Assembly (NCBI GenBank): GCA_016793325.1 | Contig: JAEUKI010000094.1 | Coordinates: 62,001-126,000 of the forward strand | From: Myxococcales bacterium | Lineage (GTDB): Bacteria; Myxococcota_A; Polyangia; Polyangiales; Ga0077539 | Reading direction: 5' to 3' | Length of the DNA stretch: 64,000 nucleotides | Notes under the pieces: model-generated | What the model saw: only the letters and a program-made list of their open reading frames with translations | Told to the model about the DNA's origin: nothing | Database searches by the model: none | In this document: positions 1 through 64,000 of the stretch, piece after piece | Numbering within the stretch: position 1 is the first letter of the stretch | Layout of the letters: each line of letters begins with the position of its first letter | Made by a program: the position numbers and the translations under genes

Positions 1-695
1 TCCCGCGCAGAGACCATCACGAACCCCACGTCACGACCGGGTCGCCTCGACACGCGCGTCCGAAACGTCGTCATCGGAACAACAATCAAGTCGTCCTGAT
101 CCTGCCCGAAGCCCGACTGGCCCTTTCCCTCGAGCACGCCGATCACAGTGCAGGGCATGCGCCCCACGCGGATCGTCGCGCCGAGCGCGGATTCACCGGC
201 GAAGAGCTCGCGCTGAATCGTCGTTCCGATCACGCACACCTTCGCGGACGTGCGCAGGTCGGACTCGGTGAACGGCGCGCCGTCGGTCGTGTTCCAACTG
301 CGGACGCGAAAGTAGTCTGGCGTCGAGCCGTACACGCGCGTCGACCAGTTGCGCGCGCCCGACACCACCTGCGCGCTCGCCGTCAGGATCGGCGCCGACG
401 CGCTCACGCTCGGAACCTCGATCGCGATCGCCCGCGCGTCGTCTTCGGTCAGTCCGCTGCCGCTCCCCGCCGCGCCACGCGCGCCGCCCGCCGCGCTCGC
501 GCCGGGCCACACCATGAGAACGTTCACGCCGAGCGAGGCAAATTGGCTCTCGATTCGCTCTTTCGCGCCAGCGCCGATCGCCGAGCTCGCCACCACCGCC
601 GCGACGCCGATCAAGATCCCGAGCACCGTCAACACCGCGCGGACCTTGTTTCGCATGAGCGAAAACAGCGCGAGGCGCATCGCCATGTAGATCAT
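1..695 (-). CDS. MacB-type ABC transporter permease (FtsX family), C-terminus beyond window
   Basis: Inner-membrane permease half of a MacAB-like export system. The visible 231 codons begin MIYMAMRLAL and hold one membrane helix (about residues 17-38, VLTVLGILIGVAAVVASSAI), followed by a periplasmic MacB-type core with the family's 'SLGVNVLMVWPG' stretch near residue 52. The start at 695 is set by an AAGGAGG ribosome binding site at 702-708, and its ATG overlaps the TGA of the ATPase gene (ATGA), so the two are translationally coupled. The remaining helices lie past the left edge. The family exports macrolides, peptides or lipoproteins; the substrate cannot be told here. Confidence 0.85.
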   Translation of the reverse strand, partial: MIYMAMRLALFSLMRNKVRAVLTVLGILIGVAAVVASSAIGAGAKERIESQFASLGVNVLMVWPGASAAGGARGAAGSGSGLTEDDARAIAIEVPSVSASAPILTASAQVVSGARNWSTRVYGSTPDYFRVRSWNTTDGAPFTESDLRTSAKVCVIGTTIQRELFAGESALGATIRVGRMPCTVIGVLEGKGQSGFGQDQDDLIVVPMTTFRTRVSRRPGRDVGFVMVSAR

Positions 696-1465
696 TGCGA
701 GCCTCCTTGCGACGCGGGCGCGGACTTCAGCGCGTGCTCCGGCGGTTCGACGCCGGCTTGCCGCTGACGCGCGAGGCGCTCGTCCGAGACGATGAGCCCG
801 TCGCGCACCGTCACGATTCGCTTGGTGCACGCCGCCACGTCGGGCTCGTGCGTCACCATCACGATCGTGAGCCCCTGCTCGCGGTTGAGCCACTGCAAGA
901 GCGCGAGGATCTCTTCGGTGGTCTTGCTGTCGAGGTTTCCCGTGGGCTCGTCCGCGAGCAAGACCTTCGGCTCGGTCACGAGCGCGCGCGCGATCGCCAC
1001 GCGCTGCTGCTGACCGCCCGAGAGCTGCGCGGGCGTGTTGCGGAGGCGAGACTGAAGCCCCACGAGCGCCAGCGCTCGAGCCGCACGAAGCGTGCGGTCT
1101 TTCACGCTCATCCCGCGGTAGACGAGCGGAAGTTCGACGTTCTCGAGCGCCGTCGTGCGCGCGAGGAGGTTGAACCCCTGAAACACGAACCCGAGCAGGC
1201 GATTGCGCGCGAGCGCGCGCGCGTCCGCGTCGAGCTTCGAGACGTCGTACCCCGCGAGCCGATACGAGCCCCTCGTCGGCGTGTCGAGACAGCCGATCGA
1301 GTTCATCAGCGTGGATTTGCCCGAGCCCGACGGGCCGACGATCGCGACGAACTCACCAGAGTTGATCGTGAGCGACACGCCCCGGAGCGCGCGATGGATC
1401 ACCTCGCCTTGGGCATAGACCTTCTCGATGCCTTCGAGCTCGATCACTGGAGTTGTTTCGCTCAT
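692..1465 (-). CDS. MacB/LolD-type ABC transporter ATPase
   Basis: Cytoplasmic ATPase (257 aa) of the tripartite exporter. All nucleotide-binding motifs are intact: Walker A GPSGSGKST at 44-52, Q-loop FQGFNLL at about 95-101, signature LSGGQQQR at 148-155, Walker B LLADEP at 169-174 and the H-loop histidine in THEP at 205-208. Subfamily features (LolD/MacB-like 'GNLDS' D-loop) agree with a FtsX-family permease partner, which follows with an ATGA overlap. The adaptor gene lies 41 bp upstream on the same strand. The start ATG gives MSETTPVIELEGIEKVY, the usual beginning of this family. Confidence 0.93.
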   Translation of the reverse strand: MSETTPVIELEGIEKVYAQGEVIHRALRGVSLTINSGEFVAIVGPSGSGKSTLMNSIGCLDTPTRGSYRLAGYDVSKLDADARALARNRLLGFVFQGFNLLARTTALENVELPLVYRGMSVKDRTLRAARALALVGLQSRLRNTPAQLSGGQQQRVAIARALVTEPKVLLADEPTGNLDSKTTEEILALLQWLNREQGLTIVMVTHEPDVAACTKRIVTVRDGLIVSDERLARQRQAGVEPPEHALKSAPASQGGSQ

Positions 1466-1506
1466 CGCTGCACTTTCGAGAGGGTCCACGTTCGTCGCGA
1501 AGTCGC

Positions 1507-2928
1507 TCAGAACATCCTCGGGCCACGACTGCCGCCACGACTGCTGCCGCTGCTTCCGCCAGCCGGCGCCCCGCTGCTCGCTGCACCGCCGCGCGACGCG
1601 CCGTCGTCTACCTCGTCGGTGACGACCTCCGAGCCGTCGTGAAGCTCGGGCGATTCGACAGCGGTGTTGCTCCCGTCCGTCGCGACGATGCGCACACGGA
1701 CGGGCACCGGACGCCCTTCGCGAAGGACGAACACACGCCCGCCCCGAGGTCCCGCGCCGCGCGTCGCAGGCGACTCCGAGTCGTTGCCGCCGTTGCCCGC
1801 AGCCCCGTTGCCCGCGCCCGCGTCGCGATCGCCGCGTCGTCGCCCGCCGCCCGTGCTCGCGCCGTCGCTGTTCGACGGCCGATAGCGAAGCGCCGCGTTG
1901 GGAACGCGCAGCACGTTCTCGAGCCGCGCGGTCGTCACGGTCACCGTCGCGGTCATCCCTGGCCGCAGCTTCAACTCCGGGTTGGGAACCTCGATCACCG
2001 CCGGATACGTCACCACGCCCGCGGTCGTCGTCGCTCCGTAGCGCAGCTGCGTGACCGTCCCGCGAAAGCGATCGCCCTGAAACGCGTCGACGCGCGCCTC
2101 GACCGCCATGCCCTCGCGCATTCGCCCGATGTCCGCCTCGTCGACGTCCGCCATCACGCGCATCCGCGTGAGGTCTTGCGCGATGATGAAGAGCGTCGGC
2201 GCTTGCAGGCTCGCCGCGACCGTTTGCCCTGGGTCGATCTGCCGCGAGATCACCAAGCCCGCCATGGGCGCGAAGATCTTCGACTGCGCGAGCTGGTTGC
2301 GCGCGCTCGCGAGCGTCGCTTGTGTGCGCGCCAGCTCCGCCTGCGACACGTTGATGGCCGCGCGCGAGAGGTCGCGAGCCCCGAGCGCCGCGTCGAGCTC
2401 CGCTTGTGCGTTGAGCCCTCGGGCGCGCAAATCCCGCGCTCTCGCGAGGTCTCGCTCTTTGATCACGAGGTCCGCACGCGCCCTCGCGAGCGACGCGCGC
2501 GCGCTCGCCTCCGCCGCGCGAGCCTCGTTCACGCGCGTCATGAAGGGGTCCGGATCGAGCTCGGCGAGCAGCTGCCCTTCGGTCACCGTCTGGTTGAAAT
2601 CCGTGTGAACGCGCAGCACGCGCCCCGAGACCTGCGCGCCGACCTGCACCTGGAGCAGCGGTTGAACGGTCCCCGTCGCCTCGATGCTCTCGACGACCTC
2701 GCCCGAGGTCACGCGCGTCGTGACGTAGCGGATCTGCGCGGGTTTGGCGCCTTTTACGCGCCAGAACACGAGGGCTCCTCCGCCCACGACGAGGAGCGCC
2801 AGCAAGATCCACCCCCACGGCGTGCGCTTCTTCGTGATCTCTGCGAGCAGCTCGGCGTCGGTCGTCGAAGACCCCGGCGCCGCGCCAGGCGCGCCCGCGA
2901 GTGCAGAAACATTGCTGGCTGTGGTCAT
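1507..2928 (-). CDS. MacA/HlyD-type periplasmic adaptor of efflux pump
   Basis: Membrane-fusion protein (473 aa) linking the inner-membrane pump to an outer-membrane channel. After a short cytoplasmic N-terminus there is one membrane anchor at about 38-57 (WGWILLALLVVGGGALVFW), then the barrel-sandwich start (VQPLLQVQVGAQVSGRV), a long alpha-helical hairpin (about 130-215, Ala/Arg/Glu-rich) and beta-barrel domains. Residues about 350-390 are a Gly/Asn/Ser/Arg-rich insert before the last beta domain, and the C-terminus is again Gly/Ser-rich; such low-complexity inserts are unusual in MacA. It is the first gene of the macA-ATPase-permease operon. No TolC-like gene is present in the window. Confidence 0.9.
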   Translation of the reverse strand: MTTASNVSALAGAPGAAPGSSTTDAELLAEITKKRTPWGWILLALLVVGGGALVFWRVKGAKPAQIRYVTTRVTSGEVVESIEATGTVQPLLQVQVGAQVSGRVLRVHTDFNQTVTEGQLLAELDPDPFMTRVNEARAAEASARASLARARADLVIKERDLARARDLRARGLNAQAELDAALGARDLSRAAINVSQAELARTQATLASARNQLAQSKIFAPMAGLVISRQIDPGQTVAASLQAPTLFIIAQDLTRMRVMADVDEADIGRMREGMAVEARVDAFQGDRFRGTVTQLRYGATTTAGVVTYPAVIEVPNPELKLRPGMTATVTVTTARLENVLRVPNAALRYRPSNSDGASTGGGRRRGDRDAGAGNGAAGNGGNDSESPATRGAGPRGGRVFVLREGRPVPVRVRIVATDGSNTAVESPELHDGSEVVTDEVDDGASRGGAASSGAPAGGSSGSSRGGSRGPRMF

Positions 2929-3082
2929 GGCTCGAGTTCCAAACAGTAGCTCTTACGCTCGACCAACCGTTCGCAACCTACAACATTGCGCGTCTCTACA
3001 AATCTTCACGATCGCTTCGGGGGGCCCGACGGAGGTCTGTCGCTTTCTTGCCCAATTGCCAGAGAGTCTGCATTCACGCTCT

Positions 3083-4507
3083 GTGCTGCGAAAGACGCTG
3101 CTCTCTCTCTCGGTCGTCGCCTGCCTCGCGGTCCCAACGGTCGCTGGGGCGCTGCGCGTGCGCGACGCTCGACGCGCGGATTCTGCGCTCGCGCAGGGCG
3201 CCGCGATGCTCGATCGGTCGATCGGCGATCGCGCCGAACTCGCGTCGCTGCCCACCCGCGAGGCGCGCACACAATTTCAAATCGCGCTCGCGGGGCTCGA
3301 CGAAGACGCCGCGCGTCGCGCGCGGTCGCTGACGTTCGTGTGCGACGCGATCGACGCGCTCGCGCGCGGTGAATACGCAGCGGCAGGACAAGCCGCGGAC
3401 GCAGCGCTTCGGCTGCGGCCCGACGAGCCCATCGCCCTCCTCGTGTCGGCGCAGGCCGCCGCAGGGAGGGGCGATCGCGGCAGCGCCGAGCGATCGATCG
3501 AGCGGATGCAACGCGGGACGCTCGCCACGCAGAGCTTGCGCGCCCGAGGCCGTTTGCTGCGCGCGGGATGGCTCCTCGACGCAGGCCGCGCCCACGAGGC
3601 GCTCGACGTGCTCGAGGCCCTCGATCGAGACGCGCCGCGCGTGGGGGCCGTATTGAACCTCCTCGGACTCGCGCGGAGCGCGGTCGGCGATCGCCTCGGC
3701 GCGACGCGCGCGTTCGAGCAGGCGATCGACTCGCACCCGCATCGCGAGGTCGCGCTGCTCAACCTCGCGCGCTCGCAGCGCGAGCAAGGGCAGCTCGACG
3801 AAGCGAAATCCACCCTCGAACGCGCGCTCGGCGTGGCGCCCGACTACGCGGACGGATGGGTCGCGTACGGCGTCGTGCTCGCGGATCTGCGCGCCAGCAA
3901 CGCGCGTCACGTCTTGGTGCGCGCCGCGCAGCTCGCGCCGACCGACGCGACGCCGCTCGCCGCGCAAGGGGCGCTCGACCTCGCGGACCAGCAGTTCGAA
4001 CGCGCCGCGGAGTCCTTTCGTCAGGCGCTGCAGCGAGACCCCGAGCACGCGATCGCGAGGACCAACCTCGGGATCGCCCTCGCGCGCTTGGGTCGCAGCG
4101 ACCTCGCGCTGCGCGCGTTCGAAGAGGTCACGCAGCGCGCTCCGCACGTGGGCGAAGCGTGGAACGGCCTCGGCGCGCTGCGCTTGCAATCGGGTCAGTT
4201 CGAGCCCGCGGTCGCGGCGTTGAGGCAAGCGGTGACGCTCCTTCCGGACGACCCCAACCCGTCGATCAACCTCGGCCGCGCGCTCGAAGGCCTGCAACAG
4301 TGGGACGCCGCGGCGCGGTCGTATCGCGAGGCGCTGCGCCGGCACCCGCAGCACGCAGCGGCGGCCGAACGATTGCTCGCGCTCACGCCGCCCGAAGCGC
4401 GCGAGCGACTCCGCGTTCGTCTGGGATTCGCGCCAGAACCATCGTCCGCTGCGTCGCGGTCGGTGCGCGCTCCTCGCGCATCGCGTACGCTGGCGTCGCG
4501 GAGATAA
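3083..4507 (+). CDS. TPR-repeat protein with N-terminal signal/anchor
   Basis: A 474-residue protein made almost wholly of tetratricopeptide-like helical repeats from about residue 60 to 440; several repeats are clear (for example AWNGLGALRLQSGQFEPAVA and the NLGIALARLGRSDLAL repeat). TPRs are protein-interaction scaffolds; no catalytic domain is visible. The GTG at 3083 is chosen because it yields a basic N-terminus and a hydrophobic segment (LLSLSVVACLAVPTVAGAL) that fits a signal peptide or anchor, and because the in-frame codons further upstream run into the divergent macA gene. The 154-bp region to macA must hold both promoters. The protein ends two bases before the next gene's ATG. Function unknown. 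Confidence 0.75.
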   Translation: MLRKTLLSLSVVACLAVPTVAGALRVRDARRADSALAQGAAMLDRSIGDRAELASLPTREARTQFQIALAGLDEDAARRARSLTFVCDAIDALARGEYAAAGQAADAALRLRPDEPIALLVSAQAAAGRGDRGSAERSIERMQRGTLATQSLRARGRLLRAGWLLDAGRAHEALDVLEALDRDAPRVGAVLNLLGLARSAVGDRLGATRAFEQAIDSHPHREVALLNLARSQREQGQLDEAKSTLERALGVAPDYADGWVAYGVVLADLRASNARHVLVRAAQLAPTDATPLAAQGALDLADQQFERAAESFRQALQRDPEHAIARTNLGIALARLGRSDLALRAFEEVTQRAPHVGEAWNGLGALRLQSGQFEPAVAALRQAVTLLPDDPNPSINLGRALEGLQQWDAAARSYREALRRHPQHAAAAERLLALTPPEARERLRVRLGFAPEPSSAASRSVRAPRASRTLASRR

Positions 4508-4508
4508 A

Positions 4509-4763
4509 ATGATGACCGAAGAGCGAACAGCGAGGCTCGTTCGAGCCACCGTAGCGAGCGTGGACGAAGGACGCGTCGTGCTCGACGCGGACGGACAGGT
4601 CATCAAGCTGCCTGCGTCGCTGCTGCCGACGCCGCCGCGCGAGGGCGACGCGTACGTGTTGACCATCACCGCGGCGCCCGCAGAAAAAGGGCCTTTGCAG
4701 CAGCGCGTGATCGAGCGACTCGAAGCGCTCACGAGCGGCGAGCACCTCGACAAGAGCAAGTAG
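4509..4763 (+). CDS. Small DUF3006-like protein
   Basis: An 84-residue acidic protein. Its layout (a beta-rich 'ASVDEGRVVLDADGQVIKLP' first half, then 'LLPTPPREGDAY') resembles the DUF3006 family, small proteins of unknown function in which an SH3-like barrel is predicted. This assignment is by eye and moderate. It begins two bases after the TPR gene's stop, with GGAG at 4500-4503 serving either ATG 4509 or ATG 4512, so it is co-transcribed with the TPR gene. No signal peptide. Confidence 0.6.
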   Translation: MMTEERTARLVRATVASVDEGRVVLDADGQVIKLPASLLPTPPREGDAYVLTITAAPAEKGPLQQRVIERLEALTSGEHLDKSK

Positions 4764-4778
4764 CGCCGACCGACACAC

Positions 4779-5759
4779 TCAGCCGCGCGGTCGGAGGTTG
4801 GGCACCGTGTAGACGCCCTTGGGGTGCCTCGAGCCGTCCTCTCGTTGATACGGAAACACCCGCAGCGTCCAGTCGCACGTGGGGTCGAACGGAACGAGCC
4901 CGAGCTGCTCGATGTCCCGCGGAACCATGGGCCAGTCGTACGCGAAGAACGGGTTGTGCCCGTTGCCCAAGCGATCGAACTGGCGGACCTCGAAGCTGAA
5001 CCGCAGCCACACGCGGTCGCGCTCTTCGGGCGCGTCCATCGCGATGTGCACGCAGTAGGCGTCCATGAGCATCAGCGAAAAATCAGGGTAATCGCTCCAC
5101 GCGTGGGCGCTGTTGGTGAGCGCGACTTGCCGGTTCATCTCCCAGAACACGTCGTGCTTGGCGACGTCGAGGGCGCTCAAATCGAAGGGCTGAACGAAGT
5201 ACGTCGTCGGCAGCGCGTTGGTGATCGTGTACGTGTGATTCGTGCGCACCTTGGGCGTCCATCGCGCGCCCTGGAAGCCATCGACGTGGCACGGCGCGTA
5301 GTGCCCCTGACCGCCCTTGGGGACGCGCTCGCGGCGCAGGGTCATGTAGCAGTAGTACTCGTCGTAGCAGCGCTTGTTCAGCGCCCACTCGGCGTCGGCG
5401 ACGCGCTGAACGACCGACGCCCACTGCGCGTACTCCATCGGCAATCGAAAGTCCGAGCCCGGAAACTTGATGGGCATATCGAGCACGTTGCGCGCGTCGC
5501 TCGGCGCGACGAAGGCAGACCGCTCCCACGGGTCCAAGACCCCACAATTCAAGGGTCTTCGCGGGACCTTGTACCGGTCCATCGAGAAGGGCACGTTCAG
5601 GTCGTTGACGAGCACGTCGTCCGGCCCGTGCTCGACCGTGATTCCCTCGCGTGGAACGATCGTGACGCACCCCTCGTCGCGGTCGAACACCGGAACCGTG
5701 TAGCGCTTGTTGTTGTACTCCACGGTCTCGTACCGTCGGTGTCCCGTCGCTCCGCTCAT
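4779..5759 (-). CDS. Possible 2OG-Fe(II) dioxygenase-like protein
   Basis: A 326-residue soluble protein with no clear family name. Residues 158-160 (HVD in 'APCHVDGFQG'), His238 (in 'AYCVHIAM') and Arg249 or Arg253 (in 'RDRVWLRFSF') have the order and spacing of the HxD...H...R metal and 2-oxoglutarate ligands of Fe(II)/2OG oxygenases, and the surrounding segments look like double-stranded beta-helix strands. This is inference; the rest of the sequence (many Tyr, Trp, Phe; no signal peptide) gave no further clue. It converges on the small DUF3006-like gene 15 bp away and diverges from the next gene. Confidence 0.55.
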   Translation of the reverse strand: MSGATGHRRYETVEYNNKRYTVPVFDRDEGCVTIVPREGITVEHGPDDVLVNDLNVPFSMDRYKVPRRPLNCGVLDPWERSAFVAPSDARNVLDMPIKFPGSDFRLPMEYAQWASVVQRVADAEWALNKRCYDEYYCYMTLRRERVPKGGQGHYAPCHVDGFQGARWTPKVRTNHTYTITNALPTTYFVQPFDLSALDVAKHDVFWEMNRQVALTNSAHAWSDYPDFSLMLMDAYCVHIAMDAPEERDRVWLRFSFEVRQFDRLGNGHNPFFAYDWPMVPRDIEQLGLVPFDPTCDWTLRVFPYQREDGSRHPKGVYTVPNLRPRG

Positions 5760-5848
5760 CGTCGCGGTCGATGGTACCCGAGCGAGCGCGAGGCAATGGC
5801 CCGACTCGCTCGTTCACCCAGTGCATCGATCCCGTGGGAGCGCCGTTC

Positions 5849-8551
5849 GTGCAGCGAGACACCTCCCGAGACCGCGCGAAGATCCTGAAGAGCCTCGAGA
5901 TCGCTCGCGGCTCGCTCGTCGCTGCGAAGTCCCGAGATCAACGCGCTCGAGCGATCGCGCGCGAAGCGCAGGCGGCGATCGAGCTCGAGCGGCTCGACTC
6001 CCGCGCGCCCGAAATGCACCCTGCGGTCCGCGCCGCGATGGTGAGAATCGGCGCCCTCACACCCCAGCAAGCGATCGACTCGCTGAGCGGGCTCACCGAG
6101 AACGCGACGTCGCTCGCGCTCACCGAGCTCGTCGCCGTGCTCCCGCAGTCCGCGTGGGAGGAGCTCTCGCGCCGCGTCCCGAGCGCGAAGTCTCGCAGCT
6201 GGGCGTGGCTGTACGCCGCGCTCGACCGTGGAGCGCTCGACGAGTGCCTCGCGTTCTTGTCGCGCGACGCGACCATCAACGCGCCGTTCGTGGCCAACGT
6301 GTTCGAGCGCTACGGCCCCCAAGCCGCCGCGCGCTTCGCGCCCCTCGTGCGCGCGCTCGCGCCCCCGGAAGACACCGACGACGCAGCGATCGACCTCGCA
6401 GATCGCGCGTCGCTGCTGCTCGCCCTGCCCCCTGACGAGATCGAGCAGCGAGCGCTCGACCTCGCAGCGGCGCTCGACGAGGTCGCCGACGAAGCGCTCT
6501 ACTTCGATGAAGACTACGACCAACGCGACCCGCGCTCGGCGCTCGTGGTCCTGCTCTGTTTCGTGGGCGAGCTCGGCCGCGCGCGCGCGATGTTCGCGCG
6601 GATCGTTCGAACGCCAGTGCCCTGGGCCCCGGAGGGAGAAGCGCCGCTCGTGACGCCTGGCCTCCGACGATCGCTCGCGGCGCTCTCGTCCGCGTGCACC
6701 GCGGAAGAACGCGCAGTGATTCACCGCGCGGTTCACGAGCGCTTCACGTCGCGCGAGCGCGCTCCGCACACGCTCGCGATGCTCTCGGACACGCTCGACG
6801 AGCCGTTTGCCACGGACAACGCCCTCGCCCTCGTCGCGGCGCTCGAGCGAGACCCGCCCAACACCCTGTGGGTGACCGCGAAGCACCCGACCGCCCGCGC
6901 GGCGTGCGTCGCGATGAAGCGCGAGGCGCTCGGGCGGCTGCGCGACCGCGACGGCTTCGAGAGCCGCGAGCGGTACGCGCTGTCGTCGGCGCTCCAGTGG
7001 CTCGACGAAGACGACGACAACGTGCGCTTCGTGCTCGATCACGCGCAGGACATCGATCGCGTCGTGCGCGGCGACACGGTCCCTCGGTTCGCGACGACGC
7101 AGTGGCTCTTGGAGGCTGCGCAACGGGGCTCCGAGCGCGCACAACGAGCGCTCTGTGAGCGAGCCGCGCAGGGGGAGCGCCTGTGGGAGATTCCCTTCTT
7201 CTACAAGCGATTGCCCGACGAGGTCGTCCGCGCGCTCGTCGCCCCAGCGCAGCCCGAACGCTCGCCCGATCGACGGCGACGAGACTGGACTCGATTGTGT
7301 GTGTCGTTTCTCGAAGGAGCCACTGACGCCGAGCGCGAGCGCGGCTGGCCCAGACTCGAGGCGCTCCTCGCGGACGTCCGGAGCTTCGAGGAGCTCCTGC
7401 CGTGCTTGCGCGTCGTTCCACCGAGCGCGCGTCGAGCGTTGGTCCCGCGGTTCGTCCCCGAGACGCTTCGCACGATGCACGACGCGCTCGCGCTGACCGA
7501 CGCGTGGCCCGACCCCGCGACGCAGCGCGAAATCGTCGAGCGCGCGATGGACCGCTTCGCCCCCGACGCCGCGAAATGGCGCACCGATTGGCTCAACGCT
7601 GCGCTCTGCTCGATGGTGAGCGACGAGCGCGCGATGCAGTGGCTCGCGAGCTGCTACGGACCCGACAACATCCCCGTCGCGGCGATGCCGCCACAGCGCG
7701 TTCGCGACTACCTCGAGAGCGTCGATCTGTACGCGACCGACCAGTGGCTGACCGACGTTCCCTCGCGTCTGTTGGTGGCCGCCCTCGCGTCGATCGACAG
7801 CTCGTCAGCGCTGCTCGAACGCTGCGCAGACGCGTGCTGGTCGCGCTGGCTCGCCCGAGGGGCCGACGCGAACAGCCTTGCTTGGTACTCGCTTCGCGAT
7901 CTCGTCGCGCACGCCTCCGCGCGCACCGTACGCGCGATGAGCGACCACGCATGGACGCTCCGAACCGAGTCCCTCGCCCACGTCCTCGCGCTTCGCATCG
8001 ACGCGCTTCGGCGGTCCGCCACGACAGCGCGCGACGACTCCGACGCGCTCGCGATCGCCGCTCGCTCGCTGCGTGATCGACTCGAAATCAACGGCGGTTC
8101 CCCGTGGTTTCGCGCCGTTCGCCGTTGGGTGGCCGGCGGAGAGACCCGCTCGTTCGACGCGGTGTTTCGTCCGCTCGCTGCGGACTGGCGCGACCGCGGC
8201 TTCGCGGACGACGCTTGGTCGCTCGGCCTCGTCGACGCGCTGCTCTCGCTCGGCGAAACCCTCGCGAGCGCCGACGCCATCGCGCTCCTCGGCGCGCTCT
8301 CGTTCGACGCGAGCGACCCGGCGCTCCAACGCGCCCGCCCGTGGATCGAGCGCCTCGTCGCCGACGATCCCGCTGCCACCTTCCGCGCACTCGACGCGCG
8401 CGTCGGTGTTCTATCGATCCCGACGCTGATCGCTCACTGGGTGACGCCGGACACCCGCCGTTGGCCCTCGTCGATGTTCTCGCGCCCCCACGAGATCCGC
8501 GCCCTCATCGGCGACCACGCGTTCGCGCGCCTCTTGGGGACGGTGCTCTGA
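5849..8551 (+). CDS. Large alpha-helical protein of unknown function
   Basis: A 900-residue protein, not recognised. It is Ala/Arg/Asp/Leu-rich and almost entirely predicted helical, with HEAT/TPR-like spacing of helices but no clear consensus repeat, no membrane segment and no signal peptide. A poly-acidic patch (DEALYFDEDYDQRD) lies near residue 235. GTG 5849 is preferred because GGGAG lies 8 bases upstream and leaves room for a promoter; an in-frame ATG at 5771 would begin only 11 bp from the divergent gene's start and add 26 residues. It may be lineage-specific. Confidence 0.7.
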   Translation: MQRDTSRDRAKILKSLEIARGSLVAAKSRDQRARAIAREAQAAIELERLDSRAPEMHPAVRAAMVRIGALTPQQAIDSLSGLTENATSLALTELVAVLPQSAWEELSRRVPSAKSRSWAWLYAALDRGALDECLAFLSRDATINAPFVANVFERYGPQAAARFAPLVRALAPPEDTDDAAIDLADRASLLLALPPDEIEQRALDLAAALDEVADEALYFDEDYDQRDPRSALVVLLCFVGELGRARAMFARIVRTPVPWAPEGEAPLVTPGLRRSLAALSSACTAEERAVIHRAVHERFTSRERAPHTLAMLSDTLDEPFATDNALALVAALERDPPNTLWVTAKHPTARAACVAMKREALGRLRDRDGFESRERYALSSALQWLDEDDDNVRFVLDHAQDIDRVVRGDTVPRFATTQWLLEAAQRGSERAQRALCERAAQGERLWEIPFFYKRLPDEVVRALVAPAQPERSPDRRRRDWTRLCVSFLEGATDAERERGWPRLEALLADVRSFEELLPCLRVVPPSARRALVPRFVPETLRTMHDALALTDAWPDPATQREIVERAMDRFAPDAAKWRTDWLNAALCSMVSDERAMQWLASCYGPDNIPVAAMPPQRVRDYLESVDLYATDQWLTDVPSRLLVAALASIDSSSALLERCADACWSRWLARGADANSLAWYSLRDLVAHASARTVRAMSDHAWTLRTESLAHVLALRIDALRRSATTARDDSDALAIAARSLRDRLEINGGSPWFRAVRRWVAGGETRSFDAVFRPLAADWRDRGFADDAWSLGLVDALLSLGETLASADAIALLGALSFDASDPALQRARPWIERLVADDPAATFRALDARVGVLSIPTLIAHWVTPDTRRWPSSMFSRPHEIRALIGDHAFARLLGTVL

Positions 8552-8666
8552 TCCTCACATTTGCAATCCACCGCACCCCCACTGCAGGATTCACATATTG
8601 GACTCACAGGGCGTCTGTCACAAGTCCCCCTCTCCTGTGGCCGATCGCCCCATATCCCCCTCCTCG

Positions 8667-10442
8667 CTACACCAAGTTCACGCCCTCTTGCGGAACCACC
8701 ACCAGCACCACCCTCACCGCCCACGCTGACCCCGGCGCGCGAAACCACGTCGTCCCGATCTGCGCCCGCGTGAGCCGTCGATCCAGCAGCTCGCTCGGAA
8801 CCTGCATCGGCGCCCCGCTCGGCGTGACCATGCTGAACATCATCACCCGCACGCCCGTCGAGCCCTCTTCGACCGCCGCGTTCGACAGTCGTTGGCTCAC
8901 GGTGTCCGGCGTCGTCGTTCCACGGTCGAGCGCGTCGATCGCGGCCTCGAGCGAGCGCGTCGCGCCCGTCCAGCGCTGCACCGGCTCGTGCCCCAAGCGT
9001 CGGCGCTCTTCGTCCACGCGGGCCCACACACCCGCCACGTCGTGCATCGAACGCTCGTCGACCACGCGCCACGTCGCGTACGCCATCCCGATGAACTTGC
9101 GATCAACGACGATCGGGCAGAGCGCTCCGTGCGCGGCCTCGGGGTCGAGCAACGACATCCTGCCCGATGGCTGATCGAGCGTCGTGGTCACGAGCTGCGA
9201 GCCATCGCCAGTGACGAGCACGTTTGCCCCGGCATGTCCCTCGCGAACGCGCCCCTCGACGCCCCAGCCCGCCATCATCCCGAGCACCGCGACCTCCGCG
9301 TCTTCGCTCGAGACATCTCCCGTCAACGCGCCCACCGCGTAGCCCGCCACCGGACACGCCGCGCGCCGCGAGCTCTCGGAGAACTGCAGCGCCGCGATGC
9401 CGCTCGCCCGCCTCCGCTCGTTGAGCAGCGCCTCGAGCGCGGCCGTCGACGTCGCTTCGTCGGTAAACGAAATCGCCGCCGTCGTCGCGCGTCGAAACGC
9501 GAGCCTCCCGTCCGCGGCACCACCAATCAAGACGGTGCCCACGAGGCGACCGAGCAGCCGTCCGCGCGGGACGTACATCACGTCCGCGTACTCGGGCGCT
9601 CCGTCGCTCGCGGCTGGGCAACGAAAGCCGAACCTCGGCGCGACCATCCCCGCTTCGGCCACGCAGAACCGCGCTCCGCCGTCGCGCGTGTTCGCGATCA
9701 CCGCGACGGCGTCCCCTGCGTTGGCCCCGCTGATCTCGCCGCGAACCACGGACTCTGCCGCGCCCTCCATCGACACGGTCGTGAAGCGCACGAGCGACTG
9801 TCCGCGCGCGATCGCGATCTTGACCCTCGCGCCTTCGCGAACGAGCGCCGCGCCAACGCCGCCCGTCGCGCCGCTGAGAACCGGGCGGATTTGCGTGGAC
9901 AACGCCTGCTGCTGCTCGGCGAGCAGCGCGTCCGTCGTCATGCTCGCGCCCACGTTATCAAACGACAAGAACCACACCTGCGGCGCCATCGACAGACCGC
10001 ACGCGAGCGAGAAGTACCGCAGCAGCTGCGCCGACGCGTTGCCCGCGCCGCGCGCCTCGAACGTCGCCGCCTCCCGCGCCACGCAGCGCAGGGCCTCCGT
10101 GGTCGTCGCGCTCGGCGCCGTCGTCTGCACCAAGCGCTCGAACGCGTCCGTCGTCGACAACGGCTGCGCCACGTTGGCCGCTTCGATCGCGGTCGGAAGC
10201 GGCCCCGTCAGCCGCCACTCGCTCACGTTGCTGCTCTCGCGCGCGCCGCCTCGCACCGTGGCAGGCCTCGCCGCCAACGCCTGCAGCCTCCCGCGGTCCG
10301 GCAGCGGAACGACCCCGAACGCCTGCGACGATCCCCCGCTGTTCGACTGCGTTTGCCCCGTCGTTGTCGTGTTCGTCGTGGTCGTCGCACACCCAACCAA
10401 TAGCGCCGAGCACAGCGCGGCTCTGCTTGCTCTCGTTTGCAT
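8667..10442 (-). CDS. Lipoprotein with CAP/SCP-like domain
   Basis: A 591-residue exported lipoprotein. The start at 10442 is fixed by GGGGAGA just upstream and gives MQTRASRAALCSALLVGCA, a signal peptide with lipobox LVGC. A Thr-rich linker follows. About residues 340-480 contain 'EALLNERRRASGIAALQFS' and the later 'VLVTGDGSQLVTTT', which resemble the CAP/SCP (cysteine-rich secretory) fold; this is a by-eye match. The region before it is unrecognised. Expected location is the outer membrane or periplasm; function unknown. Confidence 0.7.
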   Translation of the reverse strand: MQTRASRAALCSALLVGCATTTTNTTTTGQTQSNSGGSSQAFGVVPLPDRGRLQALAARPATVRGGARESSNVSEWRLTGPLPTAIEAANVAQPLSTTDAFERLVQTTAPSATTTEALRCVAREAATFEARGAGNASAQLLRYFSLACGLSMAPQVWFLSFDNVGASMTTDALLAEQQQALSTQIRPVLSGATGGVGAALVREGARVKIAIARGQSLVRFTTVSMEGAAESVVRGEISGANAGDAVAVIANTRDGGARFCVAEAGMVAPRFGFRCPAASDGAPEYADVMYVPRGRLLGRLVGTVLIGGAADGRLAFRRATTAAISFTDEATSTAALEALLNERRRASGIAALQFSESSRRAACPVAGYAVGALTGDVSSEDAEVAVLGMMAGWGVEGRVREGHAGANVLVTGDGSQLVTTTLDQPSGRMSLLDPEAAHGALCPIVVDRKFIGMAYATWRVVDERSMHDVAGVWARVDEERRRLGHEPVQRWTGATRSLEAAIDALDRGTTTPDTVSQRLSNAAVEEGSTGVRVMMFSMVTPSGAPMQVPSELLDRRLTRAQIGTTWFRAPGSAWAVRVVLVVVPQEGVNLV

Positions 10443-10556
10443 CAATCTCTCCCCAGAAAGTTGTCGGCGCACCCTACGTCACACGTCACGCGTGCGCAAC
10501 GCACCCCACGTCGTCCGCTCGAAGCGATCGCTTGGTAGAGCTACCCGTCGCCGTGC

Positions 10557-11150
10557 TCAGTCGCTGCGCCCTGTGATCGCGCCGCTCGCGCTGCCGGCGA
10601 GCAACGACGCGAGGTCCGCGCCGAGCTCGCCGCGAGGGCTCTCGATCACGCGCCCCACTTCGCGTCCCTCTCGCATCACGATGAACGTCGGAACGTACCG
10701 AATGTCCCGCCCCTCGGTGAGCCCTTCGGCCTGCTTCGCGCGATCGACCGCGATCAACCGATACGAAAACGGAAGCGCCCCGCGCTCGGCGTACCGCAGG
10801 AACTTCGTCACTTCGCGCACGCTGTCGCCGCACCACATTCCAAAGAACACGTCGATGTGCCCGCCGACCGGCGCCGCGGCCAACGCCCTGGCTCCCTCTG
10901 CGTCCGTCGTCGCGCTCGCGTACGCGCCGCGCCAACGAGCGTCCGCCTCGAGCACCTGCGCGCCGTTTACCTCGCCGACCAACATCGAACTCTCTCCTCG
11001 CGTCGCGCGCGTCGATTCTGCGCCCGACGCACTCGCGTTGGCGCTCGCCCCGCCGGCTCCGTTCGCCCCGTCGCTCGATCGCCCCCCGCACCCGCCGAGC
11101 GTCGCCAACGCGACGCACACCACAAACGTCCTCGCTCGAACTGCGCTCAC
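10557..11150 (-). CDS. Thioredoxin-fold lipoprotein
   Basis: A 197-residue protein with a basic signal peptide and lipobox LGGC, an Ala/Ser/Gly linker, then a thioredoxin fold. The active-site segment reads FFGMWCGDS, with a single cysteine in a WCxD(S) context like the thioredoxin_9-type family, so it may be a peroxidase-like or binding domain, not a dithiol oxidoreductase. The cis-proline is in 'RYVPTFIVMREG'. GTG 11150 gives the best signal peptide (MSAVRARTFVVCVALATLGG); an in-frame start at 11189 would leave only 17 bp to the divergent gpmI start. Substrate unknown. Confidence 0.75.
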   Translation of the reverse strand: MSAVRARTFVVCVALATLGGCGGRSSDGANGAGGASANASASGAESTRATRGESSMLVGEVNGAQVLEADARWRGAYASATTDAEGARALAAAPVGGHIDVFFGMWCGDSVREVTKFLRYAERGALPFSYRLIAVDRAKQAEGLTEGRDIRYVPTFIVMREGREVGRVIESPRGELGADLASLLAGSASGAITGRSD

Positions 11151-11206
11151 GACGACGGACTGTACCGCGCTCGCAAACGCGAGCACCATCTACGATCAAT
11201 CAACGG

Positions 11207-12883
11207 ATGGCAGCCACGTCGACGTCTTCATCGCTCGAGCTCGTCGAGCGCTCATCGTTCGCCCGGATCGAAGGCCCCGTCGTCGTCGTCGTGATGGACG
11301 GCGTCGGCGTCGCGCCCGCTGGCGAGGGAAACGCCTGCACGCTCGCGCGCACCCCGACGCTCGCGCACCTCCGCGAGCACACGCCCAACACCCTCCTCCG
11401 CGCGCACGGAACGGCCGTCGGCCTCCCGAGCGACGACGACATGGGCAACAGCGAGGTCGGGCACAACGCGCTTGGCGCCGGGCGCGTCTTCGATCAAGGC
11501 GCCAAGCTCGTCAATCAAGCGATCGCGTCGGGAGCGCTCTTTCGCGACGCGGCGTGGCGCTCGCTCGTCGGTCGCGTGCGAGAGCGCAACAGCACGCTCC
11601 ATTTCATCGGGCTCTTGTCCGATGGAAACGTTCACTCGCACGAGCAGCATTTGTTCGCGCTGCTCGAGGCGGCCGCGCGCGAAGGCGTCGAGCGAGCCCG
11701 CGTTCACGCGCTGCTCGACGGCCGTGATGTGCCCGAGACGAGCGCGCTCGTGTACGTCGATCGACTCGAAGAGAAGCTCGCGTCGCTGCGATCGACGGGA
11801 TCGAGCAAACGGGACTATCGCGTCGCGTCCGGCGGCGGTCGCATGAAGATCACCATGGACCGCTACGAAGCGGACTGGCCCATGGTCGAGCGCGGGTGGA
11901 AGCTCCACGTGCGCGGCGAAGGACAGGGCTTTCCGTCGCTTCGCGCGGCGGTCGAAGCGCTCCGCGAACGCGAGCCCGGCGTGAGCGACCAGAACCTCCC
12001 TGGCTTCGTGATCGTCGAGCGCGACGGGAGCCCCGTCGGTCCCATTCGCGACGGCGACGCGGTGGTGCTCTTCAATTTTCGCGGCGATCGCGCGATCGAG
12101 CTCACGCGCGCGTTCGAGGACGAGCGCTTCACGGCGTTCGATCGAGGCCCGCGCCCGGACGTGCTCTTCGCGGGGATGATGCAGTACGACGGCGATCTGC
12201 GATTGCCCTCGCGCTTCCTCGTGAGCCCGCCCGAGATCGACCGCACGTTGAGCGAGCACCTCGCGAGCAACGGGATCACGCAGTTCGCCTGCAGCGAGAC
12301 CCAGAAGTTCGGCCACGTCACGTATTTCTGGAACGGCAACCGCTCCTCTCCCCTCACCGGCGAAGAGTGGTTCGAGATCCCCAGCGACACGCGGCCGTTT
12401 CAAGAGCGGCCCTGGATGAAGGCCGCCGAGATCACCGATCGCGTGATCGACGCGCTCCGCACGGGCACCTTTCGTCACGGCCGAATCAACTACGCCAACG
12501 GCGACATGGTCGGACACACGGGCGTCCGCGACGCGGCCGTGCTCGCCGTCGAAGCCGTCGACCTCCAGCTCGCGCGGCTGTTGCCCGTGATCGCGTCGAT
12601 GAAGGGCGCGCTCGTCGTCACGGCGGACCACGGAAACGCCGACGAGATGTTCGAGCTCGACAAGAAGAGCAAGCAGCCCTTGCTCGACCGCGACGGACGG
12701 CCGCGCCCCAAGACGAGCCACACGCTCAACCCCGTCCCGTTCTTCGTGTACGCGCCGAGCGCATCGCTCTCGATCGACCGCGCGATCACCGCCCCCGGCC
12801 TCGCCAACGTCGCCGCGACGGTGCTGCACTTGCTCGGCTACGACGCCCCCGAGGGCTACCTGCCCTCGCTGCTAGCGCGGTAG
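11207..12883 (+). CDS. gpmI: 2,3-bisphosphoglycerate-independent phosphoglycerate mutase
   Basis: Glycolytic enzyme interconverting 3- and 2-phosphoglycerate with two Mn ions and a phosphoserine intermediate. The 558-residue sequence has the metal-binding MDGVG start of the alkaline-phosphatase-like fold (Asp31), the catalytic serine 82 in MGNSEVGH, and the second metal site 'VVTADHGNADEM'. It is longer than the usual ~510 residues because of about 25 extra N-terminal residues and a small insert around 460-480 (KKSKQPLLDRDGRPRPK). It diverges from the thioredoxin-like lipoprotein and is followed after 18 bp by the next gene on the same strand. Confidence 0.95.
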   Translation: MAATSTSSSLELVERSSFARIEGPVVVVVMDGVGVAPAGEGNACTLARTPTLAHLREHTPNTLLRAHGTAVGLPSDDDMGNSEVGHNALGAGRVFDQGAKLVNQAIASGALFRDAAWRSLVGRVRERNSTLHFIGLLSDGNVHSHEQHLFALLEAAAREGVERARVHALLDGRDVPETSALVYVDRLEEKLASLRSTGSSKRDYRVASGGGRMKITMDRYEADWPMVERGWKLHVRGEGQGFPSLRAAVEALREREPGVSDQNLPGFVIVERDGSPVGPIRDGDAVVLFNFRGDRAIELTRAFEDERFTAFDRGPRPDVLFAGMMQYDGDLRLPSRFLVSPPEIDRTLSEHLASNGITQFACSETQKFGHVTYFWNGNRSSPLTGEEWFEIPSDTRPFQERPWMKAAEITDRVIDALRTGTFRHGRINYANGDMVGHTGVRDAAVLAVEAVDLQLARLLPVIASMKGALVVTADHGNADEMFELDKKSKQPLLDRDGRPRPKTSHTLNPVPFFVYAPSASLSIDRAITAPGLANVAATVLHLLGYDAPEGYLPSLLAR

Positions 12884-12901
12884 TCTCGCGTGGGAGAAGA
12901 C

Positions 12902-13573
12902 ATGACAAGCACACGAATTCAAATCAGCATCGCCAGCGGAACCGCTGACGGCGTCATCGCTCGCCCCAGCAACGAGAAGGCCGGCGTCGTCGTCGTCCAA
13001 GAGTGGTGGGGCCTCGTTCCGCACATCGAAGACGTGGTTCGACGCTTCGCGCGCCACGGGTTCGTCGCCCTCGCGCCGGACCTCTACCACGGCAAATCCA
13101 CGGTGGACGCCGAAGAAGCCTCGCACTTGATGCAAGGGCTCGACTGGGGCCGCGCCATCGGCGAGATCGCCGCGGCCGTCGACCACCTGCGCAGCAAAGA
13201 GGGCTGCACCCGCGTCGGAATCGCGGGATTCTGCATGGGCGGAGCGCTCGCGATCCTCGGCGCCACGGCCGCCAAAGTCGACGCGTACGCAGCGTTCTAC
13301 GGGTTTCCTCCGAAGGGCGCCGCGGACCTGTCGAAGGTCACCGCGCCCGGCGTGATCTTCTTCGGCGAGCACGAAGCCAACTTCTCGGTCCCCGACGCCA
13401 AGAGCTTCGCCGAAGAACAAACGAAGAACGGCGTCGCCACCTCGCTCCACGTGTACCCGGGCGCGTCGCACGCGTTCTTCAACGACACGCGCCCCGCCGT
13501 CTACCACGAGGCCTCCGCGCACGACGCTTGGCGCCGCACGCTCGCGCATTTCGCTCGGCACCTGCAGGGCTGA
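12902..13573 (+). CDS. Dienelactone hydrolase family protein
   Basis: Alpha/beta hydrolase (223 aa) of the dienelactone hydrolase family, cytoplasmic. Visible family features are the glutamate of 'QEWWG' (Glu34), the nucleophile Cys111 in GFCMGG and His190 in 'GASHAFF'. The acid of the triad, usually Asp in 'G..D..v', appears as 'FGEHEANFSVP' (Glu158 or Glu156), a possible Asp-to-Glu change. ATG 12902 is chosen for the GGGAGAAG at 12892-12899. The gene follows gpmI in the same direction. The substrate is not known; the name does not imply chloroaromatic degradation. Confidence 0.9.
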   Translation: MTSTRIQISIASGTADGVIARPSNEKAGVVVVQEWWGLVPHIEDVVRRFARHGFVALAPDLYHGKSTVDAEEASHLMQGLDWGRAIGEIAAAVDHLRSKEGCTRVGIAGFCMGGALAILGATAAKVDAYAAFYGFPPKGAADLSKVTAPGVIFFGEHEANFSVPDAKSFAEEQTKNGVATSLHVYPGASHAFFNDTRPAVYHEASAHDAWRRTLAHFARHLQG

Positions 13574-13720
13574 GCGGACGCGCGCGTCTGAGTAATGTCG
13601 GGTTACTCACTCGACGCCCCGATGTGACCACGAGCACCACGAAGTAGTGAGACGCTCCGATCGCGGCGCGCGTTGGCGTGGGCCAGCGACCGTGCGCGGA
13701 AGGGGCATCGTTCGAGTCAC

Positions 13721-15241
13721 ATGAACAAGAGCGCAACGAAGAGCAACCAGACCTCGCTTCGAGTGGCCATCGTCGGCGGAGGGGCCGCCGGGGTCTTCAC
13801 CGCGTGGGCGCTGCAGCAAGTGCAGGGAGCCACCATCACCGTAGACCTGTGGGAGGCCAACAATCGCATCGGCGGCAACACCTGGTCGTGGCCGTACCCG
13901 TACAACGGAACGACCTACAACCTCGACGCCGGCGCGCAGTTCTTCTTCGCCAACCCGCAGCCCGCGTACGTGGGACTGCTGAAATCCCTCGGGCTCTTCG
14001 ACCAAGACGTCAGCTCGTATCCCGCAGGTATCTGCCTGTGGGACACAGACCAAAACGCGCGGACGCTCTTCGTCCCATCGAAGATCGAGAACTTCTTCGA
14101 CGGCACGCTCAAGCTCTCGGATATCCCGTCGCTGCTGCAGTTCTTCGCGTTTCTCTTGCAGGCCGAGACGCTGGACAAGAGCGGCAACTGGTCGCTGCCC
14201 ATGTCTCAGTGGCTGCAGAACGTCCAGTGGGTGACACAAGATTTCAAGGACAAGGTCCTCACGCCGTTCCTCTACCAGTTCGTGTCGCTGCCGCTGTCTC
14301 GCATCGGCGAGTCCTCGGCGCTCTACGCGCTCACGTATTTCGTTCGCAACGTGACGGGCTGGCCTGGGCAAGGCGTGGTCCCGCCAGACGCGGGCGACGT
14401 GTTCACGCTGTACCAGAGCGCCTCCATCGGACTCGATGGGATCCTCGGACAAGTGCTCGTCGGAACGCCGAACACCACCGTCCGCCTGAGCTCGCCCGTC
14501 GCCGCCGTCAGCTACGATCCGAACACGCAGCAGCCCGGACTCACGGTCAACGGGGGGTATCTCCCCTACGACGTCGTGATCCTCACGTGCGATCCGCAGA
14601 CAGCCTCGAAGCTCATCACCGCCGGAGGGAGCACCGCGCAGCCGAGCGCTCCCGCGTATCTGCAAAACATCGAGTACGCGCCGCTGCCGATCGTGCTCCA
14701 AGCGCCGCAATCGAACTACATGCCCACAGACCCCGGCTCGTGGCAGGCCGCGAACACGGTCGTGTCCAACAACGCGGGGAGCGTCGCGTTCAGCGGATAT
14801 TTCGGCGTCCTTCGTCCGCCCGCAGGGTCGAGCCTCGTGCCCGCGTTCAAGAGCTGGTCGAACCCTCCGATCTCGAGCCCGCCTCCCGACACGCTGCTCT
14901 TTCATTCGCACAACGTGCTCTACCCGACGACCACTTCGATCGCCGCGAGAGACGCGCTGCAGTCCCTTCAAGGCGCCACCAACGTCTACTTCGCCGGCGG
15001 GTGGAACACCTGGTTCGACAGCCAAGAGGCCGCCCTCCGCTCGGCCATCAACGTCGTCGGCGCGATGATCAACCCGTTCAACCTCGAGCCCGGTCCCTAC
15101 ATCGCCCCGTGGCTCGAAGAGTCCGGTGGAAAGCGCGGCACCACCGTGAGTCGCTTCATCGAGCGGCTCGTCTCGCGCATGCCCGACAAGCTCGCCCAGC
15201 CCGTGCGCGACGGGCTGCGCCCCGCGCTCGCCAAGCTGTAG
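13721..15241 (+). CDS. FAD-dependent flavin amine oxidase-like protein
   Basis: A 506-residue flavoprotein. Residues 13-45 form the dinucleotide-binding Rossmann motif (VAIVGGGAAG ... VDLWEA) followed by the amine-oxidase/phytoene-desaturase signature 'NRIGGNTWSW' at about 48. The C-terminal FAD-contact region reads 'NVYFAGGWNTW'. No signal peptide, although the region before the Rossmann motif (MNKSATKSNQ) is Ser/Asn/Lys-rich. Related proteins oxidise amines, protoporphyrinogen or polyenes; which one applies cannot be said. It ends exactly against the next gene's stop codon on the opposite strand. Confidence 0.85.
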   Translation: MNKSATKSNQTSLRVAIVGGGAAGVFTAWALQQVQGATITVDLWEANNRIGGNTWSWPYPYNGTTYNLDAGAQFFFANPQPAYVGLLKSLGLFDQDVSSYPAGICLWDTDQNARTLFVPSKIENFFDGTLKLSDIPSLLQFFAFLLQAETLDKSGNWSLPMSQWLQNVQWVTQDFKDKVLTPFLYQFVSLPLSRIGESSALYALTYFVRNVTGWPGQGVVPPDAGDVFTLYQSASIGLDGILGQVLVGTPNTTVRLSSPVAAVSYDPNTQQPGLTVNGGYLPYDVVILTCDPQTASKLITAGGSTAQPSAPAYLQNIEYAPLPIVLQAPQSNYMPTDPGSWQAANTVVSNNAGSVAFSGYFGVLRPPAGSSLVPAFKSWSNPPISSPPPDTLLFHSHNVLYPTTTSIAARDALQSLQGATNVYFAGGWNTWFDSQEAALRSAINVVGAMINPFNLEPGPYIAPWLEESGGKRGTTVSRFIERLVSRMPDKLAQPVRDGLRPALAKL

Positions 15242-15802
15242 TCACTTCCAGTCGGCAGGCTTGCTGTCCTCGACCGCCTGACGAAGCGTCCCGTCGCTGA
15301 GCGCGCCAGGCCCGTGCTTCGCGAAAAACTCCCGGAGAATCGCGATCGCCTCGTCCATCGTCCCCACGATCTTCGATGGCGACCGCTGCTTTCGAAGTTG
15401 GGTCAGCGTGCCCAACACTCCGCGGACGAGGGCTCCGGAGAATCCGCTCATCGCCACGACGGTGACCCCGCCGAACGCGAGCTCGGACATCTCTAGCGCG
15501 CGATCGAGAATCAACTTTCGCTCTTCTTCGTTCACGGTCAGCACGGTCGACGGAGCCATCGCCATGACCGCGAGCGTGCCGAAGGGCTTTCGCGATCGTC
15601 GCGTCATTTCCAAGCGAAACAGGCGATTGAGCTCTCGCAACTGCTCGGCGTTCGCGGGCGCTCGCCACATCTCGACCACCAGATCGTCCCCGATCGCCAT
15701 GAAGCCCCCGGGACACTCGAAGAACCGACGCATCAACATCGACCCGTTGGATTCTCGCACGCCCCCACCGTCGCGTCGCGCGTTCGGACATGACTCCGCC
15801 AT
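15242..15802 (-). CDS. Conserved-looking hypothetical protein
   Basis: A soluble protein of 186 residues from ATG 15802; the reading frame is open to 15844 and ATG 15739 is another possible start. The core from 'RRFFECPGGFMAIGDDLVVEMW' looks like a small alpha/beta domain ending in a helix (DEAIAILREFFAKHG), as in two-component-associated or STAS/Roadblock-size proteins common in myxobacteria, but no family is recognised. It abuts the oxidase gene stop-to-stop (TAG|TCA) and diverges from the ABC-F gene. Confidence 0.6.
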   Translation of the reverse strand: MAESCPNARRDGGGVRESNGSMLMRRFFECPGGFMAIGDDLVVEMWRAPANAEQLRELNRLFRLEMTRRSRKPFGTLAVMAMAPSTVLTVNEEERKLILDRALEMSELAFGGVTVVAMSGFSGALVRGVLGTLTQLRKQRSPSKIVGTMDEAIAILREFFAKHGPGALSDGTLRQAVEDSKPADWK

Positions 15803-15887
15803 GACACGACCGCACGTCGCGCGCCCGCGCGCCGCGCGAACCACGCGATAGCCACGCGCTCGATCCCCTTGTACAACGCGCGCCGCG

Positions 15888-17507
<1,620 letters not shown>

Positions 17508-17511
17508 CGAA

Positions 17512-18480
17512 TCACACGAGGCCGCGGCGGCGGAGGTCCATCCCGAGCTCGCCGATGCGACGGAGGCTCCGCTCGAGCGGCGCGCGCGCGGTGTGAACCG
17601 AGCTCGTCCCGAGCACGAGCGGGTGCGGGTGGTGCTCGGCGGTCCCCACGAGGACGCGCGCGGGGCCGCCTTGCGCAACGATGTCGAGCGGACCGTGCCC
17701 GCGCTCGAACACGACGAGCGTGTCCGTCGTCGCCTGCCCTTGAACGAGCGCCGTCCCTTGGTGAACGAACACCCACGCGACGTCGTGCGTCTCCGGCGGT
17801 TGATGCTGCCAGCGCTGCGACGGCCCGAGGTTCACGTCGAGGTACGTCATCGGGTTCGGCACAGGGACCGGGCTTCGAAGGCCACGGTACGACCCGAGCA
17901 ACACGCGCACGCCGTCCACTTCGGGAATCTCACCCGGAGCGATGTAGTGCGACTCGGCCTCCGCTTCTTCGTGCGTCGGCGGCATCGCGACCCAGAGCTG
18001 AAAGCCCGTCACGCGCGGAGAGCTCCCGTCGACCACGCCGCCGCGGTGCCACACGCCGCTGCCGGACATCATCCACTCGACGCCGCCTGCGCGAAGGATC
18101 CCGGACTTGCCTGTGGTGTCTTCGTACGTTCCGTCCGCGTCGAGCACGTACGAGACCGTCGCGATGCCCGAGTGCGGGTGGTACGGAAAGCCCATTCCAG
18201 GCCGTGTTTCTCCGGCGATGTGATCGAGGAAGATAAACGGCTTGATCAGCTCGCCGATGTCCCCAGGGCTCACCATTCGTCGAATGAACCCGTGGCGGCT
18301 CCCGCGCGTTCGGAGCTCGATGCGCCGCGCGCTCGCGGCTGTGTCGATCGATGGCTGCATGATGGTCCTCGCTGTCGATGGTGCGCGAGACTCGCACGCG
18401 ACGAGCCCCGCGGCGGCTGCGTACCGAAGCGCTGCTCTCCGAGAGAGCGCCGCCTGCCCGTCGTCGTTTGTCTTTGGCAC
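17512..18480 (-). CDS. Pirin-family cupin with Tat-like signal sequence
   Basis: A 322-residue double-cupin protein of the pirin family. The N-terminal cupin has 'FPYHPHSGIATVSYVL' (His101, His103) and 'EWMMSGSGVWHRG' (His145). In human pirin the iron ligands are HPH plus His and Glu of 'HSE'; here the Glu position is Gly (HRG), so one metal ligand is lost. Start GTG 18480 gives 'ALSRRAALRYAAAAGLVAC', a twin-arginine-like n-region, Ala-rich core and lipobox-like LVAC, odd for a normally cytoplasmic family; ATG 18534 and an internal start at residue 41 (MQPSIDT) are alternatives. It sits downstream of a LysR gene. Confidence 0.8.
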   Translation of the reverse strand: MPKTNDDGQAALSRRAALRYAAAAGLVACESRAPSTARTIMQPSIDTAASARRIELRTRGSRHGFIRRMVSPGDIGELIKPFIFLDHIAGETRPGMGFPYHPHSGIATVSYVLDADGTYEDTTGKSGILRAGGVEWMMSGSGVWHRGGVVDGSSPRVTGFQLWVAMPPTHEEAEAESHYIAPGEIPEVDGVRVLLGSYRGLRSPVPVPNPMTYLDVNLGPSQRWQHQPPETHDVAWVFVHQGTALVQGQATTDTLVVFERGHGPLDIVAQGGPARVLVGTAEHHPHPLVLGTSSVHTARAPLERSLRRIGELGMDLRRRGLV

Positions 18481-18568
18481 GAGCCCCAGTCTGCACCCTC
18501 TCTGTGCGCCGCGCATCGGGACAACGATGGACACTTTGTCCCAGATTCAGGGACAATCGTCGGTCACT

Positions 18569-19459
18569 TCACAGGTCGATCGTCGCAAAGTACGCCGCGA
18601 CCAGCTCGACGAACGCCTGCGTCTTCGGCGGCAGGAGCCGCGCGTTCGGATACACGACGTACATGTTGGTCGACGGCGACGGAAACGCCGGCAACACCTC
18701 GCGCAGCTCCCCTCGGATCGCGCTCTCCTTCGCGATAAACGCTGGCAAGAGCGCGATCCCCAAGGACGCTCGGCACAGGTCTCGCGCGAGCAACAGGCTG
18801 TTGACCCGATGCTTGGGCGCCACCGTCACCACGATGCGCTCGCCGCCGCCGTCGAACACCCAACGATTCGGCTGCCGCCGCCCCGTGAACGCGATCGTGT
18901 CGTGCTCGGTCAGCATCGTGGGGTGCGTGATCTCGCCGCGCCCCGTCAGGTACTCGGGCGACGCGTACGCGCGGACCTGCCCCGCGCCGATCCGCTTGGC
19001 CACGAGCGCCGAGTCCGACAGCGGCCCCGTGCGCAGGGCGCAGTCGATCCCCTCGTCGACGAGCGAGACCTGCGCGTCGTCGAGCCGGAGATCGAGCTTC
19101 ACCTCGGGGTAGCGCCGCCCGTACCGCTCGAGCACCGGCGGTAGAAACTGCTCGGCCACCAACGGAGGCGCCGCGATCCGCAGCGTCCCCACCGGGCGCT
19201 TCTTCAACGCGCGCACCGCGCTCTCGGCGTCCGCGAGCATCGCGAGCGCCGGCCGCGCGCGCTCGAGCAACAGCGTCCCCGCCTCGGTCACCTTCATGGC
19301 CCGCGTGCTCCGCTCGAGCAGTCGAACCCCGAGCTTCGCCTCGAGCTCCGCGAGCGCTCGGCTCACGGACGAGCGCGCCAGCCCGAGCCGCTGCGCCGCG
19401 ACGCGCACCCCGCCGAGCTCGACCACTGACGCAAACAGCTCGATCGCGCTCGGATCCAT
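18569..19459 (-). CDS. LysR-family transcriptional regulator
   Basis: A 296-residue regulator: N-terminal winged helix-turn-helix (about 5-63, with 'GVRVAAQRLGLARSSVSRALAEL' as the recognition region) and a C-terminal periplasmic-binding-like effector domain from about residue 90. ATG 19459 is chosen because GAGGG lies just upstream and because the family starts with MD...F..V.E.G; the frame is open further upstream to 19513. The pirin gene follows 88 bp downstream on the same strand, so co-transcription is possible. LysR proteins usually bind next to their own promoter, here the 60 bp separating it from the next gene. Confidence 0.9.
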   Translation of the reverse strand: MDPSAIELFASVVELGGVRVAAQRLGLARSSVSRALAELEAKLGVRLLERSTRAMKVTEAGTLLLERARPALAMLADAESAVRALKKRPVGTLRIAAPPLVAEQFLPPVLERYGRRYPEVKLDLRLDDAQVSLVDEGIDCALRTGPLSDSALVAKRIGAGQVRAYASPEYLTGRGEITHPTMLTEHDTIAFTGRRQPNRWVFDGGGERIVVTVAPKHRVNSLLLARDLCRASLGIALLPAFIAKESAIRGELREVLPAFPSPSTNMYVVYPNARLLPPKTQAFVELVAAYFATIDL

Positions 19460-19519
19460 TGTCCCTCGCATGGGACGGAGGATGCCCCAGCGTCCCAAAG
19501 AGAGCACACGCAATTGTCG

Positions 19520-20737
19520 CTATCGCCGACTCCATTCGACGGCGGCGTTCGAGAGCGTTCGCAGGTTGTCCGAGGCGAGCCACGCGATCGCTTCGGGACG
19601 CTCGCGCACGTACGCGTCGGCGAACGCGAGCGCGGTCGTCTCCATCCAGAGATAAAACTCTTCGCACCGCGCGACGGGCGCGCCGCGCATGCGCTGGTAG
19701 TCCTCGCACGGGCCCACGCTGTGATCGAAGGTCGCGTGGAGCGATGCCATGTCCGTGTTCCAGAAGCGAAACTTGTTCATGGGCGCCATGAGCTCGAACG
19801 CCCGTCGCCGCTGCGCCGGATCGGACTCGGGCGTGCGATCACCGACGCCCGTGACGCTCAAGTGCGGACGCGTGATCGCCGCAAACGACGCGTCGGTAAA
19901 CCCGTCGTCCATCGGCCCCTCGATCGAGAACCCGATGAACGCGCGCGGCCGCGGATCCGGCTGCGTCCGCGGCATTCCCGCGAGGTACTCGCGACTGGCG
20001 CCCGCGACCATCGACACCGAGCCCGCGCCCGCCGAGTGCCCTGCGTAGAGCAACCGCCGAACGTCCGCGACGCCCGCCATCGGCCCGCGCGATTGCTCGT
20101 CGAGCCAATCGAGCACGCGGCGCACGTCGTTGGGACGATCCCAGTGCAAGTACTTGAACCGCGCGCAGTCCGCAGCGACCGTGATCCCCACGTGCGCGCA
20201 GAGCGCCGCGCGGCTCGCCTCGCTCCGCGGCGCGTGCGCGATCCCGATGAAGAGATACCCGCCCGCGTTGAACACGCGAGACCACTCGTTGCCGACGCCG
20301 CCTGCGTTGACGATTCCGTCGGCGCCTCCGTGAGACCAGACCACAATGGGCCACGGCTGCGGAGCGCCCATCGGCCTGCGAATCGCCACTTCGAACGTCC
20401 GCATCGCGCCCGTCGCGTCCGTGTACGAGAGCATCTGCGTGAGCACCGGCTGCGCGCCGAACAGCCGCTCGGGTCGATACGCGCACGCCATCGGGTTCGT
20501 CGCAGAACACGGGGCGACGCCGCTGTCCGCCACGCGCGCATCGACGACGCCGCTGTCCGTCGCCGTCGCGTCCGCTGCGCTCGTCGCGTCCAGCACGACG
20601 CCCGAGTCCGTCATCGCCGCGACGTCGCGCGCAGCAGTGTCCTCGATCGCCGCGTCTCGATCGCTCGTCATCGGAGGGCTGCACGCAGCCAAGAACAACA
20701 CCGCACACGCCACCGAACTTCGTCCAACGCTCGTCAT
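19520..20737 (-). CDS. Alpha/beta-hydrolase lipoprotein
   Basis: A 405-residue exported protein: signal peptide MTSVGRSSVACAVLFLAAC with lipobox LAAC, a 70-residue Asp/Ala/Ser/Val/Thr linker containing 'TDSGVVLDAT' and 'ADSGVAP' units, then an alpha/beta hydrolase of the dienelactone/PAF-acetylhydrolase type. 'VVWSHGG' is the oxyanion region, 'YAGHSAGAGSV' the nucleophile elbow (Ser of GHSAG), and 'HATFDH' near the C-terminus may supply the histidine. Probable location is the outer membrane. The esterase substrate is unknown. It diverges from the next gene across 235 bp that contain palindromes. Confidence 0.85.
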   Translation of the reverse strand: MTSVGRSSVACAVLFLAACSPPMTSDRDAAIEDTAARDVAAMTDSGVVLDATSAADATATDSGVVDARVADSGVAPCSATNPMACAYRPERLFGAQPVLTQMLSYTDATGAMRTFEVAIRRPMGAPQPWPIVVWSHGGADGIVNAGGVGNEWSRVFNAGGYLFIGIAHAPRSEASRAALCAHVGITVAADCARFKYLHWDRPNDVRRVLDWLDEQSRGPMAGVADVRRLLYAGHSAGAGSVSMVAGASREYLAGMPRTQPDPRPRAFIGFSIEGPMDDGFTDASFAAITRPHLSVTGVGDRTPESDPAQRRRAFELMAPMNKFRFWNTDMASLHATFDHSVGPCEDYQRMRGAPVARCEEFYLWMETTALAFADAYVRERPEAIAWLASDNLRTLSNAAVEWSRR

Positions 20738-20819
20738 GTCCCCGAGGAATCGCACGACGCGTGCCGCGCAAAAGAGCCCACCAAACGCAGCGCTCCGAAG
20801 CGCACCTCGCGACCGCTGC

Positions 20820-20890
20820 GGACTCGAGTCCTCAGCAGGGTGCGGACTGGAGTACGCGACGTTCCCACCGCTGACTCCGTGGCCACGGAG
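20820..20890. promoter_or_regulatory. Two palindromes in divergent intergenic region
   Basis: The 235-bp region between the hydrolase and DUF4215 genes holds two perfect palindromes: the 12-base GGACTCGAGTCC at 20820-20831 and the 16-base CTCCGTGGCCACGGAG at 20875-20890. Both lie upstream of both genes, where an operator would sit; the second could also be a stem. No factor is known. A short G+C-poor tract (aatttc...ttttt) at about 20919-20938 might be part of the downstream gene's promoter. Confidence 0.45.
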
Positions 20891-20972
20891 CACATCGAAC
20901 TACGCCGCAGCACATGAATTTCGACCCACTTTTTCCTGCGGGATCAGCGATCGCGCAACGATTGCGCCTATC

Positions 20973-22532
20973 ATGGCGCTCATGCAATCACGCACTTCGA
21001 GCAATCCGACACGCACCCTCGCGCTCTTCGCGCTGCTCGCGGCCGCGGGCTGCAGCGCTCCTATGACGCCGGGCGACGGAGGCGACGCAGCCACGGACAC
21101 GCGCGCCGACACGTCGCGCCCCGATGGACAACCGCCGCCCGATGTCGTCGCGACAGACGCGCCCATCGACGATGCCCCGTCGCCGACGGACAGCGGCGGC
21201 GCCGACGACAGCGCGACGCCGACGGACAGCGGCGTCGATCCCGACACAGGCATTGCTCCCATGGACAGCGGAACGTCGACGGACTCGGGCGTCGTGACCG
21301 ACAGCGGAATCCCCGCAGATTCGCGCGTCACGGACACCGGCGTGGACACGGGCGTTCGCGCGGACACGGGCGTGGACACCGGTGTTCGCACGGATAGCGG
21401 CGTCGATACAGGCGTCGATACAGGCGTCGACAGCGGCGTGCGGATGGACAGCGGCGTCGACAGCGGAACGCGCCCCGACACCGGCGTCGATACGGGCGTC
21501 GATACAGGCGTCGGAATGCTCTGCGGCAACGGACGACTCGACCCCGGCGAAGAGTGCGACGACAACAACACCACGCGCTGGGATGGATGCAGTCACCTCT
21601 GCCGCCTCGAGCAGACGGTGCGCGCGAACGCGATCTCGATCGTTCAATCGGCTCCGGCGATGCGCGTGGGCTGCGACATCACCGGCGACGGAACGATCGA
21701 CAACCGACTCGGCGAAGCGATCACCGACCTCGCGATCGACAACCTCAACAACTCGCTGCGCGACAGCGTGACCTCGGGACAGACCAACGTGCTCGCGCAC
21801 TTCATGGACCTCGACGATCGTACGGGCCGCACGGACCCGATGATCCGATTGGCGTTCTTCACAGGCGCCGACGCGATGACGCCATTTCAAAACGTCGCGG
21901 GCGAGAGCTTCACGATCCCGCGCGCCGAGCTCACGCCCTCGCTCGACCCGCTCTCGCCGTTTTCGCCAGCAGCCATCAACGCCAGCGCGCTCACCGGAGG
22001 CCCCGGCACCATCGTGATGCGCATCAATCTGGCGGGCGCGCTGACGCCGCTCACGCTCTACCGCGGGCGCGTGACGGGGACGACCACGACCAACACAATG
22101 CTCAACCGTATCGAAGGAATCACCAACGGACGCATCTGCGGCGCGCTCACCGCAGGGGACCTCGATCGCATCGCGTGGCCTGCGGGGCTGCCCGGGACGT
22201 GCGCCGTTCCCACAGCGCCCGCGCCGATGGGCTCACCGTACTCGCTGCTCGACTTGCTCACGAGCGGCTGCAACGTCTTCGGCTTGGCAGTGATTCGCCC
22301 GATCCAGCCAGACATCGACATCGCCGGAGACGGCCTGGCCACGGGCACGGGGACGCCCGCGCGACAGCTCCGCGACACCAACATGGATCGCGTCGTCGAC
22401 ACTTGTTACGACAGCACCGCGAACACCGTGATCACCGGCGCCAACTGCGCTCAGGATCCGCGCATGGACGACGCGATCTCCGCCGCGATGAACTTCGGCG
22501 CGATCCGCATCGTGATCTCGGGCCTCCGCTGA
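20973..22532 (+). CDS. Repeat-rich DUF4215 lipoprotein
   Basis: A 519-residue surface lipoprotein. Signal peptide 'LALFALLAAAGC' (start ATG 20973, or ATG 20982). Residues about 30-185 are a low-complexity Asp/Ser/Gly/Val/Thr region built from units such as 'DTGVDTGVR' and 'DSGVDTGVD'. A DUF4215-type myxobacterial cysteine motif follows (CGNGRLDPGEECDDNN ... DGCSHLC). The rest (about 230-519) is a beta-rich domain with 'DITGDGTIDNRL' and 'DTNMDRVVDTC', resembling EF-hand-like calcium loops. No enzyme signature. Function unknown; likely a spacer-borne surface protein. Confidence 0.8.
   Translation: MALMQSRTSSNPTRTLALFALLAAAGCSAPMTPGDGGDAATDTRADTSRPDGQPPPDVVATDAPIDDAPSPTDSGGADDSATPTDSGVDPDTGIAPMDSGTSTDSGVVTDSGIPADSRVTDTGVDTGVRADTGVDTGVRTDSGVDTGVDTGVDSGVRMDSGVDSGTRPDTGVDTGVDTGVGMLCGNGRLDPGEECDDNNTTRWDGCSHLCRLEQTVRANAISIVQSAPAMRVGCDITGDGTIDNRLGEAITDLAIDNLNNSLRDSVTSGQTNVLAHFMDLDDRTGRTDPMIRLAFFTGADAMTPFQNVAGESFTIPRAELTPSLDPLSPFSPAAINASALTGGPGTIVMRINLAGALTPLTLYRGRVTGTTTTNTMLNRIEGITNGRICGALTAGDLDRIAWPAGLPGTCAVPTAPAPMGSPYSLLDLLTSGCNVFGLAVIRPIQPDIDIAGDGLATGTGTPARQLRDTNMDRVVDTCYDSTANTVITGANCAQDPRMDDAISAAMNFGAIRIVISGLR
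21331..21513 (+). repeat. Degenerate tandem repeat coding for DTGVD/DSGVD units
   Basis: Short coding repeat inside the DUF4215 lipoprotein. It consists of 9- and 18-base units of the form GGCGTCGA(T/C)AC(A/G/C) that code for DTGV and DSGV. The units vary in synonymous positions, which suggests a mix of duplication and drift rather than a fresh expansion. Confidence 0.8.
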
Positions 22533-22538
22533 GCGCGC

Positions 22539-23909
22539 TCAGCTCACGAGCCCCGGCAGCCACTCGCCGCTGCCGTCGCCCCAACCGCTGACGCGCTCGC
22601 CCATCGCGCCCGCGATCGCCGCGAGCAGGTCACCGTGACGTCGGTTCTGCTCGATCACGCGCCCTGGCGAGATGCACCCGCCCCCGCGTCCGGCGACGAC
22701 GAAGGGCATGTCCGCGTGCGAGTGCGTGTTTCCGTCGCTCACTTCGCTGCACAAGAGAACGACGCTGTGATCGAGCATCGTCCCGTCTCCCTCGGGCCGC
22801 GCGCGCAGTTGTTCGAGCAGGTACGCGAACTGCGCGACCCACCAACGACGCTGCTTGAGGTAGTCGGTAAACAGTCGATTCGCGCGGTCCTGGCGCGCTC
22901 CGTAGTGCGACGCTTGATGGCTCCGCATGTCGAAGCCCGGGTCGTACATCTCCGAGCCCATGAAGCGCGACATGATGAGCTCGCTCGTGTGCTGCGAGCC
23001 CTGGATCACGCCGACCTTCGTCAGACCGCAGGCCATCGCGGTCACCATCAAGTCGGTTTGAGCCCGTAGAATCCGCGGAAAGTTCTCTGGTGCATACAGC
23101 GCCGACCCCGTGAGCTCCGCGTACTCGAGCCGCGGCATCGCGCAGGACGCGGGCGGCGGCGTGCCCATCATCATGCCCGTGGACATCGCGCGCAGGCGCG
23201 CTTCGAGCTCGCGCAGCGCCTCGAGGTGAAGCGAGAGCTTCGCGGACTCGGACGCGCCCGCGCGGGACGAGAGCTCGTTGAGATCTCCGAGCGCGCTGTC
23301 GATCACCGAGCGATCGTCGTCGAGGTCTGTGTTGGTGGGGGCGGGGGTGGTCATGCCGCCGACCGTTCCGCTGCCGAACAAGCGACGAAACGCGCGGATC
23401 GGGTCGTCCTCGGGCGTCACCGTCACGCCCGCGCTCGCGTAGGAGATGAACTTGTCTCCCGACGCGTTGTTCGCGTTGGCCTGCGCGCCCAAGTACACGT
23501 GCCGGTGCATCGCTTCGCGCCCGACCGTGTTCGCGATGAAGTGATCGATCGACGTCCCTCCGCCGCCGTCTTTGTTGGTGAGCAGCTTCTTGGCCCCGCC
23601 TGGGTGCGAGCCCTCGTCGGTCGAGCCCATGTGCAGCCCGCGCACGAAGACGCAGTCGTTCTTGCGGGCCTCGAGCGGCTGCAGGATCTCGCTGAGCGCG
23701 AGCGAGCTGCCCGCGCCAGTGGCCCACCAGAGCGTGCCCATCCCGTCCTGGCTGCGACCCGCGATTCCATCAGGAAAATAAAAGACGATCACGCGCCGCG
23801 CGCGCCCGTTGCTCATCGCGCGACGCGACGCGGTCGTCATCGCCGCGGCCGCCGTGCCCGCGACGAGCCCGCGCAGAAGCGCCCTCCTCGAAAACGATCG
23901 CGCGCTCAT
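22539..23909 (-). CDS. DUF1552 secreted protein (Tat substrate)
   Basis: A 456-residue DUF1552-family protein with N-terminal Tat signal SRRALLRGLVAGTAAAAM. The family is found next to DUF1592 proteins in planctomycetes and myxobacteria and is related to alkaline-phosphatase-like DUF1501 proteins. Visible parts are 'VIVFYFPDGIAG' early, 'SEVSDGNTHSHADMPF' and 'VLLCSE' near the end. The start overlaps the DUF1592 stop (ATGA), with GGAGGG upstream. The enzymatic role is unproven. Confidence 0.88.
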   Translation of the reverse strand: MSARSFSRRALLRGLVAGTAAAAMTTASRRAMSNGRARRVIVFYFPDGIAGRSQDGMGTLWWATGAGSSLALSEILQPLEARKNDCVFVRGLHMGSTDEGSHPGGAKKLLTNKDGGGGTSIDHFIANTVGREAMHRHVYLGAQANANNASGDKFISYASAGVTVTPEDDPIRAFRRLFGSGTVGGMTTPAPTNTDLDDDRSVIDSALGDLNELSSRAGASESAKLSLHLEALRELEARLRAMSTGMMMGTPPPASCAMPRLEYAELTGSALYAPENFPRILRAQTDLMVTAMACGLTKVGVIQGSQHTSELIMSRFMGSEMYDPGFDMRSHQASHYGARQDRANRLFTDYLKQRRWWVAQFAYLLEQLRARPEGDGTMLDHSVVLLCSEVSDGNTHSHADMPFVVAGRGGGCISPGRVIEQNRRHGDLLAAIAGAMGERVSGWGDGSGEWLPGLVS

Positions 23910-26092
23910 GGGTCCCTCCGCAGCAAGAACTCGGGCGCAGAAAGCACCGCCACCATCAGCTCGCGCACGTCGTCGTTGGCCGCGCCGAAGCGCCCGACGA
24001 TCGACCGCACGCCGCAGCGATCCGCCAGCGTCTCGTGGTAGCCCCGCGCGTAGCGAAAGTACTGCCGCGCGAAGCACGCCCTCGCGCTCTGGCTCGCCGC
24101 GAGCGATTGCCCGAGCTCGCGCAGCGTCGCGAAGCGAAGCGTGTCCGTCCCTCCGTCCGCTTCGAGGTCGAGCAGCGCCCCTACGCGGTCGATCGTCGCG
24201 CCGTTCTCCGTGGTCCTCGCGCGGCCGATCGCGTCGAAGCCCTCGAACCCGAAGCCCACGTCGTCGATGTACCGATGGCACGCGTTGCAGGCCGGGTTGG
24301 ACGTGTGCATCGCGAACCGCGCCCGCGTCGTCGCCCTCGGGTCCACGTCGGGCACCCCGCCCGCGTTCGCAGGCGGCGGGGGAAACTCCTGGCACAACAG
24401 GTTCTCTCGCACGAACACCCCGCGCTGGATGGGCGACGTCTGATCCGAGTGAGCGAAGCGCGCGAGCACCGCGGCCAGACCGAGCACGCCCGCGCGATCG
24501 GGCGACGGCCACGAGGCGCGTTGAAAACTAGCCCCAGTAATACCCGAGATCCCGTAGTGCGTCGCGAGCTCGCCGTTGACGAAGCTGTAGTCCGCCGTGA
24601 AGAGCTCCCCGAGCCGGTGCGTCCCGTCGAACACGACGTGGGTCACGAAGCGCCGCGCTTCTTCCATCACCGACGCGCGAAGAGCGTCGCTCCACGTCGG
24701 GAAGAGCGTTTGATTTCGTGTGGCGGTGGCCACGGGCTCGACCTTCAGCCACTGCAGCGCGAACGCCGAAAACGCGGTCCTCGCCCGCGCGTCCATCACC
24801 AAGCGCCGCGCCTCGCGCTCGATGCCCGCCGCGGTCGAGAGCGTTCCATCCGCCGCGGCGGCGGTGAGCGTCGCGTCGGGGAGCGTTCCCCAGAGCGCGT
24901 ACGAGAGCGCGCTCGCCACTTCGTAGCCCGTGAGCCTGAAGGTCCCGTCGGGCTGCCGCTCGCCGAGCTCCGTGCGATACAAAAACGACGGCGACACGAG
25001 CATCCCTCGCAGCGCCACACGAAGCCCTTGCACAGGGTCCGCGCCGCGCATCACGAGGGCCGTGTAGCGCGCTTGCTCTCCGCTCGTCAGCGGCCGTCGA
25101 AACACGCGCGCGCCGAACTCACGAACGAACCTGGCGCCGCACCCCGCGCGATCCGCGCGAACGTCGCAGCCCGCGAGCGTCGTGACCCGATCGCCGAGCG
25201 CGTCGACGACGGCCTTCGCGCTGCGCAGGTACTCGCTCGTGTGACTCGCCGTCACGACGTTGACCGTCACGTCGTTGTCGAACACGCCGCCCGAGGCGCG
25301 CGCGTCCGCGGGCAGGTTCGCCGCGACGTCCACGCCCGTCATCGAGCTCGTGGACGCCCCGCACGACACAGTGATCACCGAGTTTTGACCGCCGAATCCG
25401 TCGGGGGACGTCATCGCGTTGCGCTCGTCGCGGACCCAGTCGCGACCGTCGAGGACGAACTTGTACTGGTGTGTTCCGTCGGGGATGTCTCGCGTCGTGA
25501 CCCACGCGCCCATCGTCATGTCGAACGTCATCGGCCAACGATCCGCGGACCAATCGTTGAAAGACCCCGCGAGGTTCACCCGCGCGACGGTCCGCCCCGC
25601 GGGAAAGTACGCGAACGTCCTGCGATTGCACTCGCCCTGCACCGCCGCGCCGCCAACGCCGAGCAGGTCGCGCACCGTGTTTCGATACTCGCTCCGCGTC
25701 AGCCTCCGCACGCGGCGCAATGACGGCCGCGGCGCATCGCACGCCAGCGCGCGTGTGTTGAGCTCGCGAAGGATGAAGCTCGCGATCCGATCGGGGCACT
25801 CTCCCGTACACGCGGCTGGATTGCCCGAGGGCATGCTCGTCCCGATGGGCCGTCGGAGCGCGTCGTAGCCCCGCGACCAATCCGACAGCTTCGGGCCGCG
25901 CCCGCCCTCGCCCGCTTCACCGTGGCAGCTCGCGCACATCCGCGCGTAGAGGGCAGCGCCGTTGGCGACTTCTCCCACCACCGCGCCGTCGCCCGCGCCG
26001 CGCGCGTCGGTCCCTGCGTCGGTGTCGCTCGACCGCGGCGGCCCGCAGGCGACCAGCGAGAGCGCCACGCACAATACTCCTCGCGCGCTCAT
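23906..26092 (-). CDS. DUF1587/1592/1588/1585 cytochrome-like lipoprotein with inserted CBM48/AMPK-like module
   Basis: A 728-residue exported protein. Signal peptide with lipobox LVAC at residue 16; a c-type heme site CASCH at 53-57 with 'RPIGTSMPSGNP' as candidate axial-Met region; DUF1587 'RSEYRNTVRDLLG' at 133-145; DUF1595/1592 near 350-490 ('RLTGYEVASALSYALWG'); DUF1588 near 550-650 ('DQTSPIQRGVFVRENLLCQ'); DUF1585 at the C-terminus. Residues about 160-243 ('VNLAGSFNDWSADRWPM ... GTHQYKFVLDG') resemble a CBM48/AMPK glycogen-binding beta sandwich and split the usual DUF1587. Coupled on both sides (ATGA) to the zinc-ribbon and DUF1552 genes. Role unproven. Confidence 0.88.
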   Translation of the reverse strand: MSARGVLCVALSLVACGPPRSSDTDAGTDARGAGDGAVVGEVANGAALYARMCASCHGEAGEGGRGPKLSDWSRGYDALRRPIGTSMPSGNPAACTGECPDRIASFILRELNTRALACDAPRPSLRRVRRLTRSEYRNTVRDLLGVGGAAVQGECNRRTFAYFPAGRTVARVNLAGSFNDWSADRWPMTFDMTMGAWVTTRDIPDGTHQYKFVLDGRDWVRDERNAMTSPDGFGGQNSVITVSCGASTSSMTGVDVAANLPADARASGGVFDNDVTVNVVTASHTSEYLRSAKAVVDALGDRVTTLAGCDVRADRAGCGARFVREFGARVFRRPLTSGEQARYTALVMRGADPVQGLRVALRGMLVSPSFLYRTELGERQPDGTFRLTGYEVASALSYALWGTLPDATLTAAAADGTLSTAAGIEREARRLVMDARARTAFSAFALQWLKVEPVATATRNQTLFPTWSDALRASVMEEARRFVTHVVFDGTHRLGELFTADYSFVNGELATHYGISGITGASFQRASWPSPDRAGVLGLAAVLARFAHSDQTSPIQRGVFVRENLLCQEFPPPPANAGGVPDVDPRATTRARFAMHTSNPACNACHRYIDDVGFGFEGFDAIGRARTTENGATIDRVGALLDLEADGGTDTLRFATLRELGQSLAASQSARACFARQYFRYARGYHETLADRCGVRSIVGRFGAANDDVRELMVAVLSAPEFLLRRDP

Positions 26093-26775
26093 CGCAGCCC
26101 GAGGTCCTTCAAGACCCACCGCACCCATCCCCACAAGCCCGGCTCGATCTGATCCGCGCGACCCTCGCCGCGGGCCCGCGCCGCCGCGCACGGAACACAC
26201 ACGAGTCCGTCGACGTCGAGCGAGCTCTCTTCGAACGCGACCATCTTTCGACACTCGCAGCACCGCGTACGCAGCGCTCCGTTGTCGCGCATGACCGAGG
26301 CCGCCGCGGCCGAGCGATAGTGCCCCGAAGCGCGGCCTTCGCCAGTCTCGTGCAGCGACAGCGCTTGGATCACCGCGTCCACTGATCCGTGCGGAGCCCA
26401 CACGCCCGAACACCGAGGACAGAGCCCCAGCGACACGCCCACGAATTCAACGCGCGCCAACGTCGTGCTCGCCTCGCTGGGGGGCTCGAACTCCGGCGGC
26501 TGCGGCGTGTTTCTCCACGCCGTGCACCGCGGACAGCGAAGCACTGCGTCCTCGGCCTTGCGCAAGACTCGCGCACTGTTGAGAAGGGCGTCGCTCGCCG
26601 AGCGCGCGCCGAGCCGCGGGTCGATGGCCTCGTACTCACCGTGGTCGTACCACGTTCCGCACGTCGCATCGCCGTCGGGACCGGGGCAACGATCGATGTA
26701 AATCGTCTTGAAATCAGCGCCGGGGACGTCGTGCTCCACCATCTCTCGCGCGCACTCGGGACACTTCAGCGGCAT
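26089..26775 (-). CDS. Zinc-ribbon protein (zf-TFIIB-like)
   Basis: A 228-residue cytoplasmic protein with three cysteine pairs: residues 4-7 (CPEC, with a further Cys near 30 and 39), about 82 (CPRC) and about 120 (CPRC), then CCECRK and CVPC near 180-200. The last part (GLWGWVRWVLKDLGLR) is amphipathic. ATG 26775 starts the classic 'PLKCPECAREM'; the frame is open to 26796. It is the first gene of a coupled chain with the DUF1592 and DUF1552 genes, which suggests a role in expression or assembly of that pair. The family's function is unknown. Confidence 0.75.
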   Translation of the reverse strand: MPLKCPECAREMVEHDVPGADFKTIYIDRCPGPDGDATCGTWYDHGEYEAIDPRLGARSASDALLNSARVLRKAEDAVLRCPRCTAWRNTPQPPEFEPPSEASTTLARVEFVGVSLGLCPRCSGVWAPHGSVDAVIQALSLHETGEGRASGHYRSAAAASVMRDNGALRTRCCECRKMVAFEESSLDVDGLVCVPCAAARARGEGRADQIEPGLWGWVRWVLKDLGLR

Positions 26776-26847
26776 GGCTTCGGCGATCGTACACAATCAG
26801 CGGCGCCGCACGAGAGCAGAGCCGTTGGTCGCGCTACGATCGCGGGT

Positions 26848-27306
26848 ATGGCCCTTCATCCGTGCAGCGCGTGCGGCCGTCACGTCCGCCACACAGAATC
26901 AACATGCCCGTTTTGCGCGAGCGCGCTCCCTGCCATGAGCGCAGCGTTGCCCGCGATCCCGCGCGTTCGACGGGCGCTCCTCGCGACGGCCTTCGCCGCG
27001 ACGCTCGCGACGCCCGCGTGCGATCAGGTCAACGAGATGTTGCCGTGGACCCGGGCGCAGCGTCGCGCTGAACAAGAAGCGCGCGCCCGCGCCGAAGCCG
27101 AACAAGCCCGCGCCCGCGCCGAGGCAGAACAAGCCCGCGCCCGCGCCGAGGCAGAACAGGCTCGTGTGCGAGCCGAAGCAGAGCGCGCGCGCCGCGCCGC
27201 CGAAGAGGCAGCCAACGCCGCGATGCAAGCGCACCAAAACGCGCTGAACACCGCGGCGCGCTACGGAGCGCCGCCCGCGTTCGACGACCTCGACACGTGG
27301 GCGTGA
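26848..27306 (+). CDS. Zinc-ribbon/coiled-coil protein with 27-bp tandem repeats
   Basis: A 152-residue protein. N-terminus 'CSACGRHVRHTESTCPFC' is a four-cysteine zinc ribbon; a hydrophobic segment (about 40-57, RALLATAFAATLATPAC) follows and could be an internal membrane anchor. From residue 75 to about 115 nine-residue units (EQARARAEA) form a highly charged single helix or coiled coil. The arrangement of ribbon, hydrophobic segment and helix suggests a membrane-tethered protein with an external helix, but no family is recognised. It diverges from the zinc-ribbon gene (72 bp apart). Confidence 0.65.
   Translation: MALHPCSACGRHVRHTESTCPFCASALPAMSAALPAIPRVRRALLATAFAATLATPACDQVNEMLPWTRAQRRAEQEARARAEAEQARARAEAEQARARAEAEQARVRAEAERARRAAEEAANAAMQAHQNALNTAARYGAPPAFDDLDTWA
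27070..27192 (+). repeat. 27-bp tandem repeats coding for EAEQARARA
   Basis: In the coiled-coil gene above, near-identical 27-base units lie at 27094-27120, 27121-27147 and 27148-27174, with partial units on each side. Each codes for nine residues, so the repeat is in frame and its copy number may vary between strains. Confidence 0.8.
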
Positions 27307-27427
27307 AGCGCGTCGAGCGCGCGACACCGAATTCGTCGACGAAAACTCGCGCCGTTGCCTACATGTGGGACAGAGTTCGTTCACGGGCGTTTTCCGCAGT
27401 GAGAGTGCGCCCGATGGAGGTCCCGTC

Positions 27428-27787
27428 ATGATCGAGAACGAACGCCGAGTCCGCCGCAGCAATGTCCCAACGGTTGCGCTGCAGTGCTTGCTCGAAGCTC
27501 AGAAGTCGCGCGCCTCGCTCGACGCGATCTCGATCGCCGACAAAGACGGCTTCCTCGTCGCGAGCGCGAGCAGCGCGTCCTTCGACTGCGAAGTGCTCGC
27601 GGCTGTCGCGCCCAACGTCGCGTCCGGCGGACACGGCATCGACTCGTACAACCGCGAGACCGTCAGCGTCGTTCCCTTCGAGGTCTCGGGGCAGACGCTC
27701 TATGTCGCGATGCGCGGCGGCGATCGATCGATGTACTCGCTCGTCGCGAAGCTCGGCGCCGAAGGCGCCAAGCGAATCTTGTCGTAG
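27428..27787 (+). CDS. Roadblock/LC7-like small protein
   Basis: A 119-residue soluble protein. The layout, one helix (VALQCLLEAQKSR) followed by 'DAISIADKDGFLVAS' and later 'TLYVAMRGGDRSMYSLVAKLG', fits a Roadblock/LC7 (MglB-like) alpha/beta fold; such proteins bind small GTPases in myxobacteria. The match is by eye. Start ATG 27428 has GGAGG at 27417-27421. It ends stop-to-stop (TAG|TCA) with the next, convergent gene. Confidence 0.65.
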   Translation: MIENERRVRRSNVPTVALQCLLEAQKSRASLDAISIADKDGFLVASASSASFDCEVLAAVAPNVASGGHGIDSYNRETVSVVPFEVSGQTLYVAMRGGDRSMYSLVAKLGAEGAKRILS

Positions 27788-28615
27788 TCACTGCCCAGGA
27801 GGCGGCGGGGGCGCTGCGAAGTTGGTCCCGACTGGCTGCACCGCGCGCGCGGCCATCGCTTCTTCTTCCGGACCCATCGGGTGCGCGCCAAACGTGAACC
27901 CGATGCCCGGCAGAAACAGCAGCGTCTGCCCCGTAAAGCTGTACGCAAACGTGAGCTCGGGCTGAATCGCGAACACGCGCAGGGGGCGGATGTTCGCGCC
28001 GACGCCCGCGCGCAGCAGAAATCCCGTGCCCGAGGCGACGCTCGTCACCGAGCCGCCGCTCGACGAGCTCGACGAGCCGCCGAACGCCACGATGCCCGAC
28101 GGCCCGACGTTCACGAGAAACGAGAACACGTCGTTCGCGTTGATCCCGAGCACGAGCGGCAAGTGCATGTAGAGCACGCCGAAGCCCGCGCTGCCCGAGC
28201 CGCTCGAGCCCGTTCCCACCAAGCCGAAGTACCCGCCCTGGATCATCGGGTTGATGGCGAGGTCGACCGTCGGGCTTCGAACGAAGTTCACCTTCGTGTC
28301 GAACCCGAGCGAGCTCAATCCCGCGATGCGAAATCCGAGATCGACGCGATCGTGCACGCCGACGCGCAACATCACCGACGGCAACGTCGGGACGAAGCCC
28401 GACACGCCCGTTCCTCCCGAGGAGGGAGCAGCCGTCGCGACCGCCCCGAGCCCCTCGAGCGCCGCGCCTCCCTGCACGCGGCCGGGACGAACGGTCCGCG
28501 CCGTTCCGTACATGTTGAAGCTCGGACAGCCTGCGAGGCTCACCGCCATCAACAAACTCGAGCACACCGCCGCGCCACGAACGTGGCCGACCGAACCTCG
28601 CAACTCTCGGATCAT
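27788..28615 (-). CDS. Outer-membrane beta-barrel-like lipoprotein
   Basis: A 275-residue exported protein. The start at 28615 is supported by AGGGAGAAG upstream. Signal peptide with lipobox LAGC near residue 29, then repeated amphipathic beta strands rich in Gly and aromatic residues ('DLGFRIAGLSSLGFDTKV', 'LTFAYSFTGQTLLFLPGIGFTFG'), as in small outer-membrane beta barrels. A Ser/Gly stretch (FGGSSSSSSGGSVTS) lies in one loop, and the C-terminus is Pro-rich. No family recognised. Confidence 0.7.
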   Translation of the reverse strand: MIRELRGSVGHVRGAAVCSSLLMAVSLAGCPSFNMYGTARTVRPGRVQGGAALEGLGAVATAAPSSGGTGVSGFVPTLPSVMLRVGVHDRVDLGFRIAGLSSLGFDTKVNFVRSPTVDLAINPMIQGGYFGLVGTGSSGSGSAGFGVLYMHLPLVLGINANDVFSFLVNVGPSGIVAFGGSSSSSSGGSVTSVASGTGFLLRAGVGANIRPLRVFAIQPELTFAYSFTGQTLLFLPGIGFTFGAHPMGPEEEAMAARAVQPVGTNFAAPPPPPGQ

Positions 28616-28715
28616 CGCTTCTCCCTGAGCGTCGAGTACACCGCACAACGACGCGCGCGCACAAGGACCGCAGCGCCACGCCCACCGTGGCGTCGCTGCG
28701 TCGTACCATCACGCG

Positions 28716-29897
28716 ATGCGTCGACTTCGTGAGCTCGTTCTTTCGATCGTTACGTGCGTGTGCGCCGAGGGTTCGCTCGTTGCGTGCTCGCCATCGACAC
28801 CCGTCGACGCATCGAGCGACCAAGGGACCGACGCAGCAGCGCCCGACGCCCCAAGCGACGTCGCGAACGACATCGCTGCGGATTCAGACAACGACGCGTC
28901 GAGCACGCCCGCGGACTCTGGCGCGTGCCCCGCGCTCCCGATGCCCATGACGTTCGTGCGCAACCCTGCCGTCGCACACCCGATGGACGAGATGCTTCGG
29001 CTCAATCACATCCAAGCCGAAGCCACGCACAACAGCTACCACCTCCGCGGACGTACAGACCTCCCCGAGTGGAACTACGAGCACGCCCCCCTCGGCGAAC
29101 AGCTCACGAACCAAGGCGTCCGCGGCGTCGAGCTCGACCTCCAATGGGACGCGCGATGCAGACGCTTTCAGGTCTATCACGTCGCCGCGCTCGACGACCG
29201 CTCGACGTGCAGGTACTTCACGGACTGCCTGCTCGCGATCCGCGCTTTTTCTGCGGCGAATCCCGGCCATCACCCGCTCTTCATCCACGTCGAACCCAAG
29301 GGCCCCGAAGGCGCGTACGACGAGGCGGGCTTCGCGCAAGTCGAGCGCGAGATCCTCTCGGTCTTCGATCGCTCGTGGATCATCACGCCCGATGAAGTGA
29401 AGGGCGCCTCGACGACCGTGTCCGAAGCGATCACCACGCGAGGCTGGCCGACGCTCGCGCAGTCGCGCGGACGCGTGCTCTTCTACCTCGACAACACGAC
29501 GGCGCCGCGCAACATCTACACGCACAACGGCAGGGATTTGAGCGGCCGATTGATGTTCGTCGACAGCGCGATGGGCGAGCCCTTCGCCGCCGTCATGGTC
29601 CTCAACGACCCGACCTCGAGCGCCACGGCCATCGCCCGAGCGCTCGCCGCGGGCTACCTCGTCAGGACCCGCGCAGACTCGGACCCGACCGAAGCGCGCA
29701 TGAATACACGCACACAATTGACCGCCGCGCTCGCGTCGGGCGCGCAGATCGTGAGCACGGATTTTCCCGCGCCCACCGCGGGCACGGCGTACGTCGTCGA
29801 GGTCCCCATGGGGACGCCCTCGCGCTGCTCGCCCGTGACGGCCCCCGCGGGCTGCACGCCCGCCGCGATCGAAGCGCCCGCCCGCCTGCGCCCGTAG
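28716..29897 (+). CDS. Ca2+-dependent phosphoinositide phospholipase C-like lipoprotein
   Basis: A 393-residue exported protein with signal peptide and lipobox LVAC (Cys24), then a Asp/Ala/Ser linker, and a TIM-barrel phosphodiesterase of the Ca2+-dependent PI-PLC group. Catalytic first histidine is His104 in 'ATHNSYH'; a second histidine is in 'FQVYHVAALDD', and metal-binding acids are in 'GVRGVELDLQW' and 'FIHVEPKG'. Related proteins cleave phosphoinositides or glycerophosphodiesters; the actual substrate is unproven. It diverges from the beta-barrel-like gene. Confidence 0.85.
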   Translation: MRRLRELVLSIVTCVCAEGSLVACSPSTPVDASSDQGTDAAAPDAPSDVANDIAADSDNDASSTPADSGACPALPMPMTFVRNPAVAHPMDEMLRLNHIQAEATHNSYHLRGRTDLPEWNYEHAPLGEQLTNQGVRGVELDLQWDARCRRFQVYHVAALDDRSTCRYFTDCLLAIRAFSAANPGHHPLFIHVEPKGPEGAYDEAGFAQVEREILSVFDRSWIITPDEVKGASTTVSEAITTRGWPTLAQSRGRVLFYLDNTTAPRNIYTHNGRDLSGRLMFVDSAMGEPFAAVMVLNDPTSSATAIARALAAGYLVRTRADSDPTEARMNTRTQLTAALASGAQIVSTDFPAPTAGTAYVVEVPMGTPSRCSPVTAPAGCTPAAIEAPARLRP

Positions 29898-29900
29898 CGC

Positions 29901-30542
29901 TCAGTTCACCGCAGGAAACGCGCCGAGCTGCTCGCATCGCTCGACGAAGAACACGCTGCGCTGCCCGTCGTTGTCCACGTACACCTGCCGCGTCGCCGAC
30001 GCGGGCAAAACGCTCTGATCGCGGCACCGAACGCTCTGTCCCGTGCCGATCACGAAGCGCGCCCCCGCGCGCAGCTCGCAGCGAGAGAGCACGTCGAGCG
30101 CGCTCCACTCGGGGCAGATCGCGTTGTCCCTCTGGTACTGCTCTCTTGAAATCATGGGCCGCTCGAGCGACCACCACCGCCCGCGCTCTGTGTACGCGCG
30201 ATCGCGCTGCCACACGCGATAGAGCGCGATCGGGCGCGTGGCTTCGTAGACGACGCCCGCGCAGAGCTTTCCCGCTTCGGGGGCGCCGATGGCGCGCGCG
30301 AGGAGCTCGGGGTCCTCGACCGCGCGGGCCCCTTCGGGCGCCGGTCCGACGGACCCCACGCACGCGACCGCGCCAGCCTCGACGCTCGCGTCTTCGGGCG
30401 CGATCGACACTCCCGCGTCCGTCGCGTTGCCGCCCGACGAGCCGCCCTGCCCGCCCTGCGTCGATCCGTCGCTGCTCGGCGTACAGCCTGCGAATACCCA
30501 CAGAGACACGACGAGGCCCATCGAAACCCGAAGCGCGGTCAC
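29901..30542 (-). CDS. Small hypothetical lipoprotein
   Basis: A 213-residue protein. GTG 30542 gives VTALRVSMGLVVSLWVFAGC, a signal peptide ending in lipobox FAGC; ATG 30521 is an alternative. The mature part begins with a Gly/Ser/Asp-rich linker and has at least six cysteines (CVG, KLCAGV, ICPEW, SRCELR, VRCRDQ, ERCEQ), consistent with disulfides. No family recognised. It converges on the PI-PLC-like gene with a 3-bp gap. Confidence 0.65.
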   Translation of the reverse strand: MTALRVSMGLVVSLWVFAGCTPSSDGSTQGGQGGSSGGNATDAGVSIAPEDASVEAGAVACVGSVGPAPEGARAVEDPELLARAIGAPEAGKLCAGVVYEATRPIALYRVWQRDRAYTERGRWWSLERPMISREQYQRDNAICPEWSALDVLSRCELRAGARFVIGTGQSVRCRDQSVLPASATRQVYVDNDGQRSVFFVERCEQLGAFPAVN

Positions 30543-30579
30543 GGGCCGAGAGCATACGCGGATTTGTTGGCGTCGCGCG

Positions 30580-32409
30580 CTACGTCGCCGCGCGCCACGA
30601 CGCGAGCGCCCACAGCGGGTAGTACGTCCCCGCTGCCGCGTGCCGATAGAACGTCTCGGGGGGATAGATCGCGCACAGGTGCTGCGAGCCGTCCCAATCA
30701 CCTCCCTCTCGCTGCGCGTCGACGAGCCACCGAACCGCGCGCGACGCCGCGCTCGACTTCGCCCGCCCACCGTCGATCAGCGCCGTGAGCACTCGGCCCG
30801 TCACCGCCGCACACGCAGGCCCTTTGCCCTTGGTCTCGGGCCGCTCGTAGCTCTCGACGCTCTCGCCGAAGGCGCCGTCGTCGAGCTGACATCGGCCCAA
30901 GAAATCAAGTCCCCGCTCGATCCACAGGTCCTTTGCGCCGACCGCCAGCGCGCCTCGCACCGCGTAGCTCGTGCCTGCGGTGTAGTTGGTCAGCCATCGA
31001 CCGAAGAACGAGCCGTCGTCGAGCTGCTGCGCCCGCAAGAACGCGAGCCCGCGATCGACCGAAGGATCCCCCACCCGAAAGCCCCTCGCGCCGAGGCCCG
31101 AGAGAACGCGACCCGTGACGTCTTCGGCCGACGGGTCGCCGAGCTCGAGCGGCGGGCGCGCCGCGAGCGCGAGCAGCGTCCGGGGGTCGCTCGGATCGAT
31201 GACGACCGGGCTCGTGAACAACGGCCCGCGGGGCTTCGTTGGGTGCCCGCACACGTATGAAGCCCAGCCTCCGTCGGGGTTTTGCATTCCACGAAGCCAG
31301 GCGACGAGCGCGTCGATCGAGGCGTGATCTTCGTCTCGCGCGAGCTCCGAGAGCGCGCCGAGCGCGGCGCCCGCGTCGTCGCAGTCGGGCAGCACCGTGT
31401 TGTCCGCGCGAAACGCGTAGCCGCCCACCAGCGGGCCGTCTCCGTGCTGGTGATTCTCGCGCGCTTGCGGCGAGCGACACTGCGCCGCGACGAGGTACTC
31501 CCGCGCGCGCACGAGCGCCGGATCGCGCGCGTCCGAGCCCGACGCCACGAGCGCGTGAACGGTGAAGATCGTCGCCCACAAAGGGACCTCGAACGCGTCC
31601 CAGAAGAGCCCCGCATCGTCCTCGCGACGCTCGCGCGAGAGCCACCCGAGCGCCCGTTGAATTCGTGGGTCACCGTGGTCCACCCCCGCGGCGTGCAGCG
31701 CGGCGAGGTGCAGGGCCGTGACGGGGGCCCACGCGTTCCAGCTGCCCGTGGGGTTTTGAAATGTGGTGAGCCAGTGAACCCCGCGCTCGGTCTCGCGCCG
31801 AGAGAGCCACGAAGGCCCCGTCGAGAGCCCCGCGCTCGCGCGGAGGCGCTTGGTGACGAGCCGCTGGGCGAACGCCGTCATCAGCACGCCGCCGTGAAAG
31901 CGCCGCAGAAACCAGCGCTCCCCCGCGCCCGTGGCCAGCGCGTAGAGCGGCATGTCGGGCAGCGCGCTCGGCGCGAGCTCGCCCAGCATCGCGAGGTACA
32001 AGAGCGAGAGATCTCCCCGCGTCGCGTCGCGGGTGATGCGCTCGACGCCGCCTCGCGCGCGCACGAAGCGCTCGGCGCGGTCGATCACCGAGGCGCTTCC
32101 CCCGTAGCGACGCAGGTACGCCGCGACCACCGCCGTCGCGCCGACGTGCCCCTCGCTCTTGCGCGGAAAGAGAACGAACCCGCCGCTCGCGCTCGCCTGC
32201 CCCTCGAGCCACGACGCGATCCGTCGACCGTCCTCCGGTGAGAGCTCGTCGCAAAACGCGAGGCACGCCGCGGTCTGCGCGGTCGCCGCGGGCCCCACTT
32301 CGCCGGGCGCCGGCCACGAGCCGTCCGCGCGCTGAACGCCCTGCAAATACGCTCGCGATCGCACGATCGCGTCGTCGACCGCAGCGCGCGACGGAGCCGA
32401 TCGGGTCAT
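30580..32409 (-). CDS. Squalene-hopene cyclase family terpene cyclase
   Basis: A 609-residue protein of the class II triterpene cyclase family, which cyclises squalene or other polyprenyl substrates by protonation. The catalytic acid motif DXDD is present as D342-C-D344-D345 in 'TVLPDCDDAGAAL'. QW-type repeats are seen ('QNPTGSWNAW' about 218, 'QNPDGGWASY', 'QLDDGSFFGRWL', 'QREGGDWDGS'), and the C-terminus (AAGTYYPLWALASW) matches the family's ending. No signal peptide. The window has no squalene synthase or hopanoid-tailoring gene, so the substrate is open (hopene, diterpene or tetraterpene product). An anchored protein is encoded 8 bp upstream. Confidence 0.88.
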   Translation of the reverse strand: MTRSAPSRAAVDDAIVRSRAYLQGVQRADGSWPAPGEVGPAATAQTAACLAFCDELSPEDGRRIASWLEGQASASGGFVLFPRKSEGHVGATAVVAAYLRRYGGSASVIDRAERFVRARGGVERITRDATRGDLSLLYLAMLGELAPSALPDMPLYALATGAGERWFLRRFHGGVLMTAFAQRLVTKRLRASAGLSTGPSWLSRRETERGVHWLTTFQNPTGSWNAWAPVTALHLAALHAAGVDHGDPRIQRALGWLSRERREDDAGLFWDAFEVPLWATIFTVHALVASGSDARDPALVRAREYLVAAQCRSPQARENHQHGDGPLVGGYAFRADNTVLPDCDDAGAALGALSELARDEDHASIDALVAWLRGMQNPDGGWASYVCGHPTKPRGPLFTSPVVIDPSDPRTLLALAARPPLELGDPSAEDVTGRVLSGLGARGFRVGDPSVDRGLAFLRAQQLDDGSFFGRWLTNYTAGTSYAVRGALAVGAKDLWIERGLDFLGRCQLDDGAFGESVESYERPETKGKGPACAAVTGRVLTALIDGGRAKSSAASRAVRWLVDAQREGGDWDGSQHLCAIYPPETFYRHAAAGTYYPLWALASWRAAT

Positions 32410-32417
32410 CGAAGGTT

Positions 32418-33296
32418 CTACCTCCAGGGCTCCGCAGGGAGCTGCCCGTCGAACTCCGCGGGCAGCGTCTGCCCGATCCGCGACGGATCCCGCATGCCCG
32501 AGAGCGTCCCGATCACGCGGTCTTGCTCGTCGACGAAGTAGCTCTCTTCATCGAGGGCATACACGCGAACGCGGCCGAGACCTTCGACGTTCATGTCGGG
32601 CTCGCGGCGCAGCGTCGAACGCCACGCGCGCTCGAGCGGGTCGCGCAGATCGAGCACCCACGCCTCGACGCGTCCGCCCTCGCTCAACCGCGCGCTCTGG
32701 ATCCACGTGATCACCCCGGCGTTGGAGGGCGCGAGCACGATCGTCGGCTTCGCTTTGGGCCGAAGCTCTTCGTAGCTGCGTCGGCCGTTCGGCTCGACGC
32801 GCGTGACGGTCACGAACGGCGTTCGAAACTCGTACGTCCTCGTGTCGTACTGAATGCCTCGGGGGCTCGGCTTTCCGATGCGACGCCACGCGCGAATGGG
32901 GCGCATGGACTCGTCGTACACGACCTCGCCGTCGACGACTTCGCGGGGAGATTCTCGGTGCACCGTCACGACGCGGTGACAGCCTCGGGCGCGCAGATCG
33001 AAGCGCTCCCACGCGCCGCGATCGACGGCCATCGGCAGCGCGACGAGCGAGCTCGACAAGAGCGACTCGCCTTGGCTGGGCGCTCCCGCGTCGTCGCCTG
33101 CGCATCGCGGGTAGGCGAGCTGCGGGACACTCGCGACGGCAAAATGCGTTCGCTTGCGAAATCGCCGGGAGATTCCATCGACGTTGATCGCGAGAAAGAC
33201 CACGGCGAGCGCGGCGAGGCCGAGCTTCTTGTTGCGGGTCATCGGCCGCTCGGGCTCGACCGCGCGCGTGGCTCGCTCAGGCTTGTCGCTGGACAC
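32418..33296 (-). CDS. Membrane-anchored hypothetical protein upstream of terpene cyclase
   Basis: A 292-residue protein with one membrane helix near the N-terminus (about 25-38, LGLAALAVVFLAINV), then a periplasmic domain of about 250 residues rich in beta structure. Start 33296 is assumed; ATG 33242 (MTRNKKLG) would also leave the anchor intact. It ends 8 bp before the cyclase, so the two are co-transcribed. It may also be co-transcribed with the respiratory cluster, whose last gene is 101 bp upstream. Family unknown. Confidence 0.6.
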   Translation of the reverse strand: MSSDKPERATRAVEPERPMTRNKKLGLAALAVVFLAINVDGISRRFRKRTHFAVASVPQLAYPRCAGDDAGAPSQGESLLSSSLVALPMAVDRGAWERFDLRARGCHRVVTVHRESPREVVDGEVVYDESMRPIRAWRRIGKPSPRGIQYDTRTYEFRTPFVTVTRVEPNGRRSYEELRPKAKPTIVLAPSNAGVITWIQSARLSEGGRVEAWVLDLRDPLERAWRSTLRREPDMNVEGLGRVRVYALDEESYFVDEQDRVIGTLSGMRDPSRIGQTLPAEFDGQLPAEPWR

Positions 33297-33397
33297 GCGA
33301 TGTTGTTAGCGCCAACGCCCCCGCGCGGCGAGGGGGATCTACCCCCGAGTCACCGAAGCTCGCCCTCGGCCCCCTCCGCGGTCCCCCCGCTGCGTGC

Positions 33398-33841
33398 TCA
33401 GTGGTGCGCGCCGCCGCCTGCGGGCTGACGCTCGCGCGCTTGAACGCCGCGCGGATCGAGGTTGAACCCGCCGGGCGCTTGTTCACCGCGGCGCTCGAGG
33501 ATGCGCACGGTGCTCGCGTCGTCGACGCGACCGCGCGTGTCGAGGTCCTCGAGCGTGATGAACAAGAACACGCCCAAGAACACGAAGGACATCACGAACA
33601 CGAGCGCGTGAAAGCCCTTGTCGTACTTGAGGTGCATGAAGAACGTCGCGACGAGCGTCGCCTTCGCCGTGGCGATCAACACCGCGATGATGGTGTTGGC
33701 CGAGCCGAAGTCGAAGCGCGACGCGGCGACCGTGACCACCGTGAGGAAGATCAGCGCGCCGAAGATCGCGCAGAGAAAGAAGAACGACGAGACGTGCGCG
33801 TGAACCTTGCCGTCGTCGTGCGAGTGAGAGTGGTCGCTCAT
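33398..33841 (-). CDS. Cytochrome c oxidase subunit IV
   Basis: A 147-residue small subunit with three membrane helices (about 20-40, 50-70 and 80-98: FFFLCAIFGALIFL, TIIAVLIATAKATLVATFFM, ALVFVMSFVFLGVFL), as in subunit IV of caa3/bo-type oxidases. His-rich start (SDHSHSHDDGKVHAH). The C-terminal 50 residues are hydrophilic, ending in GGGAHH. ATG 33841 is preferred over the TTG at 33850. It overlaps the subunit III stop region, so it belongs to the cox operon. Confidence 0.85.
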   Translation of the reverse strand: MSDHSHSHDDGKVHAHVSSFFFLCAIFGALIFLTVVTVAASRFDFGSANTIIAVLIATAKATLVATFFMHLKYDKGFHALVFVMSFVFLGVFLFITLEDLDTRGRVDDASTVRILERRGEQAPGGFNLDPRGVQARERQPAGGGAHH

Positions 33842-33846
33842 GTTCT

Positions 33847-34554
33847 TCAACCCACCAGGTAGACCAACGGGAAGAGGTAGATCCAGACGAGGTCGACGAG
33901 GTGCCAGTACAGCGCGCCGATCTCGACTGGGGTGAAGTACTCGGGTGAGAAGTCACCGCGGTGATTGCGCGCGAGGACCCAGCCGAGGACCGACATTCCG
34001 ATGATGACGTGCAAGCCGTGGAGGCCCGTCATCATGAAGTAGAGCGCGAAGTACATGTTCGCGCGCTGCGGGAGCACGTGACCGTTGTGCGCGTGCTCGG
34101 GCAAGTGCGCGGTGAAGTACCGGCCCGGGAGCAGTCCGTCGTGAAACTTGTGCGAGTACTCGACGTACTTGATCCCGAGAAAGCCGAGGGCGCACAGGAT
34201 CGTGATCACGAGCCAGAAGGTGGTCTCGTTCTTCTTTCCGAGCTGGCTCGAGCGCACGGCGAGCGCCGCGGTGAGCGAGCTGAAGAGCAGCACGATCGTG
34301 TTGACGCTGCCGAGCTTCCAGTCGAGGCGCTGGTGGGCCTCGATGAAGACCGACGGCTCCTGACCCTTGTAGATGAGGTAGGCCACGAAGAGCCCGCCGA
34401 ACATCAAGATCTCGGTGACGATGAACACCCACATGCCGAACTTCGCAGCGTCGAACTGCTGTTCGGGGGTGTCGAAGTGGTGCGCGAGGAACTTCGGATG
34501 ATCGGCGTGTTCGCCGTGCTCTCCGTGTCCGTGGTCGCTGTGCGCGCTGGCCAT
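33847..34554 (-). CDS. coxC: Cytochrome c oxidase subunit III
   Basis: A 235-residue subunit III of a heme-copper oxidase. Five membrane helices are seen, with conserved 'KFGMWVFIVTEILMFGGLFVAY' at about 38, and the family's 'LHGLHVIIGM' and 'YWHLVDLVWIYLFPLVYL' at the C-terminus. This short, five-helix form is typical of subunit III in caa3 oxidases, where the first two helices are lost. The N-terminus is His-rich. Confidence 0.93.
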   Translation of the reverse strand: MASAHSDHGHGEHGEHADHPKFLAHHFDTPEQQFDAAKFGMWVFIVTEILMFGGLFVAYLIYKGQEPSVFIEAHQRLDWKLGSVNTIVLLFSSLTAALAVRSSQLGKKNETTFWLVITILCALGFLGIKYVEYSHKFHDGLLPGRYFTAHLPEHAHNGHVLPQRANMYFALYFMMTGLHGLHVIIGMSVLGWVLARNHRGDFSPEYFTPVEIGALYWHLVDLVWIYLFPLVYLVG

Positions 34555-34640
34555 TGGCTCTTCGTCCTGTCGCGGTGTTGAGTGCTGAGTGCTGGGTGGG
34601 TGCTCTCTTCGCGGCGGCGATCAACCGCAGCGAAGATCGC

Positions 34641-36317
<1,677 letters not shown>

Positions 36318-36374
36318 CGCTAAAGGTCCCTTTCTCTCAGAAAGTCAAAACAGCTCGAATGAGTGAATCGCCGC

Positions 36375-37388
36375 TCAGCGCAGCGTGCGGATGTACGCGA
36401 TCAGCGCGTCGATCTGGTTGTCGCGGAGCGTCCCCGCGAACGAAGGCATCACGCCGTTGAAGCCCTGAACCACCTTGGAGTTCGGCTGCAGGATCGACTG
36501 GCGGATGTAGTTCGCGTCCGCGGTCCCGCTCGTCCCGTCGGCGAACTGACGCTGACGACCGAAGAGCCCGCGCCACGTCGGTCCCGTCATCGCCGAGCCG
36601 TCCGTCGAGTGGCACGTGTTGCACTGCTGCGAGCGATAGAGGATCTCGCCCCACTTCTCGGGCGTCGCTTCGCGGCCCGTCGCCGGGTCCGTCGGAGGAC
36701 GAAGGATCGACTCGAGGAAGGTGTTGTACTCGGCCGCTGTTTGAATGCGGACCTTCGTGATCATGCTGAAGTGCCCGACGTGGCGGCGGTTGCCCTCGCG
36801 GCCGACGTTGGGATCGCCCTCGGCGACCTCGGTCGTCCCCACGGCGGCGCCGCAGTACTCGGTGCAGAACAGGTCGGTCTCGCCCGTCTGCGTCGCCTCG
36901 AACCACATCGTGCTGTAGAAGCCCGGAACCGCGTCGCGCTTCACGCGAAACGCCGGGATGTACAGAGAGTGGATCACGTCCTCGGACGAGAGCACCAAGC
37001 GCACAGGGCGGTGCACTGGGATGTGCAAGATGTTCGAGTGACCGCCGTTCGGGTACTCGAAGTCCCACGACCACTTCTTCGCGCGCACGCGGATCTCCAT
37101 CGCGTCCGCGGGCGCGACGGTCATGTCGATGTACCCGCGAAACCCGATGTGAAAGAGAAACGCGAGGATCGCCAGCGGCGACACCGTCCACGTGATCTCG
37201 AGCACCGTCGCGTGGCCCGTCGGCTCAGCCTTGACCCCCGGCTTTCGGCGGTACTTGTACACGAAGTACATCGCCGCGCCGATGATCGCGACGAAGAGAA
37301 CCACGCTGAGATAGTAGATGAAGTAGAAAGCCCAATCGACGTGACCTGCGAAGGTCGACCATTGGGGGGGCAGCTGCATCGTCTCCAT
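36375..37388 (-). CDS. coxB: Cytochrome c oxidase subunit II with fused cytochrome c (caa3-type)
   Basis: A 337-residue subunit II. Two membrane helices (about 22-42 and 66-84), then the cupredoxin CuA domain and a C-terminal cytochrome c (CNTCH at 256-260, Met314 as likely axial ligand). CuA ligands: His140 (VIHSLY), Cys175 and Cys179 with Glu177 (FCTEYC), His206 and Met209 (GHFSM). Between Cys179 and His206 there are 27 residues, against about 4 in typical enzymes, an insertion of 23 (GTTEVAEGDPNVGREG...). It likely forms a loop near CuA. Confidence 0.94.
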   Translation of the reverse strand: METMQLPPQWSTFAGHVDWAFYFIYYLSVVLFVAIIGAAMYFVYKYRRKPGVKAEPTGHATVLEITWTVSPLAILAFLFHIGFRGYIDMTVAPADAMEIRVRAKKWSWDFEYPNGGHSNILHIPVHRPVRLVLSSEDVIHSLYIPAFRVKRDAVPGFYSTMWFEATQTGETDLFCTEYCGAAVGTTEVAEGDPNVGREGNRRHVGHFSMITKVRIQTAAEYNTFLESILRPPTDPATGREATPEKWGEILYRSQQCNTCHSTDGSAMTGPTWRGLFGRQRQFADGTSGTADANYIRQSILQPNSKVVQGFNGVMPSFAGTLRDNQIDALIAYIRTLR

Positions 37389-37463
37389 CGTCTTGTCGCC
37401 GTTCGTGCGAGGCTCGCTCAGAGCCTCTTTGAAGAATCCGTTATCCGATGCGATGCGCGGGCG

Positions 37464-38411
37464 TTACCCGCGACGCTCCTGCTCGTGTGTGTCGAGACCG
37501 TCACGACCATCGCGGCGATAGATCGCGCCAGCCGAGCCCGCGCGATCGCGGTCCCTGCGCAACTCTCGAAGCCAGAGCGCCAGCAGTCCGCCGCCGAGCA
37601 GCGCCGCTGTGACTCCGCCTCCGAGCTTCATCACCTGTCGCGCTACGAGCACGTAGCGCCGATCCTGCGGATCGAAGTGAAAGCAAAACATCAGCACGCG
37701 ATCGACCGTGCTGATCGAGCGCCCTTCGGACGCCTCGATGAGCCCCAGCCGAAGATCGTTTGCCGGAAACGAGATCCCGTACAGGTACCGCGCGACCTTG
37801 CCCGAGGGCGTCGCCACGAAGATCACCGCGGGGTGCGAGTACTGGTTCTGCCTCGGCTCGAACCGATAGCCGAACCCCAAGGCCGTCGCGAGCCGACGCA
37901 CTTGCGCCTCGTCTCCCACGGTGAAGTGCCAGCCGTTCGCGCCGGTCGCGCGGCCGAACTGATCGGCGATGCGCGCGCGACGATTGGCCGCGTCCTGCGA
38001 GGTCTCTCGCGGGTCGATGCTCACCGTGAGCACTTCGTACTGATCGCCCGGGTTCCACGCGACCTGCCGAAGCCCGTTGACCATCGCGTTGGACACGAGG
38101 TTGCAGAGCATCGGACAGCGGTAGTACGCGAGGTTGATGATCACGGGCTTGCCCGTGGTGAAGTAGTCGCGGAGGCGCACGAGGCGCCCGCGCTCGTCGC
38201 GAAGCTCCACGTCCATCGGGAGCTGCGCGTTCAAGTGCTCGGTCACCGTGATCTCTTCGACCCGCGGCGGCGTCACGTTGCGCGCCGCGTTCGAAGCTCC
38301 GTCGTCCTCGCGCACGCCCAAGCCGTACTGAGCGAACGCCAGGGATTCTCCCAGCGTCGCGGACGCCGCGATCGCGAGCGTCGTCATCAGTCGGCAGTTC
38401 GAGCGGGTCAC
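37464..38411 (-). CDS. SCO1/SenC-type copper chaperone
   Basis: A 315-residue protein with an N-terminal signal peptide (MTTLAIAASATLGESLAFA), a thioredoxin-like SCO domain with copper-binding 'YRCPMLC' (Cys99, Cys103) and His193 in 'YSHPAVIF', and a C-terminal membrane helix (about 272-290, GGGVTAALLGGGLLALWL) that standard SCO proteins do not have. The family delivers copper to CuA of subunit II, which follows 75 bp downstream on the same strand. The last 25 residues are highly charged. Confidence 0.92.
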   Translation of the reverse strand: MTRSNCRLMTTLAIAASATLGESLAFAQYGLGVREDDGASNAARNVTPPRVEEITVTEHLNAQLPMDVELRDERGRLVRLRDYFTTGKPVIINLAYYRCPMLCNLVSNAMVNGLRQVAWNPGDQYEVLTVSIDPRETSQDAANRRARIADQFGRATGANGWHFTVGDEAQVRRLATALGFGYRFEPRQNQYSHPAVIFVATPSGKVARYLYGISFPANDLRLGLIEASEGRSISTVDRVLMFCFHFDPQDRRYVLVARQVMKLGGGVTAALLGGGLLALWLRELRRDRDRAGSAGAIYRRDGRDGLDTHEQERRG

Positions 38412-38477
38412 GGTGCGTTCTCTCGAAGGAGCTTCAGGGCAGTGAGAGGGTTCTCGAGCAGTTGAATTCGTGTGCGC

Positions 38478-39053
38478 TCAGTGCGCGCCGCCGTGCGCCG
38501 CTGGCGCCGTCGCGGCCGCCGGAGCGGCTGGAGCAGTCGGAGCGGTGGGGGCGGTCGGAGCCGTCGCGGGCGCAGTCGCGGGCGCCGTCGTCGGCGCTGC
38601 GGTCGGAGCCGTCGCGGGCGCAGCGCTCGCGTCGCCCACCACGGGAGCGCCACCGTCACCGAGCGTCGCAGGGTCCACCGGGGGCGGCGGAGGCGGCGGC
38701 TCGGTCAGGGGAATCTCTTGCGGAAGCGGCTGCGAGTTCTGCATCCAGCCCGTGATCGCCGAGGTGTCCGTCGAAGCGCGCGGGCTCACGGCCGAGGGGC
38801 GCTGCCCCTGCGCGATCGCAGCCATCGCTTGATCGATCGGCATCGCGCCGCCGGACAAGCGTTGCTGCGAGCTCGCGCGCAGCTCGTTGAGCTGCCAGAT
38901 GCCGCGCGTCGCTACCTTCAACGCCATTTCGTGGTCGTGCATCATGTCGTAGTACGAGACCAGCCCGTACCGGACGAGCACCACGCTGACGACCACGAAC
39001 ACGGCAAGTCCCGTGATCAGGCCCGTCTTCGGCTCGCTCTTGTCGTACGCCAT
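38478..39053 (-). CDS. Small membrane protein of the ACIII-oxidase cluster
   Basis: A 191-residue protein with one membrane helix near the N-terminus (about 11-30, GLITGLAVFVVVSVVLVRYG), an amphipathic stretch, then a Pro-rich segment (PLTEPPPPPPPVDP) and an Ala/Pro/Thr repeat tail ending in HGGAH. It lies between actF and the SCO gene, in the position of unnamed small membrane proteins in other alternative complex III clusters. It may help assemble the complex, but no family is recognised. Confidence 0.7.
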   Translation of the reverse strand: MAYDKSEPKTGLITGLAVFVVVSVVLVRYGLVSYYDMMHDHEMALKVATRGIWQLNELRASSQQRLSGGAMPIDQAMAAIAQGQRPSAVSPRASTDTSAITGWMQNSQPLPQEIPLTEPPPPPPPVDPATLGDGGAPVVGDASAAPATAPTAAPTTAPATAPATAPTAPTAPTAPAAPAAATAPAAHGGAH

Positions 39054-39066
39054 CGTCTGGTTTCCT

Positions 39067-40470
39067 TCAGTTCGAGTGGTGCTTCGAGCGCTCGAGGCGC
39101 GGGTCGGACACCGGGATGAGCTTGTGCTGCGTCATGAGCTTGAACACCATCGCGAGGTACACGCCGCCGACGGCGAGCAAGCTCACGAGGTCCATCCAGC
39201 TCACGGGCAACGAGTGATGCGCCTCGGCGCCGTGCGACGCCGCGGCTTGTGCGCCGTGCGCGCCCGCCTTGAACATCGGGAGAACGAGCCAGTAGTACTC
39301 GACCACGTGCATCACGAGCAGCGTGATGGCGCCGAGCGCGAGGAGGTTCATCCGTCGCTTGACGTTGCGAGACATCAAGAAGACGAACGGGATCGCGAAG
39401 TGCAGCACGGCGAGCGACATCGTCACGGGCTGCCACGCGGGGTTCTCGTTCCAACGCGCGTGGTAGAAGACCGTCTCTTCGGGGATGCTCGCGTACCAGA
39501 TCAAGAAGAACTGGCTGAAGCACACGTACGCCCAGAAGCAGTTGAACCCGAACATGAGCTTGCCCATGTCGTGGAAGTGCTCGATGTTGACCGCATCGCC
39601 GATGTAGCCGGCCTTCTTCAAGCCGAGCCCCGTCAGGATCAACGCGGCCATCGCCGCGACGAGGCCGCCCGCGAAGATCGTCACGCCGAAGATCGTCGAG
39701 TACCAAGCGGGCTCGAGCGCCATCAGCCAGTCGAACGACGCGAACGTCAGCGTCAGCGCGAGAAGCGCGATCGACCACGGCGCCGAGCGCGCCATCGCCA
39801 CGGTGACCTTCTTGTCCTTGCTCTTGTCCTGACCGGTCGAGAGCTTGAAGAAGCGCCACGACAGCCAACCCCAAACGAACAGGTAGATCGCCTGACGAAT
39901 GAAGAAGAACGTCTTGTCGAACCAGAGCTTCTTCTTCTCGAGGGTCTGGTGGTGGACGTTGTGGAGGCCGCGCGTCTCGAGCTCGTGCAGGCTCGGTCGC
40001 TCGCCGTGGCCCGCTTGCTCGCCATGACCGGCTTGTTGACCGTGCTCACCGTGGCCCGCTTGCTGCGCGCCGTGGCCCGCCTGCGCGGTCGCGCCGTGCG
40101 ACGAAGCGTGCCCGTAGTGCTCCCACTGCGGAAAGTGCTGCATCAGCGCGAACAGCGGCAGAAACAGCACGATGAGCGCGGGGATGCCGCCCATGAAGAA
40201 CTCCGCCGTGCGCCGGATGCCAACGCTCCAGTGCGCCGCGGAGATGTGCTGAATCACCACGAAGAAGAGCGTCCCGATCCCGAGGGTCAGAAACGCCATG
40301 AACGCGAAGAGGTACGAGAACGCGAGCCGCTTCGGGTCCGACGCGAATCCCGCGCCGACGCCCGCGAGGCCAAGAGCACCCACGGCCGCGGCGATCTTCC
40401 ACGCCGAGGACCAGGGGCCGTTGCTGTCGATCTCGAGCTTGCCTTCGCTCTTGTGCGATGTGGCGCTCAC
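39067..40470 (-). CDS. actF: Alternative complex III, membrane subunit ActF
   Basis: A 467-residue integral membrane protein (about ten helices) of the ActF/NrfD-related family. A His/Gly/Gln-rich insert of about 55 residues (about 115-170, repeated GHGEQAGHG-type units) lies between helices 3 and 4. It starts at GTG 40470, overlapping the actE stop by GTGA. In characterised ACIII, ActC and ActF flank the quinol site and form candidate proton paths. Confidence 0.9.
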   Translation of the reverse strand: MSATSHKSEGKLEIDSNGPWSSAWKIAAAVGALGLAGVGAGFASDPKRLAFSYLFAFMAFLTLGIGTLFFVVIQHISAAHWSVGIRRTAEFFMGGIPALIVLFLPLFALMQHFPQWEHYGHASSHGATAQAGHGAQQAGHGEHGQQAGHGEQAGHGERPSLHELETRGLHNVHHQTLEKKKLWFDKTFFFIRQAIYLFVWGWLSWRFFKLSTGQDKSKDKKVTVAMARSAPWSIALLALTLTFASFDWLMALEPAWYSTIFGVTIFAGGLVAAMAALILTGLGLKKAGYIGDAVNIEHFHDMGKLMFGFNCFWAYVCFSQFFLIWYASIPEETVFYHARWNENPAWQPVTMSLAVLHFAIPFVFLMSRNVKRRMNLLALGAITLLVMHVVEYYWLVLPMFKAGAHGAQAAASHGAEAHHSLPVSWMDLVSLLAVGGVYLAMVFKLMTQHKLIPVSDPRLERSKHHSN

Positions 40471-41117
40471 GGGTTCGCTCCTGCGTTGGCCTGGCTGAGC
40501 TGCAGCGCGCGAACGTACGCGACGATGGCCCAGCGATCATAAGTGGGGATCTGCGCGGCGTATCCGGGCATGTTTCGGATGCCGTTGCGAATGGTGGCGT
40601 ACAGCTGCCCGTCCGGCGTGTGGCGGATGCGGTCATCGTGCAGCGACGAGGGCTGCGGGTACTGGTAGCCCGAGATCCTCGAGCGCAAGTACACGATGCC
40701 CTGGCCGTCGCCGACGGTCCCGTGGCAGGGCGTGCAGTAGATGTTGAAGCGCTCGCGGCCCCGAGCCACCGCGCCCTCCATGCCCTCGACCCAACGTCCG
40801 TCGTTGGTGCGGTGGCGGAGGTTCGCGATCGCCGCTTGGGGGATGCGCTCGACGTAGTTGCGCGTCCCGGGCTGCAGGCCGCTCTCGACCTCGGGGTCGA
40901 CGCCGCCTTGCTCCCTTGAAATCGTGTGCGCAGGGATCGGGCGCATGCTGCGTCCGTCCTGGAAGTACTGGCTCGAGTCCTGGGGCCGGTACTTCTCTTG
41001 ACGGTGCATGTTGCGGATCGGAACGATCGGCGGCAGCTCGCTCGGCCCGCCTCGGCACGCCGAGATCGGCATCGAGAGGAGCCCCGCGGCGATCAACTTG
41101 GAGATCGTCGGACGCAT
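40467..41117 (-). CDS. actE: Alternative complex III, monoheme cytochrome c subunit ActE
   Basis: A 216-residue lipoprotein cytochrome: signal peptide 'LIAAGLLSMPISAC', then a class I cytochrome c with one CTPCH heme site and a probable axial Met in 'IRNMPGYAAQIP'. In ACIII it hands electrons to the oxidase. Start ATG 41117 shares a base with actD's stop (TGATG) and has a strong GGAGGAGG upstream. The stop overlaps actF (GTGA). Confidence 0.9.
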   Translation of the reverse strand: MRPTISKLIAAGLLSMPISACRGGPSELPPIVPIRNMHRQEKYRPQDSSQYFQDGRSMRPIPAHTISREQGGVDPEVESGLQPGTRNYVERIPQAAIANLRHRTNDGRWVEGMEGAVARGRERFNIYCTPCHGTVGDGQGIVYLRSRISGYQYPQPSSLHDDRIRHTPDGQLYATIRNGIRNMPGYAAQIPTYDRWAIVAYVRALQLSQANAGANP

Positions 41118-41704
41118 CAGACCACCTCCTCCTCGATCACTTCGATGTGCGTCGCGTGCGCGTCCTCGAGGAGCTTGCGCGTCTTCTTCTCGTCGTACTT
41201 GGGGTCGTCCACTTCGATGCTCACGAAGAACCGATCGTCCGTCGCGCGCTCGAAGCGCTGCGAGAAGAAGATCGGGTGGTGGTGCCGAGGGAGCCGGTTG
41301 ATCCCGAACATCCCGAACACCGCGCCGAACGCGCTGAACAGAATGGTCAACTCGAACGCCACCGGCGCGACCGACGGGATCGACCACGGCGGCTTTCCAC
41401 CGATGATCAACGGGTAGTCGACGACGTTCATGTAGTAGATCATGCCGAGCGCGCTGCAGAAGCCCGTGAGGGCCATCGCAGCGACGATCCAGCCGAGCCG
41501 CGAGTCGGGCAGTCCCATCGCGCCGTCCATCCCGTGGATGGGAAAGGGCGTGTGGACGTCCCAACGCGTGAAGCCCGCGTCGCGGACCTTCTCGGCCGCG
41601 TGGAAGATCTTCGCCGTGGAGTCGAACTCCGCCAGCAGAAGGACGGGCTTCTTCTCGCCCGCGCTCTTCTTCTCGTTGTCGTGATCGTGATCGTGGCTGG
41701 CCAT
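41117..41704 (-). CDS. actD: Alternative complex III subunit ActD (DUF3341)
   Basis: A 195-residue membrane protein with two helices (about 70-90 and 110-130). N-terminus His/Asp-rich (ASHDHDHDNEKKSA) and a cytoplasmic 'LLAEFDSTAKIFHAAEKVRDAGF' segment, both typical of the DUF3341 family. It anchors beside ActC and ActF. It lies 9 bp after actC and overlaps actE. Confidence 0.9.
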   Translation of the reverse strand: MASHDHDHDNEKKSAGEKKPVLLLAEFDSTAKIFHAAEKVRDAGFTRWDVHTPFPIHGMDGAMGLPDSRLGWIVAAMALTGFCSALGMIYYMNVVDYPLIIGGKPPWSIPSVAPVAFELTILFSAFGAVFGMFGINRLPRHHHPIFFSQRFERATDDRFFVSIEVDDPKYDEKKTRKLLEDAHATHIEVIEEEVV

Positions 41705-41713
41705 GGTGCTCTC

Positions 41714-43201
41714 TCAGGCCTCCGCGCTCGACGCCTTGGACTCGCCGTCCTCAGCGTGGTCGTCGGACTTGTGGTCGTCGTCGTGGTGCTCGTCACCGTG
41801 CGAGCCGTGGTCACCGTGCGCCTCGAAGTGCGGGTCGGACTCGGGCAAAACGCCCTTGACCTCAGCGATCGCGATCGCGGGCAGCCATCGGATGAAGAGC
41901 AAGAAGAACGTGAAGAACAACCCGAACGAGCCGAGGTAGGTCATCACGTCGATCGGCGTGGGGTGGAAGTAACCCCACGACGAGGGGAGGAAGTCCCTGT
42001 GGAGCGAGGTCGCGATGATCACGAAGCGCTCGAACCACATGCCGATGTTCACGAAGATCGAGACCGCGTAGGACACCGGCACGTTGGTCCGCATGGACTT
42101 CACCCAGAAGATCTGCGGCGAAATCACGTTGCAGATGATCATCGACCAGTAGGCCCACGCGTAGGGGCCCTTCATGCGGCTGACGAAGAAGACGTAGCGC
42201 TCGTAGTCGTTGCCCGAGTACCACGCGATGAAGAACTCCATCGCGTACGCGTAGCCAACGATGCTCCCGGTCGCGAGGATGATCTTGTTCATGAACTCGA
42301 TGTGCTTGAGCGTGATCAAGCCGTGCAGCTTGAACACCGAGCGCACGACGAGCATGAGCGTCAGCACCATCGCGAACCCCGAGAAGATCGCGCCCGCGAC
42401 GAAGTACGGCGGGAAGATCGTCGTGTGCCACCCGGGGATGACCGACGTCGCGAAGTCGAACGAAACGACCGAGTGCACAGAGAGCACGAGCGGCGTCGAG
42501 ATCGCCGCGAGGATCATGTACGCACGCTCGTAGTTCTGCCAGTGACGGTTCGAGCCGCGCCACCCGAGGGCAAACGCGCCGTACGCCATGCGGCGGATCT
42601 TGTTCTTCGAGCGATCCCTGAGCGTCGCGAGGTCGGGGACGAGGCCCACGTACCAGAACAACAGCGAGACCGTGAAGTACGTGCTGACCGCGAACACGTC
42701 CCACAAGAGCGGGCTCTTGAAGTTCGGCCAGATCCCCATCGAGTTGGGGATCGGGAAGGGGTAGTACATCAGCCACACGCGGCCGACGTGGATGCCGGGG
42801 AACATCAACGCGCAGATGACGGCGAAGATGGTCATGGCCTCCGCCGCGCGGTTGATGCTCGTTCGCCACTTCTGGCGGAAGAGAAAGAGCACCGCGGAGA
42901 TGAGCGTCCCTGCGTGACCGATACCGACCCACCACACGAAGTTGGTGATGTCCCACGCCCACGAGATGGGCTGGTTGTTGCCCCAGGCGCCGATGCCCTT
43001 CCAGAACAGGTAGGCGAGCGTCAGGCCGAGGGCCCCGAGCAAGCTGACGGCGATGAGAAACATCACCCACCAGCCGCGCGGAGCGGGGTTTTCAGTCACC
43101 TTCGCGACATCATCGGTGATCCGATGAAAGTCGTACTCGGGGGCCGCGAGCGCGACCTCGTTGATCTCCTTGATCGGAGCGTTCGGGTTGGCGGAGCTCA
43201 T
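41714..43201 (-). CDS. actC: Alternative complex III, NrfD-like quinol-binding subunit ActC
   Basis: A 495-residue integral membrane protein of the NrfD/PsrC family with about ten helices. '[23 protein letters not shown]' and '[18 protein letters not shown]' are the conserved loops near the quinol site in ActC. The C-terminus is a His/Asp-rich tail ([20 protein letters not shown]). ATG 43201 overlaps the actB stop (ATGA). Confidence 0.93.
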
Positions 43202-46200
43202 CCGTGCATCTCCGGATTGGGATTGCGGATCTTGGCCAGGAAGGTCGTGCGCGGCTGCGTCCCGAGCTCGGCGAGGAGCTGGTAGCGGCGATCGGTGCGC
43301 ATCAGGCGATGGACCGCGCTCTCGCGGTCGTTCATGTCACCGAAGACGATCGCACCCGTGGGGCACGTCTGCTGGCAGGCGGTCTGGATCTCTCCGTCAC
43401 GCACCGTTCGGTACTCGTTCTTCGCGTGGATCTTCGCGGTCTGGATGCGCTGCACGCAGTACGTGCACTTCTCCATCACGCCGCGGAAGCGCACGGTGAC
43501 GTTCGGGTTGTGCTGCATGCGCACGGTCTCGGGAACGTCCGCGTCCTTCGGCTGGTACACGCTGTCATTGTGGAAGTTCAGGTAGTTGAACCGCCGCACC
43601 TTGTAGGGGCAGTTGTTCGAGCAGTACCTGGTTCCGATGCAGCGGTTGTACGCCATGTCGTTCAAGCCCTCGGGGCTGTGCGCCGTGGCGTTGACCGGGC
43701 ACACGTTCTCGCAGGGGGCTTCTTCGCACTGCACGCACGCGACGGGCTGCACGGCCATCATCGGGTCCGAGTCGAGCACCGCTCCGTCCTCGTCCGATGG
43801 AAAGCCGTCCGCTCCGACGCGCGGGCTCACGAAGTAACGATCGAGGCGCAGCCAGAGCATCTCGCGGCCGCGAGCGACTTGCTCCTTGCCGACGCACGGG
43901 ATGTTGTTCTCCGACTGGCACGCGACGATGCACGCGCTGCAGCCCGTGCACGCCGTGAGGTCCACGACGAGGCCCCACTTGTAGCCGTTGTACTCGACCT
44001 CGCGCCACAGCGGCAGCGTGCGCGGCGTGGGCGTGCGCATCGCGGGGAAGCGCGGGTTCTCTTTGTACTTGGCGAGCGTCGTCTCGACCGCGAGCGGGCG
44101 ATCCACCATGCGGTGGTGCTCTTGCGTGTGCGAGAGCGGGTAGCGCTCGCCCGACTTGCGGATCGAACCGTCCGCGAACCAGAAGTTCTCGTGCGAGCGA
44201 ACGGTCGTGACGTTGAAGCCCTTGCCGTCACCCACGCGACCGGCGGCCGTGCGGCCCCAGCCGAGCGGGAGCGACACGCTGTAGTCCGCCTGTCCCGGCG
44301 CGACCCACGCGACGATCGTCACCTTCTTGTCGCCGACGGTGACCTCGATCTTGTCGCCGCTGGTGATGCCCTTGTCGCGCGCGAGCTTCGGAGACACGAG
44401 CGCCGCGTTGTCCCAGGTGATCTTGGTCACCGGGTCCGGCAGCTCCGCGAGCCACGCGTTGTTCGCGCCGCGGCCGTCGAGCATCTTCGCGTCCGTGGTG
44501 AACACGATTTCAACTCGCTCGGCCGTGGGCGCTGCGCCCGCGCGTCCGCGAGCCGCGGTCACCGCCGCGCCGACCTCGGCGCTGCGCATCGCGACGCCCT
44601 CGAGCGCGCGCCCCGCAGACTCGGGAACGACGCCGCTCGTGAGCGCGCGCCGCCACTTCGTCTCGGCCGCGACCGTCCACGGACGGCCATCGATGAACGT
44701 CTGGCGCACGATGTCGTGCCCCGAGCGCGGTCCCTCAGCGAGGATCTGCGCGAGGAGCTCGATCTCGCTTCGGCCCGCGAAGAGCGGCTCGATCAGCGGC
44801 TGCTGGATCGCGACGGTCCCGTCGAGCGCCTTCTGATCGCCCCACGTCTCGAGGTAGTGCGCGAGCGGCATGCAGAGCTTGCTCTCGGCGCACGTCTCGT
44901 CGTGAAAGAGCGTGGCGTGCAGGACGTTGCGGATCCCGCGGATCTTCTCGCCGAGCGAGAGCGACGCGGGCGCGTCGTACACGGGGTTTCCGCCGAGGAT
45001 GATCAGCGTCTGCACCGAGCCCGCTTCGTTGGCGAGCGCGGCGAGGTCCGTGACGGCGTCGCCTTCGTCCGCGTCGGTGCTCGGGAAGAGCTTGACCGTG
45101 CGGCCGATGTTCGTGAGCGCCGCGTTGATTACGTGTGCGAGCGCGTGGGCCGCGGCGGGCTGCCGCGAGCCGACGATCACCACGCTCTCGCCGCGCGCGG
45201 CGAGCAGGTCCGCGGCGACCGCGTCCACCCAGTACGCAGGGACGCCCGCGGGCGCATCACCGCCGAGCGACGAGGGAAGACCCAACGAGCTCTCGCGCGC
45301 CAGGCGCCCTGCCAGCGCTTGCAGGTACGCGAGCGCGTCGCGCCCCGGCAGACGAAGGCGGTGGTCCGCCGTTCCGCCGGTGACGGTCATGGAGGGCTCG
45401 ACCACGTAGAGGCGCGACATGTCGCGGTCCTCTGCGCTCTGCATCTTGCGGCGCGAGGACCACGCCTTCGCGTGGCGCACCATGCCCGGCTCGGTCCCGA
45501 GGAAGTCCGAGTCGACCGACAGGACGACCTTCGCGTTCTCGAGCGCGTACACGACGTTCGCGGGTTGTCCCGCGGCGATCTTCGCGCCCTCGCGGACGTT
45601 GCTCGTCGAGCACGCGTCCCACGTGTAGAACTTCGCCCGCGGGAACTTCTCCTTGAGCTTCGCGCGCAGCCGCAAGAACGACGGCGACACCGACGGCTGC
45701 GCGAGGAAGCGAAGCCCCTCGCCGCCGTTCGCGCGATGCGGGGCGATCATCTCTTCGAGCGCGTGGTCGAACTCGTCCCAGCTCTTGTTGGCGAAGCCCG
45801 CGTGCGACGAGCCGTGCGATCCGTGCGCGCCGTGCCCCGCAGGAGCGCTGCCAGCGCCCTCGCTCTTGGCCATCGGCGAGCGCATGCGATCGGGGTCGTA
45901 CAGATCCAAGACGCTCGCTTGTCCGCGGAGGGACACTGCGCCGAGCGAGCCCGAGTGATCGGGATTTCCTTCGATCTTCGTCGGGCGTCCCGTGTGGCTC
46001 TCGACGAGCAGACCCACGGCGTCACCGCGATCGACCCACACGGACGTGTAGTGATTCGCGACGCCGATGTTCACGTCGTTGGGCATCCGCGCGTACGGCA
46101 GGATGGGCTCGACCGGACGGCGGCAGCCCGAGAGCGTCGCGAGGCCGATCGACGCGCCCATGATCCCGAGGAAGTTTCGGCGCGAGTGATCGTCGGTCGG

Positions 46201-46386
46201 GCCGAAGGAGTCTCCTTCGCCGAACTCGCTATCCACTGCATCGCGGACGCGCTTTTCGTACGCGGCCTTCGCGTCGGGAGCGCTCGCGCTCTGCCCTTCG
46301 AGGTCCTCGATGCTGGCCCAGTAGCGCGGCGCGTCCGGCGCGTCGTCCGAGTACTTTGCGAAGCTATACGGTTGTCGCTTGCTCAT
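43198..46386 (-). CDS. actB: Alternative complex III, iron-sulfur/molybdopterin-like subunit ActB
   Basis: A 1062-residue Tat-exported protein (SRRNFLGIM at 68-76, then a Cys at 88). Residues about 90-780 are a molybdopterin-oxidoreductase fold without evident cofactor ligands (ActB1), with a His/Ser-rich insert near 165. Residues about 780-1062 are a four-cluster ferredoxin domain (ActB2): '[11 protein letters not shown]', '[13 protein letters not shown]', 'YCSNNCPYK', 'CTYC' and 'CQQTCP'. Fusion of B1 and B2 is the common form of ACIII. ATG 46386 overlaps the actA stop by ATGA. Confidence 0.95.
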
Positions 46387-47012
46387 CGGTGGCACCCCGA
46401 GCAGTTCTGAGGAGGCTCGACCCTGCGCTGCGGCTGGACCTGCTGCGCGGGATCGGGACGCCATTCCATGTTCGTGATCTGGTCCCGCGGCCTGAGGTTG
46501 GGCCCAGGATTTCTGTGGCAGTCGAGGCACCAGCTCATGCTGAGCGGCTGGTCCTGACGGACGATGTCCATCTGATCGATCCGCCCGTGGCAGGTCGAGC
46601 AACCGACGCCCGCAGAGATGTGCACGCTGTGGTCGAAGTACGCGTGATCCGGGAGGCGATGAATACGCACCCACGGAATCGACTGACCTGTGCGCCAACT
46701 CTCGCGTACGGGCGCGAGTCGCGCGCTGTCCGTACGCACCAGCGAGTGGCAGTTCATGCAGGTCTGCGTCGGGGGAATCATGGCTTCTCCCGAGCGTTCG
46801 ACGTTGGAGTGACAGTACCTGCAGTCCATCCCCATGATGCCGGCGTGAAGCCGGTGGCTATAGGGCACCGGCTGCCGGGGCGCATACCCAACCTGGAGGT
46901 GCTTCGGCGTGCCGTAATACCAAAAGCCGCCGACGACGCCTCCTCCGAGGAGGGCTGCGCCCACGGCCACCACCGCGGGGAGCTTGTTGAGTGAACGTGG
47001 GAAGATCTGCAT
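46383..47012 (-). CDS. actA: Alternative complex III, pentaheme cytochrome c subunit ActA
   Basis: A 209-residue pentaheme cytochrome: one N-terminal membrane helix (about 13-31) and five CxxCH sites (CRYCH, CMNCH, CSTCH, CLDCH, CSGCH). It should take electrons from ActB and pass them to ActE. ATG 47012 is chosen; an in-frame GTG at 47042 would add ten residues. It starts the respiratory cluster; a perfect palindrome lies 53 bp upstream. Confidence 0.93.
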   Translation of the reverse strand: MQIFPRSLNKLPAVVAVGAALLGGGVVGGFWYYGTPKHLQVGYAPRQPVPYSHRLHAGIMGMDCRYCHSNVERSGEAMIPPTQTCMNCHSLVRTDSARLAPVRESWRTGQSIPWVRIHRLPDHAYFDHSVHISAGVGCSTCHGRIDQMDIVRQDQPLSMSWCLDCHRNPGPNLRPRDQITNMEWRPDPAQQVQPQRRVEPPQNCSGCHR

Positions 47013-47064
47013 GGTGGGGCTGGTTCGTTGTTCAGGAACCACTTAGAGAGCGCCTTCGGTCCGA

Positions 47065-47078
47065 GCTCACTAGTGAGC
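47065..47078. promoter_or_regulatory. 14-bp palindrome upstream of actA
   Basis: GCTCACTAGTGAGC is a perfect palindrome 53 bp before the actA start codon and 44 bp downstream of the preceding gene's stop. It could be an operator for the respiratory operon or part of a stem. No regulator is known. Confidence 0.4.
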
Positions 47079-47121
47079 GCGGCGCGCGAGTGCGCGGCCA
47101 CTTGACGATCGCTTCACAAGC

Positions 47122-47643
47122 TCAACGACCAGTGATCAGTCGTCGGGCCTCTTCAGCGTGGGATGGACAGTCACGAGCGAGGAGCGTGAGCTCCACGCGC
47201 CCGTCCTCGCGGGCGTGTCGCCGGAGGACGGTTGCGGTTGATACCTCAAGTGCGTCGCCGTGCGTAGAGGGATCTCTCGAATCGAGCACAGCGCGCACTG
47301 CCATCAGCTGCGCATTGTGAAACTCGAATCGAAAGCTCCGTCCAGAACCGCGCCATTCGAGCGCGGTCTCTCCGCTCGAATCGACTCGCCACTGCGAAGG
47401 GCCTGCCGAAGGCGGCGCAAACGTTGCGCGCACATCGGCTGGGGTCATTCCAAGGCGAACGCGAAATGCAGAGAGCGCGTCGCGCTCACGAGAGAGCTTC
47501 GACGACGCGACGGCGAAGACGATCCCCGCGACGGCGACCGGGACGATCGACGCAGCGACCACCGCTCGAAGCGAGCGGCTCGACCAAATCGATTGGCCCG
47601 TCGTCGACGTTGCAGTGGTTGTCGCTGTGGCTCGCGCGGTCAT
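47122..47643 (-). CDS. Hypothetical membrane-anchored protein
   Basis: A 173-residue protein. A Thr/Ala-rich start, then one membrane helix (about 26-46, RAVVAASIVPVAVAGIVFAVA), and a periplasmic domain of about 120 residues ('LGMTPADVRATF' and 'FEFHNAQLMAVRAVLDSRD'). Family unknown. The 208 bp upstream, 47644-47851, hold no gene and no clear motif beyond a short A-run (gaaaaaag). Confidence 0.6.
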   Translation of the reverse strand: MTARATATTTATSTTGQSIWSSRSLRAVVAASIVPVAVAGIVFAVASSKLSRERDALSAFRVRLGMTPADVRATFAPPSAGPSQWRVDSSGETALEWRGSGRSFRFEFHNAQLMAVRAVLDSRDPSTHGDALEVSTATVLRRHAREDGRVELTLLARDCPSHAEEARRLITGR

Positions 47644-47851
47644 CGAAGCATCAGGGCGTCGGTAGGGCCATGCGCCGCGCCGCCAAGAGAGCGCCGCACG
47701 ATGGTCGAAAAAAGCGCGCGCCTCTTCCGACGAATCGTCCCATCCGTCAACTACCGCGTCGCCTCCGCGAGGACCGCCGCCCCCGTCGGCGCCCCGCGAG
47801 CGCTATTGAATACAGAACACCAATTCGAGCAACCGCCCTGCAGTTCGCCTG

Positions 47852-48541
47852 CTAAAACGCGATCGAGTAGCCCGCGATCGGCGCGAACGCCGGCGCCATC
47901 GCGAAGCGATCGTGCGCGCTCGCGTTCATCAGCGCGACGCGGCGACTCCGAAGCGCGTCGACGGAAGACAGCCACACCTGGGGACGAACCGACGCGCCCT
48001 CGGACCGCGCGAGGCCAACGATGCTCGGGATCATCGCCCCGAGCCCGCAGAGAAAGAGAGACCCCGCGGCGAAGCCGAGAAAACCCGCGCCGAGGCCTCC
48101 GCCGACGCCTCCCGAGCGCCCGGACTCAGCGGCCCAGCTCGCGACGAATCCGCCGAACACCGTCAGCCCTGCGCCGCCGACGAGCAGCAAGATCCATCCG
48201 ACGCCGACGCTCGCGCGGCGAACCACGAACCGATTCGTGCGCGCAGCTTCGACCCCGATCGACTGCGAAAGCTCGAAGGGGCGTCGCACTTCGACCGTGT
48301 ATCGCCCGGGCGCAAGCTCGAGCTCGCAGCGGGTCTGGCACTCGCGTACGGGGTTGCGTCGTTGGTCGAAGATCGCGAGCGAAGCGCGTTCGCCCTCCAT
48401 GTCCACCACCAAGACGGTGGGTTCGGCGGGCCGGACCTGGATGGGCGCGATCGTCAGGCCCGCCTCGGTCTGCGCCGCGGACGACGCGCTCGTGGCGATC
48501 ACTGATGAAAACGCGACGACAGCTGCTGCGAGTCGGTTCAT
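47852..48541 (-). CDS. PEGA-like envelope protein with membrane helices
   Basis: A 229-residue exported protein. Signal peptide (MNRLAAAVVAFSSVIATSASSA), then a beta-rich domain ('CELELAPGRYTVEVRRPFEL') like PEGA domains, which in myxobacteria follow surface-protein signals. Then two membrane-helix-like segments (about 120-140 and 155-180, GGAGLTVFGGFVASW and GFLGFAAGSLFLCGLGAMI). The family name is by eye. ATG 48541 is chosen for the good signal peptide. Confidence 0.65.
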   Translation of the reverse strand: MNRLAAAVVAFSSVIATSASSAAQTEAGLTIAPIQVRPAEPTVLVVDMEGERASLAIFDQRRNPVRECQTRCELELAPGRYTVEVRRPFELSQSIGVEAARTNRFVVRRASVGVGWILLLVGGAGLTVFGGFVASWAAESGRSGGVGGGLGAGFLGFAAGSLFLCGLGAMIPSIVGLARSEGASVRPQVWLSSVDALRSRRVALMNASAHDRFAMAPAFAPIAGYSIAF

Positions 48542-48782
48542 AGACGCGGACGATCCAGCAACCGCTGTGCCCGCGAGAATCTCACGGACGACGAGCAATC
48601 TGTGGCGCCCGCAGCACATTCGACGCCGCGAGCTGTGCCGCGACAGCCCAGCGAAGCGTGATGGTGCGTCACGCGCGCGACACCTGCGAACGAACGATCG
48701 CACAAGCCGCGCGGCATTGACGGGCGAAACGCTCGCAAGGTAACAGCACGCACACTTCTCCCTCACGCAGGAGCGTTGCGAC

Positions 48783-49658
48783 GTGACGAGCACCAAAGCC
48801 GAAGTCGATGTTGGGTACAGCCTCTCGAACGACTTCTTTCGCCTGTGGTTGGACGAGCGGATGCACTACACGTCCGCCGTGTACGAGCGCCCCGAGGACT
48901 CGCTCGAGCGCGCGCAAGAGAACAAGGCGCGGATCCTCTACGACTGGGCCGAGCTCGACGCGAGCAAGACCGTCCTCGACATCGGCTGCGGCTGGGGCGC
49001 CAACCTCGAGTACGTCGCGAAGCGCGGCATCAAACAGGCGCACGGCATCACCCTCTCGACCGCGCAGTTCGAAGAGTGCCTCGCGCGAAAGATCCCGAAC
49101 ACCAAGTTCTGGATGATCGACTACAAGGACTGGGAGCCTCGCCTCGACAACGGCGAGGTCGGCGGAAAGTACGACGGCCTGCAGTCGATCGAGATGATCG
49201 ACCACCTCGTGAGCCCGGCGCAGTCGCGGCAAGGACTCGCGATCGACATCTACCGCGAGTACTTTCGCAAGCTGTCGACGTGGGTGAAGCCGGGCGGCGT
49301 GTTCGCTTTTCAAGCGATCTTGCGCAACCGTGTTCCGCGCACGCGCAAGGACCTGCAAGACCTCGCGTTTACCGCGGACATTATCTTTCCGGGCGGGCTC
49401 AACCCGAGGCTCGAAGAGCTGGTCGCCGCGGTCAATCCCTACTGGGAGATCGAGAAGCTCGAGACCCGTCGAGTGCACTACGGAAAGACCACGGCAGAGT
49501 GGCTCCGTCGCCTCGAGGCCAACGAGAAGACCATCCGCGAACAGTGGGGCGATCAAGTGTTCACGGACTACGTGCGCTACTTGTCCACCTGCGTTCGCGC
49601 GTTCGCCAACCACTGGTCGAGCGACGTGCAGATGAAGCTCCGCCACATCGCGCTGTAA
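48783..49658 (+). CDS. SAM-dependent methyltransferase, cyclopropane-fatty-acid synthase (CMAS) family
   Basis: A 291-residue soluble enzyme. 'YSLSNDFFRLWLDERMHYTSAVY' at about 12-34 is the CMAS family hallmark and 'VLDIGCGWG' at 64-72 is the SAM-binding glycine loop. CMAS proteins add methylene or methyl groups to unsaturated acyl chains; which one applies is unclear. GTG 48783 has GGAG upstream at a spacing of 9. No other lipid gene is near. It diverges from the PEGA-like gene. Confidence 0.85.
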   Translation: MTSTKAEVDVGYSLSNDFFRLWLDERMHYTSAVYERPEDSLERAQENKARILYDWAELDASKTVLDIGCGWGANLEYVAKRGIKQAHGITLSTAQFEECLARKIPNTKFWMIDYKDWEPRLDNGEVGGKYDGLQSIEMIDHLVSPAQSRQGLAIDIYREYFRKLSTWVKPGGVFAFQAILRNRVPRTRKDLQDLAFTADIIFPGGLNPRLEELVAAVNPYWEIEKLETRRVHYGKTTAEWLRRLEANEKTIREQWGDQVFTDYVRYLSTCVRAFANHWSSDVQMKLRHIAL

Positions 49659-49679
49659 ATTCGCAGCGCGAAGCGCGGT

Positions 49680-51065
49680 CTAGATCGTGGGGCGGACGCA
49701 CCACACGAACGACGACGTCGGCGACGCCTCGTCGCGAACGGGTCCGGCCGCGGCGATCGATCCAGGGACCATCCTTCGACACTCCTCGGCCAGGCGCGTG
49801 AGGCAGCCGTTCGATCGACGCGCGAAATCCTGGTTGGACATCGACACGCACGCAGCGGGGAGCGACGCGTTGGGGATCGTGATCATCGTCGTTCGGGTGT
49901 TGGGGTGGCAGACGCCGATCGCCATCGTTCCGGCGAGCTCGGTCGTGCCGAATCCACCGCGCCCGAGGCAGGCGTCGACGATCGCAGCCGTGCAGTTGTT
50001 ACCCCACTGCGACGCAGGACCACACAGGCGAGCGCCGTCCACGGTGACCACGACCGCGACGCTGGTCGTCGGCGCGGGCGCGTAGGTCGCGCTCTCGCAG
50101 ACGATGGTCGCGCTCACCGAGTCGCCTGCGATGGGGCCCCATCCGCCCCGGGAATATCCGCGCGCCGAGCACGCCACGCGCGCCGCCGTCGTGCACTCTT
50201 GAATCGATGTGGGGCTCGCCATGCCGAAGCCCGCGAGCGAACAAGGCGTCAGCGACGACCACGGGACCGCGAAGAGCGCCGTTCCACAAACGGCCGCAGG
50301 GCAATCGGTGGCGCTCGCGCAAGCGGTCGTCGCGCCGCACCCGGACACGCAGCGCATCGTCATCGCGTCGAGCATCAGGCCCGGCGGGCACGTCGGTCGA
50401 CACGCTCCTGCGACGCACGACGTCGAGCCGCCCGAGGGCGCGGGGCAGCGAAAACCGCAACTGCCACAGTTGTTTGCGTCGTTGGTCGTGTTGATCTCGC
50501 AGCCGTTTTCGAAACGACCGTCGCAGTCCGCGATGCCCCCGGGACACCCCGAGATCGCGCACGTCCCCGCGGAGCACACGATCCCGCCCGAGGGCGCGAC
50601 GCACGCGCGACCGCACATGCCGCAGTGAGCGACGCTCGTCTGCAACTCGACGCACGCGCCGCTGCAGTTCGTCTCGCTCGGCCGACACGTGGCGCGACAC
50701 ATCCCGCCCGTGCACATCGACGCCGTCGTCGGACAGACGTTGCCGCAGGAGCCGCAGTTGGCTGGGTCCGATTGCGTCGAGACGCACACGGCTCCGCACC
50801 GCAATTGCCCAGGAGCACACACGCCAGCGTCCGCGCCCGTATCAACGCCAGCGTCGACGACGTCGAGCGGTGCGCTGGCGTCAGCAGCGTCGACGACCCC
50901 TGTGTCGGCGGTGGGCGCGTCGAACGCGCCGTCCGTCGGCGCATCGCCCACGACGACGCGATCGTCTGCGGCGCCGTCGGGCTCCCAGCGCTCGATGCGC
51001 GGAAGCACGCAGCCGCTCGCGCACAACACAGTGAGCGCGATGAACCAGCGATGCTGCGCGCTCAA
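49680..51065 (-). CDS. Cysteine-rich surface lipoprotein
   Basis: A 461-residue exported protein. TTG 51065 is chosen: it overlaps the upstream stop (TTGA), has GGAGG 4 bases upstream, and gives LSAQHRWFIALTVLCASGC, a signal peptide ending in a lipobox-like ASGC. After an Asp/Ala/Val/Thr linker come Cys-rich units ('DPANCGSCGNVCP', 'VAHCGMCGRACV', 'DANNCGSCGFRCP') found in many myxobacterial surface proteins, then a further Cys-containing domain. Function unknown; probably a secreted adhesion or matrix protein. Confidence 0.75.
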   Translation of the reverse strand: MSAQHRWFIALTVLCASGCVLPRIERWEPDGAADDRVVVGDAPTDGAFDAPTADTGVVDAADASAPLDVVDAGVDTGADAGVCAPGQLRCGAVCVSTQSDPANCGSCGNVCPTTASMCTGGMCRATCRPSETNCSGACVELQTSVAHCGMCGRACVAPSGGIVCSAGTCAISGCPGGIADCDGRFENGCEINTTNDANNCGSCGFRCPAPSGGSTSCVAGACRPTCPPGLMLDAMTMRCVSGCGATTACASATDCPAAVCGTALFAVPWSSLTPCSLAGFGMASPTSIQECTTAARVACSARGYSRGGWGPIAGDSVSATIVCESATYAPAPTTSVAVVVTVDGARLCGPASQWGNNCTAAIVDACLGRGGFGTTELAGTMAIGVCHPNTRTTMITIPNASLPAACVSMSNQDFARRSNGCLTRLAEECRRMVPGSIAAAGPVRDEASPTSSFVWCVRPTI

Positions 51066-51907
51066 AACACACCTCCGACGCTCGCGCCGTTGGTCGTCGG
51101 CACGAGCACGACCGCGGGCCGTTCGTTCGGCCGCGCGGCTTGAACGACGAGCCACACGCCGCCCGCGACCGCCAGCGCGCCCGCGAGGCCGAAGGAAATA
51201 TTGGCCCCAGTATTCATCGCGCGCGCCTGCGCTTCGTCGCCCTCGAGGCACATGATCGTGCCTTCACCGCCGGTCGCGCTCGGCCGACAGCGCCCGAGCG
51301 CGCCCTGACGCAACCCGTAGAAGAGCCCTGCCCCGCCGAACGAGAGCGCGCTCGCGCCGAGCAACACAAACGGCCCCGCGGTAAACCGCGGCGGTGCTGC
51401 GACCACGGGCGGCGGCGGCGGGTCTTGCGGGGGCGGCGGAGGTCGGGGTGGCTCCGGTTGCGGAGGCTCTTGTCGCGTCGGTGTCGCGACGGCGCCGCGG
51501 ATCCGATCGAGCGACGCTTGCACCGATCGACGCGCGTCCGCTGCGGACGGGGGCAGCTCGCGAAGGAGCCACTCGTACAGGTCGATCGACTGCGCGCGGT
51601 CGTTGGCGCGCTCCGCGGCGCGGGCTGCGTTGAACAAGTACGCGATGTTGCTTCGATCCGCCTCGAACGCCGCGCGAAACAGCGCCGCGGCCATCGCGAA
51701 GCGCCCCGCGTCGTACTCGACTGTGGCTCGCCGAAAGAAGCCCTGCGCGTCGCTCGCGCTCGACGCGGCGCGCGGGCCCGTCTGCGCGACCGCGACCGAC
51801 GGAGACACGATCGCCGAAGCGACCGTCGTCGCGAGCGAGCACGCGAGCGCAAAACACGCCCGTCGAGCCGTTGGCGAGCCGCCAGACGACACAGGATGGA
51901 TCATCAA
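51062..51907 (-). CDS. TPR-like envelope protein with Pro-rich linker
   Basis: A 281-residue exported protein: signal peptide (ARRACFALACSLATTVASAI), a TPR-like helical domain (about 52-145, 'AMAAALFRAAFEADRSNIAYL'), a Pro-rich linker (about 145-170, PPPPPQDPPPPP), and two C-terminal hydrophobic segments (about 177-195 and 233-255) as in many myxobacterial envelope proteins. Coupled to the downstream Cys-rich gene by TTGA. Possibly involved in display of that protein; inference only. Confidence 0.7.
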   Translation of the reverse strand: MMIHPVSSGGSPTARRACFALACSLATTVASAIVSPSVAVAQTGPRAASSASDAQGFFRRATVEYDAGRFAMAAALFRAAFEADRSNIAYLFNAARAAERANDRAQSIDLYEWLLRELPPSAADARRSVQASLDRIRGAVATPTRQEPPQPEPPRPPPPPQDPPPPPVVAAPPRFTAGPFVLLGASALSFGGAGLFYGLRQGALGRCRPSATGGEGTIMCLEGDEAQARAMNTGANISFGLAGALAVAGGVWLVVQAARPNERPAVVLVPTTNGASVGGVF

Positions 51908-52009
51908 CCTCGACCTCTGCTGTAGCGTTTAGCACCCTCGACGCACTGCCGCTCGTCGGACGATCGCGACCGTTCATCGCGGGTGGCCGACGAATAGCAA
52001 CCCATGAAT

Positions 52010-54256
52010 TCAACCAGCGATGCGCTTCTTCTCGGGGCGCGTCGCGGGGCGCGCGGTGGCCACGGGCGCAGAGCGCGTCGCGGTCTTGGCGGGCTGCGCT
52101 TTGGCGGGCTCGGCGGGGGGCGTGCTGCCGGTCGAGCGCTTTCCCGCGATGCAGGTGCGGTTTCGGCCGCCGCGCTTGGCGTCGTAGAGGGCCTCGTCGG
52201 CGCGGTGAAAGAGGTCTTCTTTGGTCCCGCCGTCCCGAGGAAACTCTGCGACGCCGAGCGAGCAGGTGACCTTGAGGGGGCCCATCTCTGTGGCGAACAC
52301 TGCCTTTTCGAGCTCGGTGCGGATGCGCTCGGCGAGGGCGTACGCGCCCTCGGTGTCGGTCTCTTCGCAGACGAGGACGAACTCTTCGCCGCCGAAGCGC
52401 GCGACCGCGTCGGTGTCGCGCTTGCACTTCGAGAGGATCGCGCCGAGGCCCTTGATCACGACGTCGCCCGTCGAGTGTCCGTACGTGTCGTTGACGCTCT
52501 TGAACTTGTCGATGTCCGTCACGAGGACCGAGAGCTTTCGACCGAAGCGCGACGCGCTCTTGATGCGCTTTTCGAACTCGGCTTCGAGCGAGCGCTTGTT
52601 GAGAAGGCCCGTCATCGGGTCGGTCGTGGCCATCTCTTCGAGCCGTCGCACGGCGGCGGCGTTGGAGATGGCGACCGCGGCGTTGCCCGCGAGGACGGCG
52701 AGCAATTGCCTCGTGGCGTCGGGAAAGGCGCCGCGGCGATGGGCGGCGAGCGTGAGCGTTCCGATCGAGTGATCGCGGACGACGAGGGGGAGGCAGAGGG
52801 CGGACTCCATTCCCTCGAGCGGCTGTTCGCGGGTGAAGAGCACTTGGGTCTTGGGGTCGTAGTGCCCGCGGTACGGCGCGGCGTGGCGCGACTCGACAAC
52901 GGCCGACGCGATGCCCTTGTTCGACGCGAAGGACTTGCCCGCGAGGGACTCGGCGCCGTCGCCGTCGGCGAAGCGAACGCGGTGCTCCTTGGTGCGCTCG
53001 TCGAACGTCGTGATCACGCACAGGTCGTGCTCGACGAACGCGCGCGAGCTCTCGGCCACCGCTTCGAGCACTTGATCTTCGGTGAGCGCGTCGCCGAGCG
53101 CGCGAGACGCCTTGTGCATCTTCGCGAGCTCGTCCTTGCTCTTCTCCATCGCCGCGAAGAGCCGCTCGGTGCGCACGAGCCGCAGCGCTTGTTGCGCGAG
53201 CGTCTCGAGCGCGCGCTGCTCGTGCTCTTCGAACGGTCGATCCTCGGATCGATCCGCCACCACCACGCCGCGCAGCTCTTCACCGTCGTCCCGAATGGGA
53301 ACGCCCGCGAACGCCCGCGCCTCGTGCGGCCCGCGGTAGTACGTCAGCCCTCCGTACTCGGGCCGCAGCTTCGAGAGCAACACCGGCCGCATCATCGCGG
53401 CGACGCCGCCGACCGCGCCCGCGCCCACAGCAATGGGCTCTTTCGAGAAGATGTCTCCCGAGTCCGTGACCGCCTCGACGAGGCGCAGCGTCGCGCCCTT
53501 CGGGTCGAGCCAATAGATCGCGCACGTGTGCAGGTCGAGCGTCTTGCTCGCGAGCTCGAGCAAGCCCGCGGTGGACTCGCGGATCTCTTCGAGCCCCGAG
53601 CGCACGCGGCGCGCGTCGTCCGAAGGCGGGTGCGGCGCGTGCGAAGGAGCAGCGACGAGGCGAAATGACTTGGCCGCTTCTTTCTGGCGCTCGCGCTCGG
53701 CTTCGAGCGTCTTGGCGGCGGCGCGACGGACGCGCTCGACCTCCGAGCGCGTGATCGCTCCGTGCGCCAAGGCGGCGAGCGTGAGCACGAACACCTTGAG
53801 CAACAGCTGCGAGAGCGGCGCGCCCGGCTCGCGCAAGAAGAACATCGCCTCGGCAGCAAACGCGAACAACGTGGCGAACACCGCGGACGCAGGGGCCGTG
53901 AGCGCGCCCGCGATCGCGAGCGCGACCACCGGAAGCGCAGAGAGGGCGGTGCGCATCCCCTCGCCCGCGACGCCGATGGCGACGTAGCTCGAGGCGACGA
54001 GGATCATCGCGGTTCCACCGTCGAGGGGCGCGATGGTGCGGTCGTCTTTGCGAGCGCGAGCGCGACGCGCGGCGCGAGAAGCAGCGAGCACCAACGACAA
54101 CGCGAGCAGCGCGAGCGCGTAGCGCGACGGAGACGCGCCGTGTGTGCTCGCGAATGCGCCGCGAGCGGCGAGCGACGCGAGCCCGAGCGCGCACGCAGGG
54201 GCGAGCGCGACCCGCGCGAAGCGTCGGGCCGCGCGGAGTGACCGCACGAGTCCCAT
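52010..54256 (-). CDS. Diguanylate cyclase with GAF domains (GGDEF)
   Basis: A 748-residue signalling protein that should make c-di-GMP. Four to six hydrophobic segments occupy about residues 10-190. Two GAF-like domains follow (about 230-390 and 400-565). The GGDEF domain reads RFGGEEF at 620-626 (GGEEF, active). An inhibitory I-site RxxD (RDTD) lies at 613-616, the standard five residues before GGEEF, so product feedback is likely. The Ala/Pro/Lys-rich C-terminal tail is about 50 residues. Start ATG 54256 has GAGGGG upstream. It diverges from recA. Confidence 0.9.
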   Translation of the reverse strand: MGLVRSLRAARRFARVALAPACALGLASLAARGAFASTHGASPSRYALALLALSLVLAASRAARRARARKDDRTIAPLDGGTAMILVASSYVAIGVAGEGMRTALSALPVVALAIAGALTAPASAVFATLFAFAAEAMFFLREPGAPLSQLLLKVFVLTLAALAHGAITRSEVERVRRAAAKTLEAERERQKEAAKSFRLVAAPSHAPHPPSDDARRVRSGLEEIRESTAGLLELASKTLDLHTCAIYWLDPKGATLRLVEAVTDSGDIFSKEPIAVGAGAVGGVAAMMRPVLLSKLRPEYGGLTYYRGPHEARAFAGVPIRDDGEELRGVVVADRSEDRPFEEHEQRALETLAQQALRLVRTERLFAAMEKSKDELAKMHKASRALGDALTEDQVLEAVAESSRAFVEHDLCVITTFDERTKEHRVRFADGDGAESLAGKSFASNKGIASAVVESRHAAPYRGHYDPKTQVLFTREQPLEGMESALCLPLVVRDHSIGTLTLAAHRRGAFPDATRQLLAVLAGNAAVAISNAAAVRRLEEMATTDPMTGLLNKRSLEAEFEKRIKSASRFGRKLSVLVTDIDKFKSVNDTYGHSTGDVVIKGLGAILSKCKRDTDAVARFGGEEFVLVCEETDTEGAYALAERIRTELEKAVFATEMGPLKVTCSLGVAEFPRDGGTKEDLFHRADEALYDAKRGGRNRTCIAGKRSTGSTPPAEPAKAQPAKTATRSAPVATARPATRPEKKRIAG

Positions 54257-54571
54257 GAGTGAACCCCTCGCTAGCAGCGCCGCCAGAAGAAGGACAACTT
54301 CTGTACAACGGTGACATTTCCTGTCACCGACCTCGACACGATCCCGAGCCTTCTGCGATGAGACATACTTTGTCACACGCACTTGGCGAGTGAATTTGCA
54401 GCACGCATCGCGAGTTCACCGAACGCAGCCGACGGATGTGCCCCTCTGGCGCTCTCGACGGAGATCACGCATCTCTCGGTTCGACACGAGGTCGCACGAC
54501 ACCCAACGGACAGCGAGCACGGAGGCTCGCGCGGGCGACAGCTGTGATCCACGAGAACGAAGGAGCGAATC
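54257..54571. promoter_or_regulatory. Divergent promoter region between the diguanylate cyclase and recA, with inverted repeats
   Basis: This 315-bp gap has no gene. A strong inverted repeat CGGTGACA-tttcc-TGTCACCG occupies 54309-54329 (8-bp perfect arms), 53 bp from the cyclase start. A second, GTTC-acc-GAAC, is at 54414-54424, about 148 bp before recA. Neither matches a known LexA box by eye (for example GAAC-N4-GTTC or GTTC-N7-GTTC). An AAGGAG ribosome binding site precedes recA. The first repeat is a candidate operator for one or both genes. Confidence 0.5.
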
Positions 54572-55639
54572 ATGGTCGACGAGAACAAGGCGAAGGCGCT
54601 CAAGGGAGCACTGGCTGAAATCGAGAAGCAGTTCGGCAAGGGCGCGGTCATGCGCCTCGAAGGCGAGAAGAACTCGAAGCCCGAGATCGGCGTGATCCCC
54701 ACGGGCTCGCTCTCGCTCGACATCGCGATGGGCATCGGCGGCTATCCCCGCGGCCGCATCGTCGAGATCTACGGCCCGGAGTCTTCGGGCAAAACGACGC
54801 TCACGCTCCACGCCATCGCCGAAGTGCAGAAGCTCGGCGGCGTGGCGGCCTTCATCGACGCGGAGCACGCGCTGGACGTCACGTACGCGAAGAAGCTCGG
54901 CGTGAACATGGAAGAGCTCCTCGTGTCGCAGCCGGACAACGGCGAGCAAGCGCTCGAGATCGCCGAGCACCTCGTTCGCTCGAACGCGGTCGACCTCGTG
55001 GTGATCGACTCGGTGGCGGCGCTCGTTCCGAAGGCGGAGATCGAGGGCGAGATGGGCGATCAGCTCCCGGGACTTCACGCGCGCTTGATGAGCCAGGCGC
55101 TGCGCAAGCTCGCGGCGGCGGTCCACAAGTCCAACACGATGATGATCTTTATCAACCAGATCCGCATGAAGATCGGCGTGATGTACGGAAACCCCGAGAC
55201 GACCACGGGCGGCAACGCGCTGAAGTTCTACGCGTCGATGCGCATGGACATCCGCCGCACGGGCCAGATCAAGGACGGCGAGAAGATCCTCGGCAACCGC
55301 ACGCGCGTGAAGATCGTGAAGAACAAGCTCGCCCCGCCGTTCACCGAGGTCGAGTTCGACATCCTGTACGGCCAGGGAATCTCCAGGTCGAGCGACGTTC
55401 TCGACATCGCCGTCGAAGCGGGCTGCGTCGAGAAGTCGGGCTCGTGGTTCAGCTACAAGGGCGAGCGCCTCGGCCAGGGCCGTGACGGAGCGCGCGTCTT
55501 CTTGGACGAGCACCCGGAGATCTTCGCGAAGATCGTCGCCGAGACGCTGCTCAAGAAGGGCATCCGTCGCCCCGGCGAAAAGGGCGACCTCGGAACGGAC
55601 GCCGCGATCACCACGAGCACCAAGCGCGCGCAGGCCTGA
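54572..55639 (+). CDS. recA: Recombinase RecA
   Basis: A 355-residue RecA. Walker A GPESSGKT at 68-75, Walker B in '[12 protein letters not shown]', and the DNA-binding loops ('[16 protein letters not shown]' and '[19 protein letters not shown]') are intact. It catalyses strand exchange and stimulates LexA self-cleavage. The length is typical. AAGGAG lies just upstream of the ATG. No recX gene follows; instead a palindromic repeat element begins 56 bp after the stop. Confidence 0.97.
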
Positions 55640-55695
55640 GGCGCGCGACGGGGAAGCGAGGGGGAGCGGGGCGCGGCAGCGAGCGAGCGGGGCGC

Positions 55696-55958
55696 GGCAG
55701 CGAGCAGCCGCGCATTGTGCCTCGAAGACATCGCGGGGCACGTTCACTCGATCTATTTCGGCAGGCGTTCTCGCTCGCGCTCGAACTTGGAGAGAAGAGC
55801 CGTTCGAACTCTGCCTGCACATTTGCAGGCGATTCGAAGCACGCTCGCGCGACAACTCACGCTCCTAAGTTCGAGCGCGAGCGAGAACGCCTGCGGAGCA
55901 AGCTCGAGCGAACTCGATGACCGGGTCTGCGAAGCACAGTGCGCGGCTGCTTGCCGCC
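55696..55958. repeat. 263-bp palindromic element, copy 1
   Basis: A gapless partner of the element at 60547-60809; by hand count 222 of 263 positions match (84%). Outer arms: 55696-55724 and 55930-55958 (25 of 29 paired). Inner arms: 55761-55788 and 55867-55894, a perfect 28-base inverted repeat (GCAGGCGTTCTCGC ... and complement). At the centre a small hairpin GCCTGCA-catt-TGCAGGC is at 55813-55830. It could fold into a long cruciform or RNA stem. No transposase is in the window. Confidence 0.88.
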
Positions 55959-56035
55959 GCGCCGCTCGCTTGCTGCTGCGCCCCGCTCGCTTGCCGCCGC
56001 GCCCCGCTCGCTTGCTGCCGCGCGTCCCGCTCGCT
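55959..56035. repeat. GC-rich tandem repeats beside element 1
   Basis: Three or so units of the form GCGCCCCGCTCGCTTGCYGCC (about 21-24 bp) run from the end of element copy 1 to just before the stop of the membrane-protein gene at 56042. The reverse-complement unit (GGGGCGCGGCAGCGAGCGAGC) occurs about twice on the left of the element, at 55670-55700, so the tandem arrays are mirrored. Confidence 0.7.
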
Positions 56036-56041
56036 CCATCG

Positions 56042-57547
56042 TCACTCGTACAACCACACTCCGGCTCCCGTTCGCGCGGCGGGCGCGCGGGGTCTCGTTC
56101 GACGCGAGGGTCTCGGTTGCGCGGTGCGCTCGCTCGGGGCGCTCGGGGGCGGAGAGCACAGCGCGAAGCGTTCGCCGCGTGGATCGTTCGACGCGAGCGG
56201 CGCAACGATGCGGCGCGAGACGGGCATCTCGACGCCCGTTCCCTCGGTGTGTTGTTCGAGGCAATACGCCCAGCGCGGGCCCGCGCCGGGAACCAACGCG
56301 CCCAACGTGATCGCCGCGATGAACAGCCCCTGCCCCGAGCTGTCGCGCGCGCCTCCGCGCACGGGGCCGAACGGAATCCTCGGGTTCGACCCGTCGCCGC
56401 AGTGCGTGAAATCCAGCCCACGAATTCGACACGAGAACACCCCCGCGCCGACGACGCGCAAGCGCGGGTCCCGCGGGGGCGCCCCTTCGATCAACAGCTC
56501 GCGGCTCTGCCACGGGTCGCGACGATCGCCGACCACCCACGTCAGGCCGTTGTGGCCGTACACGAGCATCGTCCGGTCGTCGCCCGCGTCTTCGTAGTGA
56601 AGCTCCCAGAACCGGATGCCGCCCTCGACGAAGCTCCGCTCGACGCGAAGCTCGCGGCGTCGCTCGCTCATGTGATTGCTCGATTGTGTTCGCGGCGCGA
56701 GATGCGAGAGCCCGCCGACCATCGCCACGGCCCATCCGCCCTCGCGCGTCGTGCTCTCGAGGCGCTCTCGAAAGGTCCAGCGCTCGCCGACTCGAAGGGG
56801 CCAACGAGCGTCTCCGCGGCTGTCCTCGACGTTGTACGCCGCGGTTCGGTGCAGCGCGAACGGCCCGAGGCGCGCGCGAAACACGACGGAGATGCGCTCG
56901 AGGCTCACGCCGGTGATCTCGCGCACGCAGTCGTTGCAGTCGGCTCGAAATCGCGCTCGCTCGCGCTCGTCGAGCGCGCGTTCTGGCGTTCCGAGGAGCC
57001 AGCCTCGTCGGGCGGGCCACCCCAAGAACGCGACCATCCGCGTCGAAGCGCCGACTTGCACGCGCGCCTCGCGATCTCCGAGCAATTGAGGCATCACGTC
57101 CATCGGCGGACCGAGCGCGGCGCGCATGCGCAAGACGAACGCGCCTCCGCACAGCGAGAGACCGAGCGCTGCGACGGCGACGAAGTACTCGGCGGGTCGC
57201 GCGCGACGGACGAGTCGATCGATCGCGGCGCCGCTCGCGAGGACGAAGGTCATCCCCGAGACCGCCGCGAGCGCCGCGAGCGCCGCGAACACCGCGGGAA
57301 ACATCGAGAGCGCGCACCCCGTTCGACGAACTCCGAAGAGCGAGAGCACGCCCCGCGTCGAGCCGTACGCGACCAGCGAAAACGCGACCGCTGCGGCGAT
57401 CGAAATCGCGCGGGCGACGCTCCGTGTCTTCACGAGCGTCGCGGCCCCGACGAGCGCCATCACCACGGTCGCCGGGACGAGCGCCGTGTACTCGGGGACC
57501 TCGAGGACGAAATGCGTCTCGCCGAAGAGCCCATGAAAGGTCGTCAT
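56042..57547 (-). CDS. Four-helix membrane protein of unknown function
   Basis: A 501-residue protein with four hydrophobic helices in the first 140 residues (about 21-37, 45-62, 79-107 and 121-140), then a soluble region of about 360 residues with several Cys and beta strands ('VNVEDSRGDARWPLRVGERWTF' region near 250 in similar spacing; 'FWELHYEDAGDDRTMLVYGH' near 325). The last 35 residues are Arg/Pro-rich, and its stop lies 6 bp from tandem repeats. No family recognised. It diverges from the AAA+ gene (52 bp), so they share a promoter region. ATG 57547 is chosen over GTG 57556. Confidence 0.65.
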   Translation of the reverse strand: MTTFHGLFGETHFVLEVPEYTALVPATVVMALVGAATLVKTRSVARAISIAAAVAFSLVAYGSTRGVLSLFGVRRTGCALSMFPAVFAALAALAAVSGMTFVLASGAAIDRLVRRARPAEYFVAVAALGLSLCGGAFVLRMRAALGPPMDVMPQLLGDREARVQVGASTRMVAFLGWPARRGWLLGTPERALDERERARFRADCNDCVREITGVSLERISVVFRARLGPFALHRTAAYNVEDSRGDARWPLRVGERWTFRERLESTTREGGWAVAMVGGLSHLAPRTQSSNHMSERRRELRVERSFVEGGIRFWELHYEDAGDDRTMLVYGHNGLTWVVGDRRDPWQSRELLIEGAPPRDPRLRVVGAGVFSCRIRGLDFTHCGDGSNPRIPFGPVRGGARDSSGQGLFIAAITLGALVPGAGPRWAYCLEQHTEGTGVEMPVSRRIVAPLASNDPRGERFALCSPPPSAPSERTAQPRPSRRTRPRAPAARTGAGVWLYE

Positions 57548-57599
57548 TCGTCGCACCGAAGCGTAGCTGACCCGGTCTCGCTGCGCTCGCGGCCGGCTC

Positions 57600-60443
57600 G
57601 TGATCGACGCGCTCGAATGCGGTTGCAGCGAGGGCGCGCCATGCGCAACGCTCGCGGCCCACGAGATGGAGCGGCGCTTTCACGTCTTCGTGCGCAGGTG
57701 CTCGGGGCTCGGGTATCACGTCGAGGTGCTCGGGCGGAGCGAGCTCGCGACGTTCGCGGAGGACGTGGACGAGGCGCGCGCGGATCTCGCGAAGGTGCTC
57801 GCGAGGCTGCTGGCGAGGGACCCGGAGTTCGATCGGTCTGTTCCGCCGCTGCGCGAGGTGCGGATTCGTCGCGTCGAGGTGAACCTTCGCGCGCTGCAGG
57901 GCGAGCGGCTATTGCCGTTTCCGTTGCGGCTCACGGTGGTGGTCCACGCGCCGTACGAAGACGACGCGCCGGAGGGGAGCGTGGTGGTGCGCGTTCCTCG
58001 GCTCAACGTGCGGCGGTCGCTCGCGAACGAAGCGGACACCGAAGCCATGGTCGAAGAGATCGTTCGGCAGCGGCTCTTCATGGCGGACGCGAGTCAGCTG
58101 CTCGCGTTTGCGTACGACGGCGACGAGACGATCGAGCCGTTGACCGTGTCGTTTCGCGCGAATTTTGCCACGGTGGACGACGGGGACGGCCCTGCGAAGA
58201 AGCGCAAGCGATCGTCGCTCGCCGAGGCCTGTCGCGACGTGACGGACGAGGCGCGATCGCAGACGCTCGACCGCGCGTTTGCCCGCGACGAGACGCTCGC
58301 GACGTTGACCTCTGTGCTCACCGCGCGACGCAACGCGAGCGTCGTCCTCGTCGGCCCCGCGGGCGTCGGAAAGAGCGCGATCGTCAACGAGCTCGCGTAT
58401 CGCATGGTCGAGTCCGACGAAGCGTCGCCGTTGCATGCGATGGAGCTGTGGGCCACGTCGGGCGCGCGCTTGGTGGCAGGCATGCGCTACCTCGGCGAGT
58501 GGCAAGCGCGCGTTCAGCGCATGTTGGACGCGCTGAAAACACGCCGCGCCGTGCTGCACATCGAGGACCTCAGCGAGCTCTTCGGCAGCGCGCAGAGCGA
58601 GAGTGGAATGGACATTCCAGGCTACCTCTTGCCCTCGATCGAAGCGGGCGAGCTCGTCGTGTTGTGCGAGGCGAGCGCAGAGGACCTGTTGCGCGCCGAG
58701 CGTACGCACCCTGCGTTCGTTCGAGCGCTGCGCGCGATCACGGTCGCGCCGTTGGAGGGCCGCGCGCGAAAGAGCGCCCTCGAGTCGGTCGCAGCGCGGA
58801 TCGCGCGAGGCAAGCGCGTGCGCTTCACGGACGAGTCGCTCGTTCGCGCCGAGGACCTCTGCGAGCGCTTCGGCGACGGAACGGCCCTCCCCGGCGCGAG
58901 CGTCGCGCTCTTGCGCGCGGCCGTGTCCAACGCGCAGTCGTCGGTCACCGACACCAACGCTCCCAAGGCGCTCACGGCCGAGGACGTCACGCGCGCGTTC
59001 AGCGAGCGAACGGGCTATCCCCGCGCGCTCGTGGATCCGACGGTGCGGCTCGATCCCGACGATGTTCTCGCGCGATTGCGGGCCAGGGTCGTGGGTCAAG
59101 ACAGCGCGCTCATGTTGCTTCGCGACCTGGTCGTGACGTTGAAGACGGGGATGTCCGATCCGCTGCGTCCGCTCGGGTCGTTTCTCTTTCTCGGCCCCAC
59201 GGGCGTCGGAAAGACCGAGAGCGCCCTCTCGCTCGCGCACTACCTCTTCGGCGACGATCGCCGCGTCGCGCGCTTCGACATGAGCGAGTACGCAGCGCCC
59301 GGCAGCGCGCAGCGGCTCATCAGCGATTCTCCAGGCGGACAGGGATCGCTCACGCGAAGGGTCCGCGAGCAGCCCTTTGGCGTCGTGCTCCTCGACGAGA
59401 TCGAGAAGGCCGACGCGGGCGTTCACGATCTACTGCTGCAAATCCTCGGTGAAGGACGGCTCACCGACGGCTCGGGCCGCACGGTGAGCTTTCGCAACAC
59501 CGTGGTGGTCCTCACGTCGAACCTCGGCGCCGACACGGTCAATCGCTCGATGGGCTTCTCGCCGTCATCGACACCGCAATCGAAAGACGTCGCGGCGCAC
59601 TACGTCTCTGCGGCGGCGCAGTTCTTCAGGCCCGAGCTGCTCAATCGCGTGGATCACATCGTGGCGTTCTCGTCGCTCAGCGAAGAGACCGTGCACACGA
59701 TCACGCGGCGCGCGGTCGAGAGCGCGCTCGGCCGCGAGGGGCTCTTTCGACGGGGGGTCAAGGTCCGCTACGACGACGCGGTGCTCTCGGCGCTCGTGAA
59801 GCTCGGCTACGACCCGCGCTACGGGGCGCGTCCGCTCAAGCGCGCGATCGAGCAGTGGGTGATCGCGCCGATCGCGAGGGTCCTCGCTGCGCGAGGCGCG
59901 TCGACGCCGCGCGAGGTCGAGCTCGTGGTTCGCGGCGCGGGAATCGCCGTGGCTCCGACGAGCACGCCGGAGGTGTCCGCGATGAGCGCGTCGGACGTTC
60001 GCGCAGAGTTGCATCGACGGGCCGAGCGGCTCGCAGCGCGGTCGGTGTTGCTGGCGATCGAAGCGGTGGACGCCGGCGCGGGCTCGCGCGCGCGATGGCT
60101 CATCGAGCGCTACGCGTCGTGGTGCGAAGAGCACGAGGCCACGGTGACGATCGAGCCCTCGGGGCGACTGCGCGTCGAGGGCGTGATCGCCGCGGCGATC
60201 GTCTTCGAAGAGGGAACCCACGAATTCGAAGCGGGCTCGGGCATCGCGCGCGTCCGCGTTCGCGTGGACGAAGGCGTCTCGCGCGACGCCAAGAGCGACG
60301 GGGGCGTGCGGCTGTACACGGTCGTTCCCGAGCCGGCGGTGTGGGACGTGGCGACCGAGCTCGAGCGCGTGGGCCCATGGGAGCGCGCGGTCGAGGGCGA
60401 AGGGCTCGATCGATTCGTGCTCGCGCGCATGGCGAACGGGTGA
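57600..60443 (+). CDS. ClpB-like protein with two AAA+ modules and unusual flanking domains
   Basis: A 947-residue ATPase. AAA-1: Walker A GPAGVGKS at 252-259, but the Walker B site reads 'VLHIEDLSEL' (318-327), with Glu-Asp in place of Asp-Glu. AAA-2: Walker A GPTGVGKT at 532-539, Walker B 'VVLLDE' at 595-600, sensor-1 'LTSN' at 638-641, Arg finger in 'FFRPELLNRVD' and sensor-2 in 'YGARPLKR'. There is no Clp_N repeat and no middle coiled coil. Unfamiliar N- (1-225) and C-terminal (780-947) regions flank the AAA pair. No ClpP loop seen. Probably a disaggregase-like unfoldase. GTG start. Confidence 0.85.
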   Translation: MIDALECGCSEGAPCATLAAHEMERRFHVFVRRCSGLGYHVEVLGRSELATFAEDVDEARADLAKVLARLLARDPEFDRSVPPLREVRIRRVEVNLRALQGERLLPFPLRLTVVVHAPYEDDAPEGSVVVRVPRLNVRRSLANEADTEAMVEEIVRQRLFMADASQLLAFAYDGDETIEPLTVSFRANFATVDDGDGPAKKRKRSSLAEACRDVTDEARSQTLDRAFARDETLATLTSVLTARRNASVVLVGPAGVGKSAIVNELAYRMVESDEASPLHAMELWATSGARLVAGMRYLGEWQARVQRMLDALKTRRAVLHIEDLSELFGSAQSESGMDIPGYLLPSIEAGELVVLCEASAEDLLRAERTHPAFVRALRAITVAPLEGRARKSALESVAARIARGKRVRFTDESLVRAEDLCERFGDGTALPGASVALLRAAVSNAQSSVTDTNAPKALTAEDVTRAFSERTGYPRALVDPTVRLDPDDVLARLRARVVGQDSALMLLRDLVVTLKTGMSDPLRPLGSFLFLGPTGVGKTESALSLAHYLFGDDRRVARFDMSEYAAPGSAQRLISDSPGGQGSLTRRVREQPFGVVLLDEIEKADAGVHDLLLQILGEGRLTDGSGRTVSFRNTVVVLTSNLGADTVNRSMGFSPSSTPQSKDVAAHYVSAAAQFFRPELLNRVDHIVAFSSLSEETVHTITRRAVESALGREGLFRRGVKVRYDDAVLSALVKLGYDPRYGARPLKRAIEQWVIAPIARVLAARGASTPREVELVVRGAGIAVAPTSTPEVSAMSASDVRAELHRRAERLAARSVLLAIEAVDAGAGSRARWLIERYASWCEEHEATVTIEPSGRLRVEGVIAAAIVFEEGTHEFEAGSGIARVRVRVDEGVSRDAKSDGGVRLYTVVPEPAVWDVATELERVGPWERAVEGEGLDRFVLARMANG

Positions 60444-60546
60444 AAGAGGGCGCGGGGTGTGGGTGGGAAGGTGGGCAAGCAGCGGGTGCGCTGGAGCACG
60501 CGCGCGGGGCGCGGCAGTGGGGCGCGGCAGCAAGCGCGCGGGGCGC

Positions 60547-60809
60547 GGCAGCAAGCAGCCGCGCATTGTGCCTCGAAGACATCACGGGGCACCGTCACGC
60601 GAGCTATCTCGGCAGGCGTTCTCGCTCGCGCTCGAACTTCGAGACAAGAGTCGTTCGAACTTCACCCGCACGTTTACAGGCGATCCGAAGCACGCCAGCG
60701 TAGCAGTGCGCTTGCCTCAGTTCGAGCGCGAGCGAGAACGCCTGCGGAGCTAGCTCGAGATCACGTGCTAACAGGCTCTGCGAAGCACAGTGCGCGGCTG
60801 CTTGCTGCC
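60547..60809. repeat. 263-bp palindromic element, copy 2
   Basis: Same length and orientation as copy 1 with no gap. Outer arms 60547-60575 and 60781-60809; inner arms 60612-60639 and 60718-60745 (27 of 28 bases paired). The arms are conserved and the loops diverge between copies (hairpin at the centre is lost here). Before it, at 60502-60546, three units like GGGGCGCGGCAG lead in. Together with the gaps at 60444-60546 and 60810-60841 this fills the 398 bp between the AAA+ and SUKH genes. Confidence 0.88.
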
Positions 60810-60841
60810 GCGTCGAGCATGATCGAGTTTCGCTCGTGACC

Positions 60842-61612
60842 ATGGGAACCGAGACCACAGCATCCCTGATCGCGTACCTTCGCGCGCTCGCCCCCGAGTT
60901 CTTCGCCGCTCGAATGCGAGGGGCCAGCGAGGCCGACATCCTGCGGCTCGAGCAGGCGGCGGGGCTCCGCATGAGCGATGGTCACCGCGAGTTCTTGCGG
61001 GCCATGGGAGCGACTCCGGCGCGGGTGCTCAACCCGTTTCTCAACGATCACGATTTCTGCGTCGACACGCTGGTCGCGGAGCACGAGCAGGCTCGGCGAG
61101 ACGAGATCGTGCTGCCCGCGGGCGTGATGTACTTCTCGTCCTCGGAGATCACGGGCGCGAACCTCTTTCTGCGGCACGGCGCGGCGCCGAGCGACGATCC
61201 CGAGATCGGTGACATCCACCCCAAAACCGGGGCATTCGTGCTGATGGACGCGAGGCACCTCGAGAGCTACCTGCGGTGGCACGCGTTCTCCTTTCGGATG
61301 AGCCAGCTCGACAACGAGCTTCACGTGCGACCGCTGTGGAATGCAGAGCACGAGCGATGGGAGGGCAATCCAGCAGCGTGCCGCGGCCTCCTCGAGCGTC
61401 AGGGCTTCGAGCGCGTGTTCGCGATCGGGACCCGTGCCGAGTGCTTCGAGCACGATGGCATCGCGGTGCTCCTGTACCAGGATGGGTCCATGGCGATGGC
61501 CGGTGACGACCTCGTTGCGCTGAACGCGCAGGCCGAGGCCATGGCCGTGGAGACCAAACTCGTCATCGAGCGGATGCCCAATCGAGGACGCTTCCGGGCG
61601 CCGCGCGAGTGA
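60842..61612 (+). CDS. SUKH/SMI1-KNR4-family protein
   Basis: A 256-residue soluble protein. The first 130 residues fit a SUKH (SMI1/KNR4) domain: 'LEQAAGLRMSDGHREFLRAMG' is the family's signature (acidic/polar turn, then EFL and a gly/ala step). SUKH proteins in bacteria are mostly immunity proteins against polymorphic toxins. No toxin gene is nearby, so this one is orphan. ATG 60842 (or GTG 60836) has no clear ribosome binding site; the gene starts 33 bp after the palindromic element. Confidence 0.7.
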   Translation: MGTETTASLIAYLRALAPEFFAARMRGASEADILRLEQAAGLRMSDGHREFLRAMGATPARVLNPFLNDHDFCVDTLVAEHEQARRDEIVLPAGVMYFSSSEITGANLFLRHGAAPSDDPEIGDIHPKTGAFVLMDARHLESYLRWHAFSFRMSQLDNELHVRPLWNAEHERWEGNPAACRGLLERQGFERVFAIGTRAECFEHDGIAVLLYQDGSMAMAGDDLVALNAQAEAMAVETKLVIERMPNRGRFRAPRE

Positions 61613-61632
61613 GGCTCGAGGGAGGCCAACGC

Positions 61633-61804
61633 GGCCTCACCCCCGCTACCGCGCGCCCCTCTCCCGCGCGGGACCGCGGGAGAGGGGCTACTTCGACCGA
61701 AGCGTTGTGGCAGAGAACCAACAGCTGCCCGCGAAGCCCACAAAATCAAAGCCCCTCTCCCGCGATTTCGCGGGAGAGGGGCGCGCGGCAGCGGGGGTGA
61801 GGCC
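61633..61804. repeat. Double-hairpin repeat element (BIME-like)
   Basis: A 172-bp structure in the 353-bp gap 61613-61965. Two perfect hairpins share the same 13-base arms CCCCTCTCCCGCG: 61656-61668/61675-61687 (6-base loop) and 61752-61764/61769-61781 (ATTT loop). The outer arms GGCCTCACCCCCGCT.. at 61633-61659 and its complement at 61778-61804 pair with one mismatch in 27. The layout is like that of REP/BIME elements. The rest of the gap, 61805-61965, has no recognisable feature. Confidence 0.8.
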
Positions 61805-61965
61805 GGGCGCTCGCTGCGCTTCTGCGTGGCAAAACGCAGCACGAAACGCGTACTCGAATCGACGCTCTCTCGACGCTCGTCGGGCGATGACGCTCGATCG
61901 CACGACGCGCTGGACTTCGCCTCACGGAGCTGGCGACGAAGCGAAGCCCGCCCCACTCCCCCACT

Positions 61966-63237
61966 TCACCGCATCATGAGCCACGCGTCGACGGCGTTGC
62001 GTTGCTCCATGGTGAACATCCCTCGCGGGGGCATCACGGGGGCCATCATGAGCACGACGCTGTTGCGGATCTTCATCCGATTGGCGTCCCAGCCCATGTA
62101 CGTCGAGAGGTCCGGCGCCTGTCCGCCCATGCCCGGAAAGTGGCAGTCCGCACACGAGGACGCGTAGATCGACTGCATCGTCGCGCGCCAGATCGCCTCG
62201 GGGGTCTGCGTTCCCGTGTCGGCGGCGTAGCGGCGCGGAGCCATCGCGCTCGAGACCCACACTTCGTCCATGCTCGCGGGCGAGAGCGTGGAGTTCGCGT
62301 CGAGCATGGTTCCTGTGGTCATCGAGACGCGGCCCGTCGCGTAGGTCCCGAGCTCGCGGCCCGAGACGAACCACACGCGCGGGCCCGAGCGAACCATCGC
62401 CGTGATCGGCGCGGGCGCGCGAAACACGCCTTCGAGCGTTCCGTCGGCGGCTTCGGCCCACAGGACGGGGCCCGCGGACGCGATCACCTTGCCCATCGCG
62501 TCGATGGCCACCGCCGTTGCGCCTGGGAGATTCCAGGTGCGCAGGCGACCCGTCGCGGCGTCGAGCACTTTGATGCGATCGGGGCTCACGCCCGCGAACA
62601 GGTTGTTGCTCGCGCCGAAGGCCGTGAACGGGCCCTCCATCACGCGGCGGATGTTCATCCCGTCGGAGATCGAGAGGTGCGTCTCCGAGGCAAATCCCAC
62701 GAAATTCATCCCGCCGTGCGCGACCCATCGGACCGACATGCCCGTGAGTCCGTAGCGATCGCCGACGATCTCGAGCAGGTTGTCCGGTCGCACGCGATGC
62801 ACGCGGCCCATGGCGTCGACGGCGATCGTCCACGTTCCCGTGCCCACCACCGCGGGAACGGTCGCGGCCGAACGCCACATCGTGATCTCTGCGTTCGACG
62901 CGAAGAGCGCGCCCGCCCGAAGCAGACGCATGCCCAGCGAGCCGAAGAACGCCGTCGTCCCCGCGTTGTCGGTCACCGCCTGAACGGTCCCGAGCGGCAC
63001 CATCATGTTGTTGTAGGTGATCGCTCGGACGAACAGCGGCGCGGCGATCGTCGGCAGCGTTCCGCCGTCGCTGGGGGGCGCGGTGCTGTCCGGCGCGGGG
63101 CCCGTGTCCGTCCCGACCGACGTGTCCGTCACCACGCCGCTGTCCATGGGCGGAGGCGGCTCCGTGGGGCCGCACGCGGCGACGGACAGCGCGACGACGC
63201 TCGACGCGAAGCACCAGCGCACGATCGATCTCGTCAC
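61966..63237 (-). CDS. Lipoprotein with C-terminal cytochrome c-like motif
   Basis: A 423-residue exported protein: signal peptide (TRSIVRWCFASSVVALSVAAC, lipobox), then a Asp/Thr/Ser/Pro linker, a beta-propeller-like middle ('FVGFASETHLSI', 'VSPDRIKVLDAATGRLRTW'), and at the C-terminus a c-type heme site CADCH with 'VMPPRGMFT' as possible axial Met region. It starts at GTG 63237, overlapping the DUF1501 stop (GTGA). The pairing of a DUF1501 and a cytochrome-like protein is common in planctomycetes and myxobacteria. Confidence 0.8.
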   Translation of the reverse strand: MTRSIVRWCFASSVVALSVAACGPTEPPPPMDSGVVTDTSVGTDTGPAPDSTAPPSDGGTLPTIAAPLFVRAITYNNMMVPLGTVQAVTDNAGTTAFFGSLGMRLLRAGALFASNAEITMWRSAATVPAVVGTGTWTIAVDAMGRVHRVRPDNLLEIVGDRYGLTGMSVRWVAHGGMNFVGFASETHLSISDGMNIRRVMEGPFTAFGASNNLFAGVSPDRIKVLDAATGRLRTWNLPGATAVAIDAMGKVIASAGPVLWAEAADGTLEGVFRAPAPITAMVRSGPRVWFVSGRELGTYATGRVSMTTGTMLDANSTLSPASMDEVWVSSAMAPRRYAADTGTQTPEAIWRATMQSIYASSCADCHFPGMGGQAPDLSTYMGWDANRMKIRNSVVLMMAPVMPPRGMFTMEQRNAVDAWLMMR

Positions 63238-64000
63238 CGACGAATCTCCCGCATCACCGCGCCGTCACGCATGAAGCGCCGCGGATCGACCCCGAACGCG
63301 TCGAGGAACGTCGCGAGCACGTCCGCCGGCGTGATCGCGCGGACGCCGTCGGGAAACATCCTCGTCGTCGACAAGAGCTGCCGCGGGTCCGTCGTTCCGA
63401 AGCTGAAATTGCCGCGGAACCTCGGAGAGATGATCACCGCCGAGTTGCTCGGATAGTGATCGCGCCCGCCGTACACGTTGATTTGTGGTGTGCGGCAGAA
63501 ATCGCTCGTCACGAGGATGTGCGTGTGGTCGATGAGCTTGTGCCCCGCGACCGTCGGGTGATCGGTCGCCGAGAGCACGTCGATCAGGCCCGCCAGCATG
63601 TTGAAGAGCTCTTGCTGGTGCTGCGGCTGGTCTTCGTAGTTCGAGAAGTGCGTGTCGAAGCTCGTCGTCGCGAAGCTCACGCACCGCGCGAGGTTGAGCC
63701 GAAACGCTTCGACTGCGAACGCCGCGTTGGGGATCACGCCGTTCTCGAAGACGTACGGCATCACCGTGCTCGTCCCCGGCTGCATCGGGCGATAGATCGG
63801 CGCGAGCTCAGCCTTGGCCGCGAGCGCCGCTGTAGAAAAGAGATTGGTCAGCTCGGGGTTCGCGTGGATGCGCTCGAGCGACTCGAGCTGCTGCTCGACG
63901 CCCTGGTACACCTGCGGAAAATACGAGCGATCCGCGAGCTCGCGCGTCTCGTCGCGGAGCACTTGGTTCACGGCCGAGCGCGTCGCGCGGTCGGTCGCGC
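63234..64000 (-). CDS. DUF1501 family protein, N-terminus beyond window
   Basis: The C-terminal part of an alkaline-phosphatase-like DUF1501 protein; the frame remains open to the right edge, so the N-terminus, probably with a Tat signal, is missing. Visible are 'SFDTHFSNYEDQPQHQQELFNML' (metal-site His/Asp region), 'HILVTSDFCRTPQIN' and a final 'ADVLATFLDAFGVDP'. Coupled to the downstream lipoprotein by a 4-bp overlap. The biological role of the family is not established. Confidence 0.88.
   Translation of the reverse strand, partial: ATDRATRSAVNQVLRDETRELADRSYFPQVYQGVEQQLESLERIHANPELTNLFSTAALAAKAELAPIYRPMQPGTSTVMPYVFENGVIPNAAFAVEAFRLNLARCVSFATTSFDTHFSNYEDQPQHQQELFNMLAGLIDVLSATDHPTVAGHKLIDHTHILVTSDFCRTPQINVYGGRDHYPSNSAVIISPRFRGNFSFGTTDPRQLLSTTRMFPDGVRAITPADVLATFLDAFGVDPRRFMRDGAVMREIRR

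Follow-up and report, generated by a model that had tools for sequence, protein, structure and literature searches.

What does a module of carbohydrate-binding type do in the middle of a protein of the DUF1592 family? The question is raised by one gene in a 64,000-nucleotide stretch of a Myxococcales genome (contig JAEUKI010000094.1, positions 62,001 to 126,000; hereafter the window). Genomes of Planctomycetes, Verrucomicrobia and Myxococcota encode many copies of DUF1592/PSCyt3 (X132) proteins, and to our knowledge neither they nor the DUF1552 proteins, one of which is encoded by the adjoining gene, have a known catalytic function.

In the 728-residue product, Pfam places Cytochrome_CBB3, a piece of DUF1587/PSD3 (profile positions 1-20 only), AMPK1_CBM (PF16561), DUF1595, DUF1592, DUF1588 and DUF1585 in this order (Table 1). 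The succession DUF1587-1595-1592-1588-1585 with a CxxCH motif in DUF1588 is that of DUF1592/PSCyt3 (X132-like) proteins; the DUF1587 of such proteins is uninterrupted, whereas here it is split by the CBM, and we therefore treat the window protein as a variant of the type. The N-terminus (MSARGVLCVALSLVAC) contains a lipobox and both CxxCH motifs are invariant across an alignment of 20 orthologs, and we infer a lipoprotein that is exported to the outer surface and binds two hemes. No GH13 alpha-amylase catalytic domain was matched by Pfam anywhere in the 728 residues, so the protein is not a GH13 amylase or pullulanase.

Table 1. Features of the DUF1592 gene and its partner, in window coordinates.
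Feature	Residues	Position	Strand	Basis
Whole DUF1592 gene, 728 aa + stop		23906..26092	minus	Pfam, sequence
Lipobox LVAC, predicted lipoprotein signal	13-16	26045..26056	minus	sequence
c-type cytochrome domain, X183-like	41-107	25772..25972	minus	PF13442; PDB 8q1v, 8q1w, 7b21
First heme-c motif, CASCH	53-57	25922..25936	minus	sequence
DUF1587/PSD3 part 1 (profile 1-20), helix RRLTRSEYRNTVRDLLGVGG	129-148	25649..25708	minus	profile match
Segment inserted between DUF1587 halves, ~105 residues incl. linkers		25334..25648	minus	profile match, CBM-less relatives
Cys155, just before module	155	25628..25630	minus	alignment
AMPK1_CBM/CBM48-type module	171-243	25364..25582	minus	Pfam, PDB sequence match, AlphaFold, Foldseek
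Trp181, AMPK Trp100 equivalent, sugar stacking	181	25550..25552	minus	sequence comparison
Lys211, AMPK Lys126 equivalent, hydrogen bond to sugar	211	25460..25462	minus	sequence comparison
Trp219, AMPK Trp133 equivalent, sugar stacking	219	25436..25438	minus	sequence comparison
Asn237, AMPK Asn150 equivalent, hydrogen bond to sugar	237	25382..25384	minus	sequence comparison
Cys244, just after module	244	25361..25363	minus	alignment
DUF1587/PSD3 part 2 (profile 20-62)		25199..25333	minus	whole-genome profile search
DUF1595/PSD5	318-375	24968..25141	minus	Pfam
DUF1592/PSD4	387-515	24548..24934	minus	Pfam
DUF1588/PSCyt3	533-629	24206..24496	minus	Pfam
Second heme-c motif, CNACH, inside DUF1588	602-606	24275..24289	minus	sequence
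DUF1585/PSD2	654-722	23927..24133	minus	Pfam
DUF1552 (HXXSHH) partner gene, 456 aa, twin-arginine-like N-terminus MSARSFSRRALLRG (judged by eye)		22539..23909	minus	E 4.9e-54

The inserted module (residues ~156-244) is of AMPK/CBM48 type by profile, by sequence match to solved structures and by fold. On the full protein PF16561 scores E 4.7e-9 and 36.8 bits against a curated cut-off of 26.8, and on an excised 106-residue fragment E 1.4e-10 and 41.7 bits, where CBM_48 (PF02922) is also detected at E 5.4e-5 and 23.9 bits (cut-off 22.4). Sequence matches in the PDB are to the CBM48 of a GH13 pullulanase (5ot1, 2.9e-10), the glycogen-binding domain of AMPK beta1 (1z0n, 7.5e-9) and the SEX4 glucan phosphatase (4pyh). 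The AlphaFold model (mean pLDDT 80.6, pTM 0.76) gives the module blocks values of ~86-90 and its flanking linkers low confidence on both sides, and Foldseek aligns the modelled module, a beta-sandwich, to the AMPK beta1 domain (1z0m) with a TM of 0.86 and an rmsd of 1.9 Å. An earlier note on this DNA had read an AMPK/CBM48 pattern at 25364-25615, coordinates which are correct and correspond to residues 160-243, and had let the idea depend on a significant profile match; the Pfam score above cut-off, the PDB matches and the fold bear it out. Fold and four sugar-contact residues are shared with the AMPK beta domain, the CBM48 of GH13 enzymes, SEX4 and PTST, but those modules sit in kinases, hydrolases, phosphatases and scaffolds, whereas the host here is a heme protein.

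DUF1587 is interrupted exactly at profile position 20, and the module lies between profile segments 1-20 and 20-62, just as the earlier note had placed it between the start of the domain and its continuation. Each of the other DUF1587 copies listed for the family's 13 genomes (~50) is a single uninterrupted match, whilst CBM-bearing proteins give split or truncated matches, with the break at position 20 in the clearest cases. The nearest core-domain relatives that lack the module (L142-L144, L146) read straight through the site (e.g. DLLGIAAPDVDSFPVETSVRGYDNE), where the window protein has ~105 extra residues, linkers included. Frameshift or chimeric assembly is ruled out as the cause, because the same insertion recurs in dozens of independent assemblies. 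A search for this insertion in other DUF1592 proteins, which the note had suggested, found full-span matches (DUF1587 start, CBM and continuation) in 8 of the 13 family genomes. At the level of the order 24 of 184 genomes have such a match, which in one case begins only at the CBM, and a sample of 379 genomes drawn from across the phylum gave 32, belonging to several families and at least two classes. The best 80 of 391 confirmed places in a scan of GTDB r220 include at least 33 named loci, nearly all from MAGs labelled Myxococcales, Polyangiaceae, Sandaracinaceae or similar; the names of three full-span loci among the matches listed make no mention of Myxococcota (L072, 'Proteobacteria'; L091; L122), and the CBM matches in other phyla among these 80 places are not DUF1592 proteins. 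Three proteins of ~1240-1290 aa from Latescibacterota and related MAGs each carry five tandem AMPK-type CBMs (L128, 4789-8583; L129, 3575-7435; L130, 21-3725).

In a tree of the core domains (417 columns, 62 rows) a single branch sets the CBM-bearing proteins apart (support 87/60; recovered in 85% of bootstrap trees), and the CBM-less relatives named above form the neighbouring group, a topology compatible with, and giving moderate support to, a single origin of the insertion. Recent capture from the family's own GH13 amylases is not supported, as the DUF1592 modules stand apart from those CBMs in a CBM tree of few columns; their companions in the same tree are an amylase in L103 and a PPC-domain protein in L105, both myxobacterial. 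The latter, a 1971-aa frame (1-5913), comes from a Sandaracinus MAG and combines PPC domains with three AMPK-type CBMs. In one lineage of DUF1592 loci, that of L054 (match 1501-2109), L077 and L160, the CBM is directly preceded by an additional Cys-rich stretch, seen in L054 as CSTDADCAIATESCLAGVCQKDPC.

In AMPK, glucose units are stacked against Trp100 and Trp133 and hydrogen-bonded by Lys126 and Asn150, all four residues contacting cyclodextrin (PMC9788615), and in PTST mutation of the two equivalent tryptophans abolishes starch binding (PMC4339375). The equivalents W181, K211, W219 and N237 are all kept in 37 of 37 distinct DUF1592-protein copies, but in just 11 of the 22 related CBMs of the same family's amylase-type proteins (with Y allowed for the second W); much of the remaining surface of the module is variable in the alignment, unlike these residues. 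The module would thus appear able to bind alpha-glucan, judging from its sequence, and the carbohydrate target that the earlier note proposed for the lipoprotein is a reasonable suggestion. Cys155 and Cys244 do not vary in the alignment of 20 sequences; of the 37 rows, 32 have the first and 35 the second. The two presumably form a disulfide bridge at the module's base.

Of the solved structures in the PDB, those closest to the N-terminal cytochrome are 8q1v, 8q1w and 7b21, both with the single sequence (2.4e-8, 1.7e-6 and 6.3e-4) and with a profile (7.1e-16, 3.2e-12 and 6.1e-7). The last is the X183 domain of Cbp2D from Cellvibrio japonicus, and the first two, deposited as 'Putative lipoprotein', we take to be the Teredinibacter X183 structures of PMC10916295; this relationship, together with the CxxCH motif, identifies the domain as an X183 cytochrome. 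Cbp2D has X183 followed by X132, a block with CxxCH and DUF1587 annotation (PMC8981238), for which PMC10916295 prints 'DUF1687', probably a misprint. From these papers CAZy X132 appears to be the DUF1587-1585 block, and the window protein would then be X183 plus an X132 interrupted by a CBM48.

Cbp2D (CBM2, X158, FN3, X183 and X132/DUF1587) is likewise a secreted heme protein with X183, a DUF1587-containing X132 with CxxCH, and a CBM (PMC8981238), but its CBM2 is of cellulose type and lies outside the X132 region. The window protein has an alpha-glucan-type module inside DUF1587 and a DUF1552 partner, and its Pfam scan contains no CBM2, X158 (YceI) or FN3, the domains expected of a Cbp2D ortholog. 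TERTU_2913 and TERTU_3803 of Teredinibacter turnerae share X183 cytochromes and X132, but have several X183 copies, X122 domains and no CBM48, and TERTU_2913 has no CBMs. The PSCyt/PSD proteins of Planctomycetes and Verrucomicrobia share the PSCyt3-PSD set, often with CBMs and with an adjoining conserved unknown gene family, but their modules are Laminin_G_3, Bac_rhamnosid_N, NPCBM, CBM6 and PA14, a list from which AMPK/CBM48 is absent (PMC5615132).

CBMs on PSCyt/DUF1592 proteins are thus already known (CBM2, CBM6, PA14, CBM60), and the premise of the earlier note that DUF1592 proteins have no known substrate needs correcting as regards carbohydrates. CBM-bearing PSCyt proteins have been described in Verrucomicrobia (PMC5615132), a Cellvibrio CBM2 protein annotated DUF1592 comes from a lignocellulose study (PMC6004670), and normal growth on cellulose requires Cbp2D, with its CBM2, X183 and DUF1587-bearing X132 (PMC8981238, PMC12542752). 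On the insoluble form both Cbp2D and Cbp2E are required for growth to be normal, and the Cellvibrio group suggests that a novel mechanism cuts it directly (PMC12542752). In our search of the literature available without subscription we saw no DUF1592 protein described with an AMPK/CBM48-type module, nor any CBM inside DUF1587.

The ATG of the DUF1552 gene overlaps the DUF1592 stop codon (ATGA), and a DUF1552 homolog adjoins the gene in 31 of the 33 named loci, the exceptions being L064, whose contig ends too early, and the L077 lineage, which is without it; in L160 none was found within its shorter stretch. CBM-less relatives also have DUF1552 genes nearby, and the pairing is therefore a feature of the core and does not go with the CBM. 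Clustering of neighbouring frames for other conserved neighbours yielded mostly antisense shadow frames. No alpha-glucan gene was seen beside the locus and the other neighbours show no glucan theme, so genome context does not point to starch. A Zn-ribbon (TFIIB-type) protein is encoded at 26089-26796 (minus), its stop codon overlapping the DUF1592 gene start, and has an upstream homolog in only two of the 33 named loci, the near relatives L062 and L063. Other window genes encode a lipoprotein-like protein that contains a domain of calcium-dependent phosphoinositide phospholipase C (28716-29897, plus; PI-PLC-C1, E 5.9e-74), a squalene-hopene cyclase-like protein of 609 aa (30580-32409, minus) and a protein that has a long Asp/Thr/Gly/Val repeat linker (DTGVDTGVRTDSGVDTGVD...) and a weak DUF4215 match (20346-22532, plus).

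Elsewhere, the same genome encodes secreted-looking GH13 amylase-type proteins with related CBMs, gives 10 PSD3 matches, and includes a paralog (L001, C36:47235-50423) with the same DUF1587-1595-1592-1588 core and a CBM. The paralog differs in that its module is a xylan-type CBM60 located between an intact DUF1587 and DUF1595, outside DUF1587. The presence of both proteins in one genome suggests that interchangeable CBMs address different DUF1592 proteins to different polysaccharides.

Three other accounts of the module have to be weighed. It could be only a structural domain, or one for protein-protein or intramolecular contacts, that has lost free glucan binding: it is inserted, not terminal, and the contact residues are eroded in many of the family's amylase CBMs. 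CBM48 modules of some proteins are indeed structural or intramolecular domains, which counts against a glucan-targeting role, and those of AMPK and branching enzymes also pack on catalytic partners. We nonetheless consider this unlikely, as the four contact residues are invariant in all copies across many families while much other surface varies, and the poorly modelled linkers on both sides suggest that the module may be mobile. Also rather unlikely is that the module does no more than attach or position the protein (on prey glycogen, exopolysaccharide or starch), with the X132/DUF1552 chemistry directed at an unrelated compound. The DUF1592 proteins of a genome are numerous and most of the copies examined have no CBM interruption, which means that sugars need not be what the core acts on, and DUF1552 genes lie beside CBM-less relatives too; against this, the CBM60 paralog and the CBM-bearing members in other phyla (PMC5615132) suggest that the CBM goes with the substrate.

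The protein might also donate electrons to an LPMO with alpha-glucan as its substrate, the role that has been proposed on cellulose for Cbp2D, since its X183 is related to that of Cbp2D, which in isolation reduces LPMOs in vitro (PMC8981238). This we regard as highly improbable: no AA10 LPMO (PF03067) that could act as acceptor was found in the ~94% complete genome, the YceI-like X158 domain of Cbp2D is absent, and isolated Teredinibacter X183 domains failed to drive an LPMO (PMC10916295).

The probable reading, in our judgement, is that the window protein corresponds to the Cbp2D-type (X183-X132) redox proteins but is targeted to alpha-glucan, and that it acts with its DUF1552 partner, a proposal that draws on features computed here: the identity of the module, its place inside DUF1587, its conservation, the intact contact residues, the X183 relationship and the DUF1552 pairing. 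The protein would be a lipid-anchored, di-heme redox protein of the X183-X132 (Cbp2D-like, DUF1592) family on the outer surface, held on starch- or glycogen-like polymers by the module, which would move on flexible linkers and probably be clamped by a disulfide at its base. The X183 and DUF1588 hemes would supply electrons to, or take them from, a reaction at or close to the polymer, presumably a redox reaction on the alpha-glucan, and the exported DUF1552 partner may help in this electron exchange. Bolder, and improbable on present evidence, is the idea that X183-X132(CBM48) and DUF1552 form a bacterial system that relies on heme and needs no LPMO to oxidise or cleave starch or glycogen outside the cell; if true, it would be the alpha-glucan counterpart of the 'novel mechanism' proposed for Cbp2D/Cbp2E on cellulose.

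Work on Cbp2D has reportedly been hampered by insoluble cellulose and by failed expression of the full-length protein. A natural member of the family whose alpha-glucan module appears intact can be studied with soluble, cheap and chemically defined ligands (maltooligosaccharides, cyclodextrin, glycogen), with a two-Trp mutant as control, and the action of these heme proteins on polysaccharides therefore becomes directly testable. The inserted module thereby gives the widespread DUF1592 family a candidate sugar target that can be tested directly.

Follow-up and report, generated by a model that had tools for sequence, protein, structure and literature searches.

Two neighbouring genes on the minus strand of contig C77 of a 10.4 Mb genome in 95 contigs (G000) were analysed in the context of the 64,000-nucleotide stretch that surrounds them (the window). 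The first encodes a class II terpene (polyene) cyclase that is divergent from squalene-hopene cyclases (SHC) and oxidosqualene cyclases (OSC), and the second, located directly upstream, encodes an anchored protein. As stated in an earlier reading made from the sequence only, the two genes are separated by 8 bp from stop to start. A Shine-Dalgarno-like GGAGG sits 11 bases ahead of the cyclase ATG, and its overlap with the anchored gene suggests that translation of the two genes may be coupled. All features are listed in Table 1.

Table 1. Positions of genes and motifs at the locus (window coordinates)
Feature	Position	Strand	Remarks
Class II terpene (polyene) cyclase	30580..32409	-	609 aa, ATG start
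QW-type motif QREGGDW	30694..30714	-	residue 566
QW-type motif QLDDGAF	30868..30888	-	residue 508
QW-type motif QLDDGSFF	31003..31026	-	residue 462
QW-type motif QNPDGGW	31264..31284	-	residue 376
DxDD general-acid motif (DCDD)	31375..31386	-	residues 342-345; sequence and alignment
QW-type motif QNPTGSW	31738..31758	-	residue 218
QW-type motif QRADGSW	32314..32334	-	residue 26
GGAGG, Shine-Dalgarno-like	32421-32425, in 32410..32425	-	overlaps last codons of anchored gene; TAG stop and 8-bp gap follow
Anchored protein	32418..33296	-	292 aa, GTG start; one N-terminal helix and beta domain
caa3 oxidase gene block	33398..38411	-	
caa3 subunit IV	33398-33850	-	Pfam/NCBIfam matches
caa3 subunit III	33847-34554	-	named by eye
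caa3 subunit I	34641-36317	-	named by eye
caa3 subunit II with cytochrome c	36375-37388	-	
SCO-like protein	37464-38411	-	named by eye
ORF without Pfam match	39067-40470	-	amid alternative complex III genes (39067..43201)
ActD (alternative complex III)	41117-41704	-	profile match
NrfD-type subunit (alternative complex III)	41714-43201	-	profile match

The cyclase gene is open over its 609 codons and has a coding-type GC3 of 0.86. The protein was matched by PF13243 (SQHop_cyclase_C, 215.5 bits) and PF13249 (SQHop_cyclase_N, 90.2 bits), above the respective gathering scores of 26.1 and 26.2. Its DCDD aligns with D374-D377 of the Alicyclobacillus SHC (AacSHC). QW-type motifs, searched with the pattern Q-x(2,3)-G-x(1,2)-[WF], occur six times; when the residues of the protein were shuffled 2000 times, the mean number was 0.38 and no shuffle had more than 3. 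The earlier description of a class II cyclase with DCDD and QW repeats was borne out by the domain matches and motifs, and the window protein is very likely a class II terpene cyclase.

Family placement and predicted fold

Relatives were collected from 80 of 87 confirmed loci. The alignment comprised 96 rows and AacSHC, with duplicates and segments shorter than 450 aa left out; 61 of the 97 rows entered a quick tree and 60 a maximum-likelihood tree, from which locus L047 was omitted on account of its long branch. With the hopene-cyclase model TIGR01507 the window cyclase scored 251.5 bits, below the cut-off of 431.1, and with the OSC model TIGR03463 it scored 112.8 bits against a cut-off of 851, under which the genome's own OSC on contig C9 (725.4 bits) likewise remained. 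A profile of the window protein's clade (15 sequences) gave 385 bits against AacSHC, 163 against lanosterol synthase, at most 82 against drimenyl diphosphate synthase, 41-57 against bacterial diterpene cyclases and 27 against prenyltransferase beta subunits (geranylgeranyl transferase). With DCDD present and 385 bits to SHC set against 27 to the beta subunits, the protein is not placed among non-catalytic prenyltransferase-repeat proteins, a placement that the sequence-only reading had considered.

The predicted structure of the cyclase (pLDDT 93.3) has the two-domain alpha/alpha barrel fold. Among the matches listed, its best solved counterpart was AacSHC (2sqc; Z 48.6, rmsd 2.5, 564 residues, 28% identity), followed by drimenyl diphosphate synthase (Z 36.5, 465 aligned residues). 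In the maximum-likelihood tree the window protein falls into a clade of 33 rows (support 100/100), and AacSHC, the OSCs, the Bacilli rows and the SHC-like rows all lie outside that clade. Within it lies a core clade of 25 rows (100/99), and the window protein, a paralogue on contig C49 and two proteins from another family of the order form a group of four (95/91). The quick tree, in which the clade has 34 rows, agrees; there the end branch of the window protein (1.17) is the longest of the core clade. The four Bacilli rows, which we take to be sporulenol-type cyclases, form a separate branch outside the window protein's clade. The phylogeny suggested earlier was carried out with SHC, OSC and Bacilli rows; the diterpene cyclases were compared by profile. 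Judged by scores and trees, the window protein is neither a squalene-hopene nor an oxidosqualene nor a sporulenol-type cyclase and belongs to a separate clade. Its best named relatives (L022-L045) come mostly from myxobacterial MAGs, three of them called Sandaracinaceae.

The second-best fold match would suit a cyclase that acts on FPP or GGPP and keeps the diphosphate, like drimenyl or copalyl diphosphate synthase, and the loss of late-ring residues described below fits a short chain. We consider this reading unlikely: the profile scores against these families lie far under the 385 bits for SHC, and neither a class I synthase nor a phosphatase was found among the 15 window proteins scanned against Pfam.

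Conserved residues, congeners and supply of substrate

Residue counts (AacSHC numbering) were taken over 96 of the 97 rows (25 + 9 + 4 + 5 + 53), a duplicate window fragment being left out. In the 25 rows of the core clade, D374 and D376 are always kept and D377 is kept in 24, so that the whole DxDD is present in 24/25. W312, F365, W489 and D442 are conserved in all 25 rows and D447 in 22. D313, Y495, F601, F605 and Y612, which according to our understanding of the SHC literature lie near the later ring cations, are replaced in 25/25 rows, the window protein having A, A, Y, T and A at these positions; the SHC-like rows (AacSHC included) keep F605 in 51/53 and each of the other four in 53/53. 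H451 is R throughout the core clade; since 47/53 SHC-like rows also have R, this exchange is no marker of a novel mechanism and was dropped. On this pattern, the enzyme would still initiate the reaction and close the A and B rings but would no longer run the late cascade, so that either a product with one to three rings or a substrate other than squalene is predicted. Because the residues that stabilise later cations are gone, early termination or a chain other than squalene is rather to be expected, and the conserved acid motif and core aromatic residues make it likely that the window cyclase is active.

Loss or change of function of the window protein is nevertheless possible in view of its long branch and of its departures at 5 of 53 positions that do not vary among the other full core rows (Q72A, Q334R, W469F, N509L and G513A), the highest number among 24 full core rows (next 4, 4 and 3). 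The distribution of the gene among congeners was examined in G004 and G005, both drafts (91-92% completeness) of the same genus in which the corresponding locus is nevertheless present. In both the locus is contiguous and holds no cyclase match at the syntenic place. In G005 the next gene (homologue of window 29901-30770) was first aligned about 0.2 kb past the end of the anchored gene. In G004 a gap of 1.27 kb contains an unrelated 318-aa ORF on the opposite strand, which is acyltransferase-like by eye and has no Pfam match. A cyclase remnant in this gap was sought and rejected: tblastn of the cyclase gave at best 0.015, on the opposite strand, and the sole good blastn match (7.7e-10) was the shared end of the anchored-protein gene. 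Summed tblastx values down to 5e-21 were discounted, as they were the sum of numerous short segments from different frames and both strands and were obtained with the filter off on GC-rich sequence that included the shared gene end. All three genomes have an OSC-type gene, a cyclase of the DLDS/DMDS type (C85 in G000) and a shorter protein resembling cyclases (C5 in G000); the cyclases on C77 (window) and C49 have counterparts in neither G004 nor G005. The window cyclase, present in one of three congeners compared, is an accessory gene inserted behind the anchored gene.

This patchy presence, together with the longest branch and the most departures of the core clade, would agree with a paralogue that is in decay or non-catalytic and has been kept, or has drifted, since it lost an oxygenase partner (see below). 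The intact frame with its coding-type GC3, the retained DCDD and core aromatic residues and the confidently predicted fold speak against decay, and we regard it as quite unlikely.

Contig C9 carries a sterol-type cluster with the OSC (598.8 bits on TIGR01787, above the cut-off of 322.7), a squalene-synthase-type protein (PF00494, 130.3 bits; TIGR01559, 86.8 bits, under the cut-off) and a squalene-epoxidase-type protein (PF08491, 140.4 bits). The genome has two PF00494 matches, on C9 and on C40, the latter being the second SQS/PSY protein; a genome search with PF00494 found no squalene/phytoene synthase on C77, and no prenyl synthase was found beside the window cyclase. The term orphan, applied to the cyclase earlier, thus holds for the window and not for the genome. 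Since the sterol-type cluster includes a squalene-synthase-type gene, squalene would probably be available in the host cell. Sterol production by Sandaracinus amylolyticus, reported in PMC4919349, fits the C9 cluster. The genome check for hpn genes that had been proposed gave 15 weak HpnH matches, none over the cut-off and none on C77. A flavin amine oxidoreductase (window 13673-15241) was considered as a tailoring enzyme and rejected, with 29 bits to the HpnE-like neighbour of relative L040 and no NCBIfam match at 1e-10.

Were the protein an ordinary squalene-hopene cyclase, turning squalene from the sterol cluster into hopene or diplopterol, SHC would be its closest solved and profiled family and a squalene-synthase-type gene would occur in its genome, as is the case here. 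This reading is improbable in view of the score below the TIGR01507 cut-off, the position outside the SHC clade at 100/100, the loss of all five late-ring residues and the lack of any HpnH match over the cut-off. Of the two products named by the sequence-only reading, hopene or an unusual terpene, the second is therefore supported and the first is not; with little doubt the window protein is no hopene cyclase, and it should not be annotated as one.

The anchored gene as the tail of an ACIII-caa3 operon

The anchored protein was said to have no known family; no match was indeed found in Pfam, NCBIfam or PHROGs, yet it represents a conserved family that was detected by protein search in 48/183 genomes of the order (E<=0.001), including 13/13 of the family. 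The cyclase was found in 19 (E<=1e-30), and many genomes with the anchored protein have no cyclase match. In all 10 other loci examined (out of 47 other genomes having the anchored protein), the anchored gene follows the genes for caa3 subunits II, I, III and IV and the SCO-like protein. An ActD homologue lies upstream at nine of them; the tenth stretch (L153) ends before the place of ActD. A cyclase match was present at none of the ten. The anchored gene is the last gene of the ACIII-caa3 respiratory operon and no terpene gene, and we take its product to be an accessory factor of this system. An AlphaFold2 model (21 sequences; pLDDT 90.0) shows a single N-terminal helix together with a beta domain. 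Its best solved match was the DUF1089 protein PA1994 (2h1t; Foldseek E 3.3e-6), with Z 14.2 over 154 residues at 17% identity and with no Pfam match. Several homologues appeared lipoprotein-like by eye.

The pairing of cyclase and anchored protein that the earlier reading had implied was rejected because the anchored gene is the operon tail in 10/10 loci, none with a cyclase, and is widely spread; the anchored protein should not be annotated as the partner of the cyclase. A joint respiratory role of the two, such as one involving the side chain of a quinone, is very improbable on the same grounds, even if the 8-bp spacing and the overlapping Shine-Dalgarno-like sequence suggest co-expression with the operon.

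Oxygenase-linked relatives, proposed function and known systems

Many relatives of the cyclase are encoded by ORFs of about 1000 codons, the C-terminal part of which is PF09995 (MPAB_Lcp_cat; 56.9-76.4 bits in three such relatives tested and 105.5 bits in L159). A profile built from seven oxygenase domains (four fused, two adjacent and a protein on contig C58 of the window genome) matched the rubber oxygenase over 299 positions (5o1m, 7.8e-51; 5o1l, 8.6e-51). The relatives' domain keeps R, T-A and H of the RIxxTA ... H region, the H being presumably the haem ligand. In the core clade the oxygenase is fused in 14 members, adjacent in six and absent from five (window, C49, the G168 and G129 proteins and L027). 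Of the 36 clade loci with flanks, which include L027 and L160, apparently the same contig in view of their equal length and place, 15 have it fused, and in seven a neighbouring gene on the same strand, no more than 849 bp away, encodes it. It was found at 0/55 loci outside the clade (L046, L048-L101). Absence within the clade is not firm where contigs end near the cyclase, as several do (L027: 0.6 kb upstream). No oxygenase was present in flanks of 1.7 and 11.5 kb around the near relative L161. Outer members of the larger clade (the C85 type as well as L040 and L041) likewise lack it in flanks of 3.6-9.7 kb, so that, instead of a loss on the line leading to the window enzyme, a gain of the oxygenase on other lines is possible.

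The window enzyme is one of the four members of a sub-branch that has no oxygenase partner. PF09995 was absent from contig C77 in the genome search, from the window and from the 20 kb before its first position. The only strong PF09995 protein of the genome is that on C58 (99.6 bits), which groups with distant copies common to G004, G005 and G007 and for this reason is probably not a lost partner of the window cyclase. A match on C54 (23.7 bits, 77-aa frame) was missed by the oxygenase profile and was taken as chance. For an oxygenase tree, 20 distant places (of 41 listed), C58 and 22 cyclase-linked loci were sampled (43); 39 domains entered, the distant L167, L169, L170 and L171 being unmatched by the profile. 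Cyclase-linked and distant copies were separated by 2 changes, as compared with 13.1 in shuffles, and a single clade of cyclase-linked oxygenases was neither rejected nor demonstrated (p-AU 0.146). The G129 copy, about 147 kb from the G129 cyclase, was placed next to the cyclase-linked L047 (support 85; L047 has a long branch).

We assign a probability of about 0.6 to the following reading: the window gene would encode an active proton-initiated polyene cyclase with the SHC fold, an accessory enzyme behind the ACIII-caa3 operon that gives a non-hopanoid, early-terminated product or acts on a non-squalene chain. As a member of the squalene-cyclase superfamily in a clade apart from hopene, sporulenol and sterol cyclases, it would protonate the terminal double bond of a linear isoprenoid through the DCDD aspartate, and residues of the W312/F365/W489 type would steer closure of the A and B rings. 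With the residues for later cations gone, the cascade would stop at a mono- to tricyclic stage, unless the chain is one other than squalene. Because most relatives have a fused or neighbouring LCP/MpaB-type haem oxygenase, a two-step ancestral system is proposed, which would probably have cyclised one part of a polyprenoid and oxygenated or cleaved another double bond; the outer clade members without oxygenase leave the ancestral state unsettled. The window enzyme, from the partner-free sub-branch, would have been inserted behind an operon whose final gene is 8 bp upstream by coincidence.

That the fused forms of the clade are truly bifunctional appears to us close to an even chance. Tentatively, and at slightly less than even odds, the clade may constitute a new bifunctional kind of enzyme, in which an LCP-type haem oxygenase is attached to a class II polyene cyclase. 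Such an enzyme would cyclise one end of a linear polyprenoid and oxidatively cleave or oxygenate a double bond elsewhere in it, so that apo-terpenoids would arise by a previously undescribed route; the window enzyme would be a partner-free offshoot capable of cyclisation only. A search of the open-licence PMC literature, in itself weak evidence of absence, yielded no report of an LCP/MpaB oxygenase being joined to a class II cyclase; to our knowledge, the partner in class II cyclase fusions is a HAD-type domain or a class I synthase. Such a fusion, if true, would place ring formation and oxidative chain cleavage within one protein. The clade supplies fused, paired and partner-free candidates with which this possible new two-step terpene chemistry can be tested.

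In comparison with known systems, the window cyclase shares with AacSHC (1SQC/2SQC; TIGR01507) the fold over its whole length, DxDD, the QW motifs and W312, F365, W489, D442 and D447, and differs from it by its score under the family cut-off, its separate clade and the replacement of D313, Y495, F601, F605 and Y612; unlike in SHC systems, no hopanoid genes were found around it. Short-chain class II cyclases (SsDMS, Tpn2, CPS and Rv3377c) use DxDD chemistry and have little need for late-ring residues. They have the class II fold in common with the window cyclase; however, the PDB chains of SsDMS comprise 514-539 residues as against 609 here, and the clade profile reached at most 82 bits. Latex-clearing protein/MpaB oxygenases are, as far as is known, stand-alone enzymes. 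Those of the LcpK30 type (5O1L/5O1M; PF09995) match the C-terminal or adjacent domain of the relatives (E 7.8e-51), whereas the window protein itself has no such domain. The HAD-fused drimenol synthases (PMC9128629, PMC13244436) join a class II cyclase to a second enzyme and thereby offer an architectural parallel to the relatives, the fused part being a HAD-type domain there and an LCP/MpaB oxygenase here.

Anchored protein of the ACIII-caa3 operon and an apparently variable slot behind it

The anchored-protein gene was found to be the last of the ACIII-caa3 oxidase operon in all ten other loci opened (L145-L154), and the protein, which is TM- or lipid-anchored with a predicted DUF1089-like fold, is present in 48 of the 183 genomes of the order. 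This makes it a candidate accessory factor, as yet unnamed, for the ACIII-caa3 system. The slot behind this operon seems to be variable in the genus: across the window and loci L145 and L146 it was seen to hold a cyclase, to hold an unrelated ORF of 318 aa, or to be empty.

Coordinates of the features (L-handles are loci that were compared)
Feature	Location	Strand	Remarks
Flavin amine oxidoreductase	window 13673-15241	(+)	PF01593, 78.3 bits
Slot behind ACIII-caa3 operon	window 30540-32418		compared with L145, L146
Unnamed anchored protein	window 32418-33296		homologues at L145-L154
Cyclase neighbourhood	L040:4042-13011
Cyclase neighbourhood	L041:387-8741
C85-type cyclase	L011:8209-10173	(+)
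Rieske-type gene	L011:10193-11302	(+)	follows the cyclase
Cyclase ORF and HpnE-like gene	L156:8918-14645	(+)
DUF2071-fused cyclase	L047:7637-10594	(+)

Fused and other cyclases and their neighbours

At L040 and L041, of which the domain scan covered L040, the cyclase overlaps a large protein of Ser/Thr kinase-AAA type, and HpnE-like and FMO-like flavin enzymes follow it on the opposite strand. The cyclase ORF of L156 carries an N-terminal DUF2515 domain and precedes a gene for an HpnE-like flavin oxidoreductase with an additional weak acetoacetate-decarboxylase-like region (25.1 bits, below the cut-off). The distant cyclase of L047, in which DCDC replaces DxDD, lies immediately downstream of a stand-alone LCP/MpaB-type gene. 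A protein of 183-215 aa (neighbour cluster 2) adjoins the fused cyclase at seven loci (L026, L029, L034, L035, L036, L039 and L044); the sole member scanned, that of L035, is a DUF2378 protein. Immediately downstream at L025 is a histidine kinase gene, homologues of which are likewise downstream at L031 and L035.

C85-type cyclases and Rieske-type oxygenases

The separate cyclase on contig C85 of the window's genome, with DLDS or DMDS where the general-acid motif DxDD is expected, has counterparts in genomes G004, G005 and G007. At L011, the gene directly after the C85-type cyclase encodes a Rieske ring-hydroxylating-type oxygenase, homologues of which also adjoin the cyclase at L042 and L045.
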